Source of the DNA: Nonomuraea antri
Lineage (GTDB): Bacteria > Actinomycetota > Actinomycetes > Streptosporangiales > Streptosporangiaceae
DNA length: 64,000 nucleotides
Assembly: GCF_013283785.1 (NCBI RefSeq)
Contig: NZ_JABCPZ010000023.1
Location: 1-64,000, forward strand
Direction: 5' to 3'
The stretch's first letter is position 1. Each line of letters begins with the position of its first letter. A program made the position numbers and the translations under genes. Below the pieces are notes generated by a model that worked only from the letters and a program-made list of their open reading frames with translations, had not been told where the DNA came from and did not search any database. This document shows positions 1 to 64,000 of the stretch, piece by piece.

Positions 1-467
1 GGCTGCGGGCGGTGGGGGCGCCGATCCGGGGGCTGCCCGAGAAGTTGCTGATGGTGTGGTCGGGGGCGTTGATCGTCGCCGCGGTCATCCCGACCACGCC
101 CATCGGCCACGACCTGACCACGACCGCGCTGATCCACCGGTACGTGTCGGTGGCCGCGTTCGTGAGCCTGCCCGCGGCGGGGGCGCTGCTGGTGCCCAGG
201 CTGGCCGCGCACGCCGAGTGGAAGCCGGTGGCCAGGACGGTCGAGTGGGTGACGCTGGCGGGCGGTTTCGGGGTGCTGGCGATCACGTACGTGGCGATGC
301 CGGGCGAGCGGGTGCTGATCGGGCTGGTGGAGCGGCTGCTGCTGGGCGCCGAGGTGGGGTTGCTGGCCGTGCTGGCGGCCTGGCTGGTGCGGGTGGTGTG
401 GGTCCGGCGGACCTCACAGGCCGCAAATTTCACGACTTATCACAGATTTATCGCTAGTCGATCTTAA
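1..467 (+). CDS. DUF998-like multi-pass membrane protein, 3' part
   Basis: The reading frame is open to the left edge, so the true start is probably outside the window; an internal GTG at 12 could also be used. About 150 residues are visible with four hydrophobic stretches, roughly residues 14-30, 40-62, 78-98 and 102-127. A short loop with GERVLIGLVERLL precedes the last span, the pattern I associate with the C-terminal half of DUF998 membrane proteins. DUF998 proteins have no established biochemical role. The gene ends with TAA just before an AT-richer stretch that probably holds the promoter of the downstream kinase. The family call is from pattern memory only. Confidence 0.55.
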   Translation, partial: LRAVGAPIRGLPEKLLMVWSGALIVAAVIPTTPIGHDLTTTALIHRYVSVAAFVSLPAAGALLVPRLAAHAEWKPVARTVEWVTLAGGFGVLAITYVAMPGERVLIGLVERLLLGAEVGLLAVLAAWLVRVVWVRRTSQAANFTTYHRFIASRS

Positions 468-523
468 AATGGTCCGATTTGCTGCTATTCTCTCCCGCGA
501 TCTTCTATCCGGGAGCGGGTGTC

Positions 524-2713
524 ATGGCATCGGGCAGATCTATCAGGTTCAAGATCTCGACGCTGCTCGTCATCCCCCTGATCTCCCTGGTCGCGCTCTG
601 GGCCTTCGCCGCGAGCACGACCACGGGTCAGGCGCTGAACCTGCTCAAGGTCGAGACGTTCTGGTCCGGTGTCATCAACCACACCGACGCCCTCGTCACC
701 GACCTGCAGAACGAACGCCTGGCCTCCGCTGAGCGGCTGGCCGGCGTCGCCACCGACCCGGCCGCGCTGTCCGCCGCCCGGGCCAAGGCGGACAAGACCA
801 GGAAGGCCCTGACCGACAGCGTCCTGTCGCAGGACGTCAGGGACTCGATGACGGCCGAGATGAAGACGCGCCTGCAAGGCGTGCTGGCCGCCGTGGACAA
901 CCTCTCCGACACCCGGCGCCGGGTGGACGAGGGCAAGCTCACCGGCAGAGACCTGATCACCAGGTACGCGACCGTCTCGGACGCGGTGCACCTGCTGTAC
1001 TCCACGTTCACGATCAGCACCGACGTGGAGCTCTCGCTCCAGGCGCAGGGCCTGATCGCCGCCGACGAGGTACGCGAGCTGCTCAGCCGCGAGCACGCGC
1101 TGATCGTCGCGGTGAACGGCAAGATCGAGCACGCGGACATGCACCTGGTGGCCGGGATCGACGGCACCAGGCGCTTCCTGTTCCCCAAGGCCCTGGCCCA
1201 GCTCGACCCCGAGCTGCGCGCGCCGTTCGAGAAGCTGGAGGCCTCCTCCAGGTACGCCACGATGGAGCGGGTGCTCACCGGCTACATCGCGGCCCAGCCC
1301 GTCGACATGCAGATCTGGCGCGGGCTGGCCGACCCGGTGCTCAAGGAGTACACCGAGGCCGTCTGGAGCACCGGCGGGGAGCTGCTGTCCAGGATGGAGC
1401 CTGCGGGCGTGTCGATCCTGGTGCAGGCCGCCATCGCGGGCGCGCTGGGGCTCATCGCGGTCGTCTTCTCGATCTTCATCTCGGTGCGGCTGGGCCGCCG
1501 CATCACCAGGGAGCTGGCCGGCCTGCGCCGCACCGCGCTGGACCTGTCGGAGATCAGGCTGCCCGACGTGGTGGCCAAGCTGCGCAGGGGCGAGAGCGTG
1601 GACATCGCGTCCGAGGCCCCGGCCATCACCGTCGGCTCCGACGCGACCAGCGAGGTCGCCGACCTGGCCGCGGCGTTCGACAGCGTGCAGAGCACCGCCG
1701 TGGACGCCGCCGTCGAGCAGGCCAGAATGCGCGAAGGCATCGCGCAGGCGCTGCGCAACCTGGCCAGGCGCAGCCAGTCGCTGCTGCAGCGCCAGCTCAA
1801 GCTGCTGGACGAGATGCAGCGCCAGACCGAGGAGCCGGAAGCGCTCGAGCACCTGTTCAAGCTCGACCACCTGACCACCCGCATGCGCCGCCACGCCGAG
1901 GGCCTGGTACTGCTGTCCGGCGGCTCGGCCGGCCGCAGGTGGCGCGGCACGATCCCGATGGAGGACGTGCTGAGCGGCTCCGCCGCCCAGATCGAGGAGT
2001 ACACCCGCGTCCGCGTCTACCCGATGCCCGAGTACGGGGTGTCGGGCGGCACCGTGGCCGACCTCATGCACCTGTTCGCCGAACTGATCGAGAACGCCAC
2101 CTCGTTCTCCGCCCCGAACAACGAGATCTCCGTACGCGGTGAGATGGTCGGCCGCGGCTTCGCGGTCGAGATCGAGGACCGCGGCCTGGGCATGTCCGAG
2201 GAGATCCGCAGGTCCATCAACGAGCGGCTGGCCAGCCCGCCCGACTTCGACCCGGCGCAGACCGAGCGGCTGGGGTTCGCGGTGGTCGGCATGCTCGCCG
2301 CCAAGCACGGGATCAAGGTCACGCTCAAGCCCTCGCCGTTCGGCGGCACGACCGCGATCGTGCTGGTGCCCAGGACGCTGGTCGAGCACGTGCCCGCGCC
2401 GGTGGAGCCGCTGCGGTTCGAGTCGGTCTCCGTCTCCGTGGTCAGGCCGGACACCGAGACCACCGGCGACGGCGAGCTGCCGCGCCGGGTGCGCACGACC
2501 AAGCGGGGGGTGACCTCACCGGTCGGGCAGCCGCAGGAGCCGGTGCTGCCCCGCCGGGTACGCCAGACGAACCTGCCGCAGCGGCAGGAGCACGTGTCCC
2601 ACGTACCGGAGGAGCGTTCGCCCGAGCAGACCAGGGCGCTGCTCTCCTCGCTTCAGTCCGGCTGGCAGCGGGGGCGCCAGGACAGCGATCAGGATGGGGG
2701 ATCTCAATCGTGA
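524..2713 (+). CDS. cvnA: NIT-domain sensor histidine kinase, CvnA-like
   Basis: A 729-residue membrane sensor of the conservon kinase class. ATG 524 is chosen because GGGAGCGGG lies 5 to 12 bases upstream and the protein then starts MASGRSIRFK, matching the paralogue at 6618. Order: membrane span about 11-31, extracytoplasmic nitrate/nitrite-sensing (NIT) type helical domain about 45-290, second span about 297-323, HAMP linker, a dimerisation-like helix with LDHLTTRMRRH, and a HATPase domain with N-box near 515-530 (ELIENA) and G-box near 548-556 (DRGLGM). The Arg/Pro-rich tail carries LPRRVR motifs typical of this class. It overlaps the DUF742 gene by four bases (GTGA), so the two are probably co-translated. 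Conservon kinases feed a GTPase switch in Streptomyces; here no GTPase or roadblock gene follows on this strand. Confidence 0.85.
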   Translation: MASGRSIRFKISTLLVIPLISLVALWAFAASTTTGQALNLLKVETFWSGVINHTDALVTDLQNERLASAERLAGVATDPAALSAARAKADKTRKALTDSVLSQDVRDSMTAEMKTRLQGVLAAVDNLSDTRRRVDEGKLTGRDLITRYATVSDAVHLLYSTFTISTDVELSLQAQGLIAADEVRELLSREHALIVAVNGKIEHADMHLVAGIDGTRRFLFPKALAQLDPELRAPFEKLEASSRYATMERVLTGYIAAQPVDMQIWRGLADPVLKEYTEAVWSTGGELLSRMEPAGVSILVQAAIAGALGLIAVVFSIFISVRLGRRITRELAGLRRTALDLSEIRLPDVVAKLRRGESVDIASEAPAITVGSDATSEVADLAAAFDSVQSTAVDAAVEQARMREGIAQALRNLARRSQSLLQRQLKLLDEMQRQTEEPEALEHLFKLDHLTTRMRRHAEGLVLLSGGSAGRRWRGTIPMEDVLSGSAAQIEEYTRVRVYPMPEYGVSGGTVADLMHLFAELIENATSFSAPNNEISVRGEMVGRGFAVEIEDRGLGMSEEIRRSINERLASPPDFDPAQTERLGFAVVGMLAAKHGIKVTLKPSPFGGTTAIVLVPRTLVEHVPAPVEPLRFESVSVSVVRPDTETTGDGELPRRVRTTKRGVTSPVGQPQEPVLPRRVRQTNLPQRQEHVSHVPEERSPEQTRALLSSLQSGWQRGRQDSDQDGGSQS

Positions 2714-3084
2714 GTCGCGACCACGAGTGGGTTGACGAGGAGGCCGGGCCTGTCGTGCGCCCGTACGCGGTGACCCGCGGACGCACCAGGCCCACGTCCG
2801 CCTCGCTCGACCTGCTGGCGACGGTCGGATTGACCGGGCTGCCGGTGCCGGCCAAGGCCGAGCTGAGCACCCAGCACCGGCGGTTGTTGAGCTGCGTGGC
2901 CGGAGGGAGCCGGCCCGTGGCCGAGGTGGCCTCGGAACTGGGGCTGCCGGTGGGGGTGATCAGGGTGTTGCTGAGCGACCTGCTCGATTACGGGCTGGTC
3001 GCGGTGCGTCCGCCGGTCGACCGGGGCGCCACGCCTACGGAGAGCCTGCTGCGTGAGGTGATCAACGGGCTTCGTGCCCTCTGA
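2710..3084 (+). CDS. cvnC: DUF742 protein, CvnC-like
   Basis: A 124-residue cytosolic protein. It has the DUF742 hallmarks: an N-terminal DEEAGPVVRPYA motif, a central helix-turn-helix-like section with VAEVASELGLPVGVIRVLL, and the C-terminal EVINGLRAL. The GTG start overlaps the kinase stop. It is closely similar to the DUF742 protein at 3690-4061, which shares the C-terminal EVINGLRAL and DEEAGP motifs, so the two are paralogues. In conservons DUF742 protein interacts within the kinase/roadblock/GTPase complex; its exact role is not known to me. Here it is the last gene of a two-gene unit, followed directly by a hairpin terminator. Confidence 0.85.
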   Translation: MSRDHEWVDEEAGPVVRPYAVTRGRTRPTSASLDLLATVGLTGLPVPAKAELSTQHRRLLSCVAGGSRPVAEVASELGLPVGVIRVLLSDLLDYGLVAVRPPVDRGATPTESLLREVINGLRAL

Positions 3085-3085
3085 C

Positions 3086-3118
3086 GGCCCGCGCCGGGGG
3101 GAACGGCGGCGCGGGGCC
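3086..3118. terminator. bidirectional hairpin between convergent conservons
   Basis: Arms GGCCCGCGCCG (3086-3096) and CGGCGCGGGGCC (3107-3118) pair over 11 bp with one bulged G and a 10-base loop. It starts two bases after the DUF742 stop and ends 18 bases before the GTPase stop on the other strand, so it can end transcription from both sides. There is no clear T-run, as is common in GC-rich actinomycetes. Confidence 0.65.
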
Positions 3119-3136
3119 AAAGGGTCCGCAGGGGGA

Positions 3137-3709
3137 TCAGTTCGCGGAGGTCAGAGTCCGCAGTGAGTGCTCGACCAGGGCGATCATGACTTCCTTGGCC
3201 GACGCGCGCCGCCGCACGTCGCACAGCAGCACCGGCACGTCGTCGTCCAGGTCGAGTGCGATGCGCACGTCGTCCACGCTGTGCCTGTCGGCGCCGTCGA
3301 AGCAGTTCACCGCCACCACGAACGGCGTGCCGCGCTGCTCGAAGTAGTCGACGGACGGGAAGCAGTCGGTCAGCCGCCGGGTGTCGGCGATCACGACCGC
3401 GCCCAGCGCGCCGTAGCTGAGCTCGTCCCACATGAACCAGAACCGCTCCTGCCCGGGCGTGCCGAACAGGTACACGACCAGGCCATCACGGATGGTGATG
3501 CGGCCGAAGTCCATCGCCACCGTGGTGGTGGTCTTGCCTTCCACGCCGTCGAGGTCGTCCACCCCGATCCCGCGGTCGGAGAGCACCTCCTCCGTGCGCA
3601 GCGGCTTGATCTCGCTGATCGCGCCGACCAGCGTGGTCTTGCCCACGCCGAACCCCCCGGCGATGAGGATCTTCAGCGCTACGGGGTCCTCAGAGAGCAC
3701 GGAGTCCAT
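3137..3709 (-). CDS. cvnD: conservon Ras-like GTPase, CvnD-type
   Basis: A 190-residue small GTP-binding protein. P-loop GGFGVGKT is at residues 18-25. The switch-II segment reads FGTPGQERF (about 82-90), with GT replacing the D of the usual DxxGQ, as in bacterial MglA/CvnD relatives. The base-recognition motif is degenerate: NCFD (135-138) rather than NKxD. ATG 3709 is preceded by GGAAG at good spacing, and the gene overlaps the end of DUF742 by 20 bases. It is the last gene of the cvnA-B-C-D operon. CvnD proteins are thought to cycle between GTP and GDP as the output of the NIT kinase/roadblock module at the membrane. It could also serve the reduced conservon that converges on it. Confidence 0.92.
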   Translation of the reverse strand: MDSVLSEDPVALKILIAGGFGVGKTTLVGAISEIKPLRTEEVLSDRGIGVDDLDGVEGKTTTTVAMDFGRITIRDGLVVYLFGTPGQERFWFMWDELSYGALGAVVIADTRRLTDCFPSVDYFEQRGTPFVVAVNCFDGADRHSVDDVRIALDLDDDVPVLLCDVRRRASAKEVMIALVEHSLRTLTSAN

Positions 3710-4061
3710 TGATCACTTCCTTGAGAATGCGCTCATTCGTCCGCGACCCGGCCGATGAGGGTGAGGTCACCGAGACGAGGCCGTGGTCAAGCAGGTCGCC
3801 GAGCAGCACCCGGACGACGCCGACAGGCAGGTCGAGCTCGACGGCCAGGTCGGCCACCGAGATCGGGCTTCGCGCCGCCCGCAGAATGAGCTGTTGCTCA
3901 GGCCCCAGAGAGTCGTGGCCGGCGGAGGGGCCGCGTACGGCGCGCACGGTCGCGATGAGGTCGAGGCCCTCCCCAGAGGATCTCGTGCGGCCGCGGATGA
4001 GAGCATAAGGCCGGACGATCGGTCCCGCCTCCTCATCCATCCACTGCGGGCTGTCGCTCAT
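3690..4061 (-). CDS. cvnC: DUF742 protein, CvnC
   Basis: A 123-residue DUF742 protein, third gene of the complete conservon. Visible motifs are DEEAGPIVRPYA near the N-terminus, a winged-helix-like centre (SVADLAVELDLPVGVVRVLL) and C-terminal KEVINGLRAL. Its ATG overlaps the roadblock gene stop by four bases, and its own 3' end overlaps cvnD by 20 bases, so translation of cvnB-C-D is probably coupled. It is a paralogue of the protein at 2710-3084. Confidence 0.9.
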   Translation of the reverse strand: MSDSPQWMDEEAGPIVRPYALIRGRTRSSGEGLDLIATVRAVRGPSAGHDSLGPEQQLILRAARSPISVADLAVELDLPVGVVRVLLGDLLDHGLVSVTSPSSAGSRTNERILKEVINGLRAL

Positions 4062-4465
4062 GGCGTGCCCGTGCGCGGGTTGGTGGTGATGTGCTGGCCC
4101 ACCCGCTTGACCAGCATCGCCATCTCGTAGGCGATATGACCGACGTCGACGTTCGCGTCGGCGATCACCGCGAGGCAGGTGCCCTGCCCGGCCGCGGTCA
4201 CGAACAGGAACGCCGTCTCCATCTCCACGATGGTCTGACGGACGTCGCCGCCGCCGAAATGCCGCCCGGTGCCGCGCGCCAGGCTCTGGAAGCCGGCCGC
4301 CACGGCCGACAGATGCTCGGCGTCCTCGCGGGTCAGGCCCTTGGAATAGCCGACCGCCAGGCCGTCCGTCGAAAGGATCACGGCCTGGCGTACCGCGGCC
4401 ACCCTGCTGGTCAGGTCGTCGAGGAGCCAGTTCAGCTCACCGGTGTTGGTGGTCGGCACACTCAT
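4058..4465 (-). CDS. cvnB: roadblock/LC7 protein, CvnB
   Basis: A 135-residue roadblock/LC7-domain protein. The family pattern is clear: N-terminal LNWLLDDLTSRV helix, VILSTDGLAVGYS strand-turn, GFQSLA helix, the hydrophobic strand AFLFVTAAGQGTCLAVI, then the last helix IAYEMAMLVKRVG. Roadblock proteins act as GTPase regulators, activators or scaffolds for small GTPases such as MglA; the partner here is presumably CvnD. It overlaps cvnA upstream (ATGA at 4462-4465) and cvnC downstream by four bases each. It is the only roadblock gene in the window, although there are two conservon kinases. Confidence 0.92.
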   Translation of the reverse strand: MSVPTTNTGELNWLLDDLTSRVAAVRQAVILSTDGLAVGYSKGLTREDAEHLSAVAAGFQSLARGTGRHFGGGDVRQTIVEMETAFLFVTAAGQGTCLAVIADANVDVGHIAYEMAMLVKRVGQHITTNPRTGTP

Positions 4466-6618
4466 GCGTCCCCCTCATCATTGTCTTCTTCTCGTGCGCG
4501 CTGATTGCCCCGCTGGAACGCGGAGAACAGGTCGCGTACCTCATCGGGAGAGCGTTCGGTCTTCTTCTCCTCCGGCTCCACGGCCGGCTCGGGAAGCTCT
4601 GCGGGCGCTTCCTTGAGCTGTGGGGCCAGATTGGCCTGTCGTACGCGCCGCGGCAGCCCGGCATGGCTTCCCGAGCTGACCACCGCGAGGGCTTTCTTCC
4701 TGGTACGCGCGGGCAACGCCGGCATGTCGTCGCCGGATTCGACCGCCCCTGGCTCGGTGACCAGCGTTTTCGGCACCAGCACGATGGCGGTCGTGCCGCC
4801 GAAGGGCGAGCGCCGCAGCAGCACCTTGATGCCGTGCCTGGCGGCGAGCCTGGCCACCACGAACAGGCCGAGCCTGTCGCTGTCGGCCAGGTCGAACTCG
4901 GGCGGGTCGGCCAGCATGGCGTTGAACGCGGCGTACTCGCTGGGCGACAGCCCGAGCCCGCGGTCCTCCACCTCGATCGCGTAACCGTTGCTGACCAGGT
5001 CGCCGCGCACCTGGACGGAGGTGTCCGGGGGCGAGTAGATGGTGGCGTTCTCGATCAGCTCGGCCACCAGGTGGGTCAGGTCGGTCGCGGAGCCGCCGTC
5101 GAAGGCGCTGTCCGGCATGGTCTCGACGTTGACCCGGGTGTAGTCCTCGACCTCGGCCACGGCGGCGCGGACGATGTCGATCACCGCGACGGGCTTGCGC
5201 CACACGCGGGCGGGGGCCGAGCCGGACAGGATGAGCAGGCTCTCCGCGTGCCGCCGCATGCGCGTGGTCAGGTGGTCCAGGCGGAAGAGCTCTTCGAGCT
5301 GGTCGGGGTCGTGCGTGCGGCGCTGCATGCCGTCGAGCAGCGCGAGCTGGCGGTGCAGCAGGCCCTGCTTGCGCCTGGCCAGGTTGAGGAACACCAGGCT
5401 GACGCCGCGGCGCAGCGCGGCCTGGCCGACCGCGGCCTGCACCGCGGTGTGCTGCACGGAGCCGAAGGCCCTGGCCACGTCGATGATCTCGGCGGAGCCG
5501 CTCACCTTGATGGCCTTGGTCTCCTTCCCCACGTTCACGTCCTCGCCCTTGCGTAGCCGTTCCACGACGTCCGGGAGCCGCTGGGTGGACAGTTCCAGCG
5601 CCGCCGAACGCAGCCCCGCCATTTCGGCGGCGAGGCGACGACCGAAGCGTACCGAGATGATGATCGAGGCGAGTACCGCGATCAGGCCGACGCCGCCGGC
5701 GAACGCGATCCTGGCCACGGTGCCGTCGACGGCCTCGCCGCCCCGCTCGGTCACGACCGCGGTCGAGGTCACGGCGACCTTGTCGAGCTGGGCGGAGAGC
5801 TTGTCGACCGCGGAGTTCCAGGCGCCGGCGTCGTCCGGGGGCTCGCCGGTCTTGATGACCTGGCCCTCCATGGCGGCGAAGGTGAGGAACGGCTCGCCGG
5901 CGAAGAGCTGCTCGTAGGACCTGCGCAGCTCGACGTCGAGTCCGGCCAGGCCGCGCGCGTGCAGGAACTTCCTGGTGGCCGCGTACTCGGTGAAGGCGGA
6001 GATCTCCGGCGCGGTCAGATCCTCGTCGAGCAGCGCCGCGGTGATCAGGGCGTGCTGCCTGGCGATGAGCTCGCGGGCGTGGCCCATGGTCTGCAGCGAG
6101 GCGGCCTGCTGGTAGAGCGCCAGGTCGGAGACGGAGACCAGGTGGTCGTAGAGCGCGTAGAGCGCGTCGAGGAGGTGGTTGTACTCGTTCAGGCCGGTCA
6201 GGCGGGAGCTGAGGCCGCCGTCGATGTCGGCCCGGATGGAGCCGAGCCGGTTGAGCCCGGTGGTCAAGGTGTCAAGTGGGCCGCCGAGGTCTTCGCTGAC
6301 CGCGTCGCCGGCCTCGGAGACGGCCCGCTGGAAGTCGTCGATCGCCCGGTCGGTGCGGGCCCGCTGCGCGCCCAGGTCCTCGGTGAGCTTACGGGTGGTG
6401 AGCGCCTGGGCCGAGCGCACCCGCTCGCCCTGTAACTGAATTCCCAGCTCGGTGGAGGAGACCCCGAGGGTTCGGTACAAGGTGTCGGCTCGCAGCAGTG
6501 ACTGTCCGTCGCCCATGGTGAGGTTGAGTACGAAACCCCAGAGCGCGCTCAGAGACAGGAGGGGTAGCAGCAGCAATAAAAAGATCTTGAACCGAATTGA
6601 CCGGTTTCGCGAGCCCAT
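4462..6618 (-). CDS. cvnA: NIT-domain sensor histidine kinase, CvnA
   Basis: A 718-residue kinase heading the complete conservon. ATG 6618 is preferred: GAGG lies seven bases upstream and the protein starts MGSRNRSIRFKIF, parallel to the kinase at 524. Span 1 is about 11-33, a helical NIT-type sensor region about 40-295, span 2 about 303-325, then HAMP, the LDHLTTRMRRHAE helix, and a HATPase domain with ELIENA and EDRGLGL. The C-terminal tail holds one LPRRVRQAN motif and an acidic end. Members of this class often lack a classical HisKA phospho-acceptor context, so signalling may go through protein-protein contact with CvnB/CvnD rather than phosphotransfer to a response regulator (inference). 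The 209 bases upstream separate it from the oxidoreductase gene and should carry its promoter. Confidence 0.9.
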   Translation of the reverse strand: MGSRNRSIRFKIFLLLLLPLLSLSALWGFVLNLTMGDGQSLLRADTLYRTLGVSSTELGIQLQGERVRSAQALTTRKLTEDLGAQRARTDRAIDDFQRAVSEAGDAVSEDLGGPLDTLTTGLNRLGSIRADIDGGLSSRLTGLNEYNHLLDALYALYDHLVSVSDLALYQQAASLQTMGHARELIARQHALITAALLDEDLTAPEISAFTEYAATRKFLHARGLAGLDVELRRSYEQLFAGEPFLTFAAMEGQVIKTGEPPDDAGAWNSAVDKLSAQLDKVAVTSTAVVTERGGEAVDGTVARIAFAGGVGLIAVLASIIISVRFGRRLAAEMAGLRSAALELSTQRLPDVVERLRKGEDVNVGKETKAIKVSGSAEIIDVARAFGSVQHTAVQAAVGQAALRRGVSLVFLNLARRKQGLLHRQLALLDGMQRRTHDPDQLEELFRLDHLTTRMRRHAESLLILSGSAPARVWRKPVAVIDIVRAAVAEVEDYTRVNVETMPDSAFDGGSATDLTHLVAELIENATIYSPPDTSVQVRGDLVSNGYAIEVEDRGLGLSPSEYAAFNAMLADPPEFDLADSDRLGLFVVARLAARHGIKVLLRRSPFGGTTAIVLVPKTLVTEPGAVESGDDMPALPARTRKKALAVVSSGSHAGLPRRVRQANLAPQLKEAPAELPEPAVEPEEKKTERSPDEVRDLFSAFQRGNQRAREEDNDEGDA

Positions 6619-6827
6619 GTCCCAACCTCGAGTCGAAGGGCATTTCCACACCTTGTGTAAATACACCTCCGGAAGATCGCACAGGAGACTAGCACCGTTT
6701 ATGGCTCCGCGCAGTGGGAGGAACGCGATGATTACCGTGATTATTGGGGCAAGTTCCGGCGCTCTCGTTGATCACTCTCCGTCGAGCCATCGTGACCAGG
6801 GAAATCACGCCGACCAGACCCGGTCGA

Positions 6828-8504
6828 TCACCGTGCCGCCGCGAGCTCTCGCACGGCCCGGCAGGCGGCGGTGATCGCGGCGTCGGTGCTGTCGGCGGGA
6901 CCCGTGCCGGCGCCCGCGTCGGAGCCCGCGATGGCGATCCTGCCGAAACGGCGCCGCGCGGTGTCGGCCGGGTACGGGCCGCCGGGGTGGAAGGCGTCCC
7001 ACGGGCGGCGGTAGCCGGCCGCGACCCCGTGCCCCCACCGGTGCACGGTGACGGCCTCGACGCCGAGGTCCGATCCCGCCCGGCCGAGCAGCCTGGCGAG
7101 CTGGTCGCGGACCGAGCGCTCCAGCTGCTCGAACGGCGTCCTGAGCAGTTCCCACCGGGCCGCCGCCGCCCCGGCGCGCGGGCCCAGCTCGGACCGGCAG
7201 GGCGCGGCGTACAGGCGCGCGGTGACCGAACCGTCGGCGGCCGGCGCGCCGAGCTCGCTCACGCACCAGTACGCCCCGGTCCAGCGGGTTCGCCCGGCCC
7301 GCCACGGCCCGGGCCCGCGCAGCCGCACGACGGCCTCCAGCACCGGCAGCCGGACGGCCGCGCGCAACGCCTGCCGCTGATCGGCGGGCAGATCGGGCAC
7401 CAGGTACGGGATGAACGCGTGCGGGCAGGCCAGGATCACCGCTCCCGCGGTCACCGTCCTGACCTCGTGGCCGTCGAAGTAGCCGACGACGGCCGCCGGG
7501 CCCTCGTCCCTGGCCAGCACGACCGGGCTGGACAGGCGGACGCGGACCCGGTTGCCCGGCCGGTCGAGTTCGCCGTCGTGGATCAGCCGGCCGGTCAGCG
7601 CGCGTACCAGCGCCGGGCCTGGCGCGTGCCGGGCCGGGCGCTCGTCCCACCGCCTGCGCACGCCTGCCGCGTTGAACCTGGACGGCTTCCCGCCGTCGAG
7701 CCCCAGCCCGCGAAAGCCCGGATAGCCCTGGCCCCAGGCGTCGATCGCGCCGAACGCCCGGGCGTCGCAGGCCCACTCGCGGCTGGGCAGGCTCCGGCAG
7801 AAGCGTTCCACGTCAGGATGCACCCGGCAGATCTCCAGCAGGAACCGCGAGTACGTCAGCCCGGCCAGCCGCTCCTGCTTGTCCTCGGCCGGCAGCCCGG
7901 GGAACCAGTCGGGCGGGTCCTCGTGGAGCGTCCGCAGCTCCCGCCTGGCCCGCTCGCCGAGCGGCAGCCCGCCGATCCAGTCCTGGCCGAGTTCGACCAG
8001 CCGGTCGGCGCCGAACGTCTCGGCGTCGCACATGACGCCGTCGTACGCGGCCGGCTGGTGGTGCGGTGGCGCGGGCGGGAACCCGAGCCGGTCGAGCAGG
8101 TCCTCCGTCTCCGGGGACGGTGACCTGATCTCCCCCGAGCTCTCCGGCCCAGGGCCGCCGACCTCGTCGCGGTTGTCCAGGACGAGCACCCGCGACCCCG
8201 GATGCCCGCGCAGCCATTCGTGGGCCGCGCTCAGCCCGCTCACCCCGCCGCCGGCCACCACCAGGTCGTAGGTCTCGCCGGTGTGCGCGGGCGGCCCGGC
8301 GTACCGCCAGAAGCGGCCGTCGCGCAGCGCGTGCGGGACGGCCAGCGCCTGCGCGGTGTCCCCGAGCAGCCGGAAGGGCGGCTCGGCGAGCGACGGGATC
8401 CCGGTGGACGCGTACCCGCCGGCCGCGCACCCGGCGGCGGTCACGGCGATGCCGTCGAAGAAATCGCGGCGGGAAATGGCGCGGTCCATCCCGAGGTCGT
8501 CCAT
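6828..8504 (-). CDS. Tat-exported FAD oxidoreductase, spermidine-dehydrogenase-like
   Basis: A 558-residue protein. ATG 8504 has GAGG nine bases upstream. A twin-arginine type leader (SRRDFFDGIAVTAAG, about 11-25) is followed by a dinucleotide-binding motif VVAGGGVSGLSAA near residues 85-97 and the FAD strand end RVLVLDNRDEVGG. The C-terminus has the FAD-contact pattern RIAIAGSDAGAGTGPADSTDAAITAA. The overall order, including DAWGQGYPGFRGLGLD, recalls SpdH-type NAD(P)-binding/FAD enzymes of actinomycetes. The usual GGHAKRNEF segment after the FAD strand and the HFPDGNASIARLLV-like segment are missing or rewritten, and the protein is shorter than that family, so substrate and even activity are uncertain. 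It is monocistronic, with a long divergent upstream region. Confidence 0.65.
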   Translation of the reverse strand: MDDLGMDRAISRRDFFDGIAVTAAGCAAGGYASTGIPSLAEPPFRLLGDTAQALAVPHALRDGRFWRYAGPPAHTGETYDLVVAGGGVSGLSAAHEWLRGHPGSRVLVLDNRDEVGGPGPESSGEIRSPSPETEDLLDRLGFPPAPPHHQPAAYDGVMCDAETFGADRLVELGQDWIGGLPLGERARRELRTLHEDPPDWFPGLPAEDKQERLAGLTYSRFLLEICRVHPDVERFCRSLPSREWACDARAFGAIDAWGQGYPGFRGLGLDGGKPSRFNAAGVRRRWDERPARHAPGPALVRALTGRLIHDGELDRPGNRVRVRLSSPVVLARDEGPAAVVGYFDGHEVRTVTAGAVILACPHAFIPYLVPDLPADQRQALRAAVRLPVLEAVVRLRGPGPWRAGRTRWTGAYWCVSELGAPAADGSVTARLYAAPCRSELGPRAGAAAARWELLRTPFEQLERSVRDQLARLLGRAGSDLGVEAVTVHRWGHGVAAGYRRPWDAFHPGGPYPADTARRRFGRIAIAGSDAGAGTGPADSTDAAITAACRAVRELAAAR

Positions 8505-8874
8505 GTCGCCGATCCTCGGCAGCGCCGCCGAATGTCGCTCAGTGGCGCGCAGCGGGACGAGGAACATTTTGCGCGACCTATTACGGCGAATGCCCCTTTG
8601 GCGTGCTGTCTGGAATGCCGTGAACAGGGGGATCTGGGGTGGCCTGGACGCCGAGGCCCGGGAGCCCGAGCCCGCCGACCTGGAGCCCGTCCGGCCGTCG
8701 CGCCTCGCGACGCGACCGCCGAGGCGACCGCAGTGGCGGGCGCCCCTGGGGGCCGGTGAACCGGAAATCCCTCGTGAAACCCCCGAATTCCATTGATAGC
8801 GGCGTTGCTCGGTTGTCTGGTCGCCGATTCCTCTAGCGTTTTTTCTGATGCCGCCAGAGGAATTGGAGAAATTC
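8505..8874. other. 370-base divergent intergenic region
   Basis: No supportable gene. The left half is GC-rich. The right end (8796-8850) is AT-richer and should hold the promoter of the lipoprotein gene; TTGTCT near 8814 and TAGCGT near 8834 with 15 bases between them are a possible weak promoter. The promoter of the oxidoreductase must lie in the left part, where I see no consensus boxes. Confidence 0.4.
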
Positions 8875-9549
8875 ATGCTTAAGGCCTTTTTCAGGATTTG
8901 TCTAAGCATGATGGTCGTTGCCGGTTGCGCGGCCGCTGATGAGCAGAAGTCCGGCCAGGCCGGGCAGCCGTCGCCGTCGGCGAGCGTGGACGCGGCCAGG
9001 CTGCGGGCCGCGCTGCTGCCCGTGCCCAAGGGCATGACCATCGCCTACGGCCCGGAGACCGGCGCGTTCGGCGCGCTCAAATCCACCCAGCAGGGCCTGG
9101 CCGCGGTACGCCAGGCCAAGCTGGAACGCCCGGAGTGCGCGGGCGCCGCCCAGCTCGACGCCGCCAGGCCGGAGGTCGCCAAGGCGCCGGCCGCGGTGAT
9201 CGCCTTCGCCGCCCAGCGGGGCTCGATCACCCAGGCCGTGGTGTCGCTGCCGGGCACCGCGTTCCCCGACCCGCTCCCCGCGCAGTGCGCCGCCTACCAG
9301 GCCGACGTACGCGGCACGCAGGTCACGTACAAGACCCGTGACCTGCGCATGCCGCCACGCGGCGACCGGTCGCGGGCGTACCTGACCACGGCGGCGGGCG
9401 GCAAGCAGAACGCCCAGATCGGCTCGGTGATGATCAGGCGCGGGAACCTGATCATGAGCATGCTCGTGGTCGGGCAGCGGGTGAAGCCCCGTGGCCTGTT
9501 CGAGCTCGGCCGGCTCGCCGACCAGAACCTGGCGCGGGTGACCAGATAA
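8875..9549 (+). CDS. secreted lipoprotein, possible PknH-like sensor fold
   Basis: A 224-residue protein with a lipoprotein signal: basic start (MLKAFFR), hydrophobic core and lipobox VAGC at about residues 15-18, followed by a Ser/Pro/Gln-rich tether. ATG 8875 has GGAG six bases upstream. The mature part begins DAARLRAALLPVPKGM and has two later Cys residues that could form a disulfide. The arrangement loosely resembles the extracellular PknH-like/LpqN group, in which a soluble domain hangs on the membrane; this is a weak match. The last codons and the stop are part of a 17-bp tandem repeat (9537-9587). No neighbour suggests a function. Confidence 0.6.
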   Translation: MLKAFFRICLSMMVVAGCAAADEQKSGQAGQPSPSASVDAARLRAALLPVPKGMTIAYGPETGAFGALKSTQQGLAAVRQAKLERPECAGAAQLDAARPEVAKAPAAVIAFAAQRGSITQAVVSLPGTAFPDPLPAQCAAYQADVRGTQVTYKTRDLRMPPRGDRSRAYLTTAAGGKQNAQIGSVMIRRGNLIMSMLVVGQRVKPRGLFELGRLADQNLARVTR

Positions 9550-9587
9550 CACAGGTCACCAGATAACACGGGTCACCGGGAAGCACG
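9537..9587. repeat. 17-bp tandem repeat spanning the lipoprotein stop codon
   Basis: Three consecutive 17-base copies: GGTGACCAGATAACACA (9537-9553), GGTCACCAGATAACACG (9554-9570) and a diverged GGTCACCGGGAAGCACG (9571-9587). The first contains the last sense codons and the TAA; the second repeats the TAA downstream. Confidence 0.85.
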
Positions 9588-9667
9588 GGGCGGTGCGCCG
9601 CCGGTGCGTACGCGGTGCGCGCCCTCGCCGAGTCTTGATTCATCGCAAGACGACGAGGGAGCACCCG

Positions 9668-10840
9668 ATGAGCAAGAACATCCTGATCTCCGGCGCCAGC
9701 CTGGCCGGCCCCGCCACCGCCTACTGGCTCACCCGCACCGGGCACCGCGTCACGGTGGTCGAGCGGGCCCCGGCGCTGCGCGAGGGCGGCCAGGCGGTCG
9801 ACTTCCGCGGCGAGGCGCACCTGACCATGCTGCGCAGAATGGGCATCCTGGAGGAGATCCGCCGCTGGCAGACCGAGCCGAGCGAGCTGCAGATCATCGA
9901 CGGGACCGGCCGGGTCAAGATCAGCCTGCCCGCCTCGTTCACCGGCGGCGCGGTGGAGATCACCCGCGGCGACCTGAGCCGCCTGCTGCACGACATGACC
10001 AAGGACCGGGCCGAGTACATCTTCAACGACTCGATCGCCGCGATGACCGAGCGTGCCGACGGCGTCCACGTCACCTTCGAAAGCGGCCTGAGCCGCACGT
10101 TCGACCTGGTGATCGGCGCGGACGGGCTGCACTCCATCGTCCGCAGGCTGGCCTTCGGGCCTGAGGAGCGCTTCGTGCGGCCGTCCGGTTACTACGCCGC
10201 GCTGTTCAGCACGCCGAACCCGCTCGGGCGGAGCGGCAGCACGCTGCTCTACAGCGAGCCCGGCCGCGGCGGCGCCTTCAACGCGGACGCCGACGGCGCC
10301 GGCCTGCTGTGCGTCTTCGCCTCGGAGGCGCTGGACTACCACCACCGGGACGTGGCACGCCAGAAGGAGCTCGTCGCCCGCGCGTTCGCCGGGATGGGCT
10401 GGGAGATGCCCACGCTGATGTCCGGGCTGGCGGAGTCGCGTGACTTCTACTTCGACTCGATCAGCATGGTGCACATGGAGCACTTCACCCAGGGCCGGGT
10501 CGCGCTGGTCGGCGACGCCGGCTACGGGGCGACCATGGGCGGCATGGGCGCGGGCATGTCGATGATCGCGGCGTACGTGCTGGCGGGCGAGCTGGCGGCG
10601 GCGGACGGCGACCACGTCACCGCCTTCGCCCGCTACCAGGAGACCATCAGGCCCTACGCCAAGGCGTGCCAGAAGATCGCCGGCAACGCCGGCCCCTTCT
10701 TCGCGCCCAGGACGGCCCGCGGCATCAAGCTCCGCGACCTGGCGCACCGGGTGCTCACCAAGGGCCCTTTCCTGCGCCTGCTCGACAAGATGTCCACCAA
10801 GGCGGCCAACTCGATCGAGCTCAAGGACTACCGCATCTGA
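9668..10840 (+). CDS. FAD-dependent monooxygenase (PHBH/tetracycline-hydroxylase type)
   Basis: A 390-residue single-component flavoprotein monooxygenase. ATG 9668 has GAGGGA seven bases upstream. The N-terminal Rossmann signature is ISGASLAGPATAYWL (residues 7-21). The mid-protein DG motif VIGADGLHSIVRR and the C-terminal GD motif ALVGDAGYGATMGGMGAG bind FAD and NAD(P)H. Members hydroxylate aromatic or polyketide substrates or inactivate tetracyclines/rifamycins; the residues seen do not fix the substrate. It stands alone between a lipoprotein gene and a convergent glycosyltransferase, so there is no pathway context. A 12-bp palindrome CCGCCCGGGCGG lies just after its stop. Confidence 0.88.
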   Translation: MSKNILISGASLAGPATAYWLTRTGHRVTVVERAPALREGGQAVDFRGEAHLTMLRRMGILEEIRRWQTEPSELQIIDGTGRVKISLPASFTGGAVEITRGDLSRLLHDMTKDRAEYIFNDSIAAMTERADGVHVTFESGLSRTFDLVIGADGLHSIVRRLAFGPEERFVRPSGYYAALFSTPNPLGRSGSTLLYSEPGRGGAFNADADGAGLLCVFASEALDYHHRDVARQKELVARAFAGMGWEMPTLMSGLAESRDFYFDSISMVHMEHFTQGRVALVGDAGYGATMGGMGAGMSMIAAYVLAGELAAADGDHVTAFARYQETIRPYAKACQKIAGNAGPFFAPRTARGIKLRDLAHRVLTKGPFLRLLDKMSTKAANSIELKDYRI

Positions 10841-10857
10841 CCCGCCCGGGCGGCCGC

Positions 10858-12894
10858 TCAGATGAGGACGTGCGCGTCCGGCCGCCCGACGAACGAGAAC
10901 TGCGCGTTACGCGTCAGCTTGATGTGGTCGGCCTGCCAGGTGTGCATCGAGGTGTCGGCGCTGCGCCAGTAGACGAAGTTGAACCGGTCCGCCGAGTAGA
11001 TCTTGACCCCGTCCTCCTTGAGCCGCCGCACCAGGTGGGTGTCCTCACCCCGGGTGATGTCGGCGAACCCGTACGAGCGGAACATCTCGGCCGTGCCGAG
11101 GAACGTCCCGCCCTGCACCAGGAACGAGTAACGATGCTCCAGCCCGGGCAGCCGCAGCATGGTGGTGTTGCTGCCCTCGAAGTAGGAGTAGTGCGCGCCC
11201 TTGCCGACCAGCTCGGCGTCGGAGTAGTCGAAGGCGCGCACCAGGTCCGACAGGTAGTGGTCGCCGTAGAGGTTGTCGTCGTCCATCTTGGCGATCAGCT
11301 CGCCCTCGGCGGCCGCGATGCCCAGGTTCATGCAGGCCCCGAGCGAGAGCTCGGCGGCGGCGGGCAGCACCACGACGTCCGTGATGCCGGCCATGCGGGC
11401 CTTGTCCGCGACCACCACGGGGTCGATGTCCAGGCCGTGCAGCACCATGACGAGCTGCAGCGGACGGTGGATCTGACGGGCCACCGAGGAGATGGCGTGC
11501 TCGATCTGCGAGGCGCGGTTGGTGGGCAGCACCACCGAGATCGACCGGGCGCGCGGCGCGGTGGCGTGGCCGAGCAGCTGCAGGATCTGGTCCACCCGGT
11601 GCGAGAACAGGTGCTTGTCGAACACCTCGCGCATCGCCAGGTGACCCATCCTGGCCCGCAGCTCGGGGCTGTTGATCAGGTGCAGCACCTGGTTGTACGA
11701 CTCGATCGGCTCGCGCGCGATGGGGATGAGCTCGCCGAACGTCTCCTCGATCGCCCGCGACCAGCCGGTCACGACCGGGGTCGCGCAGGCCGACAGCTCG
11801 AACACGCGCCTGGCGCACATGGTCGGCGAGTCGAGCACCGAGTTGACGTTCAGGAACACCTTGTACATGCGGTAGGCGGCGAGCATCTGGTCGTAGGGCA
11901 GCTCGCCGACGATGTGCGGGCGGTACTTCTCCGGCCAGGCGTACTTCTCGTCCACCTCGCCGTTGCGGGCGAAGATGTGCAGGCCGAGCTCGCGGACCGG
12001 GTCGAGCACGGTCTCCATCTGCTCGCGGCGCTCGGGGTGCTTGTCGCGGAAGTACATGCCGGCGAAGACGACGTCGTGCAGCCGGCCCTGCTTCTGCTGG
12101 ATCGGGTTGTGCACCCGGGGCTGGGCGGCGAACTGCAGCACGTCCACCCGGTCGTGTCCCAGAGTTTCGCGATATTTCGGCAGCATGTCGCCGTCGCAGG
12201 TGAACACGTAGTCGAACAGCTTGGCCGTGTCGATGAAGAAGTCGAAGTTCGGCGGGTCCTCCTTGTTCCAGAAGACCGTCGGGATGCCCTCCGACTTGCA
12301 CCAGGCGACCAGCTCGCGCAGCGGCTCCTTGGGCGCGTTCGTGCCGGTCATCTGGTAGCGCCAGCGGCCCTGGTTGCCGTGCCAGGCCGACTCGCAGAAC
12401 AGCAGGTCCGGACGCTTCTCCGCGAAGATCTCCGGCCAGTCCTTGAGCCCGAACTCGATCTGGTCCCACTCGTATTTGAAGGCCATCCTGGAGAAGTCGT
12501 CCAGGATGACGGCGACCTTCAGGTCAGGACGGTTCACCGGCCCCAGCGGCCACTTCACCGCCGGGACCTCGACCAGCGGCGGCCGGTGGTTGGCGAGCTC
12601 GGCCGCCTCGGCGACGGGCAGGGGCGGCTTGGGCGCCTTCTCCCTGGACCGCACCGCCTCGACGATCTTCCCCGGGCTCTTGGTGCCCAGCGCCTCGCCC
12701 AGCTTGAACGTGCGCTTGGCCTGGGTGGCCTCCAGCTTCCACGCCGAGTAGGCGGCCTTGGCCTCGGCTATCTCCAGGCGCCGGCGCAGCTCCCTGACCT
12801 CGGCCTCGTATCGCTCGACGAGCTTGCGCTCCTCGGGCAGCCAGTTGACGGGACCGAGCCGCTGGAAGGTGGGCTCGTCAGGGGTTTCGGCCAT
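10858..12894 (-). CDS. two-domain glycosyltransferase (CgeB-like GT + GT2)
   Basis: A 678-residue cytosolic protein with three parts. Residues about 20-60 form a charged helical, probably coiled-coil segment (EERKLVERYEAEVRELRRRLE). Residues about 120-440 look like the YkvP/CgeB GT-B transferases, with VFWNKEDPPNF, CDGDMLPKYR, VVFAGMYFRDKHPERR and FELSACATPVVTG. Residues about 450-660 are a GT-A family 2 domain with VVLPTNRAS, AKMDDDNLYG (metal-binding DDD) and RGEDTHLVRRL. Two transferase domains in one chain often add alternating sugars. It is transcribed away from the divergent centre at 14.1 kb, downstream of the 2-epimerase gene, and belongs to that surface-glycan locus. Confidence 0.85.
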   Translation of the reverse strand: MAETPDEPTFQRLGPVNWLPEERKLVERYEAEVRELRRRLEIAEAKAAYSAWKLEATQAKRTFKLGEALGTKSPGKIVEAVRSREKAPKPPLPVAEAAELANHRPPLVEVPAVKWPLGPVNRPDLKVAVILDDFSRMAFKYEWDQIEFGLKDWPEIFAEKRPDLLFCESAWHGNQGRWRYQMTGTNAPKEPLRELVAWCKSEGIPTVFWNKEDPPNFDFFIDTAKLFDYVFTCDGDMLPKYRETLGHDRVDVLQFAAQPRVHNPIQQKQGRLHDVVFAGMYFRDKHPERREQMETVLDPVRELGLHIFARNGEVDEKYAWPEKYRPHIVGELPYDQMLAAYRMYKVFLNVNSVLDSPTMCARRVFELSACATPVVTGWSRAIEETFGELIPIAREPIESYNQVLHLINSPELRARMGHLAMREVFDKHLFSHRVDQILQLLGHATAPRARSISVVLPTNRASQIEHAISSVARQIHRPLQLVMVLHGLDIDPVVVADKARMAGITDVVVLPAAAELSLGACMNLGIAAAEGELIAKMDDDNLYGDHYLSDLVRAFDYSDAELVGKGAHYSYFEGSNTTMLRLPGLEHRYSFLVQGGTFLGTAEMFRSYGFADITRGEDTHLVRRLKEDGVKIYSADRFNFVYWRSADTSMHTWQADHIKLTRNAQFSFVGRPDAHVLI

Positions 12895-12947
12895 GGGGGA
12901 ACCAATCGCTCTAGCGGAGATATGTCATGGTACGGGGGGTTGGCCCG

Positions 12948-14078
12948 TTATTCCGAGCGAATGGCCTGGGAAGCCGGCGCCAGATTGTCGCCCTTCAGCC
13001 AGGCGGCGATCACCGTGGCGATGCGCGGGCCCGACTTGCCGTCCCACAGCACCGGCAGCTCGCCGGCCGGCGTGGCGGCGCCGTCGGACAGCGCCTTCTC
13101 CGCGGCCGCGGGCAGGAGGGCCGGCGTGACCAGGCGGTTCGTGCCGTGCGTGACCGTGATCGGCCGCTCGGTGTTGGGCCGCAGGGTCAGGCAGGGCACG
13201 CCCAGCATGGTGGTCTCCTCCTGCACGCCGCCCGAGTCCGTGACGACCAGCGCGGCCCCGCGGACGAGTGAGAGGAAGTCCACATAGCCGAGCGGCTCGA
13301 CGACCTTGATCGTCTCGCCGTCCACCAGACCGGCCTCGGCCAGGCGCGCCTTGCCGCGCGGGTGCACCGGCACCACGATCGGCAGCTGCCGCGAGACCTC
13401 CAGGACCGCGTCCACCAGCTCCTTGGCTGCCTCGGCGGTGTCGACGTTGGCCGGACGGTGCAGGGTCGCCACGGCGTAGCGCGCGGGCAGGCCGAGCCGG
13501 GCCGCCACCGGCGCCGGGTCCAGCGACGGCAGGGCGGAGAACAGGCTGTCGATCATCGGGTTGCCGACCAGGTGCACCTTGGACGCGGGAACGCCCTCGG
13601 CGGCCAGGTAGGCCAGCGCCTCGGGCGAGGTGGCGAACAGCAGGTCGGCCAGCGCGTCGGTGACCACCCGGTTGACCTCTTCCGGCATGCCCCGGTCGAA
13701 CGAGCGCAGCCCCGCCTCCACGTGCGCGGTCTTGATGCCCAGCTTGGCGCAGACCAGGATCGCGGCCAGCGTGGAGTTCACGTCGCCGTAGACCACGACC
13801 AGGTCCGGCTCCTGCTCCAGGCAGAGCTCCTCCAGGCCGACCAGCAGGGCCGCGGTCTGCTTGGCGTGGGTGCCCGAGCCGACCGCCAGGTTCGCCACCG
13901 GTTCCGGCAGGCCGAGGTCGGCGAAGAAGACGTCCGACATCAGCGCGTCGTAGTGCTGGCCGGTGTGGACGATGCCCTGCCGCACGCCGAGCTCAGCGAG
14001 TGCTCGCACCACCGGGGCCGCTTTCACGAAGTTGGGGCGAGCACCCAGTACGTGCAGGACCAGGGGGTTCTCCCTCAT
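12948..14078 (-). CDS. wecB: UDP-N-acetylglucosamine 2-epimerase (non-hydrolysing)
   Basis: A 376-residue enzyme converting UDP-GlcNAc to UDP-ManNAc. Family motifs are all visible: GARPNFVKAAPV near the start, VHTGQHYD, YGDVNSTLA, the catalytic-site segment HVEAGLRSFDRGMPEEVNR, TLHRPANVD and TDSGGVQEE, the UDP-binding end. ATG 14078 has AAGGCGAGG upstream. It is divergent from the GT4 gene at 14136 with only 57 bases between. With the UDP-sugar dehydrogenase at 15925 it would give UDP-ManNAcA, a precursor of teichuronic-acid-like or capsular polymers; the pairing is inference from proximity. Confidence 0.95.
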   Translation of the reverse strand: MRENPLVLHVLGARPNFVKAAPVVRALAELGVRQGIVHTGQHYDALMSDVFFADLGLPEPVANLAVGSGTHAKQTAALLVGLEELCLEQEPDLVVVYGDVNSTLAAILVCAKLGIKTAHVEAGLRSFDRGMPEEVNRVVTDALADLLFATSPEALAYLAAEGVPASKVHLVGNPMIDSLFSALPSLDPAPVAARLGLPARYAVATLHRPANVDTAEAAKELVDAVLEVSRQLPIVVPVHPRGKARLAEAGLVDGETIKVVEPLGYVDFLSLVRGAALVVTDSGGVQEETTMLGVPCLTLRPNTERPITVTHGTNRLVTPALLPAAAEKALSDGAATPAGELPVLWDGKSGPRIATVIAAWLKGDNLAPASQAIRSE

Positions 14079-14135
14079 TGACCTCGCCTTTCATAGCGGA
14101 AGGGAAGAAAACGTTGCCTATGGTACGGTCACCGC

Positions 14136-15806
14136 GTGGCATCCGACGCCAGTCGTCAAGACTCCTCCAAGGTTTCCGCGAAGTCCGCCCGAGCAGGCGT
14201 CGGTGGACTTCTCAAGGGCTTCGTCCAGCATCCGATCATCGTCTCCCGCGTCGTCGTGACGAAGGTCAAATCCGACCCCGTCCGGGTGGCCCAGGCCGCC
14301 GCCGACGCGCTTCCGCCGCGCCTGCGTCCCGTCGTGGGCAAGGTGGCCTGGCCGGCCGCGCGCCAGGCCAGGCGCATGGTGCGCAAGCTCGGCATGCGCA
14401 TGATCAAGGCCCCGTGGAACGAGGCGAAGGAACACTGGGACGCCGGCCGGGTCAGCCAGGCCGCCGAGGCGCTCGACGCGCACGCCAAGTACCCGTTCGT
14501 CAAGCGCAGGGCCGCCTACTACCGGGGCGAGCTGGCCGCCATCAGCCCTGAGCCGATCCCTCCCGGCCCGAAGGTGGCCATCACCGAGCGGGTGGCGGGC
14601 CGGGTGCTGCACCTGGTCACGAACGCGCTGCCGTACACGCAGGCCGGCTACACCGTGCGCACGCACCGCATCGTCACCTCGCAGCGGGCCGCCGGGCTCG
14701 ACCCGCACGTGGTCACCAGCTGGGGCTGGCCCATGCTGCAGGGGCACGCCGACGCGCCGCCTTTCGAGGAGATCGACGGCACCCCGTACCACCGGCTGCT
14801 GCCCGACGGGCGCGGGGAGATGCCCTTCGAGATGCGCGGACGCATGATCAAGGGCGCGGACGAGGTCACCAAGCTCGTCACCCAGCTACGCCCGCAGGTG
14901 CTGCACGCGGCCACCGACCACCGCAACGGCTCTGTCGCGCACGCCGTGCGCGACAGGACGGGCACCCCCTTCGTGTACGAGGTCCGCGGCTTCCTGGAGG
15001 AGACCTGGGCCTCGCGTGACCCGATCCGGGTCGGCAGCCAGCGGCACGTGCTCCAGCGCGAGCGCGAGGCGTTCCTCATGCGCGAGGCCGACGCGGTCGT
15101 GACGCTGGCCGAGACGATGGCCGTGGAGATCGTCGAGCGCGGGGTGCCCAGGGAGAAGATCCACCTGGCGCCCAACGCGGTGGACGATTCCCTGCTGAGC
15201 GCCCAGTACGACGGCGCCTCGTTCCGCCGCGAGTACGGCATCGCCGACGACGAGATCGTGGTCGGCTCGGTGTCCAGCATCGTGGCCTACGAGGGTTTCG
15301 CCACCCTGCTGCGGGCCGCCGCGCTGCTGCGCGACCAGCGCAACCCGGTCCGGGTGCTGATCGTGGGCGACGGCACCGAGCGCGAGAACCTGCTCACCCT
15401 GGTCGGGGAACTCGGACTGAGCGACGCGATCCTTCCGGGACGGGTCGGCCCGGAAGAGGCGCTGCAGGCCCAGGACGCGATCGACATCTTCGCCTGCCCG
15501 CGAGAGGACCTGCGGGTTTGCCGACTTGTTACGCCATTGAAACCCGTCGAGGCGATGGCGCTCGGAAAGCCGGTGGTGCTCAGCGATTTGCCTGCGTTGT
15601 CCGAGTTGGTGGGCTCTGACGGGGCCGGAATGCTGGTCGCGCCCGGCGATCCCGCCGCACTCGCCAAGGCGATCGCGGATCTTCGTGAAGATCCCGCACG
15701 CCGCGCGGAGATGGGTGAAGCCGGTCGCGCGGAAGTGGCGGCGAAGCGCACCTGGGGCCGCGTTGCCGAGACTTATCAAGCTCTATACCGATCTCTTGCG
15801 GAATGA
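14136..15806 (+). CDS. GT4-family glycosyltransferase with N-terminal extension
   Basis: A 556-residue protein. The GTG start is not preceded by a clear Shine-Dalgarno box, and TACGGT lies six bases upstream, so a leaderless transcript is possible. Residues 1-140 are a basic, Ala-rich extension without a recognised domain. The GT-B fold begins near VLHLVTNALPYTQAGYTVRTHRI. The C-terminal half carries the GT4 pattern IVGSVSSIVAYEGFATLLRA, VLIVGDGTERENL, and a donor-site stretch CPREDLRVCRLVTPLKPVEAMALGKPVV where the family has EGFPLxxxEAMA-type sequence. It probably transfers a sugar from a nucleotide donor in the ManNAcA-type glycan locus. Acceptor unknown. Confidence 0.85.
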   Translation: MASDASRQDSSKVSAKSARAGVGGLLKGFVQHPIIVSRVVVTKVKSDPVRVAQAAADALPPRLRPVVGKVAWPAARQARRMVRKLGMRMIKAPWNEAKEHWDAGRVSQAAEALDAHAKYPFVKRRAAYYRGELAAISPEPIPPGPKVAITERVAGRVLHLVTNALPYTQAGYTVRTHRIVTSQRAAGLDPHVVTSWGWPMLQGHADAPPFEEIDGTPYHRLLPDGRGEMPFEMRGRMIKGADEVTKLVTQLRPQVLHAATDHRNGSVAHAVRDRTGTPFVYEVRGFLEETWASRDPIRVGSQRHVLQREREAFLMREADAVVTLAETMAVEIVERGVPREKIHLAPNAVDDSLLSAQYDGASFRREYGIADDEIVVGSVSSIVAYEGFATLLRAAALLRDQRNPVRVLIVGDGTERENLLTLVGELGLSDAILPGRVGPEEALQAQDAIDIFACPREDLRVCRLVTPLKPVEAMALGKPVVLSDLPALSELVGSDGAGMLVAPGDPAALAKAIADLREDPARRAEMGEAGRAEVAAKRTWGRVAETYQALYRSLAE

Positions 15807-15924
15807 TGACCTCCAAGTTGGCTGTCTGTTGTGACGGGTTCGGTCGCATTAGGCGTGAGCTAGGTGGACTTGAGATAACCTTTGCGACCATGAAGTGTTG
15901 TTTCCGGCTCTCTAAGGCACAGCT

Positions 15925-17187
15925 GTGACAGAAATCGACTTGGCTGTCATCGGCCTGGGCTACGTCGGCATGCCGCTCGCCAAGGAGGCAGTGGCCGCCG
16001 GCCTGCGGGTCGTGGGCGTGGACGTCGACCGGAACAAGGTCGACGCGCTCAACGCCGGGCAGTCCTACATCGATGACCTCACCGACGCCGACCTCGAGCA
16101 CATGCTGGCCAACGGGTTCAGCGCCACGCTCGACGAGTCAGTGCTGGCCAAGAGCAACACGATCGTCATCTGCGTCCCCACGCCGCTGGACGAGGACCAC
16201 CGTCCGGACCTCTCCGCGGTCGAGGGCGCGACCAAGTCCGTCGCGCGCAACCTGAGCAAGGGCACGCTGGTCGTGCTCGAATCGACCACCTGGCCGGGCA
16301 CCACCGACGAGGTGGCCCGCCCGCTGCTCGAAACCTCGGGCCTGGTCGCCGGCGAAGACTTCCACCTGGCCTTCTCGCCCGAGCGCATCGACCCGGGCAA
16401 TCCCAAGTTCGGCCTGCGCAACACGCCCAAGGTCGTCGGCGGCTTCACGCCGACGTGCCGCGACCGGGCGACCGCGTTCTACGGCCAGTTCATCGAGCAG
16501 GTCGTGCCGGTCAGCGGCACCCGCGAGGCCGAGATGGCCAAGCTGCTCGAGAACACCTACCGGCACGTCAACATCGCACTCGTCAACGAGATGGCGATCT
16601 TCTGCGACGAGCTGGGCATCAACCTGTGGGAGTCGATCGAGGCGGCGGCCACCAAGCCGTTCGGCTTCCAGAAGTTCCTGCCCGGTCCCGGCGTCGGCGG
16701 ACACTGCATCCCGGTCGACCCCTCGTACCTGTCCTACACCGTGCGTAAGCTGGGGTACCCGTTCAGGTTCGTGGAGCTGGCACAGGAGATCAACGAGCGG
16801 ATGCCTTCCTACGTGGTGGCCCGCGTCCAGCGATTGCTGAACAGGCATAAGAAGCCCGTGAACGGCGCCAGAGTGGTTATGCTCGGCGTCACTTACAAGC
16901 CGGATATCGCGGACGAGCGTGAGACCCCGGCCCTGCCCGTGGCGCGTGCGCTGCTGGAGCTGGGCGCCGAGCTCTCGTTCGCGGACCCGTACGTCAAGGA
17001 GTGGTCGGTCGACGGCACGCAGGTGCCGCGTGAGGAGGATCTGGCCGAGGCCGTGGTGAACGCCGACGTGACGCTGCTGCTGCAGCAGCACGCCGCGTTC
17101 GACCTCGACATGGTCGAGGCGAAGGCCAGGCTCGTGCTCGACACCCGCGGTGTTCTCACCGAGGGTGAACGCGTCGAGCGGCTGTAG
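15925..17187 (+). CDS. UDP-sugar 6-dehydrogenase (WecC/WbpA/TviB type)
   Basis: A 420-residue NAD-dependent enzyme oxidising C6 of a UDP-hexosamine to the uronic acid. The Rossmann motif VIGLGYVGMPLA lies at the N-terminus. STTWPGTT and FSPERIDPGN are typical of the UDP-HexNAc dehydrogenases rather than UDP-glucose dehydrogenase. The catalytic cysteine is C261 in PGVGGHCIPVDP, and the C-terminal NAD/UDP lobe has VTYKPDIADERETPA. The GTG has AAGG eight bases upstream. Together with the 2-epimerase it most likely acts on UDP-ManNAc (WecC role), but UDP-GlcNAc cannot be excluded, so no symbol is given. It is followed after 19 bases by a GT4 gene, probably one operon. Confidence 0.92.
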   Translation: MTEIDLAVIGLGYVGMPLAKEAVAAGLRVVGVDVDRNKVDALNAGQSYIDDLTDADLEHMLANGFSATLDESVLAKSNTIVICVPTPLDEDHRPDLSAVEGATKSVARNLSKGTLVVLESTTWPGTTDEVARPLLETSGLVAGEDFHLAFSPERIDPGNPKFGLRNTPKVVGGFTPTCRDRATAFYGQFIEQVVPVSGTREAEMAKLLENTYRHVNIALVNEMAIFCDELGINLWESIEAAATKPFGFQKFLPGPGVGGHCIPVDPSYLSYTVRKLGYPFRFVELAQEINERMPSYVVARVQRLLNRHKKPVNGARVVMLGVTYKPDIADERETPALPVARALLELGAELSFADPYVKEWSVDGTQVPREEDLAEAVVNADVTLLLQQHAAFDLDMVEAKARLVLDTRGVLTEGERVERL

Positions 17188-17206
17188 CGACGGAGGGCTG
17201 CGCGCA

Positions 17207-18295
17207 GTGCACGTGCTCGTCATGACGGTGGTGCATAACCCCGAGGATGCCCGGATCCTGCACCGGCAGATCCGCGCCCTCGTGGATGCCGGTCATGAGG
17301 TCACGTACGCCGCATCCTTCAGTGCGCACGGCGTCGTCCCCAGGCCGTGGGTCACCGGCGTCGACCTGCCCAGGGCGGCGCAGCGCAAACGGCTGGCGGC
17401 CGTATGGGCCGCAAGACGGCTGTTCAAGCGCATGCGCGACAAGGTGGACCTGGTCCTCATCCACGACCCCGAGCTGCTGTTCGCGGTCTGGGGCGTGCGT
17501 AACAGGCCGCCGGTGGTGTGGGACGTGCACGAGGACACCCCGGCCACCCTGTCGCTCAAGCCGTGGCTGCCGGCCCCGCTGCGGCCGCCCGCGCGCTTCC
17601 TGGCCCGCCTGCTCGAAGGCACCGCCGAGCGTCACATGCACCTGCTGCTGGCCGAGACCGCGTACGCGGGCCGGTTCAAGCACGCCCACCTGATCGTGCC
17701 GAACGAGACCTGGGTGCCCGACTCGGTCACCCCGCCGGGCGACGACCGGGTGGTCTACCTGGGCTGGCTGTCCAGGGCCAGGGGCGTGGCCGAGGCCATC
17801 GAGGTGGCCAAGCTGCTGCAGCCGTACAAGGTGGCGGTGGAGCTCATCGGCTACGCCGACCCGCAGAGCCGTCCGGTGCTCAACCAGGCCGTCACCGAGG
17901 GCCTGCTGGAGTGGCGCGACTTCATGCCCAACGACGAGGCGCTCAAGCGGCTCGACGGCGCCCTGGCGGGCCTGTCGCTGCTGCACGACGAGCCGAACTA
18001 CCGGCACTCCATGCCGACGAAGATCGTCGAGTACATGGCGCACGGCATCCCGGTCATCACCACGCCGTCGCCGCGCGCGGTCGAGCTCGTGGAGCGCTAC
18101 GACAGCGGCGTCGTGGTCCCGTGGGAGGACCCCAAGGCCGTGGCGCAGGCCGTGCTGACGCTGCGCGACGACGTCAGGGAGCGGCGGGCCCAGGGGGCGC
18201 GCGGCTACGCGGCTGCCCGGGCCAACCACCACTGGCCGAACTCCGCCAAGCGTTTCGTGTCCCAGCTCGAGGCCTGGGCGGGCGTCAAGCAATAG
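17207..18295 (+). CDS. GT4-family glycosyltransferase
   Basis: A 362-residue GT-B enzyme. The start at GTG 17207 is preferred because GGAGG lies ten bases upstream and it avoids overlap with the dehydrogenase; an in-frame upstream start at 17150 would add 19 unlikely residues. The N-terminal domain begins VHVLVMTVVHNPEDARI with a conserved VWDVHEDTPATLS segment. The C-terminal domain has VYLGWLSRARGVAEAIEVA and the donor motif SMPTKIVEYMAHGIPVITT, where E is the usual GT4 acid. It sits in the probable operon dehydrogenase-GT4-DUF4434. Confidence 0.85.
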   Translation: MHVLVMTVVHNPEDARILHRQIRALVDAGHEVTYAASFSAHGVVPRPWVTGVDLPRAAQRKRLAAVWAARRLFKRMRDKVDLVLIHDPELLFAVWGVRNRPPVVWDVHEDTPATLSLKPWLPAPLRPPARFLARLLEGTAERHMHLLLAETAYAGRFKHAHLIVPNETWVPDSVTPPGDDRVVYLGWLSRARGVAEAIEVAKLLQPYKVAVELIGYADPQSRPVLNQAVTEGLLEWRDFMPNDEALKRLDGALAGLSLLHDEPNYRHSMPTKIVEYMAHGIPVITTPSPRAVELVERYDSGVVVPWEDPKAVAQAVLTLRDDVRERRAQGARGYAAARANHHWPNSAKRFVSQLEAWAGVKQ

Positions 18296-18338
18296 CCGTT
18301 TATTCTCGGCACATCCAGAGGGCGGTAGGTTCCTGAAC

Positions 18339-20156
18339 GTGCGCTGGCTGTTCGTGCTCGTGGGCGCGGTCGCCCTGGCCGCGGTCGCGGCTGTGGTCAT
18401 CGTGCTGCCCTCGTCCTCGGAGCGGCCGCCCGCCGCGTCGCCGCCGCCGTCGCGTCCGGCCACCTCGCCGGCGCCCAAGGCGAGCGAGTTCACCGACCCG
18501 TGTGGCACGTTCGAAACGGACAAGGAGGCGTCCTACGCCGTCACGGGCTACTGGATCACCCCCAAGTCGAACCCGTGCACCTGGCGTCACCAGCTCCAGG
18601 AGATCCACCGGGTCGGCGGCGACACGATCATCAGGATCGGCTACGGCCTGCAGTACCGCTCGGTCCGGCCCGACGACGGCGCGATCCTGCTCAAGGACGA
18701 GAGCGACGTCGACCCGCTCTACCGTGGCTGCGAGGCCGGTGGCCTGAGCTGCACCCAGCTCATCGACCAGGCGCTGAAGAAGGCCGCGCCGGGCAACCGG
18801 GTCAGCCGCACGTACGTGTACCGGACCGACGAGGCCTTCGGCAAGGACCTGTTCCGCTGCCCGGGCATGGAACGTACCGTCGACGGGGGCAAGCGCGTCT
18901 ACTACCTGGTGGTCACCCCGGAGGACGGCTCGGACCCGGCCTCGTGCGACTTCGGCAAGGGCCAGAAGTACGACCTGATCGTGATCGCCGGCTCGCCCCC
19001 CGGCAAGGACAGCCTGGGCGAGCTGCTCGACCTGGCCGACCGGTTCGACATGCGGGTCTACCCGGCGCTGCCGCTGGCCCCCCGCGACCCCAAGACGCCG
19101 ACCAGGGCCAACCCGAAGCACCTCATCACGCTGACCACGCTGACCCGCCGCATCCTGCAGGACTACGGCCTGCGCTTCGCCCAGCGGGCCTCGCTCGGCG
19201 GGGTGTACCAGCCGTTCGAGGTGCAGATGGGCGCCACCCTGGTGTCCAACCCCACGCTGGACGTCTACGCCACCCAGCACAAGATCGTCGAGCAGGAGCT
19301 GCCCGGCAAGGACATCCTGATCAGCCCGTACCTCGACGCGCGCAAGCGGGTCGGCTTCGGCCAGACGCCCGCCCAGGTGGCCGAGGCGTTCAAGGCGCTG
19401 GCCAGGACCGGGGTCGGCATCATCGCGCCGCAGGACAGCCGGGGCACCGGCAAGGTGGGCCTGTTCTGGCCGGACGAGCGCGACGACGAGGTGGACGAGC
19501 GGCTGCGGCCGGTGGTGGGCGAGTCGACGTACGGCACGGCGTACCACGGCTCCACCCGCGACTACTACCGCGAGATGGCCCAGGCCCGCAGGCAGATGCT
19601 GCAGGAGGGCCACGAGGTGCAGCTGTGGGCCAACGTCGAGGCGTTCGAGCCCTCGGGCGACCGGCCCTGCGCGCCCCAGGGCACCCGCGGCAAGACCGAC
19701 AAGAAGCGTCTGGACCAGGCCGTGGCGATGGCCGGGCGGTACGTCCAGAAGATCGTTTCGTACATGTGGAGCGACTTCCTGACCTGCGGCTCGCCCTCCC
19801 TGGAAGAGGAGATCAGGAAGGACTGGACGCGTCCGATCGCGGTGGACGCCATCAGGCGCCCGCGCGACGTCCAGGACGGCGTGGAGGTGCGCGGCTACAG
19901 CCTCAAGTCCGGCACGGTCACCGTGGAGTGGTCGGGCGGCGTCAAGGAGCTGAACGTGGCCGCGGAGGGCTGGTTCGAGGAATACCCGGTCGACGAGCAG
20001 GACGACGGCATGGAGGCGCTGCCCGACGGCATGCAGACCGCCTGGGTGCCGTTCGACTGGGCCCAGGTGCCGGCGGGCGAGTGGGTGCGCATCGGCGTCA
20101 AGTCCGACTCCGGCCTGCCGGCCAACGAACTGTTGCACGTGCGGATCACGACCTGA
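18339..20156 (+). CDS. exported DUF4434 glycosidase-like protein
   Basis: A 605-residue protein with an N-terminal membrane anchor or signal (about 3-24), a Pro/Ser linker to about 50 and a large extracytoplasmic part. The central TIM-barrel-like region matches DUF4434: TGYWITPKSNPCTWRHQLQEI at the start, ELLDLADRFDMRVYPALPLAP, SLGGVYQPFEVQM, ILISPYLDARKRVG, GIIAPQDSRG and LWANVEAFEPSG. A C-terminal beta-rich part follows (about 515-605). DUF4434 proteins are predicted glycoside hydrolases or glycan-binding barrels and occur in polysaccharide loci; E and D residues in QPFEVQM and APQDS are candidate active-site acids. Its position after two transferases suggests trimming, cleaving or anchoring of the polymer outside the membrane. 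Confidence 0.75.
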   Translation: MRWLFVLVGAVALAAVAAVVIVLPSSSERPPAASPPPSRPATSPAPKASEFTDPCGTFETDKEASYAVTGYWITPKSNPCTWRHQLQEIHRVGGDTIIRIGYGLQYRSVRPDDGAILLKDESDVDPLYRGCEAGGLSCTQLIDQALKKAAPGNRVSRTYVYRTDEAFGKDLFRCPGMERTVDGGKRVYYLVVTPEDGSDPASCDFGKGQKYDLIVIAGSPPGKDSLGELLDLADRFDMRVYPALPLAPRDPKTPTRANPKHLITLTTLTRRILQDYGLRFAQRASLGGVYQPFEVQMGATLVSNPTLDVYATQHKIVEQELPGKDILISPYLDARKRVGFGQTPAQVAEAFKALARTGVGIIAPQDSRGTGKVGLFWPDERDDEVDERLRPVVGESTYGTAYHGSTRDYYREMAQARRQMLQEGHEVQLWANVEAFEPSGDRPCAPQGTRGKTDKKRLDQAVAMAGRYVQKIVSYMWSDFLTCGSPSLEEEIRKDWTRPIAVDAIRRPRDVQDGVEVRGYSLKSGTVTVEWSGGVKELNVAAEGWFEEYPVDEQDDGMEALPDGMQTAWVPFDWAQVPAGEWVRIGVKSDSGLPANELLHVRITT

Positions 20157-20204
20157 TCCTGCTTCCGTTCGATGGCGACCGCACCAGCGTGTAACGTGCC
20201 GAGC

Positions 20205-20870
20205 ATGGTCCCGAGCATCCCGGTCAGCGTCGACCTGGTCGTGCTCACCGTACGCAACCACGCGCTCAGCGCGCTGTTGTGGCGGCGCGACAACCCGCCG
20301 TTCCTGCGCCGCTGGTCGCTGCCCGGCGGCTTCATCCAGCTCGACGAGGACCTGCCCGCCGCCGCCGCCCGCATCCTGGCCGAGCGGGCCGGTCTGCCCG
20401 GCGCGCCGGTGCACCTGGAGCAGCTGCAGACCTACGGCTACCCCGACCGCGACCCGCGCCAGCGGGTGCTGAGCGTGGCCTACCTGGGGCTCGCGCCCGA
20501 CCTGCCGGCCTCGGAGAAGGCGCACATGAGCTGGCAGCCGGTCGACTCACTGAGCGTGATGGCCTTCGACCACCGGCGCATCATGCTGGACGGCATCGAG
20601 CGGGCCAGGGCCAAGCTCGAATACACCTCGCTGGGCGCGGCCTTCTGCCCGCCCGAGTTCACCGTGGCCGACCTCAGGCGGGTCTACGAGATCGTCTGGG
20701 GGCGGTCGCTGGACCCGCGTAACTTTCACCGCAAGGTCACCAAGGCCGAGGGCTTCCTGGTGGAGACCGGGGGCACCACCACCAGAGACGGGGGGCGTCC
20801 GGCCAAGCTTTACCGTCGGGGGCCGGCCGAGCTGCTGCATCCGCCGATGCTCCGGTCGCTCAAGGAGTAG
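20205..20870 (+). CDS. NrtR-like Nudix-domain regulator
   Basis: A 221-residue protein. Residues about 1-140 are a Nudix fold and about 150-220 a winged helix ending GRPAKLYRRG, the NrtR arrangement. The Nudix box is degenerate: after GGFIQLDE the expected RExxEE becomes RILAERAGL, lacking two of the catalytic glutamates, so it should bind but not hydrolyse an ADP-ribose-like ligand. NrtR family members repress NAD-synthesis or related genes and are released by ADP-ribose. ATG 20205 is chosen because it begins the conserved VDLVVLTV strand; the ribosome site is weak. No NAD gene is adjacent, so the target is unknown. Confidence 0.75.
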   Translation: MVPSIPVSVDLVVLTVRNHALSALLWRRDNPPFLRRWSLPGGFIQLDEDLPAAAARILAERAGLPGAPVHLEQLQTYGYPDRDPRQRVLSVAYLGLAPDLPASEKAHMSWQPVDSLSVMAFDHRRIMLDGIERARAKLEYTSLGAAFCPPEFTVADLRRVYEIVWGRSLDPRNFHRKVTKAEGFLVETGGTTTRDGGRPAKLYRRGPAELLHPPMLRSLKE

Positions 20871-20890
20871 CGGCCCGGAAGGGCGTGGTA

Positions 20891-21345
20891 TTGCGCGTGG
20901 GGGCGCTTCGCGCGTGACAGCTTCAGGCGTTCTGCCGGTCGGGGCGGGCCCCGACTCCTGTAGGGCCTCACTTCGTTCGGGCGTCCTGCTGAGGGGCGCT
21001 TCGCGCCCGGGCGCGGGCTTCGCCCGGCTCGTCCAAGCACGGTCTTGCGCGTGGGGGCGCTTCGCGCGTGATAGCTCCAGGCGTTCTGCCGGTCGGGGCC
21101 GGCCCCGACTCCTGTAGGGCCTCACTTCGTTCGGGCGTCCTGCTGAGGGGCGCTTCGCGCCCGGGCGCGGGCTTCGCCCGGCTCGTCCAAGCACGGTCTT
21201 GCGCGTGGGGGCGCTTCGCGCGTGACAGCTTCAGGCGTTCTGCCGGTCGGGGCCGGCCCCGACTCCTGTAGGGCCTCACTTCGTTCGGGCGTCCTGCTGA
21301 GGGGCGCTTCGCGCCCGATGCGGGCTTCGCCCGCCTCGCGCGTTC
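20891..21345. repeat. 154-bp tandem repeat array, three copies, hairpin-rich
   Basis: Copies at 20891-21044, 21045-21198 and 21199 to about 21345 (last copy diverges after 21317). The period is exactly 154 bases. Copies 1 and 3 share GACAGCTTCAGG where copy 2 has GATAGCTCCAGG. Each unit holds the 18-base palindrome GTCGGGGCCGGCCCCGAC (one mismatch in copy 1) and several cTTCg-looped hairpins such as GGGCGCTTCGCGCCC and CGGGCTTCGCCCG. Since 154 is not a multiple of three and the frame has no codon structure, short reading frames here are not genes. The array begins 20 bases after the NrtR-like stop. Confidence 0.9.
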
Positions 21346-21593
21346 TGGTGAAGCGGTTGGGTGTTCACTCTCCGGTGCCAGCGATCATCAATACACGGGC
21401 CAGGCCGCGCTTGATGGCATCGCGAACGTCGGTCGGCGATCTGGAGAATGGCGACCAGGCACGCCGGGGGTATAAGCCACCCCATCACACATTCCGTCCG
21501 GACGTTCGTCGCCATGGCGGGATTCACCTGCTCAGGACCGTGCAGGCGGGGACGGGTGATGCTTCATTTGGCGGCGCCTCTTAAGGTAAGGCC
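21346..21593. other. intergenic region upstream of hisC
   Basis: No gene seen. Base composition falls here compared with the repeat array, and a CGTCCGGACG palindrome occurs near 21500. The hisC promoter probably lies here; I could not pick out -35/-10 boxes with confidence. The hisC ribosome site is AAGG directly upstream of 21594. Confidence 0.4.
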
Positions 21594-22652
21594 ATGCCTC
21601 GTTTCCGTCAGATTCTGGACACCATGCCGGCTTACAAGCCGGGTAAGGCCGTCGCCACCCCCGACGGCCGGTCGTACAAGCTCTCCTCCAACGAGTCGCC
21701 CTACGATCCGCTGCCTTCCGTGGTCGAGGCGATCGCCGAGGGCGCGCGCCAGATCAACCGGTACCCCGACCCCGGTGCGATCAAGCTGACCGAGGCCATC
21801 GCGGCGAAGTACGGCGTGCCGGCCGAGCACGTCGCGCTGGGCGCCGGTTCGGTGACCGTGGCGCAGCAGCTGTTCGAGACCGTGGGCGAGCCGGGGGCCG
21901 AGGTCGTCTACGCGTGGCGGTCGTTCGAGGCGTACCCGCTGCTGGCCGACCTGGCCGGGGTGCGTTCGGTGATGGTGCCGCTCAAGGGCGAGGACCACGA
22001 CCTCGACGCCATGGCGGAGGCGATCACCGACGACACCCGCATGATCTTCGTGTGCAACCCGAACAACCCGACCAGCACCGCCGTCCGCCGCGCGGAGCTG
22101 GAGGCGTTCCTGGACCGGGTGCCCGAGCGGGTGCTGGTCGTCCTGGACGAGGCCTACCGCGAGTACGTGCGCGACGAGGACGTCCCCGACGGCCTCGACC
22201 TCTACCGCGACCGGCAGAACGTCTGTGTGCTGCGTACGTTCTCCAAGGCGTACGGGCTGGCCGGGCTGCGGGTCGGCTACCTGATCGGGCACGAGCCGGT
22301 CGCCGCGGCCGTCCGCAAGACGATCATCCCGTTCGCGGTGAACCACCTGGCCCAGGTCGCCGCCATCGCCTCCCTCCAGGCCGAGGACGAGCTGCTGGAG
22401 CGGGTCGACCGGGTGGTCAAGGAGCGCGCCAGGGTGCGTGAGGCGCTGCTCGCGCAGGGCTGGACGGTGCCGCCGACCGAGGCCAACTTCGTCTGGCTGC
22501 GGCTCGGTGAGCGCACGCTCGACTTCGCCGCCGCGTGCGCGGTCGAGGGCGTGGCCGTGCGGCCGTTCCCCGGCGAGGGCGCGCGCGTGTCCATCGGCGA
22601 CCCGGAGGCGAACGACGCCTTCCTGGCCGCCGCCGCGGCCTTCCCGCGCTGA
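21594..22652 (+). CDS. hisC: histidinol-phosphate (or aromatic) aminotransferase
   Basis: A 352-residue fold-type I PLP enzyme. Seen: [14 protein letters not shown] at the substrate-gating start, [28 protein letters not shown] and the PLP lysine K218 in [15 protein letters not shown]. The C-terminal WLRLGER and [15 protein letters not shown] segments match HisC/Pat of actinomycetes. HisC converts imidazole-acetol phosphate to L-histidinol phosphate; close relatives (Pat) transaminate aromatic amino acids. It is isolated from other his genes, so the aromatic role is a real alternative. A strong hairpin follows. Confidence 0.88.
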
Positions 22653-22661
22653 CGGGTACGT

Positions 22662-22690
22662 ATCAGGGCCCTCGCCTGGAGGGCCCTGAT
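22662..22690. terminator. bidirectional terminator between hisC and EamA gene
   Basis: Perfect 11-bp stem ATCAGGGCCCT / AGGGCCCTGAT around a seven-base loop (22673-22679). It is placed ten bases after the hisC stop and touches the stop codon of the convergent transporter, so it can serve both genes. Confidence 0.8.
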
Positions 22691-23625
22691 CAGACCTTGA
22701 CCTCTTCCCGTGCCGGGGCCTTGGATCTGCGTTCTGTCGACACCACCAGGGCGACGCCGATCAGGATCACCACGCCGCCGAGCACGATCTGCGTCGTCAC
22801 GTTCTCGTTGATCACCAGCACGCCCAGCAGGACGGCGACCACCGGGTTCACGTACGCGTAGGTGGAGACCAGCGAGATGGGCGCGTTGGTCAGTAGCCAG
22901 GTGTAGGCGGTGAAGCCGACCAGCGAGCCCACCAGCACCAGGTAGATCAGCGCGGCCCAGGAACGTCCTGAGACGGCGGCGAGGTCGAGCCGCTCGCCGA
23001 ACGCGGTGCCGGTCACGGCCAGACCCGCCCCGCCGACCAGCATCTCCACCGTGCTGGCCGCGAACGGGTTGGCGGGCATCGGGATGCGTCCGGCCAGGAA
23101 CGAGCCGATCGACCACGACAGCGACGCCAGCAGGATCACCACGATCCCGGTGGTGCTCGACGCCGACCCGTCGGCGCCGTTCAGCGACAGTGCCGCCACG
23201 CCGGCGAACCCGACCAGGACCCCGGCCAGCGTCAGCGTGCCAGGCCTGTCCCTGACCACGAACCTGAACACGACCAGCCACAGCGGCACGGAGGCCACCA
23301 GCAGCGCGGCCAGGCCGCTGGAGATGTGCTGCTCGGCCACGGCGACCATGCCGTTGCCGCCGGTCAGCAGCAGTACGCCGACCAGCGCGGCGCCGCCGAA
23401 CTGGCGCAGCGTCATCCTGAAGGGCGCCCAGCCCTTTCTGATGATCAGGAAGCCGCCCAGCAGCAGGCCGGCCGTCACGAATCGCAACGCGCCGTGCAGC
23501 ATGGGGGGCATGCTCTCGATGACGATCGCGATGCCGAGGTACGTCGACCCCCACACCACATAGACGATCGCCAACGCTCCCCAGACCAGGAGCGGAGCTC
23601 GGCTGTCAGTGGCGTTTGAAGTCAT
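22690..23625 (-). CDS. EamA/DMT-family transporter
   Basis: A 311-residue inner-membrane protein with about ten spans in two repeated EamA halves. The first half begins WGALAIVYVVWGSTYLGIAI, the second begins near GIVVILLASLSWSIGSF. The loop PLWLVVFRFVVRDRP and the end GGVVILIGVALVVSTERR are typical of the drug/metabolite transporter superfamily. These proteins usually export amino acids or other metabolites. ATG 23625 is chosen over an upstream start because it starts the conserved N-terminus. It is convergent with hisC, and no linked regulator identifies the cargo. Confidence 0.88.
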   Translation of the reverse strand: MTSNATDSRAPLLVWGALAIVYVVWGSTYLGIAIVIESMPPMLHGALRFVTAGLLLGGFLIIRKGWAPFRMTLRQFGGAALVGVLLLTGGNGMVAVAEQHISSGLAALLVASVPLWLVVFRFVVRDRPGTLTLAGVLVGFAGVAALSLNGADGSASSTTGIVVILLASLSWSIGSFLAGRIPMPANPFAASTVEMLVGGAGLAVTGTAFGERLDLAAVSGRSWAALIYLVLVGSLVGFTAYTWLLTNAPISLVSTYAYVNPVVAVLLGVLVINENVTTQIVLGGVVILIGVALVVSTERRSKAPAREEVKV

Positions 23626-23805
23626 AGGTCCTGACTTTAGCGGGCGAGTCCGACAAAGCACTCGCGGGTATCAGACTGTGCGTCATGGCGGGATATTAGC
23701 GATAGGCGGCATTCGTGCCACTGTTGGGGGTAAGTGGCCCGCTGGCAGGATTCAACCCGTCAGAGCACCCCGCACCCGCCCCGCCCTGAAGGGACAAGTC
23801 AGGAA

Positions 23806-24288
23806 ATGTCCGCCGTCACCGCCGCCGTAGCCGGCGCCGTCACTACCATCCCGGCCGCCGACAACGCCGCCGCGCTCGCCCACTTCGCCGCCCGCCTCGC
23901 CTTCGAGACCGACGTCTCCGACGTCGCCGCCGACCTGGCCGCGGGCGTCCCCGGCGTGGTGGTGGTCGACTCGCGCAGCCAGGAGAGCTGGGACCAGGGT
24001 CACGTCCAGGGCGCCGTCCACCTGCCCACCGGGGAGATCGCCGCCAGGGCGGCCACGTCCATCCCGGCGGACGTCACCGTGGTCACCTACTGCTGGGGCC
24101 CCGGCTGCAACGGCGCGACCCGGGCGGCGCTGGAGTTCGCCAAGCTCGGCTACCGGGTCAAGGAGATGATCGGCGGCTTCGAGTACTGGGCCCGCGAGGG
24201 CTTCCCGGTCGAGACCCGCTCAGGCGTCTCGCGCAAGCCCATCGACCCGCTCACCGCCCCGGTCTCCGGCATCGCCTGCGCCTGCTGA
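23806..24288 (+). CDS. rhodanese-domain sulfurtransferase
   Basis: A 160-residue single rhodanese domain. Seen: VVVVDSRSQESWDQGHVQGAVHLP (substrate-side Asp/Arg and the HIxGAxxxP motif) and the active loop YCWGPGCNGATRAA with C96 and C101. The last residues IACAC carry two more cysteines. Rhodaneses move sulfane sulfur from thiosulfate or persulfides. The loop type with CWGPGC is common in small cytosolic rhodaneses of unknown substrate. An AGGAA box is close to ATG 23806, and GAAGGGA lies further up. No partner genes are adjacent. Confidence 0.88.
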   Translation: MSAVTAAVAGAVTTIPAADNAAALAHFAARLAFETDVSDVAADLAAGVPGVVVVDSRSQESWDQGHVQGAVHLPTGEIAARAATSIPADVTVVTYCWGPGCNGATRAALEFAKLGYRVKEMIGGFEYWAREGFPVETRSGVSRKPIDPLTAPVSGIACAC

Positions 24289-25261
24289 GCGCGAGAGCCG
24301 GCCTGGCCACCACCTACGTGGGCCGAGCTCCAGCACCAGCGCGGGCAGGACGCCCTCCCCGGGGTTCCGGTCCAGGCAGGGCGCTCAAGGCGGCTCTGAG
24401 CCCGTCCAGGGCCGCGTCGCTCGTCTCCTTGATCGCCCGGTAACACGACCGGCGCCTGGTCCGGCCGCCGGTCCATCACGTGCGGCGCCACCCGGGCCCG
24501 CGTGCTGGTCACCGCCGGCGCGTGGCCGACCACGTCGGCACCTCCCTGGCCCGTGCGCAGCCGCGTCGACGCTCCCGTGGATGACCACCTGGTGATCCTC
24601 GGCTGGATCGTGGCGCCCTGGGCGGACGGTGGGGGGATGGCCGGGACGGGCCTGGTACGCCTGACGCCACCGCTCGGCCACGGCCCCTGGGCGCGCGAGC
24701 CGCAGAACCGGCCCACAGGGATGGCCCAGCCACAGGAATCTCACCCTCGCGCGTTAGGCCACCGCGTACGGCGAAACCCGACGGAACCCCAGGCCCGCAA
24801 CCATGCCCCCGATGAGCCGAAACCCAGCCAATCGATACCAGGAACGCGCGTATCGCCGCCCACAACGGCGTTCACGGCCCCCTCGGCCGCTCCGGCGCCC
24901 GGCGCGAAGGCGGGCAGACCGTCCGCGATCAGGACGTGCCGCCGCGCGAATCCCCGCAGGGCCAGCCAAAACCGTCCACGACAACAGTGCGACGGGGAGA
25001 GGCGGTTGACATCGGCGTCTCGACGTAGTCGTGCGTACGACGCCGGATCCAGAAAATTTGGTGCCCCCGTCCGAATCCCGTCGATCGGGGGCGTCGGAGA
25101 ACATACCCGCATCTACTCGGGTCAACCAATAACTTCACAAGAGTCGGCACTTAGTCCGGAAGCGCGCTCAGGCGAAGCGAAGACGGGGGCCCGCCGCCCG
25201 GAAGGGGAAGGAGGGCGACGGACCCGTATTGGGGGCACCGCTGATCCGGAACGCGCGGATC
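24289..25261. other. about 1 kb without a convincing gene
   Basis: All frames show irregular composition, and the overlapping candidate frames have no recognisable domain or ribosome site. A short stretch on the minus strand near 24380-24440 has protein-like composition but is broken by stops, so a decayed gene is possible. A 7-bp hairpin GCCCCCG/CGGGGGC lies at 25063-25092. The stretch 25030-25150 is AT-richer than its surroundings. Confidence 0.45.
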
Positions 25262-25307
25262 GGTCAGCGGGGGCCGAGCCGGCGCGGCCGGGTCAGCGGG
25301 GGCCGAG
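25262..25307. repeat. 17-bp direct repeat spanning the regulator stop codon
   Basis: GGTCAGCGGGGGCCGAG occurs at 25262-25278 and again at 25291-25307, 29 bases apart and identical. The second copy contains the stop codon (minus strand TGA at 25295-25293) and last codons of the regulator; the first repeats them downstream of the gene. Confidence 0.85.
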
Positions 25308-26582
25308 TTTCTCCACGATCAGCCGATACAGCTGGCGCGGACGGCCCGGCTGCGGCGTGCGGTTCGGCGGTAGCGGCCACGCGAGTCCCTCGTCAACCAG
25401 CGTGCGCAGCAACCGCCGGGCCGTACGAGGCGTCACGCCCAGCATCTTGCCCGCGCCTTCCGCGTCGACGACCGTGTCGCCGCCTTCGAGTTTCGCCGCC
25501 AGCCTGGCCAGCACCTCCACGCCTTTCGGCTTGAGCGTGGTCGTGCCGGTCGGTGGCATCCTGGGCGCCGGGATGAGCGCGCGGCCCTCCCGGTCCACCG
25601 CGAACCCCTGTGCCTGCTTGCCCGCCTGCGTACGCGCCAGCGCGGCCCTGGCGTGCGACTCCGCGTCGTGTGTCGTGCGGCCCATGCCCACGCCCACCTC
25701 GACCGCCAGACCCAGCTCGTCCCTGATCCTGGCCGCGAACGGCAACACCCTGAACCCGTCGGTGGCCGCCGCGATCGAGCCCCTGGTCGCGGTGACCAGG
25801 TAGCTGTGATCGTCGATCGGCCAGACGGTGGCGTTGATCCGGTTCGCCTCCTGGACCAGCAGCCGGTGCAGCGACAGCCGCAGCTCGTCGCGCCAGTAGC
25901 GGGGCGCCGCCCGGCGTACCGGCTCGCGCAGCGTCGGCACCTCCACCAGCACCACGGTGAGCTGCGACTCCTCCAGCCGGTGATGCGCGCCCAGCAGCGC
26001 CGCGGTGTGCAGCGCGGTGCGCACGGCCGCCGAGGTCGGCTTGATCCTGATCACCGCCACTCCCGCCGCTTGCAGGCGTTCGGCCACCGCGGGCAGGCAC
26101 GTCAGCGCTCCCGTCGTGGCGCCCTGGCGGGCCAGGCGTTCGTGGTAGGCCGCGATCGTCCCGGTCGCGCCGGGTTCGTCGCGGCTGTGCACATCCGTGG
26201 CTGGTATCCCCAGATCTGTGTACGCCTCCTCGACGTCAGCCCGGCTCACCACGTCGATGCTGACCCGTTGCGGGTCCATGCGCGCATCGAGCGCGGCCTT
26301 GGCCAACGCCGCCACCAATGCCGCTCCGCCGAGTTGCACGTAGGTCGCGGGCATCGTCAGCACGCCTGAACGCCTGGCCAGGTCATAAGGGACCGGGCTG
26401 GCGAACAGGCAGGCATCGACACCAGGACCGAGCCGCGTCACCTTGTCAGGTGCCTCTTGCTCATCCCGGTAGGCGGCCGCCACCAACCGGCAAGGCAGCG
26501 GCGCGGCCGCGTGTCCCATCAGCATGACTCTTTCGACCAGGTCGTGGGGTCCGACCACGCCGATGGTGAGGTCCGGTGTCAT
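25293..26582 (-). CDS. putative transcriptional regulator with C-terminal winged helix
   Basis: About 429 residues from ATG 26582; ATG 26642 is an alternative with similar (poor) ribosome site. I do not recognise the N-terminal domain: it starts DLTIGVVGPHDLVERVML and looks like an alpha/beta ligand-sensing domain. The centre (about 240-345) contains VLVEVPTLREP, VWPIDDHSYLVTATRG and VGVGMGRTTHDAESHARAAL, resembling degenerate nucleotide-cyclase/GGDEF-like regions used as sensors. Residues about 355-425 form a winged helix with GAGKMLGVTPRTARRLLRTLVDEGLA and the wing GRPRQLYRL. The role is inferred as DNA-binding regulation. It lies 201 bases downstream of the murA-type gene on the same strand. 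Confidence 0.6.
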   Translation of the reverse strand: MTPDLTIGVVGPHDLVERVMLMGHAAAPLPCRLVAAAYRDEQEAPDKVTRLGPGVDACLFASPVPYDLARRSGVLTMPATYVQLGGAALVAALAKAALDARMDPQRVSIDVVSRADVEEAYTDLGIPATDVHSRDEPGATGTIAAYHERLARQGATTGALTCLPAVAERLQAAGVAVIRIKPTSAAVRTALHTAALLGAHHRLEESQLTVVLVEVPTLREPVRRAAPRYWRDELRLSLHRLLVQEANRINATVWPIDDHSYLVTATRGSIAAATDGFRVLPFAARIRDELGLAVEVGVGMGRTTHDAESHARAALARTQAGKQAQGFAVDREGRALIPAPRMPPTGTTTLKPKGVEVLARLAAKLEGGDTVVDAEGAGKMLGVTPRTARRLLRTLVDEGLAWPLPPNRTPQPGRPRQLYRLIVEKLGPR

Positions 26583-26783
26583 GGCGCCCGGGCGTGACAC
26601 TCGGGGAGTTTCTTCGGCCCTCTCGACCAATGTTCGTCCCATCCTGCCGTCCGTTGCAGTGCTCTCTTTTGGAACGATCGCTCGCGGGGGCCGTAATGTC
26701 ACGCCCGACTTTTCCGGAAAGCCGTTCTGGTTGACCGCCCGAGAAGGTGTCTCAGCAGCTCATCGGGGATTTTCTCACGTTTT

Positions 26784-28049
26784 TCAACGCTCGGAAATCT
26801 CTCGTGTAATGTCCGCGCCGAGTGCGCGCATTCGCGCCGCGAGATGTGCGTGGCCGCGATCGATCAAGTATCCGGACTCGATCACGGTCTCGCCTTTCGC
26901 CGCCAGTCCGGCCAGCACCAGTGCAATCCCCGAACGCAGATCGTGTGCCGTCACCCGGGTTCCGGTCAGCGGGGTGGCGCCGTGCACGACCGCCCGGCTG
27001 CCGTCGACCTCGACCGCGGCGCCCATCTTGTTGAGCTCGCCGGCCAGTGCGAACCTGCCGTCGAAGATGCGCTCGTGGATGTAGCTGGTGCCGTCGGCCA
27101 GCGCCGCGACCGTCATCATGGGCGACTGCAGGTCGGTGGCGAAGCCAGGATAGGTGTCGGTGATGATGTTGATCGGCCGCAGCGGGCCCTCGCACCGCAC
27201 GTGCAGCACCGCGCCCTGGCGGGCGAACTCCACGCCCATCTGCTCCAGCTTGTAGCGGACCACGCCCAGGTCGAGGCCGGTGCCGACGAGGCTGAGCTCG
27301 CCGCCGGTGATCGCCGCGGCCATCGCGAACACGCCCGCGTCGAGCCGGTCGGGCATGACCGTGTGCTCGACCGCGTGCAGCTCCTCGACGCCTTCGACGG
27401 TGATGAACCCGGTGCCCGCGCCGCTGATGCGCGCGCCCATCTTGGTGAGCATGTCGATGACGTCGAGCACCTCGGGTTCGAGCGCCGCGTTCTCGATCAC
27501 CGTGGTGCCCTTGGCCAGGGCGGCGGCCATGATGAGGTTCTCGGTGCCGGTGTGCGACGGGGTGTCGAGGTAGAGCGTGGCGCCGGCCAGCCCGGACGCC
27601 TTGACGTGGATGACGGTCTCGCCCTCGTCCACGATCGCGCCCAGCCGTTTGTAGCCGAGGTAGTGGAAGTCGAGGTTGCGGCTGCCGAGGTTGCAGCCGC
27701 CGACCCCTTCCACGATCGCCTCGCCCAGCCGGTGCAGCAGCGCCGGGGTGAACAGGACCGAGCCGCGGAAGCGCCGCGCGATCTCGGCGGGCAGCACCGG
27801 GCTCGACAGCCTGGAGGCGTCGATGACCAGCGTGCGCTCGGACTCGTGCAGCTCGACGTACGCGCCGACGGCCTCGGCGAGCTCGACCGCGCGGCGGACG
27901 TCCTCGATGATCGGCACGTTGCGCAGGACGGTGCGGCCCTTCGCGGCGAGCAGAGCCGCACCGATCATGGGGAGCACGGCGTTCTTCGCGCCCTGGATGA
28001 ACGCGGTTCCACGCAGTGCGTTGCCACCGCGCACGCGGTAACGGACCAT
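26784..28049 (-). CDS. murA: UDP-N-acetylglucosamine 1-carboxyvinyltransferase (MurA-type)
   Basis: A 421-residue EPSP-synthase-fold enzyme; start ATG 28049 has AAGGAG eight bases upstream. It transfers enolpyruvate from PEP to UDP-GlcNAc, the first peptidoglycan step. K22-N23 (QGAKNAVLP) and the [12 protein letters not shown] segment match MurA. The active loop retains cysteine C119 but reads [14 protein letters not shown] where standard MurA has GGCAIGxRPxDxH. It could therefore be a second, specialised MurA or a MurA-like enolpyruvyl transferase; the usual actinomycete murA lies near the ATP synthase operon. It is downstream of purD-purC on the same strand with an 80-base gap. Confidence 0.85.
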
Positions 28050-28128
28050 TCGTGCGGCTCCTTGAACAATTAACGGTCGGGCTCGATCGGGCCAACAGTA
28101 GCCGCTAACACCACGTGACCCAGCCGAA

Positions 28129-28965
28129 TCATCCGCTAAAGGGAGCTCCGGTGATGCGCTCATACGCTTCTAGGTATCGCTGCCTGGTGCGTTCGACCAC
28201 ATGATCGGGAAGCACTGGTGGGGGGTTTCCGGAGGATTTGTCCCATCCTGATTCGGATGAAGTCAGCCAATCCCTGACATATTGCTTGTCAAAAGAAGGC
28301 TGAGCGCGGCCCGGCCGCCACTCGTCGGCCGGCCAGAAGCGCGAGGAGTCGGGGGTGAGAACCTCGTCGCCCAGCGTGAGCACGCCGTTCTCGTCCCAGC
28401 CCAGCTCGATCTTGGTGTCGGCCAGGATGATGCCGCGCTCCCTGGCGATCTCCGCGCCGCGCGTGTAGACGGCCAGCGTGATGCGGCGCAGCTCCGCCGC
28501 CGTCTCCTCGCCGACCTCCGCGACCACCTGCTCGTAAGAGATCGGCTCGTCGTGCTCGCCCATGGGCGCCTTCGTGGACGGCGTGAAGATCGGCTCGGGC
28601 AGCCGGGAGCCGTCCTCCAGCCCCTCGGGCAGCGCGACGCCCGACACCATGCCGTCGCGGCGGTAGTCGGCCAGCCCTGAACCGGCCAGGTAGCCGCGCG
28701 CCACGCACTCGACCTGGACCATCTTCAGCGGCTTGCACAACACGCTGCGCAGGTCGGGGCCGATGCCCGCGAGGTGGTTGGGCACGACGTCCTTGAGCTG
28801 GTCGAACCACCACAACGACATCTGGGTGAGGATGGCGCCCTTGTCGGGGATGCCGGGTTCGAGCACGTAGTCGAAGGCCGAGATCCGGTCGGAGGCCACC
28901 ATCAGCAGCAGGCCGTCCTCGGTCTGGTAGAGGTCGCGTACCTTGCCGGAGTGCACGTGCTTCAT
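28129..28965 (-). CDS. purC: phosphoribosylaminoimidazole-succinocarboxamide synthase
   Basis: A 278-residue SAICAR synthetase. It joins CAIR and aspartate using ATP in purine synthesis. Family features: HSGKVRDLY at the N-terminus, SDRISAFDYVLEPGIPDKG, VPNHL, CVARGYLAGSG, FTPSTKAPMGEHDEPIS, DTKIELGWDENG and DEVLTPDSSRFWP. The ATG overlaps the purD stop by four bases (ATGA), so the two are translationally coupled. Length is normal. Confidence 0.97.
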   Translation of the reverse strand: MKHVHSGKVRDLYQTEDGLLLMVASDRISAFDYVLEPGIPDKGAILTQMSLWWFDQLKDVVPNHLAGIGPDLRSVLCKPLKMVQVECVARGYLAGSGLADYRRDGMVSGVALPEGLEDGSRLPEPIFTPSTKAPMGEHDEPISYEQVVAEVGEETAAELRRITLAVYTRGAEIARERGIILADTKIELGWDENGVLTLGDEVLTPDSSRFWPADEWRPGRAQPSFDKQYVRDWLTSSESGWDKSSGNPPPVLPDHVVERTRQRYLEAYERITGAPFSG

Positions 28966-30185
28966 CGGGCGATGTCCGTCCTGTGGTGCGAGCCGCGCAG
29001 CTGGACCCTGGAGACCAGCTCGTAGGCGTGGGCCCGGGCGGTGTCCTGGTCGTGGCCGGTGCCGACGACGGTGAGCACCCGGCCGCCGGCGGAGACGACG
29101 TCGCCGCCCGACCGCGCGGTGCCCGAGTGCAGCACGTAGGCGTGCTCGGTCGGCTCCAGGCCCTTGATCACGTCGCCCTTGACCGGCGTGGCCGGGTAGT
29201 TCTCCGCCGCGACCACCACGGCCACCGCAGAGCCGGGCTTGAACACCGGGTCGGGGCCGAGCTCGCCGGTGGCGCAGGCCATCAGCAGGCCGCCCAGCGG
29301 TGTCTCCAGCCGGTCGAGGACGACCTGGGTCTCCGGGTCGCCGAAGCGCGCGTTGAACTCGACCACCTTCGGGCCCTTGGACGTCAGCGCCAGCCCGACG
29401 AACAGCACGCCCTGGAACGGCAGCCCGCGCTTGGCCAGCTCGCCGATCGTCGGGTGCACGACCTCCCGCATGAGCTGGTCGGTCAGCCCCTCGGGGGCCC
29501 AGGGCAGCGGCGTGTAGGCGCCCATGCCGCCGGTGTTGGGGCCCTCGCCGCCGTCGTAGGCCCGCTTGAAGTCCTGGGCGAGCTGCAGCGGCACCGCGGT
29601 GCTGCCGTCGCAGAGCGCGAACAGCGAGATCTCGGGGCCGTCGAGGTATTCCTCGATCACCACGCGCTCGCAGGCCAGCGCGTGTGCCAGCGCCGTGTCG
29701 TGGTCGTCGGTGACGACCACGCCCTTGCCCGCCGCCAGGCCGTCGTCCTTGACCACGTACGGGGCGCCGAACTCGGCGAGCGCGGCGGCGGCCTCGGCCT
29801 CGGTCACGCAGGTGCGGGAACGCGCGGTGGGCACGCCGGCCGCGGCCATGATCTCCTTGGCGAACGCCTTGGAACCCTCGATCATCGCCGCCTCGCCGGA
29901 CGGCCCGAAGCAGGCGATGCCCGCCTCGCGCACCGCGTCGGCGACCCCGGCGACCAGCGGCGCCTCCGGGCCCACCACGACGAGGTCGACCCGCAGCCGC
30001 GTGGCCAGCTCGGCCACCTGGGCCGGGTCGAGCGGATCGACGGGATGCACGGTCGCGACGTCCTCGATGCCCGCGTTGCCGGGGGCACAGTGGAGTTCAA
30101 CGACCTGGGGATCGAGTTGAAGCGAACGGCACAGGGCGTGCTCACGCCCTCCGGAACCAATGACTAGAACGCGCACGCGCCCCAT
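28962..30185 (-). CDS. purD: phosphoribosylamine-glycine ligase
   Basis: A 407-residue GARS enzyme, second step of purine synthesis. The N-terminal VLVIGSGGREHAL, the VVGPEAPLVAGVAD and CFGPSGEAA substrate motifs, the ATP-grasp VVKDDGLAAGKGVVV and the metal-binding end EFNARFGDPETQ are all present. ATG 30185 was chosen as the first Met before the conserved strand; the ribosome site is weak. It is divergent from corA across 372 bases containing a structured leader. It heads the purD-purC unit, perhaps with the murA-type gene. Confidence 0.97.
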   Translation of the reverse strand: MGRVRVLVIGSGGREHALCRSLQLDPQVVELHCAPGNAGIEDVATVHPVDPLDPAQVAELATRLRVDLVVVGPEAPLVAGVADAVREAGIACFGPSGEAAMIEGSKAFAKEIMAAAGVPTARSRTCVTEAEAAAALAEFGAPYVVKDDGLAAGKGVVVTDDHDTALAHALACERVVIEEYLDGPEISLFALCDGSTAVPLQLAQDFKRAYDGGEGPNTGGMGAYTPLPWAPEGLTDQLMREVVHPTIGELAKRGLPFQGVLFVGLALTSKGPKVVEFNARFGDPETQVVLDRLETPLGGLLMACATGELGPDPVFKPGSAVAVVVAAENYPATPVKGDVIKGLEPTEHAYVLHSGTARSGGDVVSAGGRVLTVVGTGHDQDTARAHAYELVSRVQLRGSHHRTDIAR

Positions 30186-30376
30186 TGTCGCAGCACCGCC
30201 CGGCCGCCGCTCACGGGTCCATCGCCGGCGCCCGGCCGATGTCTGCCGCACACCAAATGCAGGAATAGTCCCCGATCTTTGTCGAGTTCTACCTGATACC
30301 GAGGCCCGCCGACCGGTATCGTCGGTTGGGTTCACCCGCCTGTGGTAAGTTAGGGCGGCTTTGCGGCGTCTCGTGT

Positions 30377-30528
30377 GATTGGAGGTGGTCCGGGATGAAT
30401 CCTGGTGATCCCAGCAGTACGTGGTCAAACACGTACATCTTGCATACCCCCGACCACTCCAATCCGGCAGCCTGATCGTGCCTCCACGCATTTGTGTCGA
30501 TTGAGGTGACTTTTCATCGCGCGTGGAG
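30377..30528 (+). promoter_or_regulatory. structured corA leader: multi-stem RNA element
   Basis: Outer helix P1: 30377-30390 pairs with 30452-30464 over 13 bp with one bulged G. Inside it are P2, GGGAT (30392-30396) with ATCCC (30408-30412), and P3, a perfect GTACGTG/CACGTAC stem (30417-30423, 30430-30436) with loop GTCAAA. A further hairpin CTCCACGC (30482-30489) / GCGTGGAG (30521-30528) ends 17 bases before the corA ribosome site AAAGGGA. A riboswitch or metal-responsive leader is the natural reading. It does not match the M-box/ykoK consensus as I remember it. The remaining part of the 30186-30376 gap holds no gene. Confidence 0.6.
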
Positions 30529-30557
30529 CGTGCCAGGTCGGGCGGAAAGGGACTGCC

Positions 30558-31667
30558 ATGCGCTCGTCCACGCTTTTCCGTCGCATCAACCGTCACCCTG
30601 TCAAGCCGCACACCGTGCACCCGGCGCCCAAGCCGGTGCGTGAGGTCTGCGTGCCTCCTGTCGACTCCATCGTCGAGTACGGCGCCTACATCGAGGGCAA
30701 GAAGGTCAACGCCTCGGGCATCGTCGAATCGCTCGACCTGGTGCGCGAGCACAACAAGGGCTCGGACGGCGTCAACGCGTTCGTCTGGGTCGGCCTGCAC
30801 GAGCCCGACGCGCCCGAGGTGGAATGGCTCGCCGAGGTGTTCGGCCTGCACCCGCTGTCCGTCGAGGACGCGGTCAAGGCGCACCAGCGCCCCAAGGTGG
30901 AGCGGTACGGCGATTCCCTGTTCATGGTGCTGAAGACCATCGCCTACCTCGACCACGACGAGCTGACCGCGACCAGCGAGATCATCGCCACCGGCGAGAT
31001 CATGGTGTTCCTCGGCGTGGACTTCGTGGTGACCGTGCGGCACGGCGACCACTGCCCGCTGTCGGAGGTGCGTGAGCGGCTCGAGGACCGGCCCGAGCTG
31101 ATGAACCGCGGCGCGGCCGGCGTCCTGCACGCCATCTCCGACCACGTCGTCGACCAGTACCTCCAGGTCGCCGACCTGATGCAGCTCGAACTCGAAGAGG
31201 TCGAGGCCACCGTCTTCGCCGACGTCAGCTCCCGCGACATCAACCGGATCTACCAGCTCAAGCGGGAGATGCTGGAGATGAAGCGGGCCATCACGCCGCT
31301 GATGGCGCCGCTGTCCGCGCTGCCGCAGCGGCGCGTCATCCCGTCGGAGATGCGCGAGTACTTCCGCGACGTGGGCGACCACCTCTCGCGCGTGTGCGAG
31401 CAGGTGGAGTCGTCGAACGAGCTGTGCAGCTCGATCCTGCAGGCCGCGCTGGCCCGCTCGAACGCGCTGGCCAACGAGGACATGCGCAAGATCTCGTCGT
31501 GGGTGGCCATCCTGGCGGTGCCCACGATGATCGCCGGCATCTACGGCATGAACTTCGACTTCATGCCGGAGACCAAGCAGGTCTGGGGCTACCCGGCGGT
31601 GCTCGCGGTGATGATCACCGCGTGTGTCCTGCTGCATCGCGGGTTCCGCCGCAACGGCTGGCTCTGA
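30558..31667 (+). CDS. corA: CorA-family magnesium/cobalt transporter
   Basis: A 369-residue pentameric Mg2+ channel protein. A large cytoplasmic domain with acidic and coiled helices is followed by two C-terminal spans. The signature G330-M331-N332 (IYGMNFDFMPE) sits at the end of span 1, followed by span 2 (about 342-361) and a basic tail. ATG 30558 has AAAGGGA seven bases upstream. The N-terminal 35 residues are a basic, probably flexible extension. The long structured leader suggests control after transcription start, plausibly by Mg2+ (inference). Confidence 0.95.
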   Translation: MRSSTLFRRINRHPVKPHTVHPAPKPVREVCVPPVDSIVEYGAYIEGKKVNASGIVESLDLVREHNKGSDGVNAFVWVGLHEPDAPEVEWLAEVFGLHPLSVEDAVKAHQRPKVERYGDSLFMVLKTIAYLDHDELTATSEIIATGEIMVFLGVDFVVTVRHGDHCPLSEVRERLEDRPELMNRGAAGVLHAISDHVVDQYLQVADLMQLELEEVEATVFADVSSRDINRIYQLKREMLEMKRAITPLMAPLSALPQRRVIPSEMREYFRDVGDHLSRVCEQVESSNELCSSILQAALARSNALANEDMRKISSWVAILAVPTMIAGIYGMNFDFMPETKQVWGYPAVLAVMITACVLLHRGFRRNGWL

Positions 31668-31685
31668 GGCGAGCCGGGGCTCAGA
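31663..31685. terminator. weak hairpin between corA and GDPD genes
   Basis: TCTGAG (31663-31668) pairs with CTCAGA (31680-31685) across an 11-base GC-rich loop. It overlaps both stop codons of the convergent genes. Only six base pairs and no T-run, so low confidence. Confidence 0.35.
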
Positions 31686-32631
31686 CTCCCACGGGCCTGA
31701 GCGGCCCGATGGGGTCGGGCAGTTCGAGCCCGCGCTCGCGCCACAGCTGACGCATCCGGTCCGGGTAGTCGGTCACCACGCCGGCCACGCCCAGGTCGAG
31801 CATGCGCACCGCCACGGCCGGGTCGTTGACCGTCCAGACCGCCACGTCGAGGCCGGCCGCCGCGACCTGGGCCATCAGGCTCTCGTCGACCATCACGTGC
31901 TCGGGCGAGAGCGTGGTGGCGCCGGCCGCGCGGGCCGCGGCCGGGACGTCGTCGCCCAGGTCGCCGTTCCAGTGCAGCGTGTCGAGCTCGATCAGGGCGA
32001 AGCGGCGGGTGCCCGGCGCGAGCTCGGCGGCCCGCGAGACGATCCGCCAGTCGAAGCTCAGCACGGCCGCGTTGCCCAGCCTGCCGTGCCGGTCGAGCTC
32101 GTCGATCACCAGCTCGGTGAACATCGCCGGGTCGGCGCTCAGCTCCGGCCTGGTCGGGTCGGACTTCAGCTCGACGTGCAGCCGGACGTTCTCGGCCTCG
32201 AAGGCGTTCAGCAGCCCGAGCACCGCGCCCAGCGTGGGCATCCTGGTCTCCGGGATGGCCGCCTGGGTGAGCGCGAACGGGTCGTCGAGGTGGCGCGGCC
32301 ACCTGATGCCCACGTCGAGCGTGCGGAGCTGGGCGAGGGTGAGCGCGTTGATCGGCTTGCCCACGTACGGGTAGAGCGGGTCGCCGGGGCTGAGCGGCCG
32401 GGTGTCGGCGCTGGTGACGGCCGAGACCGTGAGGTCGTGCGTGAGCACGAGGCGGCCGTCGGCGGTGAGCGCGACGTCGATCTCCAGGGCGTGCACCCCG
32501 AGCTCCATCGTGCGGCTCAACCCGGGCAGCGTGTTCTCGGGCCACAGGCCCCTCGCCCCTCGATGACCGTGAATCTCAACGCGCACACCGGGGACACTAC
32601 CCGCCGCATGCCGCGATCCCTGTGCCGCCAC
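31681..32631 (-). CDS. glycerophosphodiester phosphodiesterase
   Basis: A 316-residue GDPD TIM-barrel enzyme hydrolysing glycerophosphodiesters to glycerol-3-phosphate and an alcohol. Catalytic pair H23 (HGHRGARG) and H65 (LTHD); metal ligands E50 and D52 (LEIDV), plus E32-N33-T34. The GTG at 32631 has AAGGA seven bases upstream; a later GTG at 32586 would remove a 15-residue extension. No signal peptide, so probably cytosolic. It is convergent with corA and 81 bases from the divergent GNAT gene. Confidence 0.92.
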   Translation of the reverse strand: MAAQGSRHAAGSVPGVRVEIHGHRGARGLWPENTLPGLSRTMELGVHALEIDVALTADGRLVLTHDLTVSAVTSADTRPLSPGDPLYPYVGKPINALTLAQLRTLDVGIRWPRHLDDPFALTQAAIPETRMPTLGAVLGLLNAFEAENVRLHVELKSDPTRPELSADPAMFTELVIDELDRHGRLGNAAVLSFDWRIVSRAAELAPGTRRFALIELDTLHWNGDLGDDVPAAARAAGATTLSPEHVMVDESLMAQVAAAGLDVAVWTVNDPAVAVRMLDLGVAGVVTDYPDRMRQLWRERGLELPDPIGPLRPVGV

Positions 32632-32712
32632 GCCGTGTCCTTTTTATCCCTCTACGCCCGGTCAGGGGTTATTCGACACTAAATGCAAGTAAATGGCAAT
32701 AAGGTGAATGTC

Positions 32713-33369
32713 ATGACCGAGGCTCTCCAAACGGTCCATCCCGGAACCGTTCGTGCATGGGCGGACGGATGGGCGATCTCCCGCAGCGTCCCCCGGCCGG
32801 TCACCGAGCCCTGGGGCGCCCGGATCGAGGTCGGCCTCCCCGGCCACGTGACCAGGCACATCATCCCGAACCCCACGCAGGAGACCCTCGAACGCCTGAC
32901 CGCCGCGATCACCGTCCCCGGCACCTGGCTGAAGATCTGCGCCCCGGTGGAGACGGTCGCGCCGTGGATTCCCGGCACCTGGTCGGTCAAGGTCGAGGAA
33001 TACATGATGACCGCGACGCTGACCCGTGCCGCTCCCCGGCCGAGGGCGGTCGCGCCGCCCGGCTACACGCTCGCGATCACCACCCGCTCCGGCGTGACCG
33101 TCGCCCGGCTGCTCACCGACGACGGGGAGATCGCCGCCAGGGGCCAGTTCGCCGTCTCGGGCCGCACCGCGGTCGTCGACCAGGTGGAGACCGCGGTGAA
33201 CCACCGACGCCGCGGACTCGGTACCGTGATCATGCGCACGCTGGCGGCCACGGCCTGGTCGGCGGGCGCGCGCACCGGCGTCCTCGTCGCCACCGGGGAA
33301 GGCCAGGCGCTCTACCGCACGCTCGGCTGGTCGCTGCACACGGAGGTCACGGCCGCCGTACTCACCTAG
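32713..33369 (+). CDS. GNAT-family N-acetyltransferase
   Basis: A 218-residue protein. The C-terminal half is a GNAT domain: strand pair with TAVVDQVETAVNHRRRGLGTVIMRTLAATAW containing the acetyl-CoA pyrophosphate loop RRRGLG, and ALYRTLGWSLH near the end. The N-terminal ~115 residues (WGARIEVGLPGHVTRHII and following) form a separate domain I do not recognise, perhaps a degenerate second GNAT. ATG 32713 has AAGGTG eight bases upstream. Substrate unknown. Upstream bases 32632-32712 are AT-richer and likely hold divergent promoters. Confidence 0.85.
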   Translation: MTEALQTVHPGTVRAWADGWAISRSVPRPVTEPWGARIEVGLPGHVTRHIIPNPTQETLERLTAAITVPGTWLKICAPVETVAPWIPGTWSVKVEEYMMTATLTRAAPRPRAVAPPGYTLAITTRSGVTVARLLTDDGEIAARGQFAVSGRTAVVDQVETAVNHRRRGLGTVIMRTLAATAWSAGARTGVLVATGEGQALYRTLGWSLHTEVTAAVLT

Positions 33370-33463
33370 ACGGCGACCAGAGGCGGACGGGGCCGCGTCG
33401 AGGAGTGATTCCCGGGGAAGTCACTTCTACGATGTCGGCACGTCTTCCTGAGGAAGAGGTTTC

Positions 33464-34324
33464 ATGCTCGCCAGGACCAGGTCGCGCGGCCTACGCGTGG
33501 TGCTGTCGTTATCCGCGGCGTTGATCCTCACCGCCGCCACGCTGACCGTGGTGATCAGCCGTGAGCCGCCCGCGCCGGGGCGTGACTCCGGCCAGGAGTG
33601 GCGGCTGGTCTGGTCCGACGAGTTCGACGGCCCGGTCGGCCCGCCCGACCCGGCCAAGTGGAACCTGGTCGACGACCACCTCGGCTACAACAACGAGCTG
33701 GAGTACTACAGCCCGCGCAACGCCGCGCTCGACGGCCGCGGCAACCTGGTGATCACCGCCCGCGACGACGACGCGCACCTGCGCGACTGCAGCCCGCGCG
33801 TGTGCGCCGCCACCTCCGCCCGGCTGTTCACCGCGGGCAAGTTCGCGCACCGCTACGGCCGCCTGGAGGCCAGGCTCAAGCTGCCCGTCGGCCAGGGCAT
33901 GTGGCCCGCGTTCTGGGCCAGGCGCTCGCCCCAGGGCAGCGGACGCGGCGAGATCGACATCATGGAGTACCTCGGCCACGAGCCCGGCACCGTCCACGGC
34001 AACCTGCACGGCGAGCGCGGCTACGACGCGGTCAACTCATACCGGTTGCCCGGCGGCGCCAGGTTCTCCGACGACTTCCACGTCTTCGCCGCCGACTGGT
34101 ACCCCGACCGCATCTCCTTCCTGGTCGACGGGCAGGTCTACGCCACCGAGCACCGCTCCGCCGCGCCGCCCGGCGGCTGGGACTTCGACGTGCCGTACTA
34201 CCTGCTGCTGAACCTGGCCGTCGGCGGCGACTGGCCGGGCCCGCCGGACGACACCACCCGCTTCCCGCAGCGGCTCGTGGTGGACCACGTCCGCGTCTAC
34301 GCCGCTACCGGCCCGCCGCAGTGA
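33464..34324 (+). CDS. secreted GH16 endoglucanase/laminarinase-like
   Basis: A 286-residue secreted glycoside hydrolase. Signal segment about 10-31, then a family 16 jelly roll. Catalytic motif GEIDIMEY with nucleophile E163, D165 and acid/base E168; upstream LVWSDEFDG and NNELEYYSPRN, downstream WYPDRISFLVDG and NLAVGGDWPG are family landmarks. GH16 enzymes cleave beta-1,3 (and mixed) glucans or galactans. Codon 16 (33509-33511) is TTA, a rare codon in GC-rich actinomycetes that can make translation depend on the bldA-type tRNA. Its 3' end overlaps the convergent transferase-flippase gene by 20 bases. Confidence 0.92.
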   Translation: MLARTRSRGLRVVLSLSAALILTAATLTVVISREPPAPGRDSGQEWRLVWSDEFDGPVGPPDPAKWNLVDDHLGYNNELEYYSPRNAALDGRGNLVITARDDDAHLRDCSPRVCAATSARLFTAGKFAHRYGRLEARLKLPVGQGMWPAFWARRSPQGSGRGEIDIMEYLGHEPGTVHGNLHGERGYDAVNSYRLPGGARFSDDFHVFAADWYPDRISFLVDGQVYATEHRSAAPPGGWDFDVPYYLLLNLAVGGDWPGPPDDTTRFPQRLVVDHVRVYAATGPPQ

Positions 34325-36611
34325 CGCCCCGGCGGCCCGTGGCGAAGCTCGACACCAGCACGCCCACGCCGAGCAGCAGCGACAGCCCCTGGGCCAGCGC
34401 CCACCCGAGCGCCGCGGCCTCCAGCCCGACCGGCAGCAGCACCGCCACCAGCCCCAGCACCAGGACCGCGTTCACGCCGTTCATGAAGACGTAGGCGCCG
34501 GTGCGGTCCCTACTGATCAGGATCGTGTCCACCAGGTAGTTGCCGCCGCTGACCAGCGCCGCCAGGCCCAGGATCCGCAGCGTCTGCGCGGCCTGCGCCG
34601 AGTAGCCGGAACCGAACGCGGCCAGCAGGTACGGCGCCCCCAGCACGACCACCGCCACGGCGGGGACGAGCAGCCCGTAGACCCCCACCAGCGCCTTGCG
34701 CAGGTACCGGCGCAACGAGATCCGCTGCGCCTCGGCGAACAGCACCTGCGCGCTCGCCGAAGGGATGAAGTTGAGCACCGCCGCCACCTGGAAGGCGATC
34801 GCGAAGTACGCCGCCGCCTGCGGCCCGCGCACCGCCAGCACCTCCAGCGGCACCACCGTGCTCGGCAGCATGCCCAGCGCGGTCGCCACGTATCCGGCCG
34901 CGGAGAAGGGCAGGTACCTGCGCAGCAGCTCACCGGGCCGGGCCCGGCGCACCGCCCGGGTCAGCCGCGGCCACAGCGCGGCCCCGCCGAGCACGGTGGC
35001 CAGCAGCGTGCCGCCGCCGTAGGCGAGGATCAGGCCGTCGACGCCGAGCGGCACCAGCGGCACCGAGGCGCCCACCTTCACCGCGATGCCGGCCAGGTTC
35101 TTGGCCAGCAGCGGCCCGGTGCCCCTGGTCGCGATCAGCCCGGCGTCCAGCGTGCCGCCCACCGCGGTGACCATCACCAGGACGGTGACCATCGCGACCG
35201 TACCCGGCTGGCCGACCAGCTCCGGGCCGCCGGGCAGCAGCGGGGCCAGCACCAGCAGCGACGTCAGCGCCAGCGCCCCGCCGGCCGCGCCGACCGCGGT
35301 CACCGCCATGGCCGCGAGCCCGCGCGGATCGGCGGCGGTGGTGAGATGGCGCAACATCGTGGTGGGCAGGCCGAGCGCGGCGACGGTGGACAGCAGGTTC
35401 ACGCTCGCCGTCACGGCGGTCAGCCAGCCGACGGCCTCCACCGGGTAGTTGCGGGCGGCCAGCGTGAAGAACGCGAACCCGCCGGCCGCCAGCAGCACCG
35501 TGTTGACCAGCAGCAGGAACGTGCCCCGCACCAGCACGTTTCGCAGCAGCGAGGCCAGCCTGGAGTCCCCGGTCCCGGTGACGGTCGCGTAGGCGCCCCG
35601 GGTGGCGCGGGCGATCCTGGGCCAGCCCGGGCTCCTGACGTGCGCCAGCGCCGCGGCCGACATCGCCGCCAGCGTCGCCGCGTCGTACGCCACCGCCTTG
35701 CGCAGCGCCGCGCCCAGCCCGGCCACGCCGCCCTCGTAGCGGACCAGGGCCTCGGCGGGCAGCGCGGCCAGCTCGGGCAGCGCGGGCACGATCAGCGGCC
35801 GGCCGTGCCCGAGCGCGAGCAGCGCGCTGCCGCTGGTGGTGACCTCCCGGAACGGCAGCACCACCACGTCGGCGGCCGCGAACAGCGCCGCCACCTCGCT
35901 CTCGGGCACCTGGCCGAGCCGCAGCTCCACCCGGCGGTCGGCGGCCGCGGCCAGGCGGGCGGCGAGCGCGGGGTCCGGGCAGGACCCGGCCACCACCAGG
36001 CGCACCCCGGGCCAGTCGGGCAGCGCGGTGAACGCCGCCAGCAGGTCCTCCACCCCCTTGTACGGCTCGATCCGCCCGAAGAACAGGAACGTGCGCGGCC
36101 CAGGGGCCAGCCCGGGCGGCGGCAGCGGCGGCGCGGGGAACGGCCCGTGCGGGATGACGGCGGCCCGCGACGGGACCGCGCCCAGGGCGGCCAGCCGCTC
36201 CAGCGCCGACGAGTGATGCGCGATCACCAGGTCGCAGCGCCGCACCAGGGCGCGCCTGGCGGCCACGTCGTCGGCGAACACCTGCCGGTGCGGCAGCACG
36301 TTGTGCGCGGTCCACACCAGCCGCAGCCCGAGCAGCCGCACCACGGCGAGCACGACCGAGAACCAGAGCTGCGCCGGTCGCCGCGTCGCCGCGCCGCCCG
36401 GCAGCGCGAACTTCCACACCCAGTGCAGGTGCACGACCCTGGCCCCGCCCAGCCGCCGCACCGCCAGCTCGGCCGGCAGCAACACCAGGTTGAGCGTGTG
36501 CGAGAAGGTCAGCTCGCCCAGGTAACGCACCCGCACGCCGGACGCGCGCAGCTCGTCGTGCAGAAGCTCCTGGTACGGGTTGGAGTCACGGGGAAAGACC
36601 AGCACCTTCAT
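34305..36611 (-). CDS. GT4 glycosyltransferase fused to Wzx-like flippase
   Basis: A 768-residue fusion. Residues about 1-350 are a GT-B family 4 domain: VLVFPRDSNPYQELLHDEL, WTAHNVLPHR, FFGRIEPYKGVEDLLAAF and VLPFREVTTSGSALLALGHGRPLI. Residues about 357-768 are hydrophobic with about ten or more membrane spans, beginning LVRGTFLLLVNTVLLAAGGFAFFTLAARNYP, the polysaccharide-export (MOP/Wzx) pattern. The chain is continuous with no stop or frameshift signs. A single polypeptide would add a sugar on the inner face and flip the lipid-linked glycan. It is the last gene of the seven-gene operon; its ATG overlaps the GT2 stop by four bases. Confidence 0.85.
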   Translation of the reverse strand: MKVLVFPRDSNPYQELLHDELRASGVRVRYLGELTFSHTLNLVLLPAELAVRRLGGARVVHLHWVWKFALPGGAATRRPAQLWFSVVLAVVRLLGLRLVWTAHNVLPHRQVFADDVAARRALVRRCDLVIAHHSSALERLAALGAVPSRAAVIPHGPFPAPPLPPPGLAPGPRTFLFFGRIEPYKGVEDLLAAFTALPDWPGVRLVVAGSCPDPALAARLAAAADRRVELRLGQVPESEVAALFAAADVVVLPFREVTTSGSALLALGHGRPLIVPALPELAALPAEALVRYEGGVAGLGAALRKAVAYDAATLAAMSAAALAHVRSPGWPRIARATRGAYATVTGTGDSRLASLLRNVLVRGTFLLLVNTVLLAAGGFAFFTLAARNYPVEAVGWLTAVTASVNLLSTVAALGLPTTMLRHLTTAADPRGLAAMAVTAVGAAGGALALTSLLVLAPLLPGGPELVGQPGTVAMVTVLVMVTAVGGTLDAGLIATRGTGPLLAKNLAGIAVKVGASVPLVPLGVDGLILAYGGGTLLATVLGGAALWPRLTRAVRRARPGELLRRYLPFSAAGYVATALGMLPSTVVPLEVLAVRGPQAAAYFAIAFQVAAVLNFIPSASAQVLFAEAQRISLRRYLRKALVGVYGLLVPAVAVVVLGAPYLLAAFGSGYSAQAAQTLRILGLAALVSGGNYLVDTILISRDRTGAYVFMNGVNAVLVLGLVAVLLPVGLEAAALGWALAQGLSLLLGVGVLVSSFATGRRGVTAAGR

Positions 36612-37501
36612 CGGACGGCACGGCCCAGCAGTGAGGCGAGCCCGGCCAGCACGCCCGCGCCGTACAGCAGGTGGTCGGCCAGCACCCGCACCGGCCCGTT
36701 GCGCCGGTTGCGCCAGGCCGGCACCAGCAGCAGCAGCGGATAGAACGGGAACCACACGGTCAGCGGCAGTCCGAGCAGGAAGAGGGGATAGACCACCACC
36801 ATCGGCTCCCTGCGCAGCAGCAGCGCGCGGCGGGCGCGATGCTTGGCGTACAGCCGGGCGCGTGCCTTGCCGTAGACGAACGAGCGGCGCAACTGCCTGC
36901 GCGTGTCACCCCACTCGTGCGTGACGACCGCGTCGCCGGCGCTGCGGATGCGGTGCCCGGCGTCCTGGACGCGCCAGCTCAGATCCACGTCGGAGCCGTA
37001 GCCGAAGCTCTCGTCGAAGCCCGACACCCGGTCGAGCACCGCCCGGCGTAACGCCAGGTTGCCGGTGCCGCACTCGTGCAGGTAGCGGTCGGCGGCCCGG
37101 CGGCGGGCGTCGTGGTCGTAGAGGCTGTCGCGGCCCGCCGGCGCGGTGACCAGCCCGCACACCACGCTCTCGCCCTCGTCGAGCATCGGCGCGACGAGGT
37201 TGCGCAGCCAGTCGTCCTGGGGCAGGCAGCCGGCGTCGGTGAACACCACGATCTCGCCGGCGGCCGCGCGCACGCCCGCGTTGCGCTGGTGCGCGATCGA
37301 CACGCGCACTCCGGGCGGCGGCGTGTAGGCCGTCCAGCGCACGTGCGGGTGCGCGGCGGCGATGGCGTCGAGCCTGCCCCGCGAGGCGTCCACGACCACG
37401 ATCTCGTACGGGTGCCCGGCGGACTCGGCCGCCCGGGTGACGCCGTGGAGCGTGTCGTCGAGCTCGGGTTCGTCCTTGCTGACGATGACAATGGAGATCA
37501 T
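36608..37501 (-). CDS. GT2-family glycosyltransferase with membrane tail
   Basis: A 297-residue GT-A enzyme. It begins MISIVIVSKDEPELDDTL; the donor-site motifs VVDASRGRLDA, FTDAGCLPQDDW and GFDESFGYGSDVDLSWR (acceptor/catalytic region) are clear. One or two hydrophobic segments at the C-terminus (about 233-285) probably attach it to the membrane. ATG overlaps the DUF2206 stop by four bases and its own stop overlaps the next start, so it is translationally coupled on both sides. Sugar specificity unknown. Confidence 0.9.
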   Translation of the reverse strand: MISIVIVSKDEPELDDTLHGVTRAAESAGHPYEIVVVDASRGRLDAIAAAHPHVRWTAYTPPPGVRVSIAHQRNAGVRAAAGEIVVFTDAGCLPQDDWLRNLVAPMLDEGESVVCGLVTAPAGRDSLYDHDARRRAADRYLHECGTGNLALRRAVLDRVSGFDESFGYGSDVDLSWRVQDAGHRIRSAGDAVVTHEWGDTRRQLRRSFVYGKARARLYAKHRARRALLLRREPMVVVYPLFLLGLPLTVWFPFYPLLLLVPAWRNRRNGPVRVLADHLLYGAGVLAGLASLLGRAVR

Positions 37502-39846
37502 CGGTGGAACACCTTCGTGGCTCCGCTCGTGTACACGAGATCGTAGTGCGCCTCGAGGAAGGCGGTCGGGAACGCGTACAGGGCGAGCTGGTTGTCGAAC
37601 AGCGACCTGGCCCGGCCGACGGCCGTGTTTGTCCAGCTCGCGTACACCCAGGCCTTCTTGTCCAGGGTGTGCGGCGTGATGTCGGTGTGGATCCGCCGGC
37701 CGGGGCCGAGCTCGGCGAACAGCCGTAGCTGGGCGTACCTGTCGGCGTAGAGCCGGTCGGGCGAGTCGCCGATGGCGTCCTTCAGCCAGCGGGCTCCGGC
37801 CAGCTCGGCGGCGTACATGCAGTAGCGCTCGCAGTCCTCGCCGCGCGTGGTGAGGTGGGCCGCGCGCTCGCCGCCGAGCAGCGCGTTGTCCAGGCCGCTG
37901 CCGGCCACGAAGACGGCGACGACCGCCGCGCCGGCCAGCCCGGGCACCGGGCGGACGAGCCCGCGCAGCACCGGCGTCCACCGGCGGCGGCGCCGCGGCG
38001 GGCGGAGCGCGGCCGCCCTGACCCGGTGCAGCAGCCAGAACATCGCGACGGCGACCAGCGTCAGCGCCTGCAACTGGGCCCGGCTCTGGTTGTAGGCGGC
38101 CGACAGGGTGCCCGACAGCCGCAGCAGCACCAGCGCGCCCAGCATCGGCACGGCCAGCGCCCCGCACAGCCGCACCAGCCTGGACGAGCGCCGGCTCAGC
38201 GCCATCACCAGCGCGCCCACCAGGCCGAGCAGGTTCGCCAGCTGCTGGGCGAGCAGCACCCCCAGGTCGAGCGCCGTGCTCACCCCGGGGGCGAGCTTCC
38301 GCGGCGCCGGCACGCCCGCGTCGCCGAGGGTCCAGCGCGGGTCGTCGACGTCGGCCGCGGGCGTCACCGACGCCTTGGGCGGCCGGTACTTGAGCACCAC
38401 CCGCTTGGAGTACAGGTACGTCGAGATGCGGGTCACGTCGGTGCCGCGCAGGTAGGCGGCGACCAGGTTCCCCGCCGTGTCGGCCCCGGGCAGCAGCCGC
38501 AGGCCGTCGGCGCTCAGCGCGGTGCGGAACTCGCCGATGTTGGCCGTCGAGCCGGTGATCGGCACGTACCACAACACGCCGGCCAGCAGACCGGGCACCA
38601 GCGCCGCCACCACCGCGCGCGGCGCGACGCGCGGCCGCCGCGCCAGCCACGACACGCCCTGCACCACCAGCGCCCCGCCGAGCATCGCGGCGGTGAAGTA
38701 CGCGGTCGTGTAGTGCGAGACGACGATGCCCGCGCCGAACAGGCCGAGCAGCCCCGCCTTGGGCCACCTGGGCAGCCGGGAGTCCAGCAGCGCGCCGCAC
38801 AGCGCGGCGAACAGCAGCATGGCGATCTCCTGCCTGGCCAGCGCGGGGAACTGCTGGGCCAGCGCGCCCTGCGCCGTCACGAAGCCCGCCGCCGCGAACG
38901 CCCATCCCACCGGCACGAACCGGGTGGCCAGGTGGAAGATCGCGACGGGGAACATCGCGAAGATCGCCGGATAGACGAGCTTGAGCACCAGCACGACCGG
39001 CAGGCCGGTCAGCGCGTGCAGCTCGGCGGGCAGCACGGTGATGCTGAGCATCGCGCCGTAGGCGTCGGGGTGCGGCCCGGTCACCCAGATCCCGGACGTC
39101 ACGCTCTCCTGGGCGACGGCGTACTCGGAGGCGATGTCGAAGCCGTAGACCAGGTCGCCGCGCAGCGCGTACGACCACATCATGGCCAGCGCCACCGCGT
39201 ACAGCAGCACCGCCGAGCGCCCCCGGCCCAGCCGCCCGGCCAGGGCGATCCCGGCGGCCAGCACGAGCGCGCCGCAGGCGACGGCGGCGATCGCCACCGC
39301 CGGGCCGTGGCCGTGGTTGAGCCGCAGCGCCCCGGCGGCGGCCAGCAGCGGCAGCAGCAGCGGCAGCGCCAGCCACCCGGTCGCGGGCAGCGAACGCCAC
39401 GGGACGGCCGTGTCGGCCGGCGCCCGCACCCCGGCGAGCAGCAGCGCCAGGCAGACGAGCTGGAACCCGGCGAGCAGTGGGCCCGGCCGCAGCGGCGTCG
39501 CCGGGTCGAACGTGGCGCCGAACACCGCGTCGAGCACCGGCCCTGGCACCGCGCCGAGCAGCGGCACGAGCAGGGCCACCGCGAGCCCGGAGACCATGAG
39601 CACGATCAGCGAGGCGGCGGGCACGTACAGCGGGAACGCCGCCACCCTGGCCCCGGGCACCCGCAGCGCGCGCAGCAGCAGGCAGCCGGGCACGATCAGC
39701 AGCAACGGCACCAGCAGCAACTGGGCGGCCCACAGGTGACGAACCTGGGTCAGCCCGACGATCAGGGCGAGAGCCGCGCCGTACAGCAGCACCCGGCCGT
39801 CACGCTCGCGGGCCGTCGCCTGCCCGTCGCGCTCGGGAGCCGTCAC
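37498..39846 (-). CDS. DUF2206-like multi-pass membrane protein
   Basis: A 782-residue protein with about 14 or more predicted spans and a C-terminal extracytoplasmic part (about 660-782). The GTG start at 39846 overlaps the upstream GT2 stop (GTGA). The segment DIASEYAVAQESVTSGIW, the NxxLSI-like AYGAMLSITVLPAELHAL, LVLKLVYPAIFAMFPV and ALARQEIAMLLF match the DUF2206 pattern. DUF2206 proteins are distantly like GT39/polymerase-type GT-C membrane enzymes; role here may be polymerisation or lipid-linked sugar transfer (inference). The final soluble domain has two cysteines and aromatic patches. Confidence 0.75.
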   Translation of the reverse strand: MTAPERDGQATARERDGRVLLYGAALALIVGLTQVRHLWAAQLLLVPLLLIVPGCLLLRALRVPGARVAAFPLYVPAASLIVLMVSGLAVALLVPLLGAVPGPVLDAVFGATFDPATPLRPGPLLAGFQLVCLALLLAGVRAPADTAVPWRSLPATGWLALPLLLPLLAAAGALRLNHGHGPAVAIAAVACGALVLAAGIALAGRLGRGRSAVLLYAVALAMMWSYALRGDLVYGFDIASEYAVAQESVTSGIWVTGPHPDAYGAMLSITVLPAELHALTGLPVVLVLKLVYPAIFAMFPVAIFHLATRFVPVGWAFAAAGFVTAQGALAQQFPALARQEIAMLLFAALCGALLDSRLPRWPKAGLLGLFGAGIVVSHYTTAYFTAAMLGGALVVQGVSWLARRPRVAPRAVVAALVPGLLAGVLWYVPITGSTANIGEFRTALSADGLRLLPGADTAGNLVAAYLRGTDVTRISTYLYSKRVVLKYRPPKASVTPAADVDDPRWTLGDAGVPAPRKLAPGVSTALDLGVLLAQQLANLLGLVGALVMALSRRSSRLVRLCGALAVPMLGALVLLRLSGTLSAAYNQSRAQLQALTLVAVAMFWLLHRVRAAALRPPRRRRRWTPVLRGLVRPVPGLAGAAVVAVFVAGSGLDNALLGGERAAHLTTRGEDCERYCMYAAELAGARWLKDAIGDSPDRLYADRYAQLRLFAELGPGRRIHTDITPHTLDKKAWVYASWTNTAVGRARSLFDNQLALYAFPTAFLEAHYDLVYTSGATKVFHR

Positions 39847-40874
39847 CCGCCCCGCCCTTCGAAGCCGCCGCGGAAGGCCCACAGGCCGTGCAGGAAGCCC
39901 AGGTTCTCGCCCGTCTCCTGGGCGAGCTTGACGTAGGGGTCGGCGAGCGATTCGAGCCCGCCGCCCGTCACGGCGTGCCGAACCCCGGCGGGGTAGAGCA
40001 GCAGCGGCAGCAGCACCGGCACGACCGCGAGCACCGGCGATGCCACCGCCGTCAGCGCGAGCAGCGCGACCAGCACCGGCCAGGGGAACAGCGTGGGCCG
40101 CACCCCCGGCCACTTCAGGTACTGCATCGCGGCCCCGCGCCCGTAGGCCAGGCTGCGCCGCAGCAGGCCGCGCAGGGTGGGCACGCAGTGGTGCAGGACC
40201 GGCGCGTCGGGCACGAAGACCAGGCGTCCCGCGCCGTGGCGCCGCAGCCGGCGCGACAGGTCCTCCTCCTCGGCCGCGTGGCGGAAACGCGGGTCGAAGC
40301 CGCCCGCCGCCAGCAGCCGGTCGCGCCTGAACGACATGTTCCCGCCGCTGAAGGCGTAGACGTCGCGCCGCCCGTTCCTGGGCGCGCGCGGCCGCCACTG
40401 CCGCCGCAGGTACAGCCAGAGCCGGTACGGCAGCGCCGCGCTGACCGTGAGTTCGAGCTCCAGCGGCTGGTGCCGGTTGTCGCGTTCGAGGAAGCGCGCC
40501 AGGAAGCCCGCGCCGGTCGCCGGGACGATCGGGCCGCCGACCCCGGCGACGTCGTCCCCGGTGTAGCCGGACAGCAGGGTCTCCGCCCAGCGGGGGCCCG
40601 GCTCGCAGTCGTCGTCCAGGAAGGCCACGACCGGCGCGGCCGCCGTCCGCAGCCCGGTGTCGCGGGCCGCCGCCGCGCCCCGGTTGACCTCGTGGCCGAC
40701 CACCGTCGCGCCGCCGGCGCGGGCGACGTCCGAGGTGGCGTCGGTTGAGGCGTCGTCCACGACGATGATCTCCAGGTCGGCGCGCACGGTCTGGACGGCC
40801 AGCGCGCCGAGGGTCAGGCCGAGCCGGGCCGAGCCGTTGTAGGAGCAGATGACGACCGACAGGCTAGGGGACAT
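39843..40874 (-). CDS. GT2-family glycosyltransferase
   Basis: A 343-residue GT-A enzyme with VVICSYNGSARLGLTLGAL, EIIVVDDASTDAT, AFLDDDCEPGPRW (metal-binding DDD) and GGFDPRFRHAAEEEDLSRRL. After residue 240 there are one or two membrane segments (LFPWPVLVALLALTAV and following). It overlaps the GT4 gene upstream by 11 bases and DUF2206 downstream by four. Such enzymes extend lipid-linked saccharides at the inner membrane face. Confidence 0.9.
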   Translation of the reverse strand: MSPSLSVVICSYNGSARLGLTLGALAVQTVRADLEIIVVDDASTDATSDVARAGGATVVGHEVNRGAAAARDTGLRTAAAPVVAFLDDDCEPGPRWAETLLSGYTGDDVAGVGGPIVPATGAGFLARFLERDNRHQPLELELTVSAALPYRLWLYLRRQWRPRAPRNGRRDVYAFSGGNMSFRRDRLLAAGGFDPRFRHAAEEEDLSRRLRRHGAGRLVFVPDAPVLHHCVPTLRGLLRRSLAYGRGAAMQYLKWPGVRPTLFPWPVLVALLALTAVASPVLAVVPVLLPLLLYPAGVRHAVTGGGLESLADPYVKLAQETGENLGFLHGLWAFRGGFEGRGG

Positions 40875-42006
40875 GACGCCCCGGCACGGTCGAGCGGGCG
40901 GCCGCCAGGTAGAGGTCGATCGTCCGGGTCACGACGGTGTCCAGGTCGGTCCCCCGGTCGCGCGGCACGGCGGTGTCGTCCCCGCCGCCGCTGTCGAGGA
41001 AGTCGGCGATCGTCTCGGCCAGGCGGCCGGGGGAGCCGGGGGGAACCGTCCAGCGGGAGCCGTCGAACAGCTCGCCGAGCCCGCCCGCCGTGCTCGCGAT
41101 GACCGGCACGCCGTAGGCCGCCGCCAGGTTGGCCACCCCGCTCTGCTCGGCGTCGCGGTAGGGCAGCACCACGGCCTCGGCGGCCTCGAACCAGGCGGCG
41201 ATGTCGCCGTCGGGCACGTACCCGGTGAAGACCAGCCGGTCGCGCACCCCGGCGGCGCGCGCCAGGCGGCGCACCACGGCCCGGTGCGCGTGGTCGCGGG
41301 CCTCGAACAGGCGGAACGGCCCGTGCCTGCGGCGTACCGCGCCGGCGACCACCACGCGCACGTCACGCAGCGTCTCGCGCGGCAGCAGGCCCAGCGCGCG
41401 CACCAGGTCGTCGAGCCCCTTGCTGACGTGGATGTGGCCGAAGGCGAGCAGCACGCGGGCGTCGCCGAGCCCGAAGCGCATGCGCAGCGCGGCGGCCGAG
41501 CCGGTGGCGCGCGGCGGCGGCACGGAGAAGTGCGGGATGACCACGCCCTTGCCGGCGCCGCCCAGCTCGCTCAGCGTGCCCGCGGCCGCCCGCGTGTGGA
41601 CCACGACCCGGTCGCAGCTCGCCACGATCCGCCGGTACAGCGCGCGGCCCGGGCCACGCAGCAGCGCGGTGTCACGGCTGACCTCGTGCAGGGTGGCCAC
41701 CACCGGTACGTCCACGCCGGCGGCCAGCCAGCGGGTCACGGCCGCCACCCGGGCGCCGAACGCGGGCACGGCGAACTGCACGTGCACCACGTCGGGACGG
41801 AACCCGGACACCGCCCGGCGCAGCGGCTCGGCCGAGCCGGGTCCGCGCAGCGCGCCGACGACCTCTTCCGGCGCGTCCGGGTGCGGGCGGGCGGCGACCA
41901 CCGCCACCTCGTGGTCCCGCTCACGGACGGCGTGCGCGAGCACCCGCATGTAGACACCGATGCCGTCGCGGGCCGGGGGATAGGGGCCGACGAACAGGAT
42001 CCTCAT
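40864..42006 (-). CDS. GT4-family glycosyltransferase
   Basis: A 380-residue GT-B enzyme starting MRILFVGPYPPARDGIGVYMRVL. Donor-domain motifs: LLAFGHIHVSKGLDDLVRAL and VVLPYRDAEQSGVANLAAAYGVPVIAS, where a serine-glycine pair follows the usual acidic position. Its ATG overlaps the stop of the next GT4 gene upstream by four bases. Part of the coupled operon 43624-34305. Substrate not predictable. Confidence 0.9.
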   Translation of the reverse strand: MRILFVGPYPPARDGIGVYMRVLAHAVRERDHEVAVVAARPHPDAPEEVVGALRGPGSAEPLRRAVSGFRPDVVHVQFAVPAFGARVAAVTRWLAAGVDVPVVATLHEVSRDTALLRGPGRALYRRIVASCDRVVVHTRAAAGTLSELGGAGKGVVIPHFSVPPPRATGSAAALRMRFGLGDARVLLAFGHIHVSKGLDDLVRALGLLPRETLRDVRVVVAGAVRRRHGPFRLFEARDHAHRAVVRRLARAAGVRDRLVFTGYVPDGDIAAWFEAAEAVVLPYRDAEQSGVANLAAAYGVPVIASTAGGLGELFDGSRWTVPPGSPGRLAETIADFLDSGGGDDTAVPRDRGTDLDTVVTRTIDLYLAAARSTVPGRHVP

Positions 42007-43154
42007 GGCAACATCGCCTTCACCACGTGCGCGGCGATCGATTCGAGCGCGTACTCGCCGACCCACGACTCACGCTCGGGCTCGTCGCCGTCGGGCGCGT
42101 CGAGCGCCCGCGCGAGCGCCGCCGCGAACGCGTCCAGGTGGTGGTCGCAGACGATCCCGCGCCGGGTCCGCAGCACCAGATGCTGGGCCAGGTTGTCGCG
42201 TGCCGAGGTCGTCACCACGGGCACGCCGCAGGCGATCGCTTCGAGCACGGCGATGCCGAACCCCTCGCGCGTGGACGGGAAGGCGAACACCCGGGCCGCC
42301 TTGACCAGCGCGTACACGTCCTTCTGCTCGCTGACGTCGTGCCGGAACTCCACCGCGTGCGCGATGCCCAGCCGCTCGGCCTCGCGGTGCAGCGCGTCGC
42401 GCTCCGGGCCGTCGCCGATGATCCGGCAGCTGACCGCGCGGCCGGTGGCGTGCAGCCGGGCGACGGCGGCCAGCAGCAGGTCCAGGCCCTTGTGCCGCAT
42501 CAGCCTGCTGACCACGACCAGGTCGGTGCGCCGCTCGTCCGGGGATGCCTGTTCCACCTGGGCGAGGTCGATGCCGTTGGGCGCGATGGTGATCCGCGCC
42601 CGCTCGCCGAGCTCCGCGCGCAGCCGCATGGCGGTCTGGGGCGAGACGGCGATGATGCGGTCGGGCGCGCGCATCGCCAGCCGCTCGATCCACCACGCGG
42701 GACGCCAGCGCCCGCCCATGCTCTCGCGCCAGTACTCCGGCCCCCACACCTCGTGCCAGGTGGCGACCAGCGGCTTGCGGCGCAGGGTCGCCACCAGGCG
42801 TAAGGGCAGCAGGTGCAGGAACGGGATCTGGTCGACGTTGAGCACGTCGAAGCGGTGGCGCAGCAGCCGCAGGCAGGCCGCCGCGAACGTCAGCGCCTGC
42901 CAGACGGAACGCACGCCCTGCCGGTACATCGGCAGCAGGCGGGAGATCGCGTGGAAGGTGATGCCGCCTTCCGTGCGCACCCGGGGGCCGTCCCACCAGC
43001 GCATGGTGAACACGTGCACGTCGGCGTACGGCGCCAGGTGCGGGCCGAGCTCGTGGTAGCGCATCTCCCTGCCGCCGAAGCTGTAGGGATGGATGGCGTC
43101 GGTGACCAGGGCCACGATCGGCCGCTTCCCCCCGTGGAACACCGGCTGGCTCAT
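42003..43154 (-). CDS. GT4-family glycosyltransferase
   Basis: A 383-residue GT-B enzyme. ATG 43154 starts MSQPVFHGGKRPIVALVTDAIHPYSFGG, the usual N-terminal glycine-rich site. WHEVWGPEYWR and APNGIDLAQVEQA lie mid-protein; the C-terminal donor region shows VVSRLMRHKGLDLLL and FPSTREGFGIAVLEAIACGVPVV with the EGFGIxxxE catalytic-site motif. It starts five bases after the exported-protein gene and overlaps the following GT4 start. Confidence 0.92.
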   Translation of the reverse strand: MSQPVFHGGKRPIVALVTDAIHPYSFGGREMRYHELGPHLAPYADVHVFTMRWWDGPRVRTEGGITFHAISRLLPMYRQGVRSVWQALTFAAACLRLLRHRFDVLNVDQIPFLHLLPLRLVATLRRKPLVATWHEVWGPEYWRESMGGRWRPAWWIERLAMRAPDRIIAVSPQTAMRLRAELGERARITIAPNGIDLAQVEQASPDERRTDLVVVSRLMRHKGLDLLLAAVARLHATGRAVSCRIIGDGPERDALHREAERLGIAHAVEFRHDVSEQKDVYALVKAARVFAFPSTREGFGIAVLEAIACGVPVVTTSARDNLAQHLVLRTRRGIVCDHHLDAFAAALARALDAPDGDEPERESWVGEYALESIAAHVVKAMLP

Positions 43155-43159
43155 CCGGC

Positions 43160-43624
43160 CTACCCCTCGTCGATGTCGGCCGAGCAGACGGCCCGGTGGG
43201 TGATGGCCTGGCCCCCGGCCAGCTCGACCCTGATGGTGATCGGTCCCGGCGCGCACAGCGCCTTGGTCGGCGGCGTGATCGTCACGGACTGGCCGTCGGC
43301 CAGCGTCACGCGCCCGTTCGCGACGGCCCGGGTGCGGCCGGACTCGACGAGCCGTACCGACCAGGCGTGCTCGCGCTGCCGGCCGGTGACGTTGCGGATC
43401 GTGAAGGCGGGCGGCACCAGGAACGAGGTGGCGGGCACCCGCCCGGGCAGCGCCGTGGGCGTGGCGAAGGCCAGCTCGGTGTACCCGGCGGGCGCGCCGG
43501 CCAGGCCGGCCGCGAGGAGCAGGTCACGCCCCTGTTCGGTCTGCGCGCCCAGCCCGGCCGCGACGACCATGACGAGAACGACGGCAGCCGTTGACGAGTT
43601 AAGGCTGGGGAAAAATCGCGTCAT
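43160..43624 (-). CDS. small exported protein, first gene of the polysaccharide operon
   Basis: A 154-residue protein with an N-terminal signal or anchor (about 11-29) and a beta-rich extracytoplasmic part. I do not recognise it securely. YTELAFATPTALPGR, FLVPPAFTIRNVTG and the C-terminal Cys pair (about 123 and 147) give it the look of a single immunoglobulin-like domain, and it faintly recalls the soluble end of DUF1616 proteins that accompany archaeal and bacterial glycosylation loci. Location suggests an accessory or glycan-binding role outside the membrane. Confidence 0.6.
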   Translation of the reverse strand: MTRFFPSLNSSTAAVVLVMVVAAGLGAQTEQGRDLLLAAGLAGAPAGYTELAFATPTALPGRVPATSFLVPPAFTIRNVTGRQREHAWSVRLVESGRTRAVANGRVTLADGQSVTITPPTKALCAPGPITIRVELAGGQAITHRAVCSADIDEG

Positions 43625-43656
43625 GTAGGGCGTGACTTATCCATTGTTGCGAATAG

Positions 43657-43695
43657 GACGACTGATCCTAATGCACTTCAGGGGAAATTTGTCAC
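43657..43695 (-). promoter_or_regulatory. candidate promoter of the polysaccharide operon
   Basis: On the minus strand GTGACA (43695-43690) and TAGGAT (43670-43665) are 19 bases apart, in an AT-rich 154-base gap between the GH16 gene and the operon. Start would fall about 35 bases before the first ATG. Spacing is long, so this is tentative. Confidence 0.35.
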
Positions 43696-43778
43696 TTTGT
43701 ATGACTGATGGTGCAAATGTTATGAAGGACCGTTCCAATCGGACATTTGGCTGTTTATCCGGCTAGGAACTGCGGAAA

Positions 43779-44702
43779 TCAGCCGCGCCCGATCTGCCGG
43801 TACACCCGCACCCAGTCGACCACCATCCGGGCGGGAAAGCGGGTCGTCGCGTTCGGGTTCCCCACCCAGCCGCCGCCCACCTGCAGGTTGAGAATCAGGT
43901 AGAACGGCTTGTCGAACGGCCAGCCCGGGTAGCGGGGGTACTGGGCGTACGGCTCGCCGTCCACCCACCAGGTGATGCTCTCCGGCGTCCAGTCGACGCC
44001 GTAGACGTGGAAGCCCGCGTCCAGCCGGTCCGGCAGGTAGACCTTGCCGCCGCCCTTGCGGTCCTTGGAGTGCGTATAGCCGCGGACCAGGCGCGGCTCG
44101 TGGCCCCGGTTCTCGACGATGTCGATCTCGCCGTACGTGGCCGAGCCGGACCGGCCCGCATCGACGCGCTTGAGCCAGAACGCCGGCCAGAGCCCCTGGC
44201 CGAGCGGCAGTTTGATGCGGGCGGCGAACCTGCCGTACGCCTGGGCGAAGCTCGTCCTGGTCTCCAGCCTGGCGGAGCTGTAGCGGCACGGGCCGTACCA
44301 GCAGGGGGTGGCCGGGGCCGCGGCCCCGGTGCGCTGGGCGGAGATGACCAGGTGGCCTGAGCCGTCGAGCGCGGCGTTGGACGGGCTGTAGTAGTGCAGC
44401 GCCTTCCTGTTCGACCAGGCGGTGCCGGTCAGCGCGTCCCACTTGGCAGGGGTGCCGCGCCCGGCGAACTCGTCCGACCAGCTCAGCTTCCACCGCACGG
44501 CGGGCAGCGCGAGCGGCGGCGGCGCGATCGACTGCAGCGGGGCGGGCGCGCTCGGCGGCCGGACGGGGGCCGCCTCGCCCAGGCTGCGCACCCCGGCCGC
44601 GCTGATCGCCAGCACGGTGACGCAGGTGCCGATCGCCAGGGCCCAGGAACGTGAACGGCCGCGGCCGTCGGCCGCCGGACTTCGTTTCGTCCCGCTTCCC
44701 AT
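43779..44702 (-). CDS. secreted GH16 glycosidase
   Basis: A 307-residue exported enzyme: basic start, membrane segment about 19-38, Pro-rich linker to 68, then a GH16 jelly roll. Catalytic motif GEIDIVENRG with E192, D194 and E197; LSWSDEFAG, HYYSPSNAAL, WWVDGEPYAQYP and LILNLQVGGGWVG are family landmarks. Two Cys (134, 139) may form a local disulfide. GGAAG lies nine bases before the ATG. It is upstream of, and codirectional with, the polysaccharide operon, and a paralogue of the GH16 gene at 33464. Confidence 0.92.
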   Translation of the reverse strand: MGSGTKRSPAADGRGRSRSWALAIGTCVTVLAISAAGVRSLGEAAPVRPPSAPAPLQSIAPPPLALPAVRWKLSWSDEFAGRGTPAKWDALTGTAWSNRKALHYYSPSNAALDGSGHLVISAQRTGAAAPATPCWYGPCRYSSARLETRTSFAQAYGRFAARIKLPLGQGLWPAFWLKRVDAGRSGSATYGEIDIVENRGHEPRLVRGYTHSKDRKGGGKVYLPDRLDAGFHVYGVDWTPESITWWVDGEPYAQYPRYPGWPFDKPFYLILNLQVGGGWVGNPNATTRFPARMVVDWVRVYRQIGRG

Positions 44703-44764
44703 AAATAATGACTTCCGGCGAGGTTCCGTCCTGGCCGGGGGAGAATACCAAAGGGAGAGACGCA

Positions 44765-47245
44765 GTGACCGGAGGTGGCTGGAAGGGCGGGGCGGTCGAG
44801 CCGGATGGGCCGTCCGGTCAACACGAGCGCATTTCCCAGCCCTCGCTGCCGCCGACCACGGAGTTGACCGATCCCGGGCCCGTTTCCGGCTCCGGCCGCC
44901 TTTGGGCGGCCACCGACCCGGTGCGCGCGGCCGAGCGCAAGAGGTTCCGCTCGCTGCTGATCGGCGGGGTGTCGGCGGTCGTCGCGGTGCTCGTGGCGGG
45001 CGGCGTGCTGGTGGCCACGCGGAACAGCGGCGAGACGCCGGCCGCGGAACTGGCCGGCAACCTGTTCGCGGCCGGCCCTGCGGGCAGCCCCGACGGACGT
45101 CAGCGCGAGCTCAACGGGGTGGCCGCGCTGGGCGGCACGGTGGTGATCGCGGGCGGCGAGGACGTCGACTCCGGCTACCGCACCGAGTTCTTCGCCTCCA
45201 AGGACGCCGGACGGACCTTCGCCCAGGCCCCGGTGCGCACCGCCAAGGGCGAGCCGCCCGCGGCCGGCGAGGTGCCCAGGCATCTCGCCGCGGGCCCGGG
45301 CGCCTGGGTGGCGCTCGGCGAGCGGATGGACCGGGGCGCGTCGGGGTCGCCGCCGGGAGTGCGGCAGGCGTCCCGCGGCACGGTGGTCTGGACGAGCGCC
45401 GACGGCGCCTCCTGGACCCGCCAGCCCGACGCCACCGCCGGGCTCGCGTTCGGCCCCCGCGACCGGGTCGCCGACGTCGCCTGGACCGGCGACGGCTTCA
45501 CCGCCGTGGGCCGGACCTCGGAGAAGGGCGACTTCACCGACGCCGCCCCCGTGGTGTGGCTCTCGCGCGACGGCCGCAGCTGGGAGCGGCGGGCCGGCTG
45601 GCGGCTGCACCCGCCCACCGGCGGCACCCTGGCGCTGACCGACGTGGCCGCCGTCAAGGACGCCATCGTGGTGCGCGGCGAGAGCTCGATCAAGCCGTAC
45701 GACGTCACCTGGCGCTCCACCGACGCCGGCGACACCTGGCAGGCGTTCGCGGTGCCGGGCACGTCGGACGAGCCGGAACTGACCCTGGCCGCCACCGCGA
45801 CGACCATCCTCGCGGTACGCGGGGAGTCCGGCCACGCCGTCACCTACACCTCCCCCGACGGCATGCGCTGGACCACCGCGGCGAAGATCGAGGCGGCCGG
45901 CTACCGCGGTCTGCTGCGGCTGACCGCCACCGCCGAGGCCGCGGTGGCCGCGGTCGAGACCGACGCCGGGGTGCGGCTGCTGCGCAGCGCCGACGGCCGC
46001 TCCTGGCAGCCCGTGGGCGCGAATCCGATCAGCGCCCAGGTCCGCGACACCGCCTCCGTCTCGGGCCACACGGTCGCCGTCGGCGCCGACACCGCGGCCG
46101 GCGGCTCCGGCGCACTGCTCGCGGTACGCGACAAGTCCGGCAAGGACGTGCCCAGCGGCGTGCCCAACCCCACCGGCAGCGGCCGGGTGGTCGACGCCCT
46201 CGGCACCGCCGGAGAACGCGTGGTCGCCGTCGGCGGCGCCGACGGCGACGCGGCCGTCTGGTCCTCGGCCGACGGCGCGGACTGGCGGCGCGCGGCCGAC
46301 CGGCACAACGCCCTGGCCGGGCCGGGCCGCCAACGGCTCACCGACGTCACGCCCGGCATCGCCGGCTGGCTGGCCGTCGGCTTCAGCGGCCAGTCGCCGG
46401 CCCGCCCGCTGGTCGTCACCTCGGCCGACGGCGAGAGCTGGCAGCCGGCCGCCGCCCAGGCGCTGCCCCCCACCGGCTCGACCCCGCCGATCCCCCGAGG
46501 AGTCGCCGCCAACCCGGACGGCTACGTGATCGTGGGCGAGGACGGCTTCGGCGCGGGCACCTGGTGGTCACCCGACCTCAAGACCTGGGAACGCGGCATC
46601 CCGGCGGGCAAGGACAACCTGGCCGGCACGGAGACGACCAAACGCTGGATGAACGCCGTCACCAGCGGCCTGTTCGGCTACGTGGCCGCGGGCGGCGTGA
46701 CCGACCCGAACGCCTACGGCGGCGTCTACGTGCGCCGTCCGACCGTGTGGATCTCGCCGGACGGCCGCAAGTGGTCGCTGCTGCGGCTGCCGATCCCGGC
46801 CGGGGTGAACGAGGGCTGGTTGTCCCACATCGCCTCGACCGACGACCTCGTGGTCACCGCGGGCACCGCCGTGACCGGCAACGGGGTGGGCACGGCCGCG
46901 TTCGGTTACGCCTCGCACGACGGCGGACGGAGCTGGCAGCAGATCACGCTGCCGGTGGCGGCGGGAGAGCAGTCGAGCGTCACCGCCGTGGCCGCGACCC
47001 CGCGCGGGTTCGTGGTGGCGGGCACCGTGGGCAGGCCGGGCGACGTGGTCGTCTGGACCTCGGCCGACGGCCGCATCTGGAAGGCCGCGCAGCCGTCGGG
47101 CACCGGGCTGTCCGGCCCGGGCGACCAGCGGCTGACCGCGTTCACCACGGTGGACGGCGACCTCGTGGGCGTCGGCTCGACCGCGACGGGCCAGGGCGAC
47201 GAGCCGATCGTGTGGCGCCGCCCGCTGTCCTCCGCCGCCCCGTGA
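44765..47245 (+). CDS. membrane-anchored extracellular beta-propeller (Asp-box repeats)
   Basis: An 826-residue single-pass protein. GTG 44765 is preferred: GGGAGA lies seven to eight bases upstream, whereas the earlier ATG 44708 has no ribosome site and abuts the divergent start. Cytosolic part about 1-62, membrane span about 64-86, then roughly 740 extracellular residues. At least ten repeats of the type S-x-D-G-x-x-W (TSADGASWTR, SRDGRSWERR, SPDGMRWTT, SADGRSWQP and others) are Asp-box/BNR turns of sialidase-like propellers. No sialidase arginine triad is evident, so binding or scaffolding is likelier than catalysis. Divergent from the GH16 gene with 62 bases between. Confidence 0.8.
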   Translation: MTGGGWKGGAVEPDGPSGQHERISQPSLPPTTELTDPGPVSGSGRLWAATDPVRAAERKRFRSLLIGGVSAVVAVLVAGGVLVATRNSGETPAAELAGNLFAAGPAGSPDGRQRELNGVAALGGTVVIAGGEDVDSGYRTEFFASKDAGRTFAQAPVRTAKGEPPAAGEVPRHLAAGPGAWVALGERMDRGASGSPPGVRQASRGTVVWTSADGASWTRQPDATAGLAFGPRDRVADVAWTGDGFTAVGRTSEKGDFTDAAPVVWLSRDGRSWERRAGWRLHPPTGGTLALTDVAAVKDAIVVRGESSIKPYDVTWRSTDAGDTWQAFAVPGTSDEPELTLAATATTILAVRGESGHAVTYTSPDGMRWTTAAKIEAAGYRGLLRLTATAEAAVAAVETDAGVRLLRSADGRSWQPVGANPISAQVRDTASVSGHTVAVGADTAAGGSGALLAVRDKSGKDVPSGVPNPTGSGRVVDALGTAGERVVAVGGADGDAAVWSSADGADWRRAADRHNALAGPGRQRLTDVTPGIAGWLAVGFSGQSPARPLVVTSADGESWQPAAAQALPPTGSTPPIPRGVAANPDGYVIVGEDGFGAGTWWSPDLKTWERGIPAGKDNLAGTETTKRWMNAVTSGLFGYVAAGGVTDPNAYGGVYVRRPTVWISPDGRKWSLLRLPIPAGVNEGWLSHIASTDDLVVTAGTAVTGNGVGTAAFGYASHDGGRSWQQITLPVAAGEQSSVTAVAATPRGFVVAGTVGRPGDVVVWTSADGRIWKAAQPSGTGLSGPGDQRLTAFTTVDGDLVGVGSTATGQGDEPIVWRRPLSSAAP

Positions 47246-47268
47246 ACGCAGGGGAGCAGGGGCGGGAT

Positions 47269-47344
47269 ACCGGCGATCAGCGCAGCCCGACGCCCCAGAG
47301 CCGGAACACCGGCGATCAGCGCAGTCCGACGCTCCAGAGCCGGA
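47269..47344. repeat. 37-bp repeat duplicating the 3' end of the kinase gene
   Basis: Copies at 47269-47305 and 47308-47344, period 39 bases, two mismatches. The second copy contains the last seven codons region and stop (minus strand TGA at 47318-47316) of the WD40 kinase; the first is downstream of the gene and repeats that stop at 47279-47277. The 39-base period keeps frame. Confidence 0.85.
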
Positions 47345-49562
47345 AGGTGGCGTCTCCGGCCACCCCGGCCAGCGTCTTGCCGTCGCGGCTGAACGCCACC
47401 GAGTACACCCAGTCGCCAGGGCCGGCCAGCTCGCCGGTGCCGCGCCCGGTCGCCACCTCCCACAGCCGCGCCTTGCGGTCGTAGCCGCCGCTGGCCAGCG
47501 TCTTGCCGTCGGGGCTGAAGACGACCGAGACCGCCCACCCCCGGTGGCCGGCCAGCACGTGACGCTCCTTGCGCGCGGCCACGTCCCACAGCCGGATCGT
47601 GCGGTCCGCGCTCGCGGTCGCCAGGCTCTTGCCGTCGGGGCTGAAGGCCACCGACATGACCCAGTAACGGTGGCCGGACAGCGTGGCCACGGCCTCGCCC
47701 GTCTCCGGGTTCCACAGCCGCACGCTCCTGTCGTGGCCGGCGGTGGCGAGGGTCCTGCCGTCCGGGCTGAACGCGACGGAGTTCACCCAGTCGGTGTGGC
47801 CGCTGAGAATGGCCGTGCCGTTGCCGGTCGCGGCGTTCCACAGGCGCACGGTCTTGTCGTGGCTGGCCGTGGCGAGGGTCTTGCCGTCGGGGCTGAACGC
47901 CACCGAGCCGACCCACGCGGTGTGCCCGGCCAGCGTGCCCTTGCTCTCGCCGCCGGGCAGGCCCCACAGCCGGACGATCCCGTCGGCGCTGCCCGTGGCC
48001 AGGGTCTTGCCGTCGGGGCTGAAGGCGACCGCGTGCACGCCCTTGTCGTGGCCCTTGAGCGAGGCGGTGACGCGCTGCCCGGCCGCGTCCCACAGGCGCA
48101 CGGCGCCGTCCGCGCCGCCGGTGGCGAACGTCTTGCCGTCGGGGCTGTAGGCCACCGCGTAGGCGGGCGACGGCGCGACGGTGCGGGTCACCTCGGGCTG
48201 GATCACCGGGAACACCGGGTACGGCGAGGCGGACGGCGTCACGGGCGCGGTACCCGTCGGCGCGAAGACGAAGAAGGCCCCGGCGGCCAGACCCCCGGCC
48301 ACGACCACGCCGATCCCGGCGGCGAGCAGCCTACGCCGTGACCTGAGCCCGGCGGCGAGCAGCGTGCGCCGGGACCTGAGCCCGGCCGGCCCGCCTCGCG
48401 GCGGTTCCGCCACCGGAACAGGCCCGCCGCCCGGAGCGGCGGCGTGCGCGGGCCACGGTTCCGACGGCGCGGACGTGCCGGCTGCGGGCGTGCCGGATAA
48501 CGGCGCCGACGCCGCCGCGCCTGGGGCGGCCCACACCCCGGCGCCGCCGGTCAGACTGCCCGTCGGCCCGCTGGTCGGGCTGCTCACCGGACCGCTCGGC
48601 AGGCTGCCGCCGCCCACGGGGCCGCTCGGCAGGCTGGTGGCCGACGGGCCGCCGGGCAGGCGGTCCGGGGAGACGGCGGTGCTCGCGGCCGGGGCGCCGC
48701 CGTCCGCCGTGAGCAGCGGCTCGCGCTCGGGCGTGTCCCTGGCCGGGTTCGGCACCCCGTGGCCGAGCAGCGTGAACAGCACGTCGGTCGCCGACGGACG
48801 GGCCTCGGGCCGCTTGTCCAGGCACGCGACCACCAGCGAGCTCATCGGCTCGGTCAGCCCGGTCAGCTCCGGCTCCTCGTAGAGGATCCGGTGGAAGATG
48901 GCCGGGATGCTGTCGTTGCCGAAGGGCGGCCGGCCGCTGGCCGCGTACGCCATGGTGGCGGCCCAGCTGAACATGTCGGAGGCGGCCGTGACCACGCCGG
49001 CGCTGAACTGCTCCGGCGCCATGAAGGCAGGCGTGCCGATGATGTCGCTGCCCTCGGCGACGGTGGAGTCGAGCGCGCGGGCCAGCCCGAAGTCGACCAC
49101 CCGTGGCCCGTCGGGGCCGCAGACCACGTTGCTCGGCTTGAAGTCGCGGTGCACGATGCCGGCCTGGTGGATGGCCACCAGCGCGGTGACGGTGGCCACG
49201 GCCAGCCGCTCCAGCGCGTCGGGGTCGCGCACGCCCTGCTGGGAGATCAGCCGGCTCAGCGAGATGCCCTCGACGTACTGGCTGACCACGTACGGCTGGT
49301 CGCCGCTGGTGTCGGCGTCGAGCACGCGGGCCGTGCAGAACTGCCTGACCTGGCGGGTGGCGGAGATCTCGCGCAGGAACCGCTCGCGCGCCTCGGGCTC
49401 GGTGGACAGCCTGGCGTGCATCACCTTGATCGCCACGGCCTGGCCCTCCGGCGACTCGCCGAGGTACACCACGCCCTGGCCGCCCGCGCCCAGGTAGCCC
49501 GTCAGCCGGTAGCGGCCCACATGGCGGGGGTCGTGCGGCCGGAGCGGGCTGTGAGCGGGCAC
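47316..49562 (-). CDS. Ser/Thr protein kinase with WD40 sensor domain
   Basis: A 748-residue Hanks-type kinase. Kinase lobe about 18-275: glycine loop LGAGGQGVVY (24-33), K46, HRDFKPSN with catalytic D140, DFG D157, and APEQ. A Pro/Gly/Ser-rich linker follows (about 290-395), then a tandemly duplicated basic motif LRSRRTLLAAG/LRSRRRLLAAG and a membrane span about 412-432. Residues about 460-748 hold seven WD40 repeats of 42 residues (VAFSPDGKTLATxxxDxxVRLW), a complete propeller outside the cell. It would sense an external ligand and phosphorylate internal targets. The gene lies tail-to-tail with the beta-propeller gene. Confidence 0.95.
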   Translation of the reverse strand: MPAHSPLRPHDPRHVGRYRLTGYLGAGGQGVVYLGESPEGQAVAIKVMHARLSTEPEARERFLREISATRQVRQFCTARVLDADTSGDQPYVVSQYVEGISLSRLISQQGVRDPDALERLAVATVTALVAIHQAGIVHRDFKPSNVVCGPDGPRVVDFGLARALDSTVAEGSDIIGTPAFMAPEQFSAGVVTAASDMFSWAATMAYAASGRPPFGNDSIPAIFHRILYEEPELTGLTEPMSSLVVACLDKRPEARPSATDVLFTLLGHGVPNPARDTPEREPLLTADGGAPAASTAVSPDRLPGGPSATSLPSGPVGGGSLPSGPVSSPTSGPTGSLTGGAGVWAAPGAAASAPLSGTPAAGTSAPSEPWPAHAAAPGGGPVPVAEPPRGGPAGLRSRRTLLAAGLRSRRRLLAAGIGVVVAGGLAAGAFFVFAPTGTAPVTPSASPYPVFPVIQPEVTRTVAPSPAYAVAYSPDGKTFATGGADGAVRLWDAAGQRVTASLKGHDKGVHAVAFSPDGKTLATGSADGIVRLWGLPGGESKGTLAGHTAWVGSVAFSPDGKTLATASHDKTVRLWNAATGNGTAILSGHTDWVNSVAFSPDGRTLATAGHDRSVRLWNPETGEAVATLSGHRYWVMSVAFSPDGKSLATASADRTIRLWDVAARKERHVLAGHRGWAVSVVFSPDGKTLASGGYDRKARLWEVATGRGTGELAGPGDWVYSVAFSRDGKTLAGVAGDATFRLWSVGLR

Positions 49563-49744
49563 ACGGACCTTCCCAACGGAGTTTCAGGCACGGTTTTCGG
49601 CACATGCGCACGCTTACGGCAAGCGCGGCGTTAAAAGCCTACTCGTATGGAACGCGCCGCAGCCGGAACCGTCACGGCACGTTTCGCCGTGAAAAGCCGG
49701 AGCGCGGCGACCACGCGGTCACCGCCCCCGAAAGATCAGCTCCC

Positions 49745-51097
<1,353 letters not shown>

Positions 51098-51127
51098 CTA
51101 CCCGAACGTGCCTATTCGTCCCAAGGG

Positions 51128-51538
51128 CTAGTTCTTCGTCAGCGCGTCGTAGCCCGCCTCGGTGCTGTCCTTGAGGAACTGCACGCACCGCTCGGCCTCG
51201 TCCTTCTCGCCGATCGCCTGAGCGGCCCTGGCGAGCGCGTAGAGACACCGCAGGAAGCCGCGGTTCGGCTCATGCTCCCAGGGGATGGGCCCGTGCCCCT
51301 TCCAGCCGCTGCGACGAAGCTGGTCGAGCCCGCGATGGTAGCCGGTGCGGGCGAACGCGTAGGAGGTGACGGCGTGCCCTTGGGCGAAATATTCCTCCGC
51401 GAGCGCGGCCCAGGCCGCTGGGAAGGCGGGGAAGCGGGCCGCGACGTCGGCGGCCTTGGCGCCGGATTCGAGCGCCTCCCTGCCCTCGGGCAGGTCCGGC
51501 AGGTAGGTCGGGGGCGGCCCGGCGAGAAGGTTATCCAT
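51128..51538 (-). CDS. DUF3151 protein
   Basis: A 136-residue actinobacterial protein of unknown function. The family pattern is clear: PTYLPDLPEGREALESG, FPAFPAAWAALAEE, SYAFARTGYHRGLDQLRRSGWKG and PWEHEPNRGFLRCLYALARAA, ending in a Cys-containing helix. TPR-like helices are likely. ATG 51538 is the conserved start; an ATG 12 bases earlier is possible. Its position between fructose-bisphosphate aldolase and purA is conserved in many actinobacteria as far as I recall, without a known functional link. Confidence 0.88.
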   Translation of the reverse strand: MDNLLAGPPPTYLPDLPEGREALESGAKAADVAARFPAFPAAWAALAEEYFAQGHAVTSYAFARTGYHRGLDQLRRSGWKGHGPIPWEHEPNRGFLRCLYALARAAQAIGEKDEAERCVQFLKDSTEAGYDALTKN

Positions 51539-51570
51539 AGGACAAGTCATACCCGCCGGGCCATGAAAGT

Positions 51571-51608
51571 GGCTAGGAGATCTTCATCCCACTCGGCTAG
51601 GAGATCTT
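51571..51608. repeat. 14-bp direct repeat spanning the aldolase stop codon
   Basis: GGCTAGGAGATCTT occurs at 51571-51584 and 51595-51608, identical, period 24. The second copy includes the fba stop codon (minus strand TAG at 51599-51597); the first repeats it downstream. Confidence 0.85.
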
Positions 51609-52619
51609 GGTGCCCGCGGACTTCAGGTGCTGGCACGCCTCGGCCACCCGCGCGGCCATGCCGGCCTCGGCGCTCTTGCCGTACGAACGCGGGTCGTAGA
51701 CCTTCTTGCTGCCGACCTCGCCGTCGACCTTCAGCACGCCGTCGTAGTTGCGGAACATGTGGTCGGCGATGGGCCGGGTGAAGGCGTACTGGGTGTCGGT
51801 GTCGACGTTCATCTTCACCACGCCGTACGAGATCGCCTCGTGGATCTCCTCCAGCAGCGAGCCGGAGCCGCCGTGGAAGACCAGGTCGAACGGCTTGTCC
51901 TGGCCGTACTTGGCGCCGACGGCCTCCTGGATGTCCTTGAGCACGCTCGGCCGGAGCTGGACGTGGCCCGGCTTGTACACGCCGTGCACGTTGCCGAACG
52001 TGGCGGCCAGCATGTAGCGGCCCTTCTCACCCAGGCCCACGGCCTCGGCGGTGTCCATCGCGTCGCCCACGGTCGTGTAGAGCTTCTCGTTCATCTCGCC
52101 GACGACGCCGTCCTCCTCGCCGCCGACCACGCCGATCTCCATCTCCATGATGATCCTGGCGCGGGCGCACTTGTCCAGGAGCTCCTTGGCGATCTCCAGG
52201 TTCTCCTCCAGCGGCACGGCAGAGCCGTCCCACATGTGCGACTGGAACAGCGGGTCGAGGCCCTTGGCCACCCGCTCGAGCGAGATGTCGATCAGCGGCC
52301 GCATGTAGCCGTCGAGCTTGTCCTTGGGGCAGTGGTCGGTGTGCAGCGCCACCGTCACCGGGTACTTGGCGGCGACCACCCTGGCGTACTCGGCCAGCGC
52401 GGTCGCGCCCGTCACCATGTCCTTCACCGTGGTGCCGGACAGGAACTCCGCGCCTCCGGTCGACACCTGCACGATGCCGTCGCTCTCCGCTTCGGCGAAA
52501 CCGCGCAGGGCCGCGTTCAACGTCTGAGAGGAGGTGACGTTGATCGCCGGATAGGCGAATCCGCCGGCCTTGGCCCGGTTCAGCATTTCGGCGTAGACCT
52601 CTGGAGTTGCGATAGGCAT
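51597..52619 (-). CDS. fba: class II fructose-bisphosphate aldolase
   Basis: A 340-residue zinc-dependent aldolase of the class IIA (FbaA) type. It cleaves fructose-1,6-bisphosphate in glycolysis. Seen: YPAINVTSSQTLNAAL at the start, VALHTDHCPKD (first zinc His and catalytic Asp), EMEIGVVGGEEDGV, ATFGNVHGVYKPG (zinc His), VFHGGSGS (zinc His and phosphate loop) and KMNVDTDTQYAFT. ATG 52619 has GGGAGATG upstream. It is divergent from the DedA gene across 125 bases that hold a perfect inverted repeat. Confidence 0.97.
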   Translation of the reverse strand: MPIATPEVYAEMLNRAKAGGFAYPAINVTSSQTLNAALRGFAEAESDGIVQVSTGGAEFLSGTTVKDMVTGATALAEYARVVAAKYPVTVALHTDHCPKDKLDGYMRPLIDISLERVAKGLDPLFQSHMWDGSAVPLEENLEIAKELLDKCARARIIMEMEIGVVGGEEDGVVGEMNEKLYTTVGDAMDTAEAVGLGEKGRYMLAATFGNVHGVYKPGHVQLRPSVLKDIQEAVGAKYGQDKPFDLVFHGGSGSLLEEIHEAISYGVVKMNVDTDTQYAFTRPIADHMFRNYDGVLKVDGEVGSKKVYDPRSYGKSAEAGMAARVAEACQHLKSAGTKIS

Positions 52620-52661
52620 GATTCATCTCCCTGAGAAGTACGGCTTCGCGCAGCCCAGTAT

Positions 52662-52697
52662 CGCGTTGTCACTACCCCGGGTGGTAGTGACAACGCG
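52662..52697. promoter_or_regulatory. 15-bp perfect inverted repeat between fba and DedA
   Basis: CGCGTTGTCACTACC (52662-52676) and GGTAGTGACAACGCG (52683-52697) are exact reverse complements around the six-base spacer CCGGGT. It lies 43 bases upstream of the fba ATG and 47 upstream of the DedA GTG. Between divergent genes a terminator makes no sense, so an operator for a dimeric or tetrameric regulator is likely. Confidence 0.65.
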
Positions 52698-52744
52698 CGC
52701 TTGATGGTCGCCTCGGAATTCCCTGTTACGGGTAGGCTCTCGGC

Positions 52745-53467
52745 GTGGACTGGCTCTGGAATCTCCTCGACCCGACGTGGTGGCTCACCCTCTTCGGTGC
52801 TTTCGCCACCTTCGGCGTCCTGGCCATCATCTTCGCCGAGACGGGTCTGCTGCTCGGCTTCTTCCTGCCGGGTGACTCCCTGCTGGTGGCGGCCGGTATC
52901 TTCAGCTCTGCCTCGGTGGCCGCGGGCATGGGGATCGAGCCGCTGTCCCTGCCCATCCTGTTGATCGGCACGCCGCTGTGCGCGATCGCCGGCGCGCAAC
53001 TCGGGCATTTCCTGGGTTCGCGGTTCGGCAGGAAGATGTTCGACAAGCCCGACTCGCGGTTGTTCAAGCGCGAGCACGTGCTCAGGGCCGAGGAGTTCTT
53101 CGAGAAGTTCGGGCCGGCCAAGGCGGTCATCCTGGCCAGGTTCGTGCCGATCGTCCGCACGTTCATGAACCCCGTCGCCGGCGTGCTGGAGATGCCCGCC
53201 AAGCGGTTCTTCCTGTGGAACGTGGTCGGCGGCCTGGTCTGGGTCGAGGGCCTGATCCTGCTCGGTCACTTCCTGGGCAGCAAGGTCGACCCCAAGCAGA
53301 TCGACAGGTACATCCTGCCGGGCGTCTTCCTCATCGTGTTCATCTCGCTGATCCCGATCATCGTCGAGTTCGTCAAGAGCCGCAGGGCCGCCAGGCGGCT
53401 CCCGCCGCCGAACGGCAAGCACCACCGGGTGCCGTCGGCCACCGACACCAGGGAACCGGGCTACTAG
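52745..53467 (+). CDS. DedA-family membrane protein
   Basis: A 240-residue membrane protein with about five hydrophobic segments. DedA signature: FAETGLLLGFFLPGDSLLVAAG near residues 38-59 and ARFVPIVRTFMNPVAGV near 134-150 with the conserved Arg and Pro. DedA/VTT-fold proteins move lipids such as undecaprenyl phosphate across the membrane and support envelope homeostasis. GTG start. The basic tail KSRRAARRLPPPNGKHH is cytosolic. Its last codons and TAG belong to a 16-bp tandem repeat. Confidence 0.93.
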   Translation: MDWLWNLLDPTWWLTLFGAFATFGVLAIIFAETGLLLGFFLPGDSLLVAAGIFSSASVAAGMGIEPLSLPILLIGTPLCAIAGAQLGHFLGSRFGRKMFDKPDSRLFKREHVLRAEEFFEKFGPAKAVILARFVPIVRTFMNPVAGVLEMPAKRFFLWNVVGGLVWVEGLILLGHFLGSKVDPKQIDRYILPGVFLIVFISLIPIIVEFVKSRRAARRLPPPNGKHHRVPSATDTREPGY

Positions 53468-53498
53468 GGAACCGGGCTACCAGGGAAACCGGGGTTAC
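53449..53498. repeat. 16-bp tandem repeat spanning the DedA stop codon
   Basis: CAGGGAACCGGGCTAC (53449-53464), TAGGGAACCGGGCTAC (53465-53480) and a diverged 18-base CAGGGAAACCGGGGTTAC (53481-53498). The TAG stop is the first codon of copy 2, where copy 1 and 3 have CAG. Confidence 0.85.
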
Positions 53499-53518
53499 CA
53501 CCGGGTACAGTGCCCACT

Positions 53519-53944
53519 GTGGGACGCCACAGGTCAGATCCGATGGGCCTCGCCCGCCTCGCGCTCGCCGTGCTGGCGGCCGTGGCCGTAGTGTCGCTCC
53601 TGGTCGTGGGCGGGCGCGCGTTGCTGAGCTCACTCGACACGCCCGACCCGCCGCCCGAGCGGCTGCGTGTCTCCGCGGCCGCCTCGCCGTCCGCGAGCAA
53701 GGTGCCGACCGTGCGCATCGAGTGCGTCGCCGACACCTGCCCCCACGTCACCGTCCGGGTGCCGGGCGGTGACGTGCTGCAGCACCGCGAGATGAGCAAG
53801 GGCGAGGAGGTCAGGTACTTCAAGCCCGAACTGGACGTCGTGCTCAGCGACGCGGGCACCGTCCGGGTCGCGGTGAACGGCGAGCCCCGGCCGCAGGGCG
53901 AGAGCGGCGAACGCGAAGCCTTCACCGCCAAGAGCCCGAAGTAG
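53519..53944 (+). CDS. small membrane-anchored protein with RodZ-tail-like (DUF4115) domain
   Basis: A 141-residue protein starting VGRHRSDPMG (GTG 53519; a GTG at 53510 is also possible). One membrane span about 11-32, a Pro/Ser linker, then an extracytoplasmic beta domain with CVADTCPHVTVRV, GDVLQHREMSKGEEVRYF and AGTVRVAVNGE. That order (strand, G-x-V-L, GE, final VNG) resembles the DUF4115 domain at the C-terminus of RodZ, and two cysteines could form a loop disulfide. There is no RodZ helix-turn-helix, so a direct cell-shape role is only a guess. Confidence 0.65.
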   Translation: MGRHRSDPMGLARLALAVLAAVAVVSLLVVGGRALLSSLDTPDPPPERLRVSAAASPSASKVPTVRIECVADTCPHVTVRVPGGDVLQHREMSKGEEVRYFKPELDVVLSDAGTVRVAVNGEPRPQGESGEREAFTAKSPK

Positions 53945-53949
53945 GGTTG

Positions 53950-54483
53950 TTACAAGCCGAAGTCCGAGAGCGTGAAGGGGTGGCGGTAGGTCAGCCCCTC
54001 CTCGGCGATGCGCGGCGCCGCGCCCCGCTCGACGATGGTGGCGACGGCGACGACCTCGGCCCCCGCCTCGCGCAGCGCCTCCACCGCCGTCATCACCGAG
54101 CCGCCCGTCGTCGAGGTGTCCTCGACCGCGAGCACGCGACGCCCCTTCACGTCGGGCCCCTCGATGCGGCGCTGCAGCCCGTGCGTCTTCTGCGCCTTGC
54201 GCACCACGAACGCGTCAAGCCTGCGCCCCTGCGCGGCCGCGGCGTGCAGCATCGCCGCCGCGACGGGGTCGGCGCCGAGGGTCAGCCCGCCCACGGCGTC
54301 GTAGTCGAGGTCGGACGTCACGTCGAGCATCACCCGGCCGACCAGCGGGGCCGCCACGCTGTCGAGCGTGATGCGGCGCAGGTCGAGGTAGGCGTCGGCC
54401 TCCTGCCCGGAGGAGAGCGTGATCTTGCCGTGCACCACGGCCTTGTTCTGGATCTCGGCCAGCAGAATGTCGCGGTCAGTCAT
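53950..54483 (-). CDS. pyrE: orotate phosphoribosyltransferase
   Basis: A 177-residue enzyme making OMP from orotate and PRPP in pyrimidine synthesis. LSSGQEADAYLDLRRITL, GLTLGADPVAAAML, VVRKAQKTHGLQRRIEG (flexible catalytic loop Lys) and the PRPP motif VLAVEDTSTTGGSV are present. ATG 54483 is the conserved start (MTDRDILLAEI). It is short but normal for the actinobacterial form. Tail-to-tail with the DUF4115-like gene (5 bases apart) and divergent from the ECF fusion. Confidence 0.96.
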   Translation of the reverse strand: MTDRDILLAEIQNKAVVHGKITLSSGQEADAYLDLRRITLDSVAAPLVGRVMLDVTSDLDYDAVGGLTLGADPVAAAMLHAAAAQGRRLDAFVVRKAQKTHGLQRRIEGPDVKGRRVLAVEDTSTTGGSVMTAVEALREAGAEVVAVATIVERGAAPRIAEEGLTYRHPFTLSDFGL

Positions 54484-54597
54484 GCACCCAAGCTTAGGGT
54501 CCGGGCAGGCCACGGCCCCGCCGGGAGGTTCCGGCCGCGTGCGGTCACGCGGGGTAAAGAAGCCGCTTCGGTTTAGTCACGTCCCGGAATGCGCAAT

Positions 54598-54624
54598 GAT
54601 TACGCGGGGCAACCCCACGTAATC
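54598..54624. promoter_or_regulatory. inverted repeat just upstream of the ECF fusion start
   Basis: GATTACG/CGTAATC (54598-54604, 54618-54624) and GGGG/CCCC pair with one C-A mismatch around CAA. It ends one to two bases before the ribosome box GAGG (54626-54629). It may be an RNA hairpin controlling translation or an operator. GGAAT at 54585-54589 could be the -35 of an ECF-type, possibly self-recognised, promoter. Confidence 0.5.
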
Positions 54625-54635
54625 GCGAGGTCACT

Positions 54636-57065
54636 ATGAGTGTGGAATCGCCGCAAAGCGACGCGGATCTGCTTCAGGCGGTCAGAGCAGGCGATGCGGC
54701 CGCCTACGGCCGGCTCTACGAACGTCACGTCACCGCGGCCCGCGCGCTGGCCAGGCGGCTCGTCACGGGCGAGGCCGAGGTCGACGACGTGGTGGCCGAG
54801 TCGTTCACGAAGATCCTCGACCTGGTCGGCAGGGGCGGCGGCCCGGAGTCGGGGTTTCGCACGTACCTGCTGACCGTGGTGCGGCGCACCGTCTACGACC
54901 GCTCGCGGGTGGAGAGCCGCCAGGTCACCACGGGGGAGATCGAGCTGTTCGACCCGGGGGTGCCGTTCGTCGATCCGGCGCTGGCCGGGCTGGAGAAGAC
55001 GATGATCGCCCGGGCGTTCCTGTCGCTGCCCGAGCGGTGGCGGGCCGTGCTCTGGCACACCGAGGTGGAGAAGTGCAAGCCGGCCGAGGTGGCGCCGCTG
55101 CTCGGCCTGACGGCCAACGGGGTGGCGGCGCTCGGCTACCGGGCGCGCGAGGGGTTGCGTCAGGCGTACCTGCAGATGCATCTGGGCGCGCCGCCGCGGC
55201 ACGCCTGCCGTCCGGTGCTCGGCAAGCTGGGCGCCTACGTCCGGGGCGGGCTGGCCAGGCGCGACTCGAAGAGCGTCGACGAGCACGTGAGCGGCTGCCC
55301 GGAATGCCACGCGGTGCTGCTCGAACTGACCGACGTCAACCGCGGCCTGCGCGTCGTGATCGGCCCGCTGATCGCCGGTCCCGCGCACGTCGCGTACGTG
55401 GCCGCGCTGGCCAAGGCGGCCGCGGCCGGCGGCGGCGCGGCCGGCCTGCTGCGCCTGGTCGGCCTGATCCGCAGGGTGCCCAGGCAGCAGCAGGCGGCCA
55501 TGGCCGGCGGCGCGGTGACGGCGATGGCCGTGGCCGTCGCGTTCGCGCTGGTCTCCGGCGAGGAGCCGGTCAAGAAGCCGGCGCCGACGCCCGCACCGGT
55601 CGCCCAGCCGCCCGCGTCGGTCGCGCCGCCGCCCACCCCCAGGCGCGACGAACGGCCGCGCCTGGTCCCGCCACCGGCGCGCGAGGAACCCTCGCCCGAC
55701 GGCGAGCCGCGGCTGCGGGCCAGCATCGCCGCGCTCGGCGCCCTGGTGCGCGACCAGCCCGGCATCGTCGGCATGCGGCTGCGCAACGACGGCGCGGGCC
55801 CGAGCGACGACCTGGAGGCGTTCGTCGACCTGCCGCCCGGCGTGCTGCTGATCCCGTCGGCGGCCCGGGGCGCCGCGACGGCCGCACTCGCCCCGGTCGG
55901 CAAGGTCGCCCCGGTCGGCACGGTCGGTAAGGCCGCCTCGGTCAGCACGGTCGGCAAGGCCGCCTCGGTCGGCAAGGTCGGCACGGTCGACGGCTGGTCC
56001 TGCCGGCCGAGCGGCACCGGCGCCAGGTGTGCCAGGGCGCCGCTCGGCGCGGGCACGTCCACCGCGGTGTTCCTGCGAGTGCTGGTGTCGGCGGGGGCGT
56101 CGGAGGGCGCGGCGCCGTCGGTGCGGATCAACGCGGGCTCGCTGCGGCTCCGGGCGCGCGCCGGCGCGGGCGTGGTGACGTCGGGCGCGGCGGCCAGGTT
56201 CGCCACCGACGGTCACGTGGCGGTCAGGGCGATCGGCGGCGCGCTGCTGAGCTGCGACGCGCGGAGCGCCGGCTGCGCGGAGACCCGGCGCCGCCGCGGC
56301 GACCAGCGCGACAACGACCTGTGGCCGATGACCAGGCTCGACCACGACACCAGCGCGGCCACGGCCTCCTCCAGCGCCGCCAGGCTGGAGTTGCCCGCCG
56401 ACAACGAGGTCGTGTGGGCCGGGCTCTACTGGTCGGCCGGCGACGCGCCGCCGGGCCCGGTGCGGCTGCGTCCGCCGGGCCGCCGCGCGTACCTGATGAT
56501 CCAGCCCGACCAGGTGCTCACCAGGGAGCTGCCGTCGGGGGGCGCGTACCAGGCGTTCGCCGACGTGTCGCGTCTGGTCGGCAAGTCGCGCAGGAGCGGG
56601 GTCTGGTGGGCCGCCGACGCCCCGTTGGACGAAGGGGTCTCCACGTACGCGGGCTGGAGCCTGGTGGTCATCGTGGCCGACCCCCGGCAGCCCTACAGCC
56701 AAGCAGTGGTGCTCGACACCGCCACCGTGATCGGTGGGCAGGAAGACAAAATACGTATTCCGCTGGGTGGGCTGAGTCCGGCCGCCGCGCCCGCTAGGGT
56801 CGAGTTGGTGACATGGGAAGGGGACGCCGATCTCAAGGGAGACAAGGTCTCTCTCGGGTCCGGTGCGCTCACGCCCCAAGGGGGCGATCGTGATCAAGCA
56901 AACGTTTTCGACGGCTCGTCAAACGGCGCGACGGAGATGACGTTCGGTGTTGACGTCGATACGGTCAGCGCCCAGCTCGGGCCGGCGCCCGGGCTGACGA
57001 TCGCCACGGACAAGGACGTGGTCCTGTTCGGAGTCGCCGCCGTCAGCGTGCGTGCACGATCGTGA
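54636..57065 (+). CDS. ECF sigma factor fused to zinc-finger anti-sigma, membrane span and extracellular domain
   Basis: An 809-residue one-protein signalling unit. Sigma-70 region 2 about 12-80 (DLLQAVRAGDAAAYGRLYERHV, ESFTKILDL), region 4 about 128-180 (LSLPERWRAVLWHTEVEKCKPAEVAPLLGLT). A zinc-binding anti-sigma motif H217-x3-C221-x2-C224 follows, then a membrane span about 288-308, a Pro-rich linker, and about 450 extracellular residues. The linker contains a VGKAAS-type repeat (DNA 55882-55990). The end (WAGLYWSAGD, YAGWSLVVIVADP, DVVLFGVAAV) resembles DUF3344-like beta domains. ECF groups with such C-terminal extensions are known in actinobacteria. How the sigma part is freed, by proteolysis or not at all, is open. 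Confidence 0.9.
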   Translation: MSVESPQSDADLLQAVRAGDAAAYGRLYERHVTAARALARRLVTGEAEVDDVVAESFTKILDLVGRGGGPESGFRTYLLTVVRRTVYDRSRVESRQVTTGEIELFDPGVPFVDPALAGLEKTMIARAFLSLPERWRAVLWHTEVEKCKPAEVAPLLGLTANGVAALGYRAREGLRQAYLQMHLGAPPRHACRPVLGKLGAYVRGGLARRDSKSVDEHVSGCPECHAVLLELTDVNRGLRVVIGPLIAGPAHVAYVAALAKAAAAGGGAAGLLRLVGLIRRVPRQQQAAMAGGAVTAMAVAVAFALVSGEEPVKKPAPTPAPVAQPPASVAPPPTPRRDERPRLVPPPAREEPSPDGEPRLRASIAALGALVRDQPGIVGMRLRNDGAGPSDDLEAFVDLPPGVLLIPSAARGAATAALAPVGKVAPVGTVGKAASVSTVGKAASVGKVGTVDGWSCRPSGTGARCARAPLGAGTSTAVFLRVLVSAGASEGAAPSVRINAGSLRLRARAGAGVVTSGAAARFATDGHVAVRAIGGALLSCDARSAGCAETRRRRGDQRDNDLWPMTRLDHDTSAATASSSAARLELPADNEVVWAGLYWSAGDAPPGPVRLRPPGRRAYLMIQPDQVLTRELPSGGAYQAFADVSRLVGKSRRSGVWWAADAPLDEGVSTYAGWSLVVIVADPRQPYSQAVVLDTATVIGGQEDKIRIPLGGLSPAAAPARVELVTWEGDADLKGDKVSLGSGALTPQGGDRDQANVFDGSSNGATEMTFGVDVDTVSAQLGPAPGLTIATDKDVVLFGVAAVSVRARS

Positions 57066-57120
57066 CCAGGAACGGGACAAACTGGTACGGTCTGCCTAAA
57101 TGGTCCGGCGTAGTGTCGGG

Positions 57121-57150
57121 CGAGGGGCGAATCGTCGGGATTCACCCTCG
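57121..57150 (+). promoter_or_regulatory. hairpin in the NYN gene leader or ECF fusion terminator
   Basis: CGAGGG/CCCTCG and GAATC/GATTC form an 11-bp stem with a small internal loop and loop GTCGG. It lies 56 bases after the ECF fusion stop and about 95 before the NYN start. A second weaker hairpin (GTCCG with CGGAC, near 57192-57230) follows. Either a terminator or part of a leader. Confidence 0.4.
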
Positions 57151-57245
57151 CGCGATCACCTGCTTTCATTACCCTGAGAGAGGGCCGCCGAGTCCGGTCT
57201 CTGACGGTGCAGAGCCAGCAAGGTCGGACCACCAGGAAAGGGGCG

Positions 57246-58565
57246 GTGTCAGTGGATCGCTGTGCGCTGTTCGTGGACGCTGGCTATCTGCTGGCTGACG
57301 GCGCGATGGCCGTGCATGGCACTCGTCATCGCGAGGCCGTCGCCTGGGACTACCCAGGCCTTCTCCAGCTGATGACCAATCTCTCGCGGGAGCGAACCGG
57401 CTTGCCGCTGTTGCGTTGCTACTGGTACGAGGCGACCGTCGAAGGCCGCCGCACCCCGGAGCACGACGCGCTCGCCGACATCCCCGGCCTGAAACTCAGG
57501 CTCTCCCGCATCCGCCCCGGCCGCCGCGAGGGCGTCGACGCCCAGGTGCACCGCGACCTGATGACGCTGGCGCGCAACAACGCCATCTGCGACGCGGTCG
57601 TGGTCAGCGGCGACGAGGACCTGGCCCAGGTCGTCTGCGACGCCCAAGACCTCGGCATCAGGGTGACCGTGATCCACATCGCCGCCGACGGCGGCTGGGC
57701 CGTCTCGCGCTCGCTCCGCCAGGAGGGCGACGACCTGGTCGAGCTGGGCGGCAACCACCTGCGCCCGTACGTCAGCCTGGTCACCGGCGCCACCGAGTCG
57801 TCCAACGGCCACCAGCCCATCAGCAACGGCCAGGCCACGCACTCCCTGCCGCCGGCCTCGTCTCCGTCGTCGCTGCAGTCGTCCCTGCCGTCGTCGTCGC
57901 TGCCGTCATCCCTGCCGTCGTCGTCCCTGCCGTCCTCGCTGCCGTCGTCGTCGTTGCCTTCTGCGTCGAGTGGCAGTCACGCCGCCGGGCCGTCCTCGGG
58001 GTCGCCGTCGGCGGGCGCGGGCTCGTCCGGGCACGGTCAGCCGTCGTCCAACGGGCCGTCGCCGAGCCGCGGCCAGTCGTCCACCACGCCGCCCGCGCTG
58101 CCCTCGTACTCCTCCTACCAGCAGGAACAGCCTTCGCAGCCCTCAGCGGCGCCGGTGACGGGGCCGATCCAGCAGTCGCCGCAGGCGCCCTCGGCGTCGC
58201 CGAGCACCGGGCAGTTCGCCACCCCGTCGAGCGGCGGCTACCAGCCCAGCCAGCTCGGCCCCTACACCGGGCCGCAGCCCGCGCCGGTCTCGCCGCCGCC
58301 CGCGGCAACCGCCGGCGCCACGACGCTGGCCGACGCGGTCAAGGCCGCCCACCGCGAGGGTCACGACTTCGGCGAGTCCGTGGCCCGCGACGCCCCGGCC
58401 CTGTGGCTGGAGGCCGTGCTCGCCCGCAAGCCGCGCATGCCCTCCGACCTGGAGGCCCGCCTGCTGCAGGGCTCGTCGCTGCCCATCGACTTCCTGCTGC
58501 ACGACGAGGTGCGGCACGCGCTGCGCCGCGGCTTCTGGGACGCACTCGAACGCGCCCGCCACTGA
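57246..58565 (+). CDS. NYN-domain (PIN-like) protein with low-complexity middle
   Basis: A 439-residue protein; GTG 57246 or 57252 both have GGAAAGGGG at fitting distance. Residues 1-165 are an NYN/LabA-type PIN-like nuclease domain: CALFVDAGYL (D11), GVDAQVHRDL, VVVSGDEDLAQVV (D123, D125) and the GIRVTVIHI strand, giving the acidic cluster of RNases. About 190-370 is Ser/Pro/Gln-rich with repeated LPSS units (DNA 57870-57965). The last 70 residues are a conserved helical domain (VARDAPALWLEAVLARKPRMP). RNA processing or decay is the family guess; no target is evident. Confidence 0.85.
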   Translation: MSVDRCALFVDAGYLLADGAMAVHGTRHREAVAWDYPGLLQLMTNLSRERTGLPLLRCYWYEATVEGRRTPEHDALADIPGLKLRLSRIRPGRREGVDAQVHRDLMTLARNNAICDAVVVSGDEDLAQVVCDAQDLGIRVTVIHIAADGGWAVSRSLRQEGDDLVELGGNHLRPYVSLVTGATESSNGHQPISNGQATHSLPPASSPSSLQSSLPSSSLPSSLPSSSLPSSLPSSSLPSASSGSHAAGPSSGSPSAGAGSSGHGQPSSNGPSPSRGQSSTTPPALPSYSSYQQEQPSQPSAAPVTGPIQQSPQAPSASPSTGQFATPSSGGYQPSQLGPYTGPQPAPVSPPPAATAGATTLADAVKAAHREGHDFGESVARDAPALWLEAVLARKPRMPSDLEARLLQGSSLPIDFLLHDEVRHALRRGFWDALERARH

Positions 58566-58658
58566 CCCTCGACCACCCGTTTCACGGGGTCGCCGACCCA
58601 CGACCACTCGTTTCACCCGGGGTCGCCGACCCTCGACCACCCGTTTCGCCAGGTCGCC
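58564..58658. repeat. 31-33-bp tandem repeat starting in the NYN stop codon
   Basis: Copies at 58564-58594, 58595-58627 and 58628-58658, with core GACC(C/A)CGACCACxCGTTTC and shared end GGTCGCC. The first copy starts inside the TGA stop. Copies differ by small substitutions and a two-base insertion. Confidence 0.8.
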
Positions 58659-58744
58659 GGCCTTCGGCACTTGATGCACCCAGTTGGCCGGCCCCCGTAC
58701 CCAACCTCTCGCCGCTGCGCGCCCAACCCGGGCGTGAACGGCCG

Positions 58745-58777
58745 GCCGCCCGGACGCGAGTGGCGCGTCCGGGCGGC
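58745..58777. terminator. strong hairpin terminator
   Basis: Perfect 14-bp stem GCCGCCCGGACGCG / CGCGTCCGGGCGGC with loop AGTGG. It begins 12 bases beyond the response-regulator stop on the minus strand, and may also stop transcripts arriving from the NYN gene. Confidence 0.8.
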
Positions 58778-58788
58778 GAGGCAGATGT

Positions 58789-59418
58789 TCAGGAGAGCGC
58801 GTCGAACCCGGCGCGCAGGTGGGTCACCCGATCGGTCAGATCCGCCAGCGGCACCGCCAGCGCCGGATCCTGGGACTTGCGAGCCAGTTCCCTGACCCTG
58901 GCCAACTCATCCTCCACCGCGGTCAGCCGCCGCGACAGCTCGGGCAGCACCGAGGCGTGATCGCCGGCCCCGGGCGGCAGCTCGCCGCTGAGCCGGTCGC
59001 GCAGCATGCCGGCCTGCTCGGCCAGCCGTTTGTTCATGTTGTACAGGTCGGTGAACACCGAGACCTTCGCCCGCAGCACCCACGGGTCGAACGGCTTGGT
59101 GAGGTAGTCGACCGCGCCGGCCGCGTAACCGCGGAAGGCGTAGTCGGGCGCGCTGTCGACCACGGTCAGGAAGATGATCGGGATGTTCCTGGTCCGCTCT
59201 CGCCGCTTGATGTGCGCGGCCGTCTCGAACCCGTCCATGCCCGGCATGCGCACGTCGAGCAGGATGAGCGCGAACTCGGTGTTGAGCAGCGCCTTGAGCG
59301 CCTCCTCCCCGGACCTGGCCCGCACCGGCACCAGGTCGAGTGAGCTGAGGATGGCCTCGAGAGCGATCAGGTTCTCCTCGCGGTCATCGACCAGGAGGAT
59401 CTTGGCTCTGTCCGGCAT
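58789..59418 (-). CDS. response regulator with C-terminal coiled coil
   Basis: A 209-residue protein. Receiver domain about 5-125: acidic pair D11-D12 (LLVDDREEN), phospho-acceptor D55 (LLDVRMPGMDG), the Thr of FLTVV and the Lys of DYLTKPFDP. The rest (about 128-209) is helical with heptad-like LPELSRRLTAVEDELARVREL and no DNA-binding domain. ATG 59418 has GAAGGG nine bases upstream and lies four bases after the hybrid-kinase stop, so the two are one operon. Output is probably protein-protein, as in SpoIIE/RsbU-less or adaptor regulators. Confidence 0.92.
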   Translation of the reverse strand: MPDRAKILLVDDREENLIALEAILSSLDLVPVRARSGEEALKALLNTEFALILLDVRMPGMDGFETAAHIKRRERTRNIPIIFLTVVDSAPDYAFRGYAAGAVDYLTKPFDPWVLRAKVSVFTDLYNMNKRLAEQAGMLRDRLSGELPPGAGDHASVLPELSRRLTAVEDELARVRELARKSQDPALAVPLADLTDRVTHLRAGFDALS

Positions 59419-59421
59419 CAA

Positions 59422-63594
<4,173 letters not shown>

Positions 63595-63714
63595 GGGGCC
63601 TCCTTCACTCGCGGCTGGCTCCGGCGAGTGATTCAAGTCTGTCACGATGAGTAGCTCGTAGTCCTGTCCTTGGATTTACCCCAAGTCAGCGGGAAGTGTG
63701 GTAGGCACGTTGGG

Positions 63715-64000
63715 ATGACTGCTTCTCCCCATGCGGTGCTCGCTGCGACGTTCGCGCCCGGCGAGACCGCTGTGACGGCTGCGATGAGGTTCACGCGCGA
63801 GGTGATGACCGCGTGGGCCACCGGTGGCGTGCTCCACGCCGCCGAACAAGTCGCGGGCGATCTGGCGGAACAGGTCGCTGACGAGGCGTTTGAGGTCATA
63901 TGGAAGCATTTTGGAGACTCCATCCAGGTTGAGCTGAGACAACGCAGCTCCTCCCAGGGCGATCCAAAGGCTCCTTCCGTGGGCGTCGAAGAGTGGGGAA
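63715..64000 (+). CDS. probable RsbW-like ATP-binding regulatory protein, 5' part
   Basis: ATG 63715 opens a frame that runs off the right edge (95 codons). It starts MTASPHAVLAATFAPG, then ETAVTAAMRFTREVMTAW and a helix EQVADEAFEVIWKHFGDS followed by a strand IQVELRQR. The order resembles the N-terminus of actinomycete anti-sigma HATPases, where R-F-x-R, a W, and an E-x-x-x-N-A helix occur; here the E-LVTNAV motif is not preserved, so the call is tentative. It is divergent from the hybrid kinase gene with 120 bases between. Confidence 0.45.
   Translation, partial: MTASPHAVLAATFAPGETAVTAAMRFTREVMTAWATGGVLHAAEQVAGDLAEQVADEAFEVIWKHFGDSIQVELRQRSSSQGDPKAPSVGVEEWG

Follow-up and report, generated by a model that had tools for sequence, protein, structure and literature searches.

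A glycosyltransferase–flippase fusion in a conserved cassette for a predicted exported glycan of Nonomuraea

Gene content of the cassette

Within the window, by which we mean the whole stretch of 64,000 nucleotides of DNA of the soil bacterium Nonomuraea antri that was analysed, a seven-gene operon is located on the minus strand from position 43624 to 34305, with all gene starts re-derived from the sequence. It opens with g1 (43160..43624, 154 aa), which encodes a DUF1616-like protein, followed by two GT4 glycosyltransferases (g2, 42003..43154, 383 aa, PF00534 with E 7e-33; g3, 40864..42006, 380 aa, PF13692 with E 1.2e-21), a GT2 glycosyltransferase (g4, 39843..40874, 343 aa, PF00535 with E 3.4e-24), a DUF2206-like membrane protein (g5, 37498..39846, 782 aa), a second GT2 glycosyltransferase (g6, 36608..37501, 297 aa, PF00535 with E 1.2e-12) and g7 (34305..36611, 768 aa), a fusion of GT4 and flippase, for which the ATG at 36611 was taken as start and not the upstream GTG of the program-listed open reading frame. 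From g1 to g7 the junctions consist of a gap of 5 nt and then overlaps of 4, 11, 4, 4 and 4 nt, in agreement with the original prediction that six of the seven genes overlap by 4–11 bases or lie 5 bases apart. The AT-rich intergenic region in front of g1 (43625..43778, minus strand) is, judging from its sequence, likely to be the promoter of the operon; it is partly conserved in an alignment of eight Nonomuraea loci, which shows conserved blocks and no nameable consensus.

The gene set of the predicted operon could be retained but its boundaries were too narrow, as two flanking genes for GH16 glycanases had been left out. GH16a (43779..44702, minus strand, 307 aa) and GH16b (33464..34324, plus strand, 286 aa) match PF00722 with scores of 87.9 and 87.2 bits (cut-off 22; E 7.2e-25 and 1.2e-24) and contain the sequences EIDIVE and EIDIME, respectively, in accordance with the GH16 motif E-x-D-x-x-E. 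Both are probably exported as judged by eye, GH16a because of an N-terminal hydrophobic stretch. GH16b is convergent with g7, overlaps its end by 20 nt and is present in 8 of 8 other Nonomuraea loci examined, and GH16a is found at the equal place in those loci of Nonomuraea and the related genus g39 that reach so far. Together with the GH16 genes at its two ends, the cassette kept in Nonomuraea amounts to nine genes. The dN/dS values of the nine genes against three relatives are 0.21–0.50.

As predicted, no match to a Wzy polymerase, a chain-length regulator or a ligase family is listed among the nine cassette proteins (for g2 among the best 25 of 45 families), and Pfam revealed no initiating phosphoglycosyltransferase in the cassette. 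On other contigs the genome has a single PF04932 (Wzy_C) gene as well as two genes for PF02397 phosphoglycosyltransferases, the latter on C199 and C540. No initiating enzyme was found in the Nonomuraea loci. Two outlying cassettes, L037 and L075, carry an AglJ/PpgS-like GT2 directly upstream of g1. The two copies are 68% identical to each other and have AglJ as their best NCBIfam match, with 103.8 and 98.9 bits against a curated cut-off of 325; a search for this GT2 at E 1e-10 gave no match in the window, nor did it in the cassette loci of Nonomuraea and g39.

The fusion protein and its relatives

The last gene of the operon had been predicted to encode a GT4 domain and a Wzx-like domain in one chain, and Pfam, alignment and fold matches all agree with this. 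Residues 1–336 (35604..36611) form the GT4 domain with a GT-B fold, with the Pfam matches lying within residues 81–280 (PF13692, E 2.4e-13; PF00534, E 6.3e-10). It is followed by a linker at residues 337–357 (35541..35603), as seen in the alignment of the 14 fused proteins, among which the linker measures 12–63 aa and is not conserved, and by the MOP-superfamily (Wzx-like) flippase domain at residues 358–768 (34308..35540). Pfam gave no match for the flippase half of the window g7 itself, and PF01943 (Polysacc_synt) is matched by seven of the nine members of the flippase alignment (best E 1.6e-9). The AlphaFold model of g7 (mean pLDDT 75.5) shows 12 long helices in the flippase domain, and a PDB search with this model found GT4 enzymes (3c4q, E 1.9e-9; MshA fold) as well as the MATE transporter 6fhz of the MOP superfamily (E 3.7e-7, TMt 0.67). 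According to relatives and model the C-terminal half belongs to the MOP superfamily, and transport of a lipid-linked glycan is predicted for it.

GT4 enzymes usually possess an EX7E motif in their catalytic site. At this place the GT4 domain of g7 reads PFREVTTSGSALLAL, with a hydrophobic residue replacing the second glutamate, and in the alignments the g39 loci as well as L037 have R or Q in place of E256, both as judged by eye. As the second glutamate is missing, GT4 activity of g7 is not assured; the atypical motif leaves its membership in GT4 at the level of Pfam intact.

The fusion is encoded in a single frame in 14 genomes including our own, namely nine Nonomuraea, four of genus g39 and Actinokineospora auranticolor; this number combines 6 of 59 genomes from one search, 11 of 297 from another and A. 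auranticolor, with repeats counted once. At E 0.001 the fusion is matched by 51 of the 59 genomes, mostly through paralogues of the GT4 or the flippase, which match over one half. The cassette of N. gerenzanensis, whose chromosome, with no genes listed there, was the only match in plasmid searches, shows identities equal to those of G264/L054 and was therefore not counted again. With a model of the fusion, the family-level search gave 2 of 120 genomes, our own and G233, the latter as two pieces, and the phylum-level search at E 1e-30 matched 24 of the 396 genomes, with a full-length match in our own genome only, both halves at separate neighbouring places in G397 and one half covered by the remaining matches. 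In both G233 and G397 the GT4 and the flippase are unfused and the stop and start of the two genes overlap. As some carriers of the cassette are unfused, the fusion is not required; all nine Nonomuraea and four genus g39 genomes in which both halves were found keep the fused frame. The flippase tree, which has long branches, needs at least two changes between the fused and the unfused state, and the fusion may have arisen twice, or once with a later split. A GT4–Wzx fusion was not seen in the titles and abstract openings of the papers listed by the literature searches, which leaves its absence from print unproven.

The membrane protein g5 and its probable partner g1

The window g5 reaches 23.3 bits for DUF2206 (PF09971) and is below the cut-off of 35.6, but the family is matched by 10 of 10 members of the g5 alignment with E values of 0.1 or lower, the best being 1.9e-15, and of five distant homologues four are above the cut-off, with the one from L076 giving no match. 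Another distant homologue (L078) matches PMT_2 slightly below the cut-off (25.2 versus 26.1 bits, E 2.1e-5). In Pfam no PMT_2 match was obtained for the ten closer homologues and no STT3 match for g5 or its homologues, and when g5 was compared by hhalign with alignments of PMT_2 and Wzy_C, no probability exceeded about 1%. The AlphaFold model of g5, based on seven sequences, was unusable for a fold comparison (pLDDT 37.6). Invariant in 15 g5 homologues are G235, D237, E241, R338, Q339, H378 and Y379, with the window g5 reading GFDIASE. The idea that a DUF2206 protein takes the place of a Wzy or GT-C enzyme is modified here, in that the DUF2206-like g5 may, as suggested by the PMT_2 match below cut-off, belong to the GT-C type itself and serve as a polymerase or transferase.

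For g1 the window protein has no match to DUF1616 (PF07760), which matches four of its 11 homologues with E 5e-7 as the best value, and a hydrophobic stretch is visible by eye at its N-terminus. As g1 is present at 16 of 19 g5 loci, its conserved neighbourhood suggests that it is probably a partner of g5. In L047 a GH16 gene shares 4 nt with g1 and g5 comes next, giving a separate block of proteins that presumably act on the outside, and the 19 kb locus L076 combines a g5 homologue with a GT4 and has neither g1 nor a flippase. The literature searched contains a mention of DUF1616 and no paper naming DUF2206. It is a rather speculative idea, and one that we would not expect to hold, that the two families together make up an unrecognised bipartite enzyme which polymerises or transfers glycans on the outer face of the membrane, is spread over several distant lineages of actinobacteria and may be shared with archaea, with the fusion being a checkpoint for finished units only.

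Proposed pathway and alternatives

We consider it fairly probable that the cassette serves to make an exported glycan, most likely a polysaccharide, by way of lipid-linked oligosaccharides. The GT4 enzymes g2 and g3 and the GT2 enzymes g4 and g6 would elongate a polyprenyl-bound sugar in the cytoplasm, with the initiating enzyme presumably being encoded outside the cassette. The GT4 domain of g7 would attach one of the late sugars, probably the last, before the MOP domain of this protein flips the completed unit, which would link completion to export physically; we infer this direct coupling of sugar addition and flipping from the fusion. On the outside, g5, possibly with a GT-C fold, and the membrane-anchored g1 might polymerise the units or transfer them to an acceptor, and the GH16 pair might cut or remodel the product and perhaps set the chain length where Wzz would do so elsewhere. 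Of this picture, the analysis shows the gene order, the fusion, the conservation and the families of the glycosyltransferases, the flippase half and the GH16 enzymes, and predicts the carrier, the sequence of sugars, the coupling, the catalysis by g5, its interaction with g1, the product and the part played by GH16. In favour of this pathway we counted the fusion in 14 genomes, the unfused overlapping pairs, the GH16 synteny, the co-occurrence of g1 and g5, the block in L047, the AglJ-like GT2, the sub-threshold PMT_2 match, the fold matches of g7, the dN/dS values and the parallels to the imp cluster described below. Counted against it were the lack of direct proof for a polymer, the negative hhalign result and poor model of g5, the incomplete EX7E motif, the lack of an initiating enzyme in the Nonomuraea loci, the non-universal fusion and the composition of L076.

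The closest described system, similar in its gene content, is the imp cluster of Actinoplanes missouriensis for the sporangium-matrix polysaccharide. It consists of seven genes for three GT4, one GT2, the Wzx-type flippase ImpC, ImpD and ImpE, with ImpE being an 11-helix Alg6/Alg8-like membrane protein and proposed polymerase, ImpD a small membrane protein for which the authors speculate about a Wzz-like or assisting role, and the adjoining gimB encoding a glycoside hydrolase that degrades the matrix (PMC12691653, PMC13390465). As this cluster follows a similar logic, calling the route non-canonical was too strong. There, no GT domain is described for ImpC whereas g7 carries a GT4, a figure legend gives the adjacent hydrolase as a GH5 and not a GH16, and ImpD has five predicted helices whereas g1 looks like one anchored domain. 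The canonical Wzx/Wzy pathway shares several cytoplasmic glycosyltransferases and a MOP flippase with our cassette, which differs in the DUF2206 protein in the polymerase slot, in the GT4 fused to the flippase and in showing no listed Wzy, Wzz/PCP or initiating PGT match (for g2 among the best 25 of 45 families). Glycosyltransferases joined to membrane domains are found elsewhere, as in the haloarchaeal AglD, which is a GT2 and not a GT4 like g7. AglD also unites glycosyltransferase and flippase domain in one protein, but its flippase domain is of the MprF type (COG0392) and not of the MOP superfamily (PMC5898192). In Brucella WadA a cytoplasmic GT domain is likewise fused to a membrane domain acting on the opposite face, which is an O-antigen ligase instead of a flippase (PMC9938171).

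That g7 is an artefact of assembly or a frameshift joining two genes could be suspected in a draft genome of 580 contigs, but the same stop-free frame is found in 13 other genomes, so that this reading is refuted for all practical purposes. A neutral joining of neighbouring genes, with two independent parts and no coupling, would agree with the unconserved linker of variable length and with the overlapping unfused pairs that serve a similar cassette in two relatives; it has a real chance of being correct, even if we do not expect it, as the fused frame is kept in all 13 Nonomuraea and g39 genomes with both halves and the state changes in the tree may reflect a twofold fusion, although a single fusion with a later split may explain them too. 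A more distant parallel are PelF and PelG, a GT4 and a MOP-type membrane protein that act together without being fused, work in a synthase pathway along with further Pel components, are proposed to synthesise and export the chain and differ in family from g7. If g7 worked similarly, its GT4 domain would polymerise in the cytoplasm, its MOP domain would export the growing chain and g5 would only decorate it. Besides the shared pairing, a weak PelG match in one of nine g7 relatives (E 0.055) and 34.7 bits of g2 for the PelF model (cut-off 100) point in this direction, but g2 matches many GT4 models, g7 shows no match to PelF (NF038011) in NCBIfam at E up to 0.1, nothing in the cassette lies above any Pel cut-off (for g2 among the best 25 of 45 families) and the four further glycosyltransferases fit a unit-by-unit assembly, making this very improbable.

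It could also be possible, although we regard it as unlikely, that g5 acts like an oligosaccharyltransferase and transfers the flipped oligosaccharide en bloc to an acceptor, either a protein or a polymer of the wall, in the manner of archaeal N-glycosylation, in which case neither Wzy nor Wzz nor a ligase would be needed. The AglJ-like GT2 upstream of g1 in two loci together with DUF1616 points to an archaeal-type glycosylation, one of the proteins listed as N-glycosylated in Haloferax is a DUF1616 protein (PMC8241124), and no polymerase family match is listed for the cassette (for g2 among the best 25 of 45 families). However, two neighbouring GH16 glycanases suggest a polymeric product, g5 has no STT3 match in Pfam and the AglJ scores are far under the curated cut-off.

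For the lipid-linked-oligosaccharide pathway that we favour, the transferase–flippase cassette is a real addition to a known pathway type. The conserved DUF1616–DUF2206 pair allows a concrete hypothesis on the function of two uncharacterised families, and the natural GT–flippase fusion together with the unfused pair in relatives offers a clean test system for how Wzx-type flippases admit only completed units.

The coupled operon and its GT4–flippase fusion

The seven genes g1 to g7 span 43624-34305 of the minus strand and meet at junctions of +5, -4, -11, -4, -4 and -4 nt; re-deriving the coordinates confirmed the overlaps of 4-11 nt and the 5-nt gap of the original prediction. Pfam assigned g2 and g3 to the GT4 and g4 and g6 to the GT2 glycosyltransferases and located a GT4 domain in the first part of g7. 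The operon is flanked by the glycanase genes GH16a (44702-43779, minus strand) and GH16b (33464-34324, plus strand), the latter being convergent and sharing 20 nt with the end of g7. The AT-rich stretch at 43625-43778 carries a consensus block GGAACGGTCC, exact in four of eight aligned loci, and a second block CATTAGGATCAACCGTCCCAT, which is a consensus only with an exact copy in none of the eight aligned rows; both are possible candidates for a regulator or sigma-factor site.

The fusion of a GT4 and a Wzx-like flippase in g7 is real and conserved. It was found complete and in a single open frame in six of 59 genomes (36 of them from the genus, own genome included); in three of the six (G014, G019 and G023) the halves match as separate pieces of one frame with a longer linker. 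An order-level search (E 1e-40) gave matches in 12 of 297 genomes, eleven being full-length in a single frame and one (G233) in two pieces. Altogether the fused frame is present in 14 different genomes, namely nine Nonomuraea (including the one studied here), four of the related genus g39 and Actinokineospora auranticolor, bearing out the original prediction of both domains in one chain; named Nonomuraea records are N. turkmeniaca, N. thailandensis, Nonomuraea sp. PA05 and G32, [Actinomadura] parvosata and N. gerenzanensis. The cassette (operon and both GH16 genes) is rare and patchy in its distribution, with 6/36 genomes of the genus and 2/120 of a family sample, one of these two being unfused. 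The linker between the halves is unconserved (12-63 aa), the MOP-type profile PF01943 matched the C-terminal half in seven of nine relatives, and in the predicted structure (pLDDT 75.5) both halves have fold matches in the PDB. GT4 enzymes usually carry an EX7E motif, and as its second glutamate is missing in g7 according to a by-eye reading of the alignments, the activity of this domain is only putative.

Unfused relatives have the two genes either overlapping or separate. In G233 (locus L047) the ATG of the flippase shares the A of the GT4 stop codon TGA (12176-12178), in G397 (L075), from another family of the phylum, the flippase starts with GTG at 12755 and overlaps the GT4 stop by 4 nt, and L077, L078 and L079 encode the flippase in a gene of its own close to g5. 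Thus, the fusion is probably derived from two coupled genes. At least two changes between the fused and unfused states are required by the tree built on the flippase half, and the fusion may have arisen twice, or once with a subsequent split, the tree being compatible with either.

Genomic context of the cassette

GH16a, g1 to g7 and the convergent GH16b are syntenic across the sufficiently long Nonomuraea loci (L025 begins at g4 owing to a contig edge). Three of the g39 loci show GH16a and g1 to g7 in identical order and the fourth, L049, is cut by the contig end; GH16b was not found within the available g39 flanks. The upstream flank beyond 44.8 kb was matched in six of the seven other Nonomuraea genomes reaching past GH16a (L026, L027, L028, L029, L053 and L054, with L052 as the exception), and this common neighbour suggests a conserved position on the chromosome and not a recent transfer. 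The DNA kept beside the cassette in these six holds an 845-aa ORF (44708-47245) divergent from GH16a; at 47316-49562 an ORF reads as protein kinase-like, with WD40-like repeats after it. For the nine cassette genes dN/dS was 0.21-0.50 against three relatives (L027, L029 and L054). In [Actinomadura] parvosata the GT4 gene g3 (L029:5523-6664) matches in two different frames, which suggests a frameshift or sequencing error in this copy.

The DUF1616-like g1 and the membrane protein g5

While g1 itself gave no Pfam match, DUF1616 was matched by 4 of 11 g1 homologues (best E 5e-7). Of 19 g5 loci 16 also carry g1, the others being L076, where it is missing, and the contig-cut L025 and L049; this is a co-occurrence count and no independent discovery, as the g1 profile was partly built from these loci. 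In L047 g1 shares 4 nt with a GH16 gene and is followed by g5 after about 20 nt, provided the chosen start codons are right, while the glycosyltransferases and the flippase form a separate run. This split suggests two functional blocks, one for assembly and flipping inside the cell and one for processing outside by GH16, g1 and g5.

The g5 family is rare yet spread, as a phylum search (E 1e-30) found it in 8/396 genomes (own included) from five genera. Across 15 homologues 35 residues are invariant, including G235, D237 and E241 (GFDIASE here), R338, Q339, H378 and Y379. The distant homologue in L078 matches PMT_2 over residues 305-420 (E 2.1e-5; 25.2 bits, cut-off 26.1), corresponding by alignment to about residues 290-399 of g5. 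This would place the D/E motif ahead of the segment, in a stretch where GT-C enzymes have acidic catalytic residues. PMT_2 was absent from ten closer g5 members in Pfam, direct profile comparison of g5 with the PMT_2 and Wzy_C sets gave no match, and the structure model was of unusable quality for this question. Membership of g5 in the GT-C enzymes is no more than plausible. The original prediction put a DUF2206 protein where a polymerase or GT-C enzyme would be expected; in Pfam g5 is a sub-threshold DUF2206 match (23.3 bits, cut-off 35.6), and it may be a GT-C enzyme itself.

A putative carrier-based pathway

No phosphoglycosyltransferase was found in the cassette. Elsewhere the own genome has two PF02397 genes (contigs C199 and C540) and one Wzy_C gene (C199). 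Directly upstream of g1, L037 and L075 each carry a GT2 (68% identity between the two), for which the top NCBIfam model is AglJ (E 1.1e-29 and 3.2e-28, both under the curated cut-off), ahead of PpgS. Weaker relatives (26-30% identity) lie within open frames of g2-like GT4s in L078 (15254-17365, 703 aa) and L079 (13231-15276, 681 aa), apparently another fusion in the same pathway. The presence of AglJ-like GT2s in these outlying loci hints at initiation on polyprenyl phosphate. At E 1e-10 none was found in the window or the Nonomuraea and g39 cassette loci; a GT2 on contig C296 of the own genome shows 25-30% identity. Two further own-genome loci hold such genes beside neighbours judged from ORF readings. 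In L114 (C540) the phosphoglycosyltransferase gene is accompanied by what read as CysD/CysN-type genes, a sulfotransferase and a flippase, a set reminiscent of the wps-1 cluster for a sulfated polysaccharide in Actinoplanes. L115 (C199) is a second polysaccharide cluster with the Wzy_C gene and, by ORF reading, two chain-length-regulator-like proteins and a flippase.

Our best reading is that an oligosaccharide, some five or six sugars long going by the glycosyltransferase count, would be assembled on a polyprenyl carrier, completed and then flipped by g7, polymerized or transferred outside by g5 with g1, and trimmed by the GH16 enzymes. That the last sugar is coupled to flipping we infer from the fusion alone. 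The main rival would be an en-bloc transfer as in archaeal N-glycosylation. The absence of any known polymerase family speaks for such a transfer, the pair of conserved glycanases for a polymer. Among known systems, similar parts are described for the imp cluster of Actinoplanes missouriensis, to which the synthesis of the sporangium matrix polysaccharide is attributed: a proposed polymerase of Alg6/Alg8-like type, a small membrane protein with a speculated Wzz role and an adjoining gene for a hydrolase that digests the matrix (PMC12691653, PMC13390465). AglD (PMC5898192) and WadA (PMC9938171) also join a glycosyltransferase and a membrane domain in one protein, yet their partner families differ from those of g7. 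Neither a published GT4–MOP fusion nor a mention of DUF2206 was found in the literature searched, and within it the cassette with the fusion is apparently undescribed, being a variant on a known pathway type. The finding would gain in value if the DUF1616–DUF2206 pair did represent a new class of polymerase or transferase.
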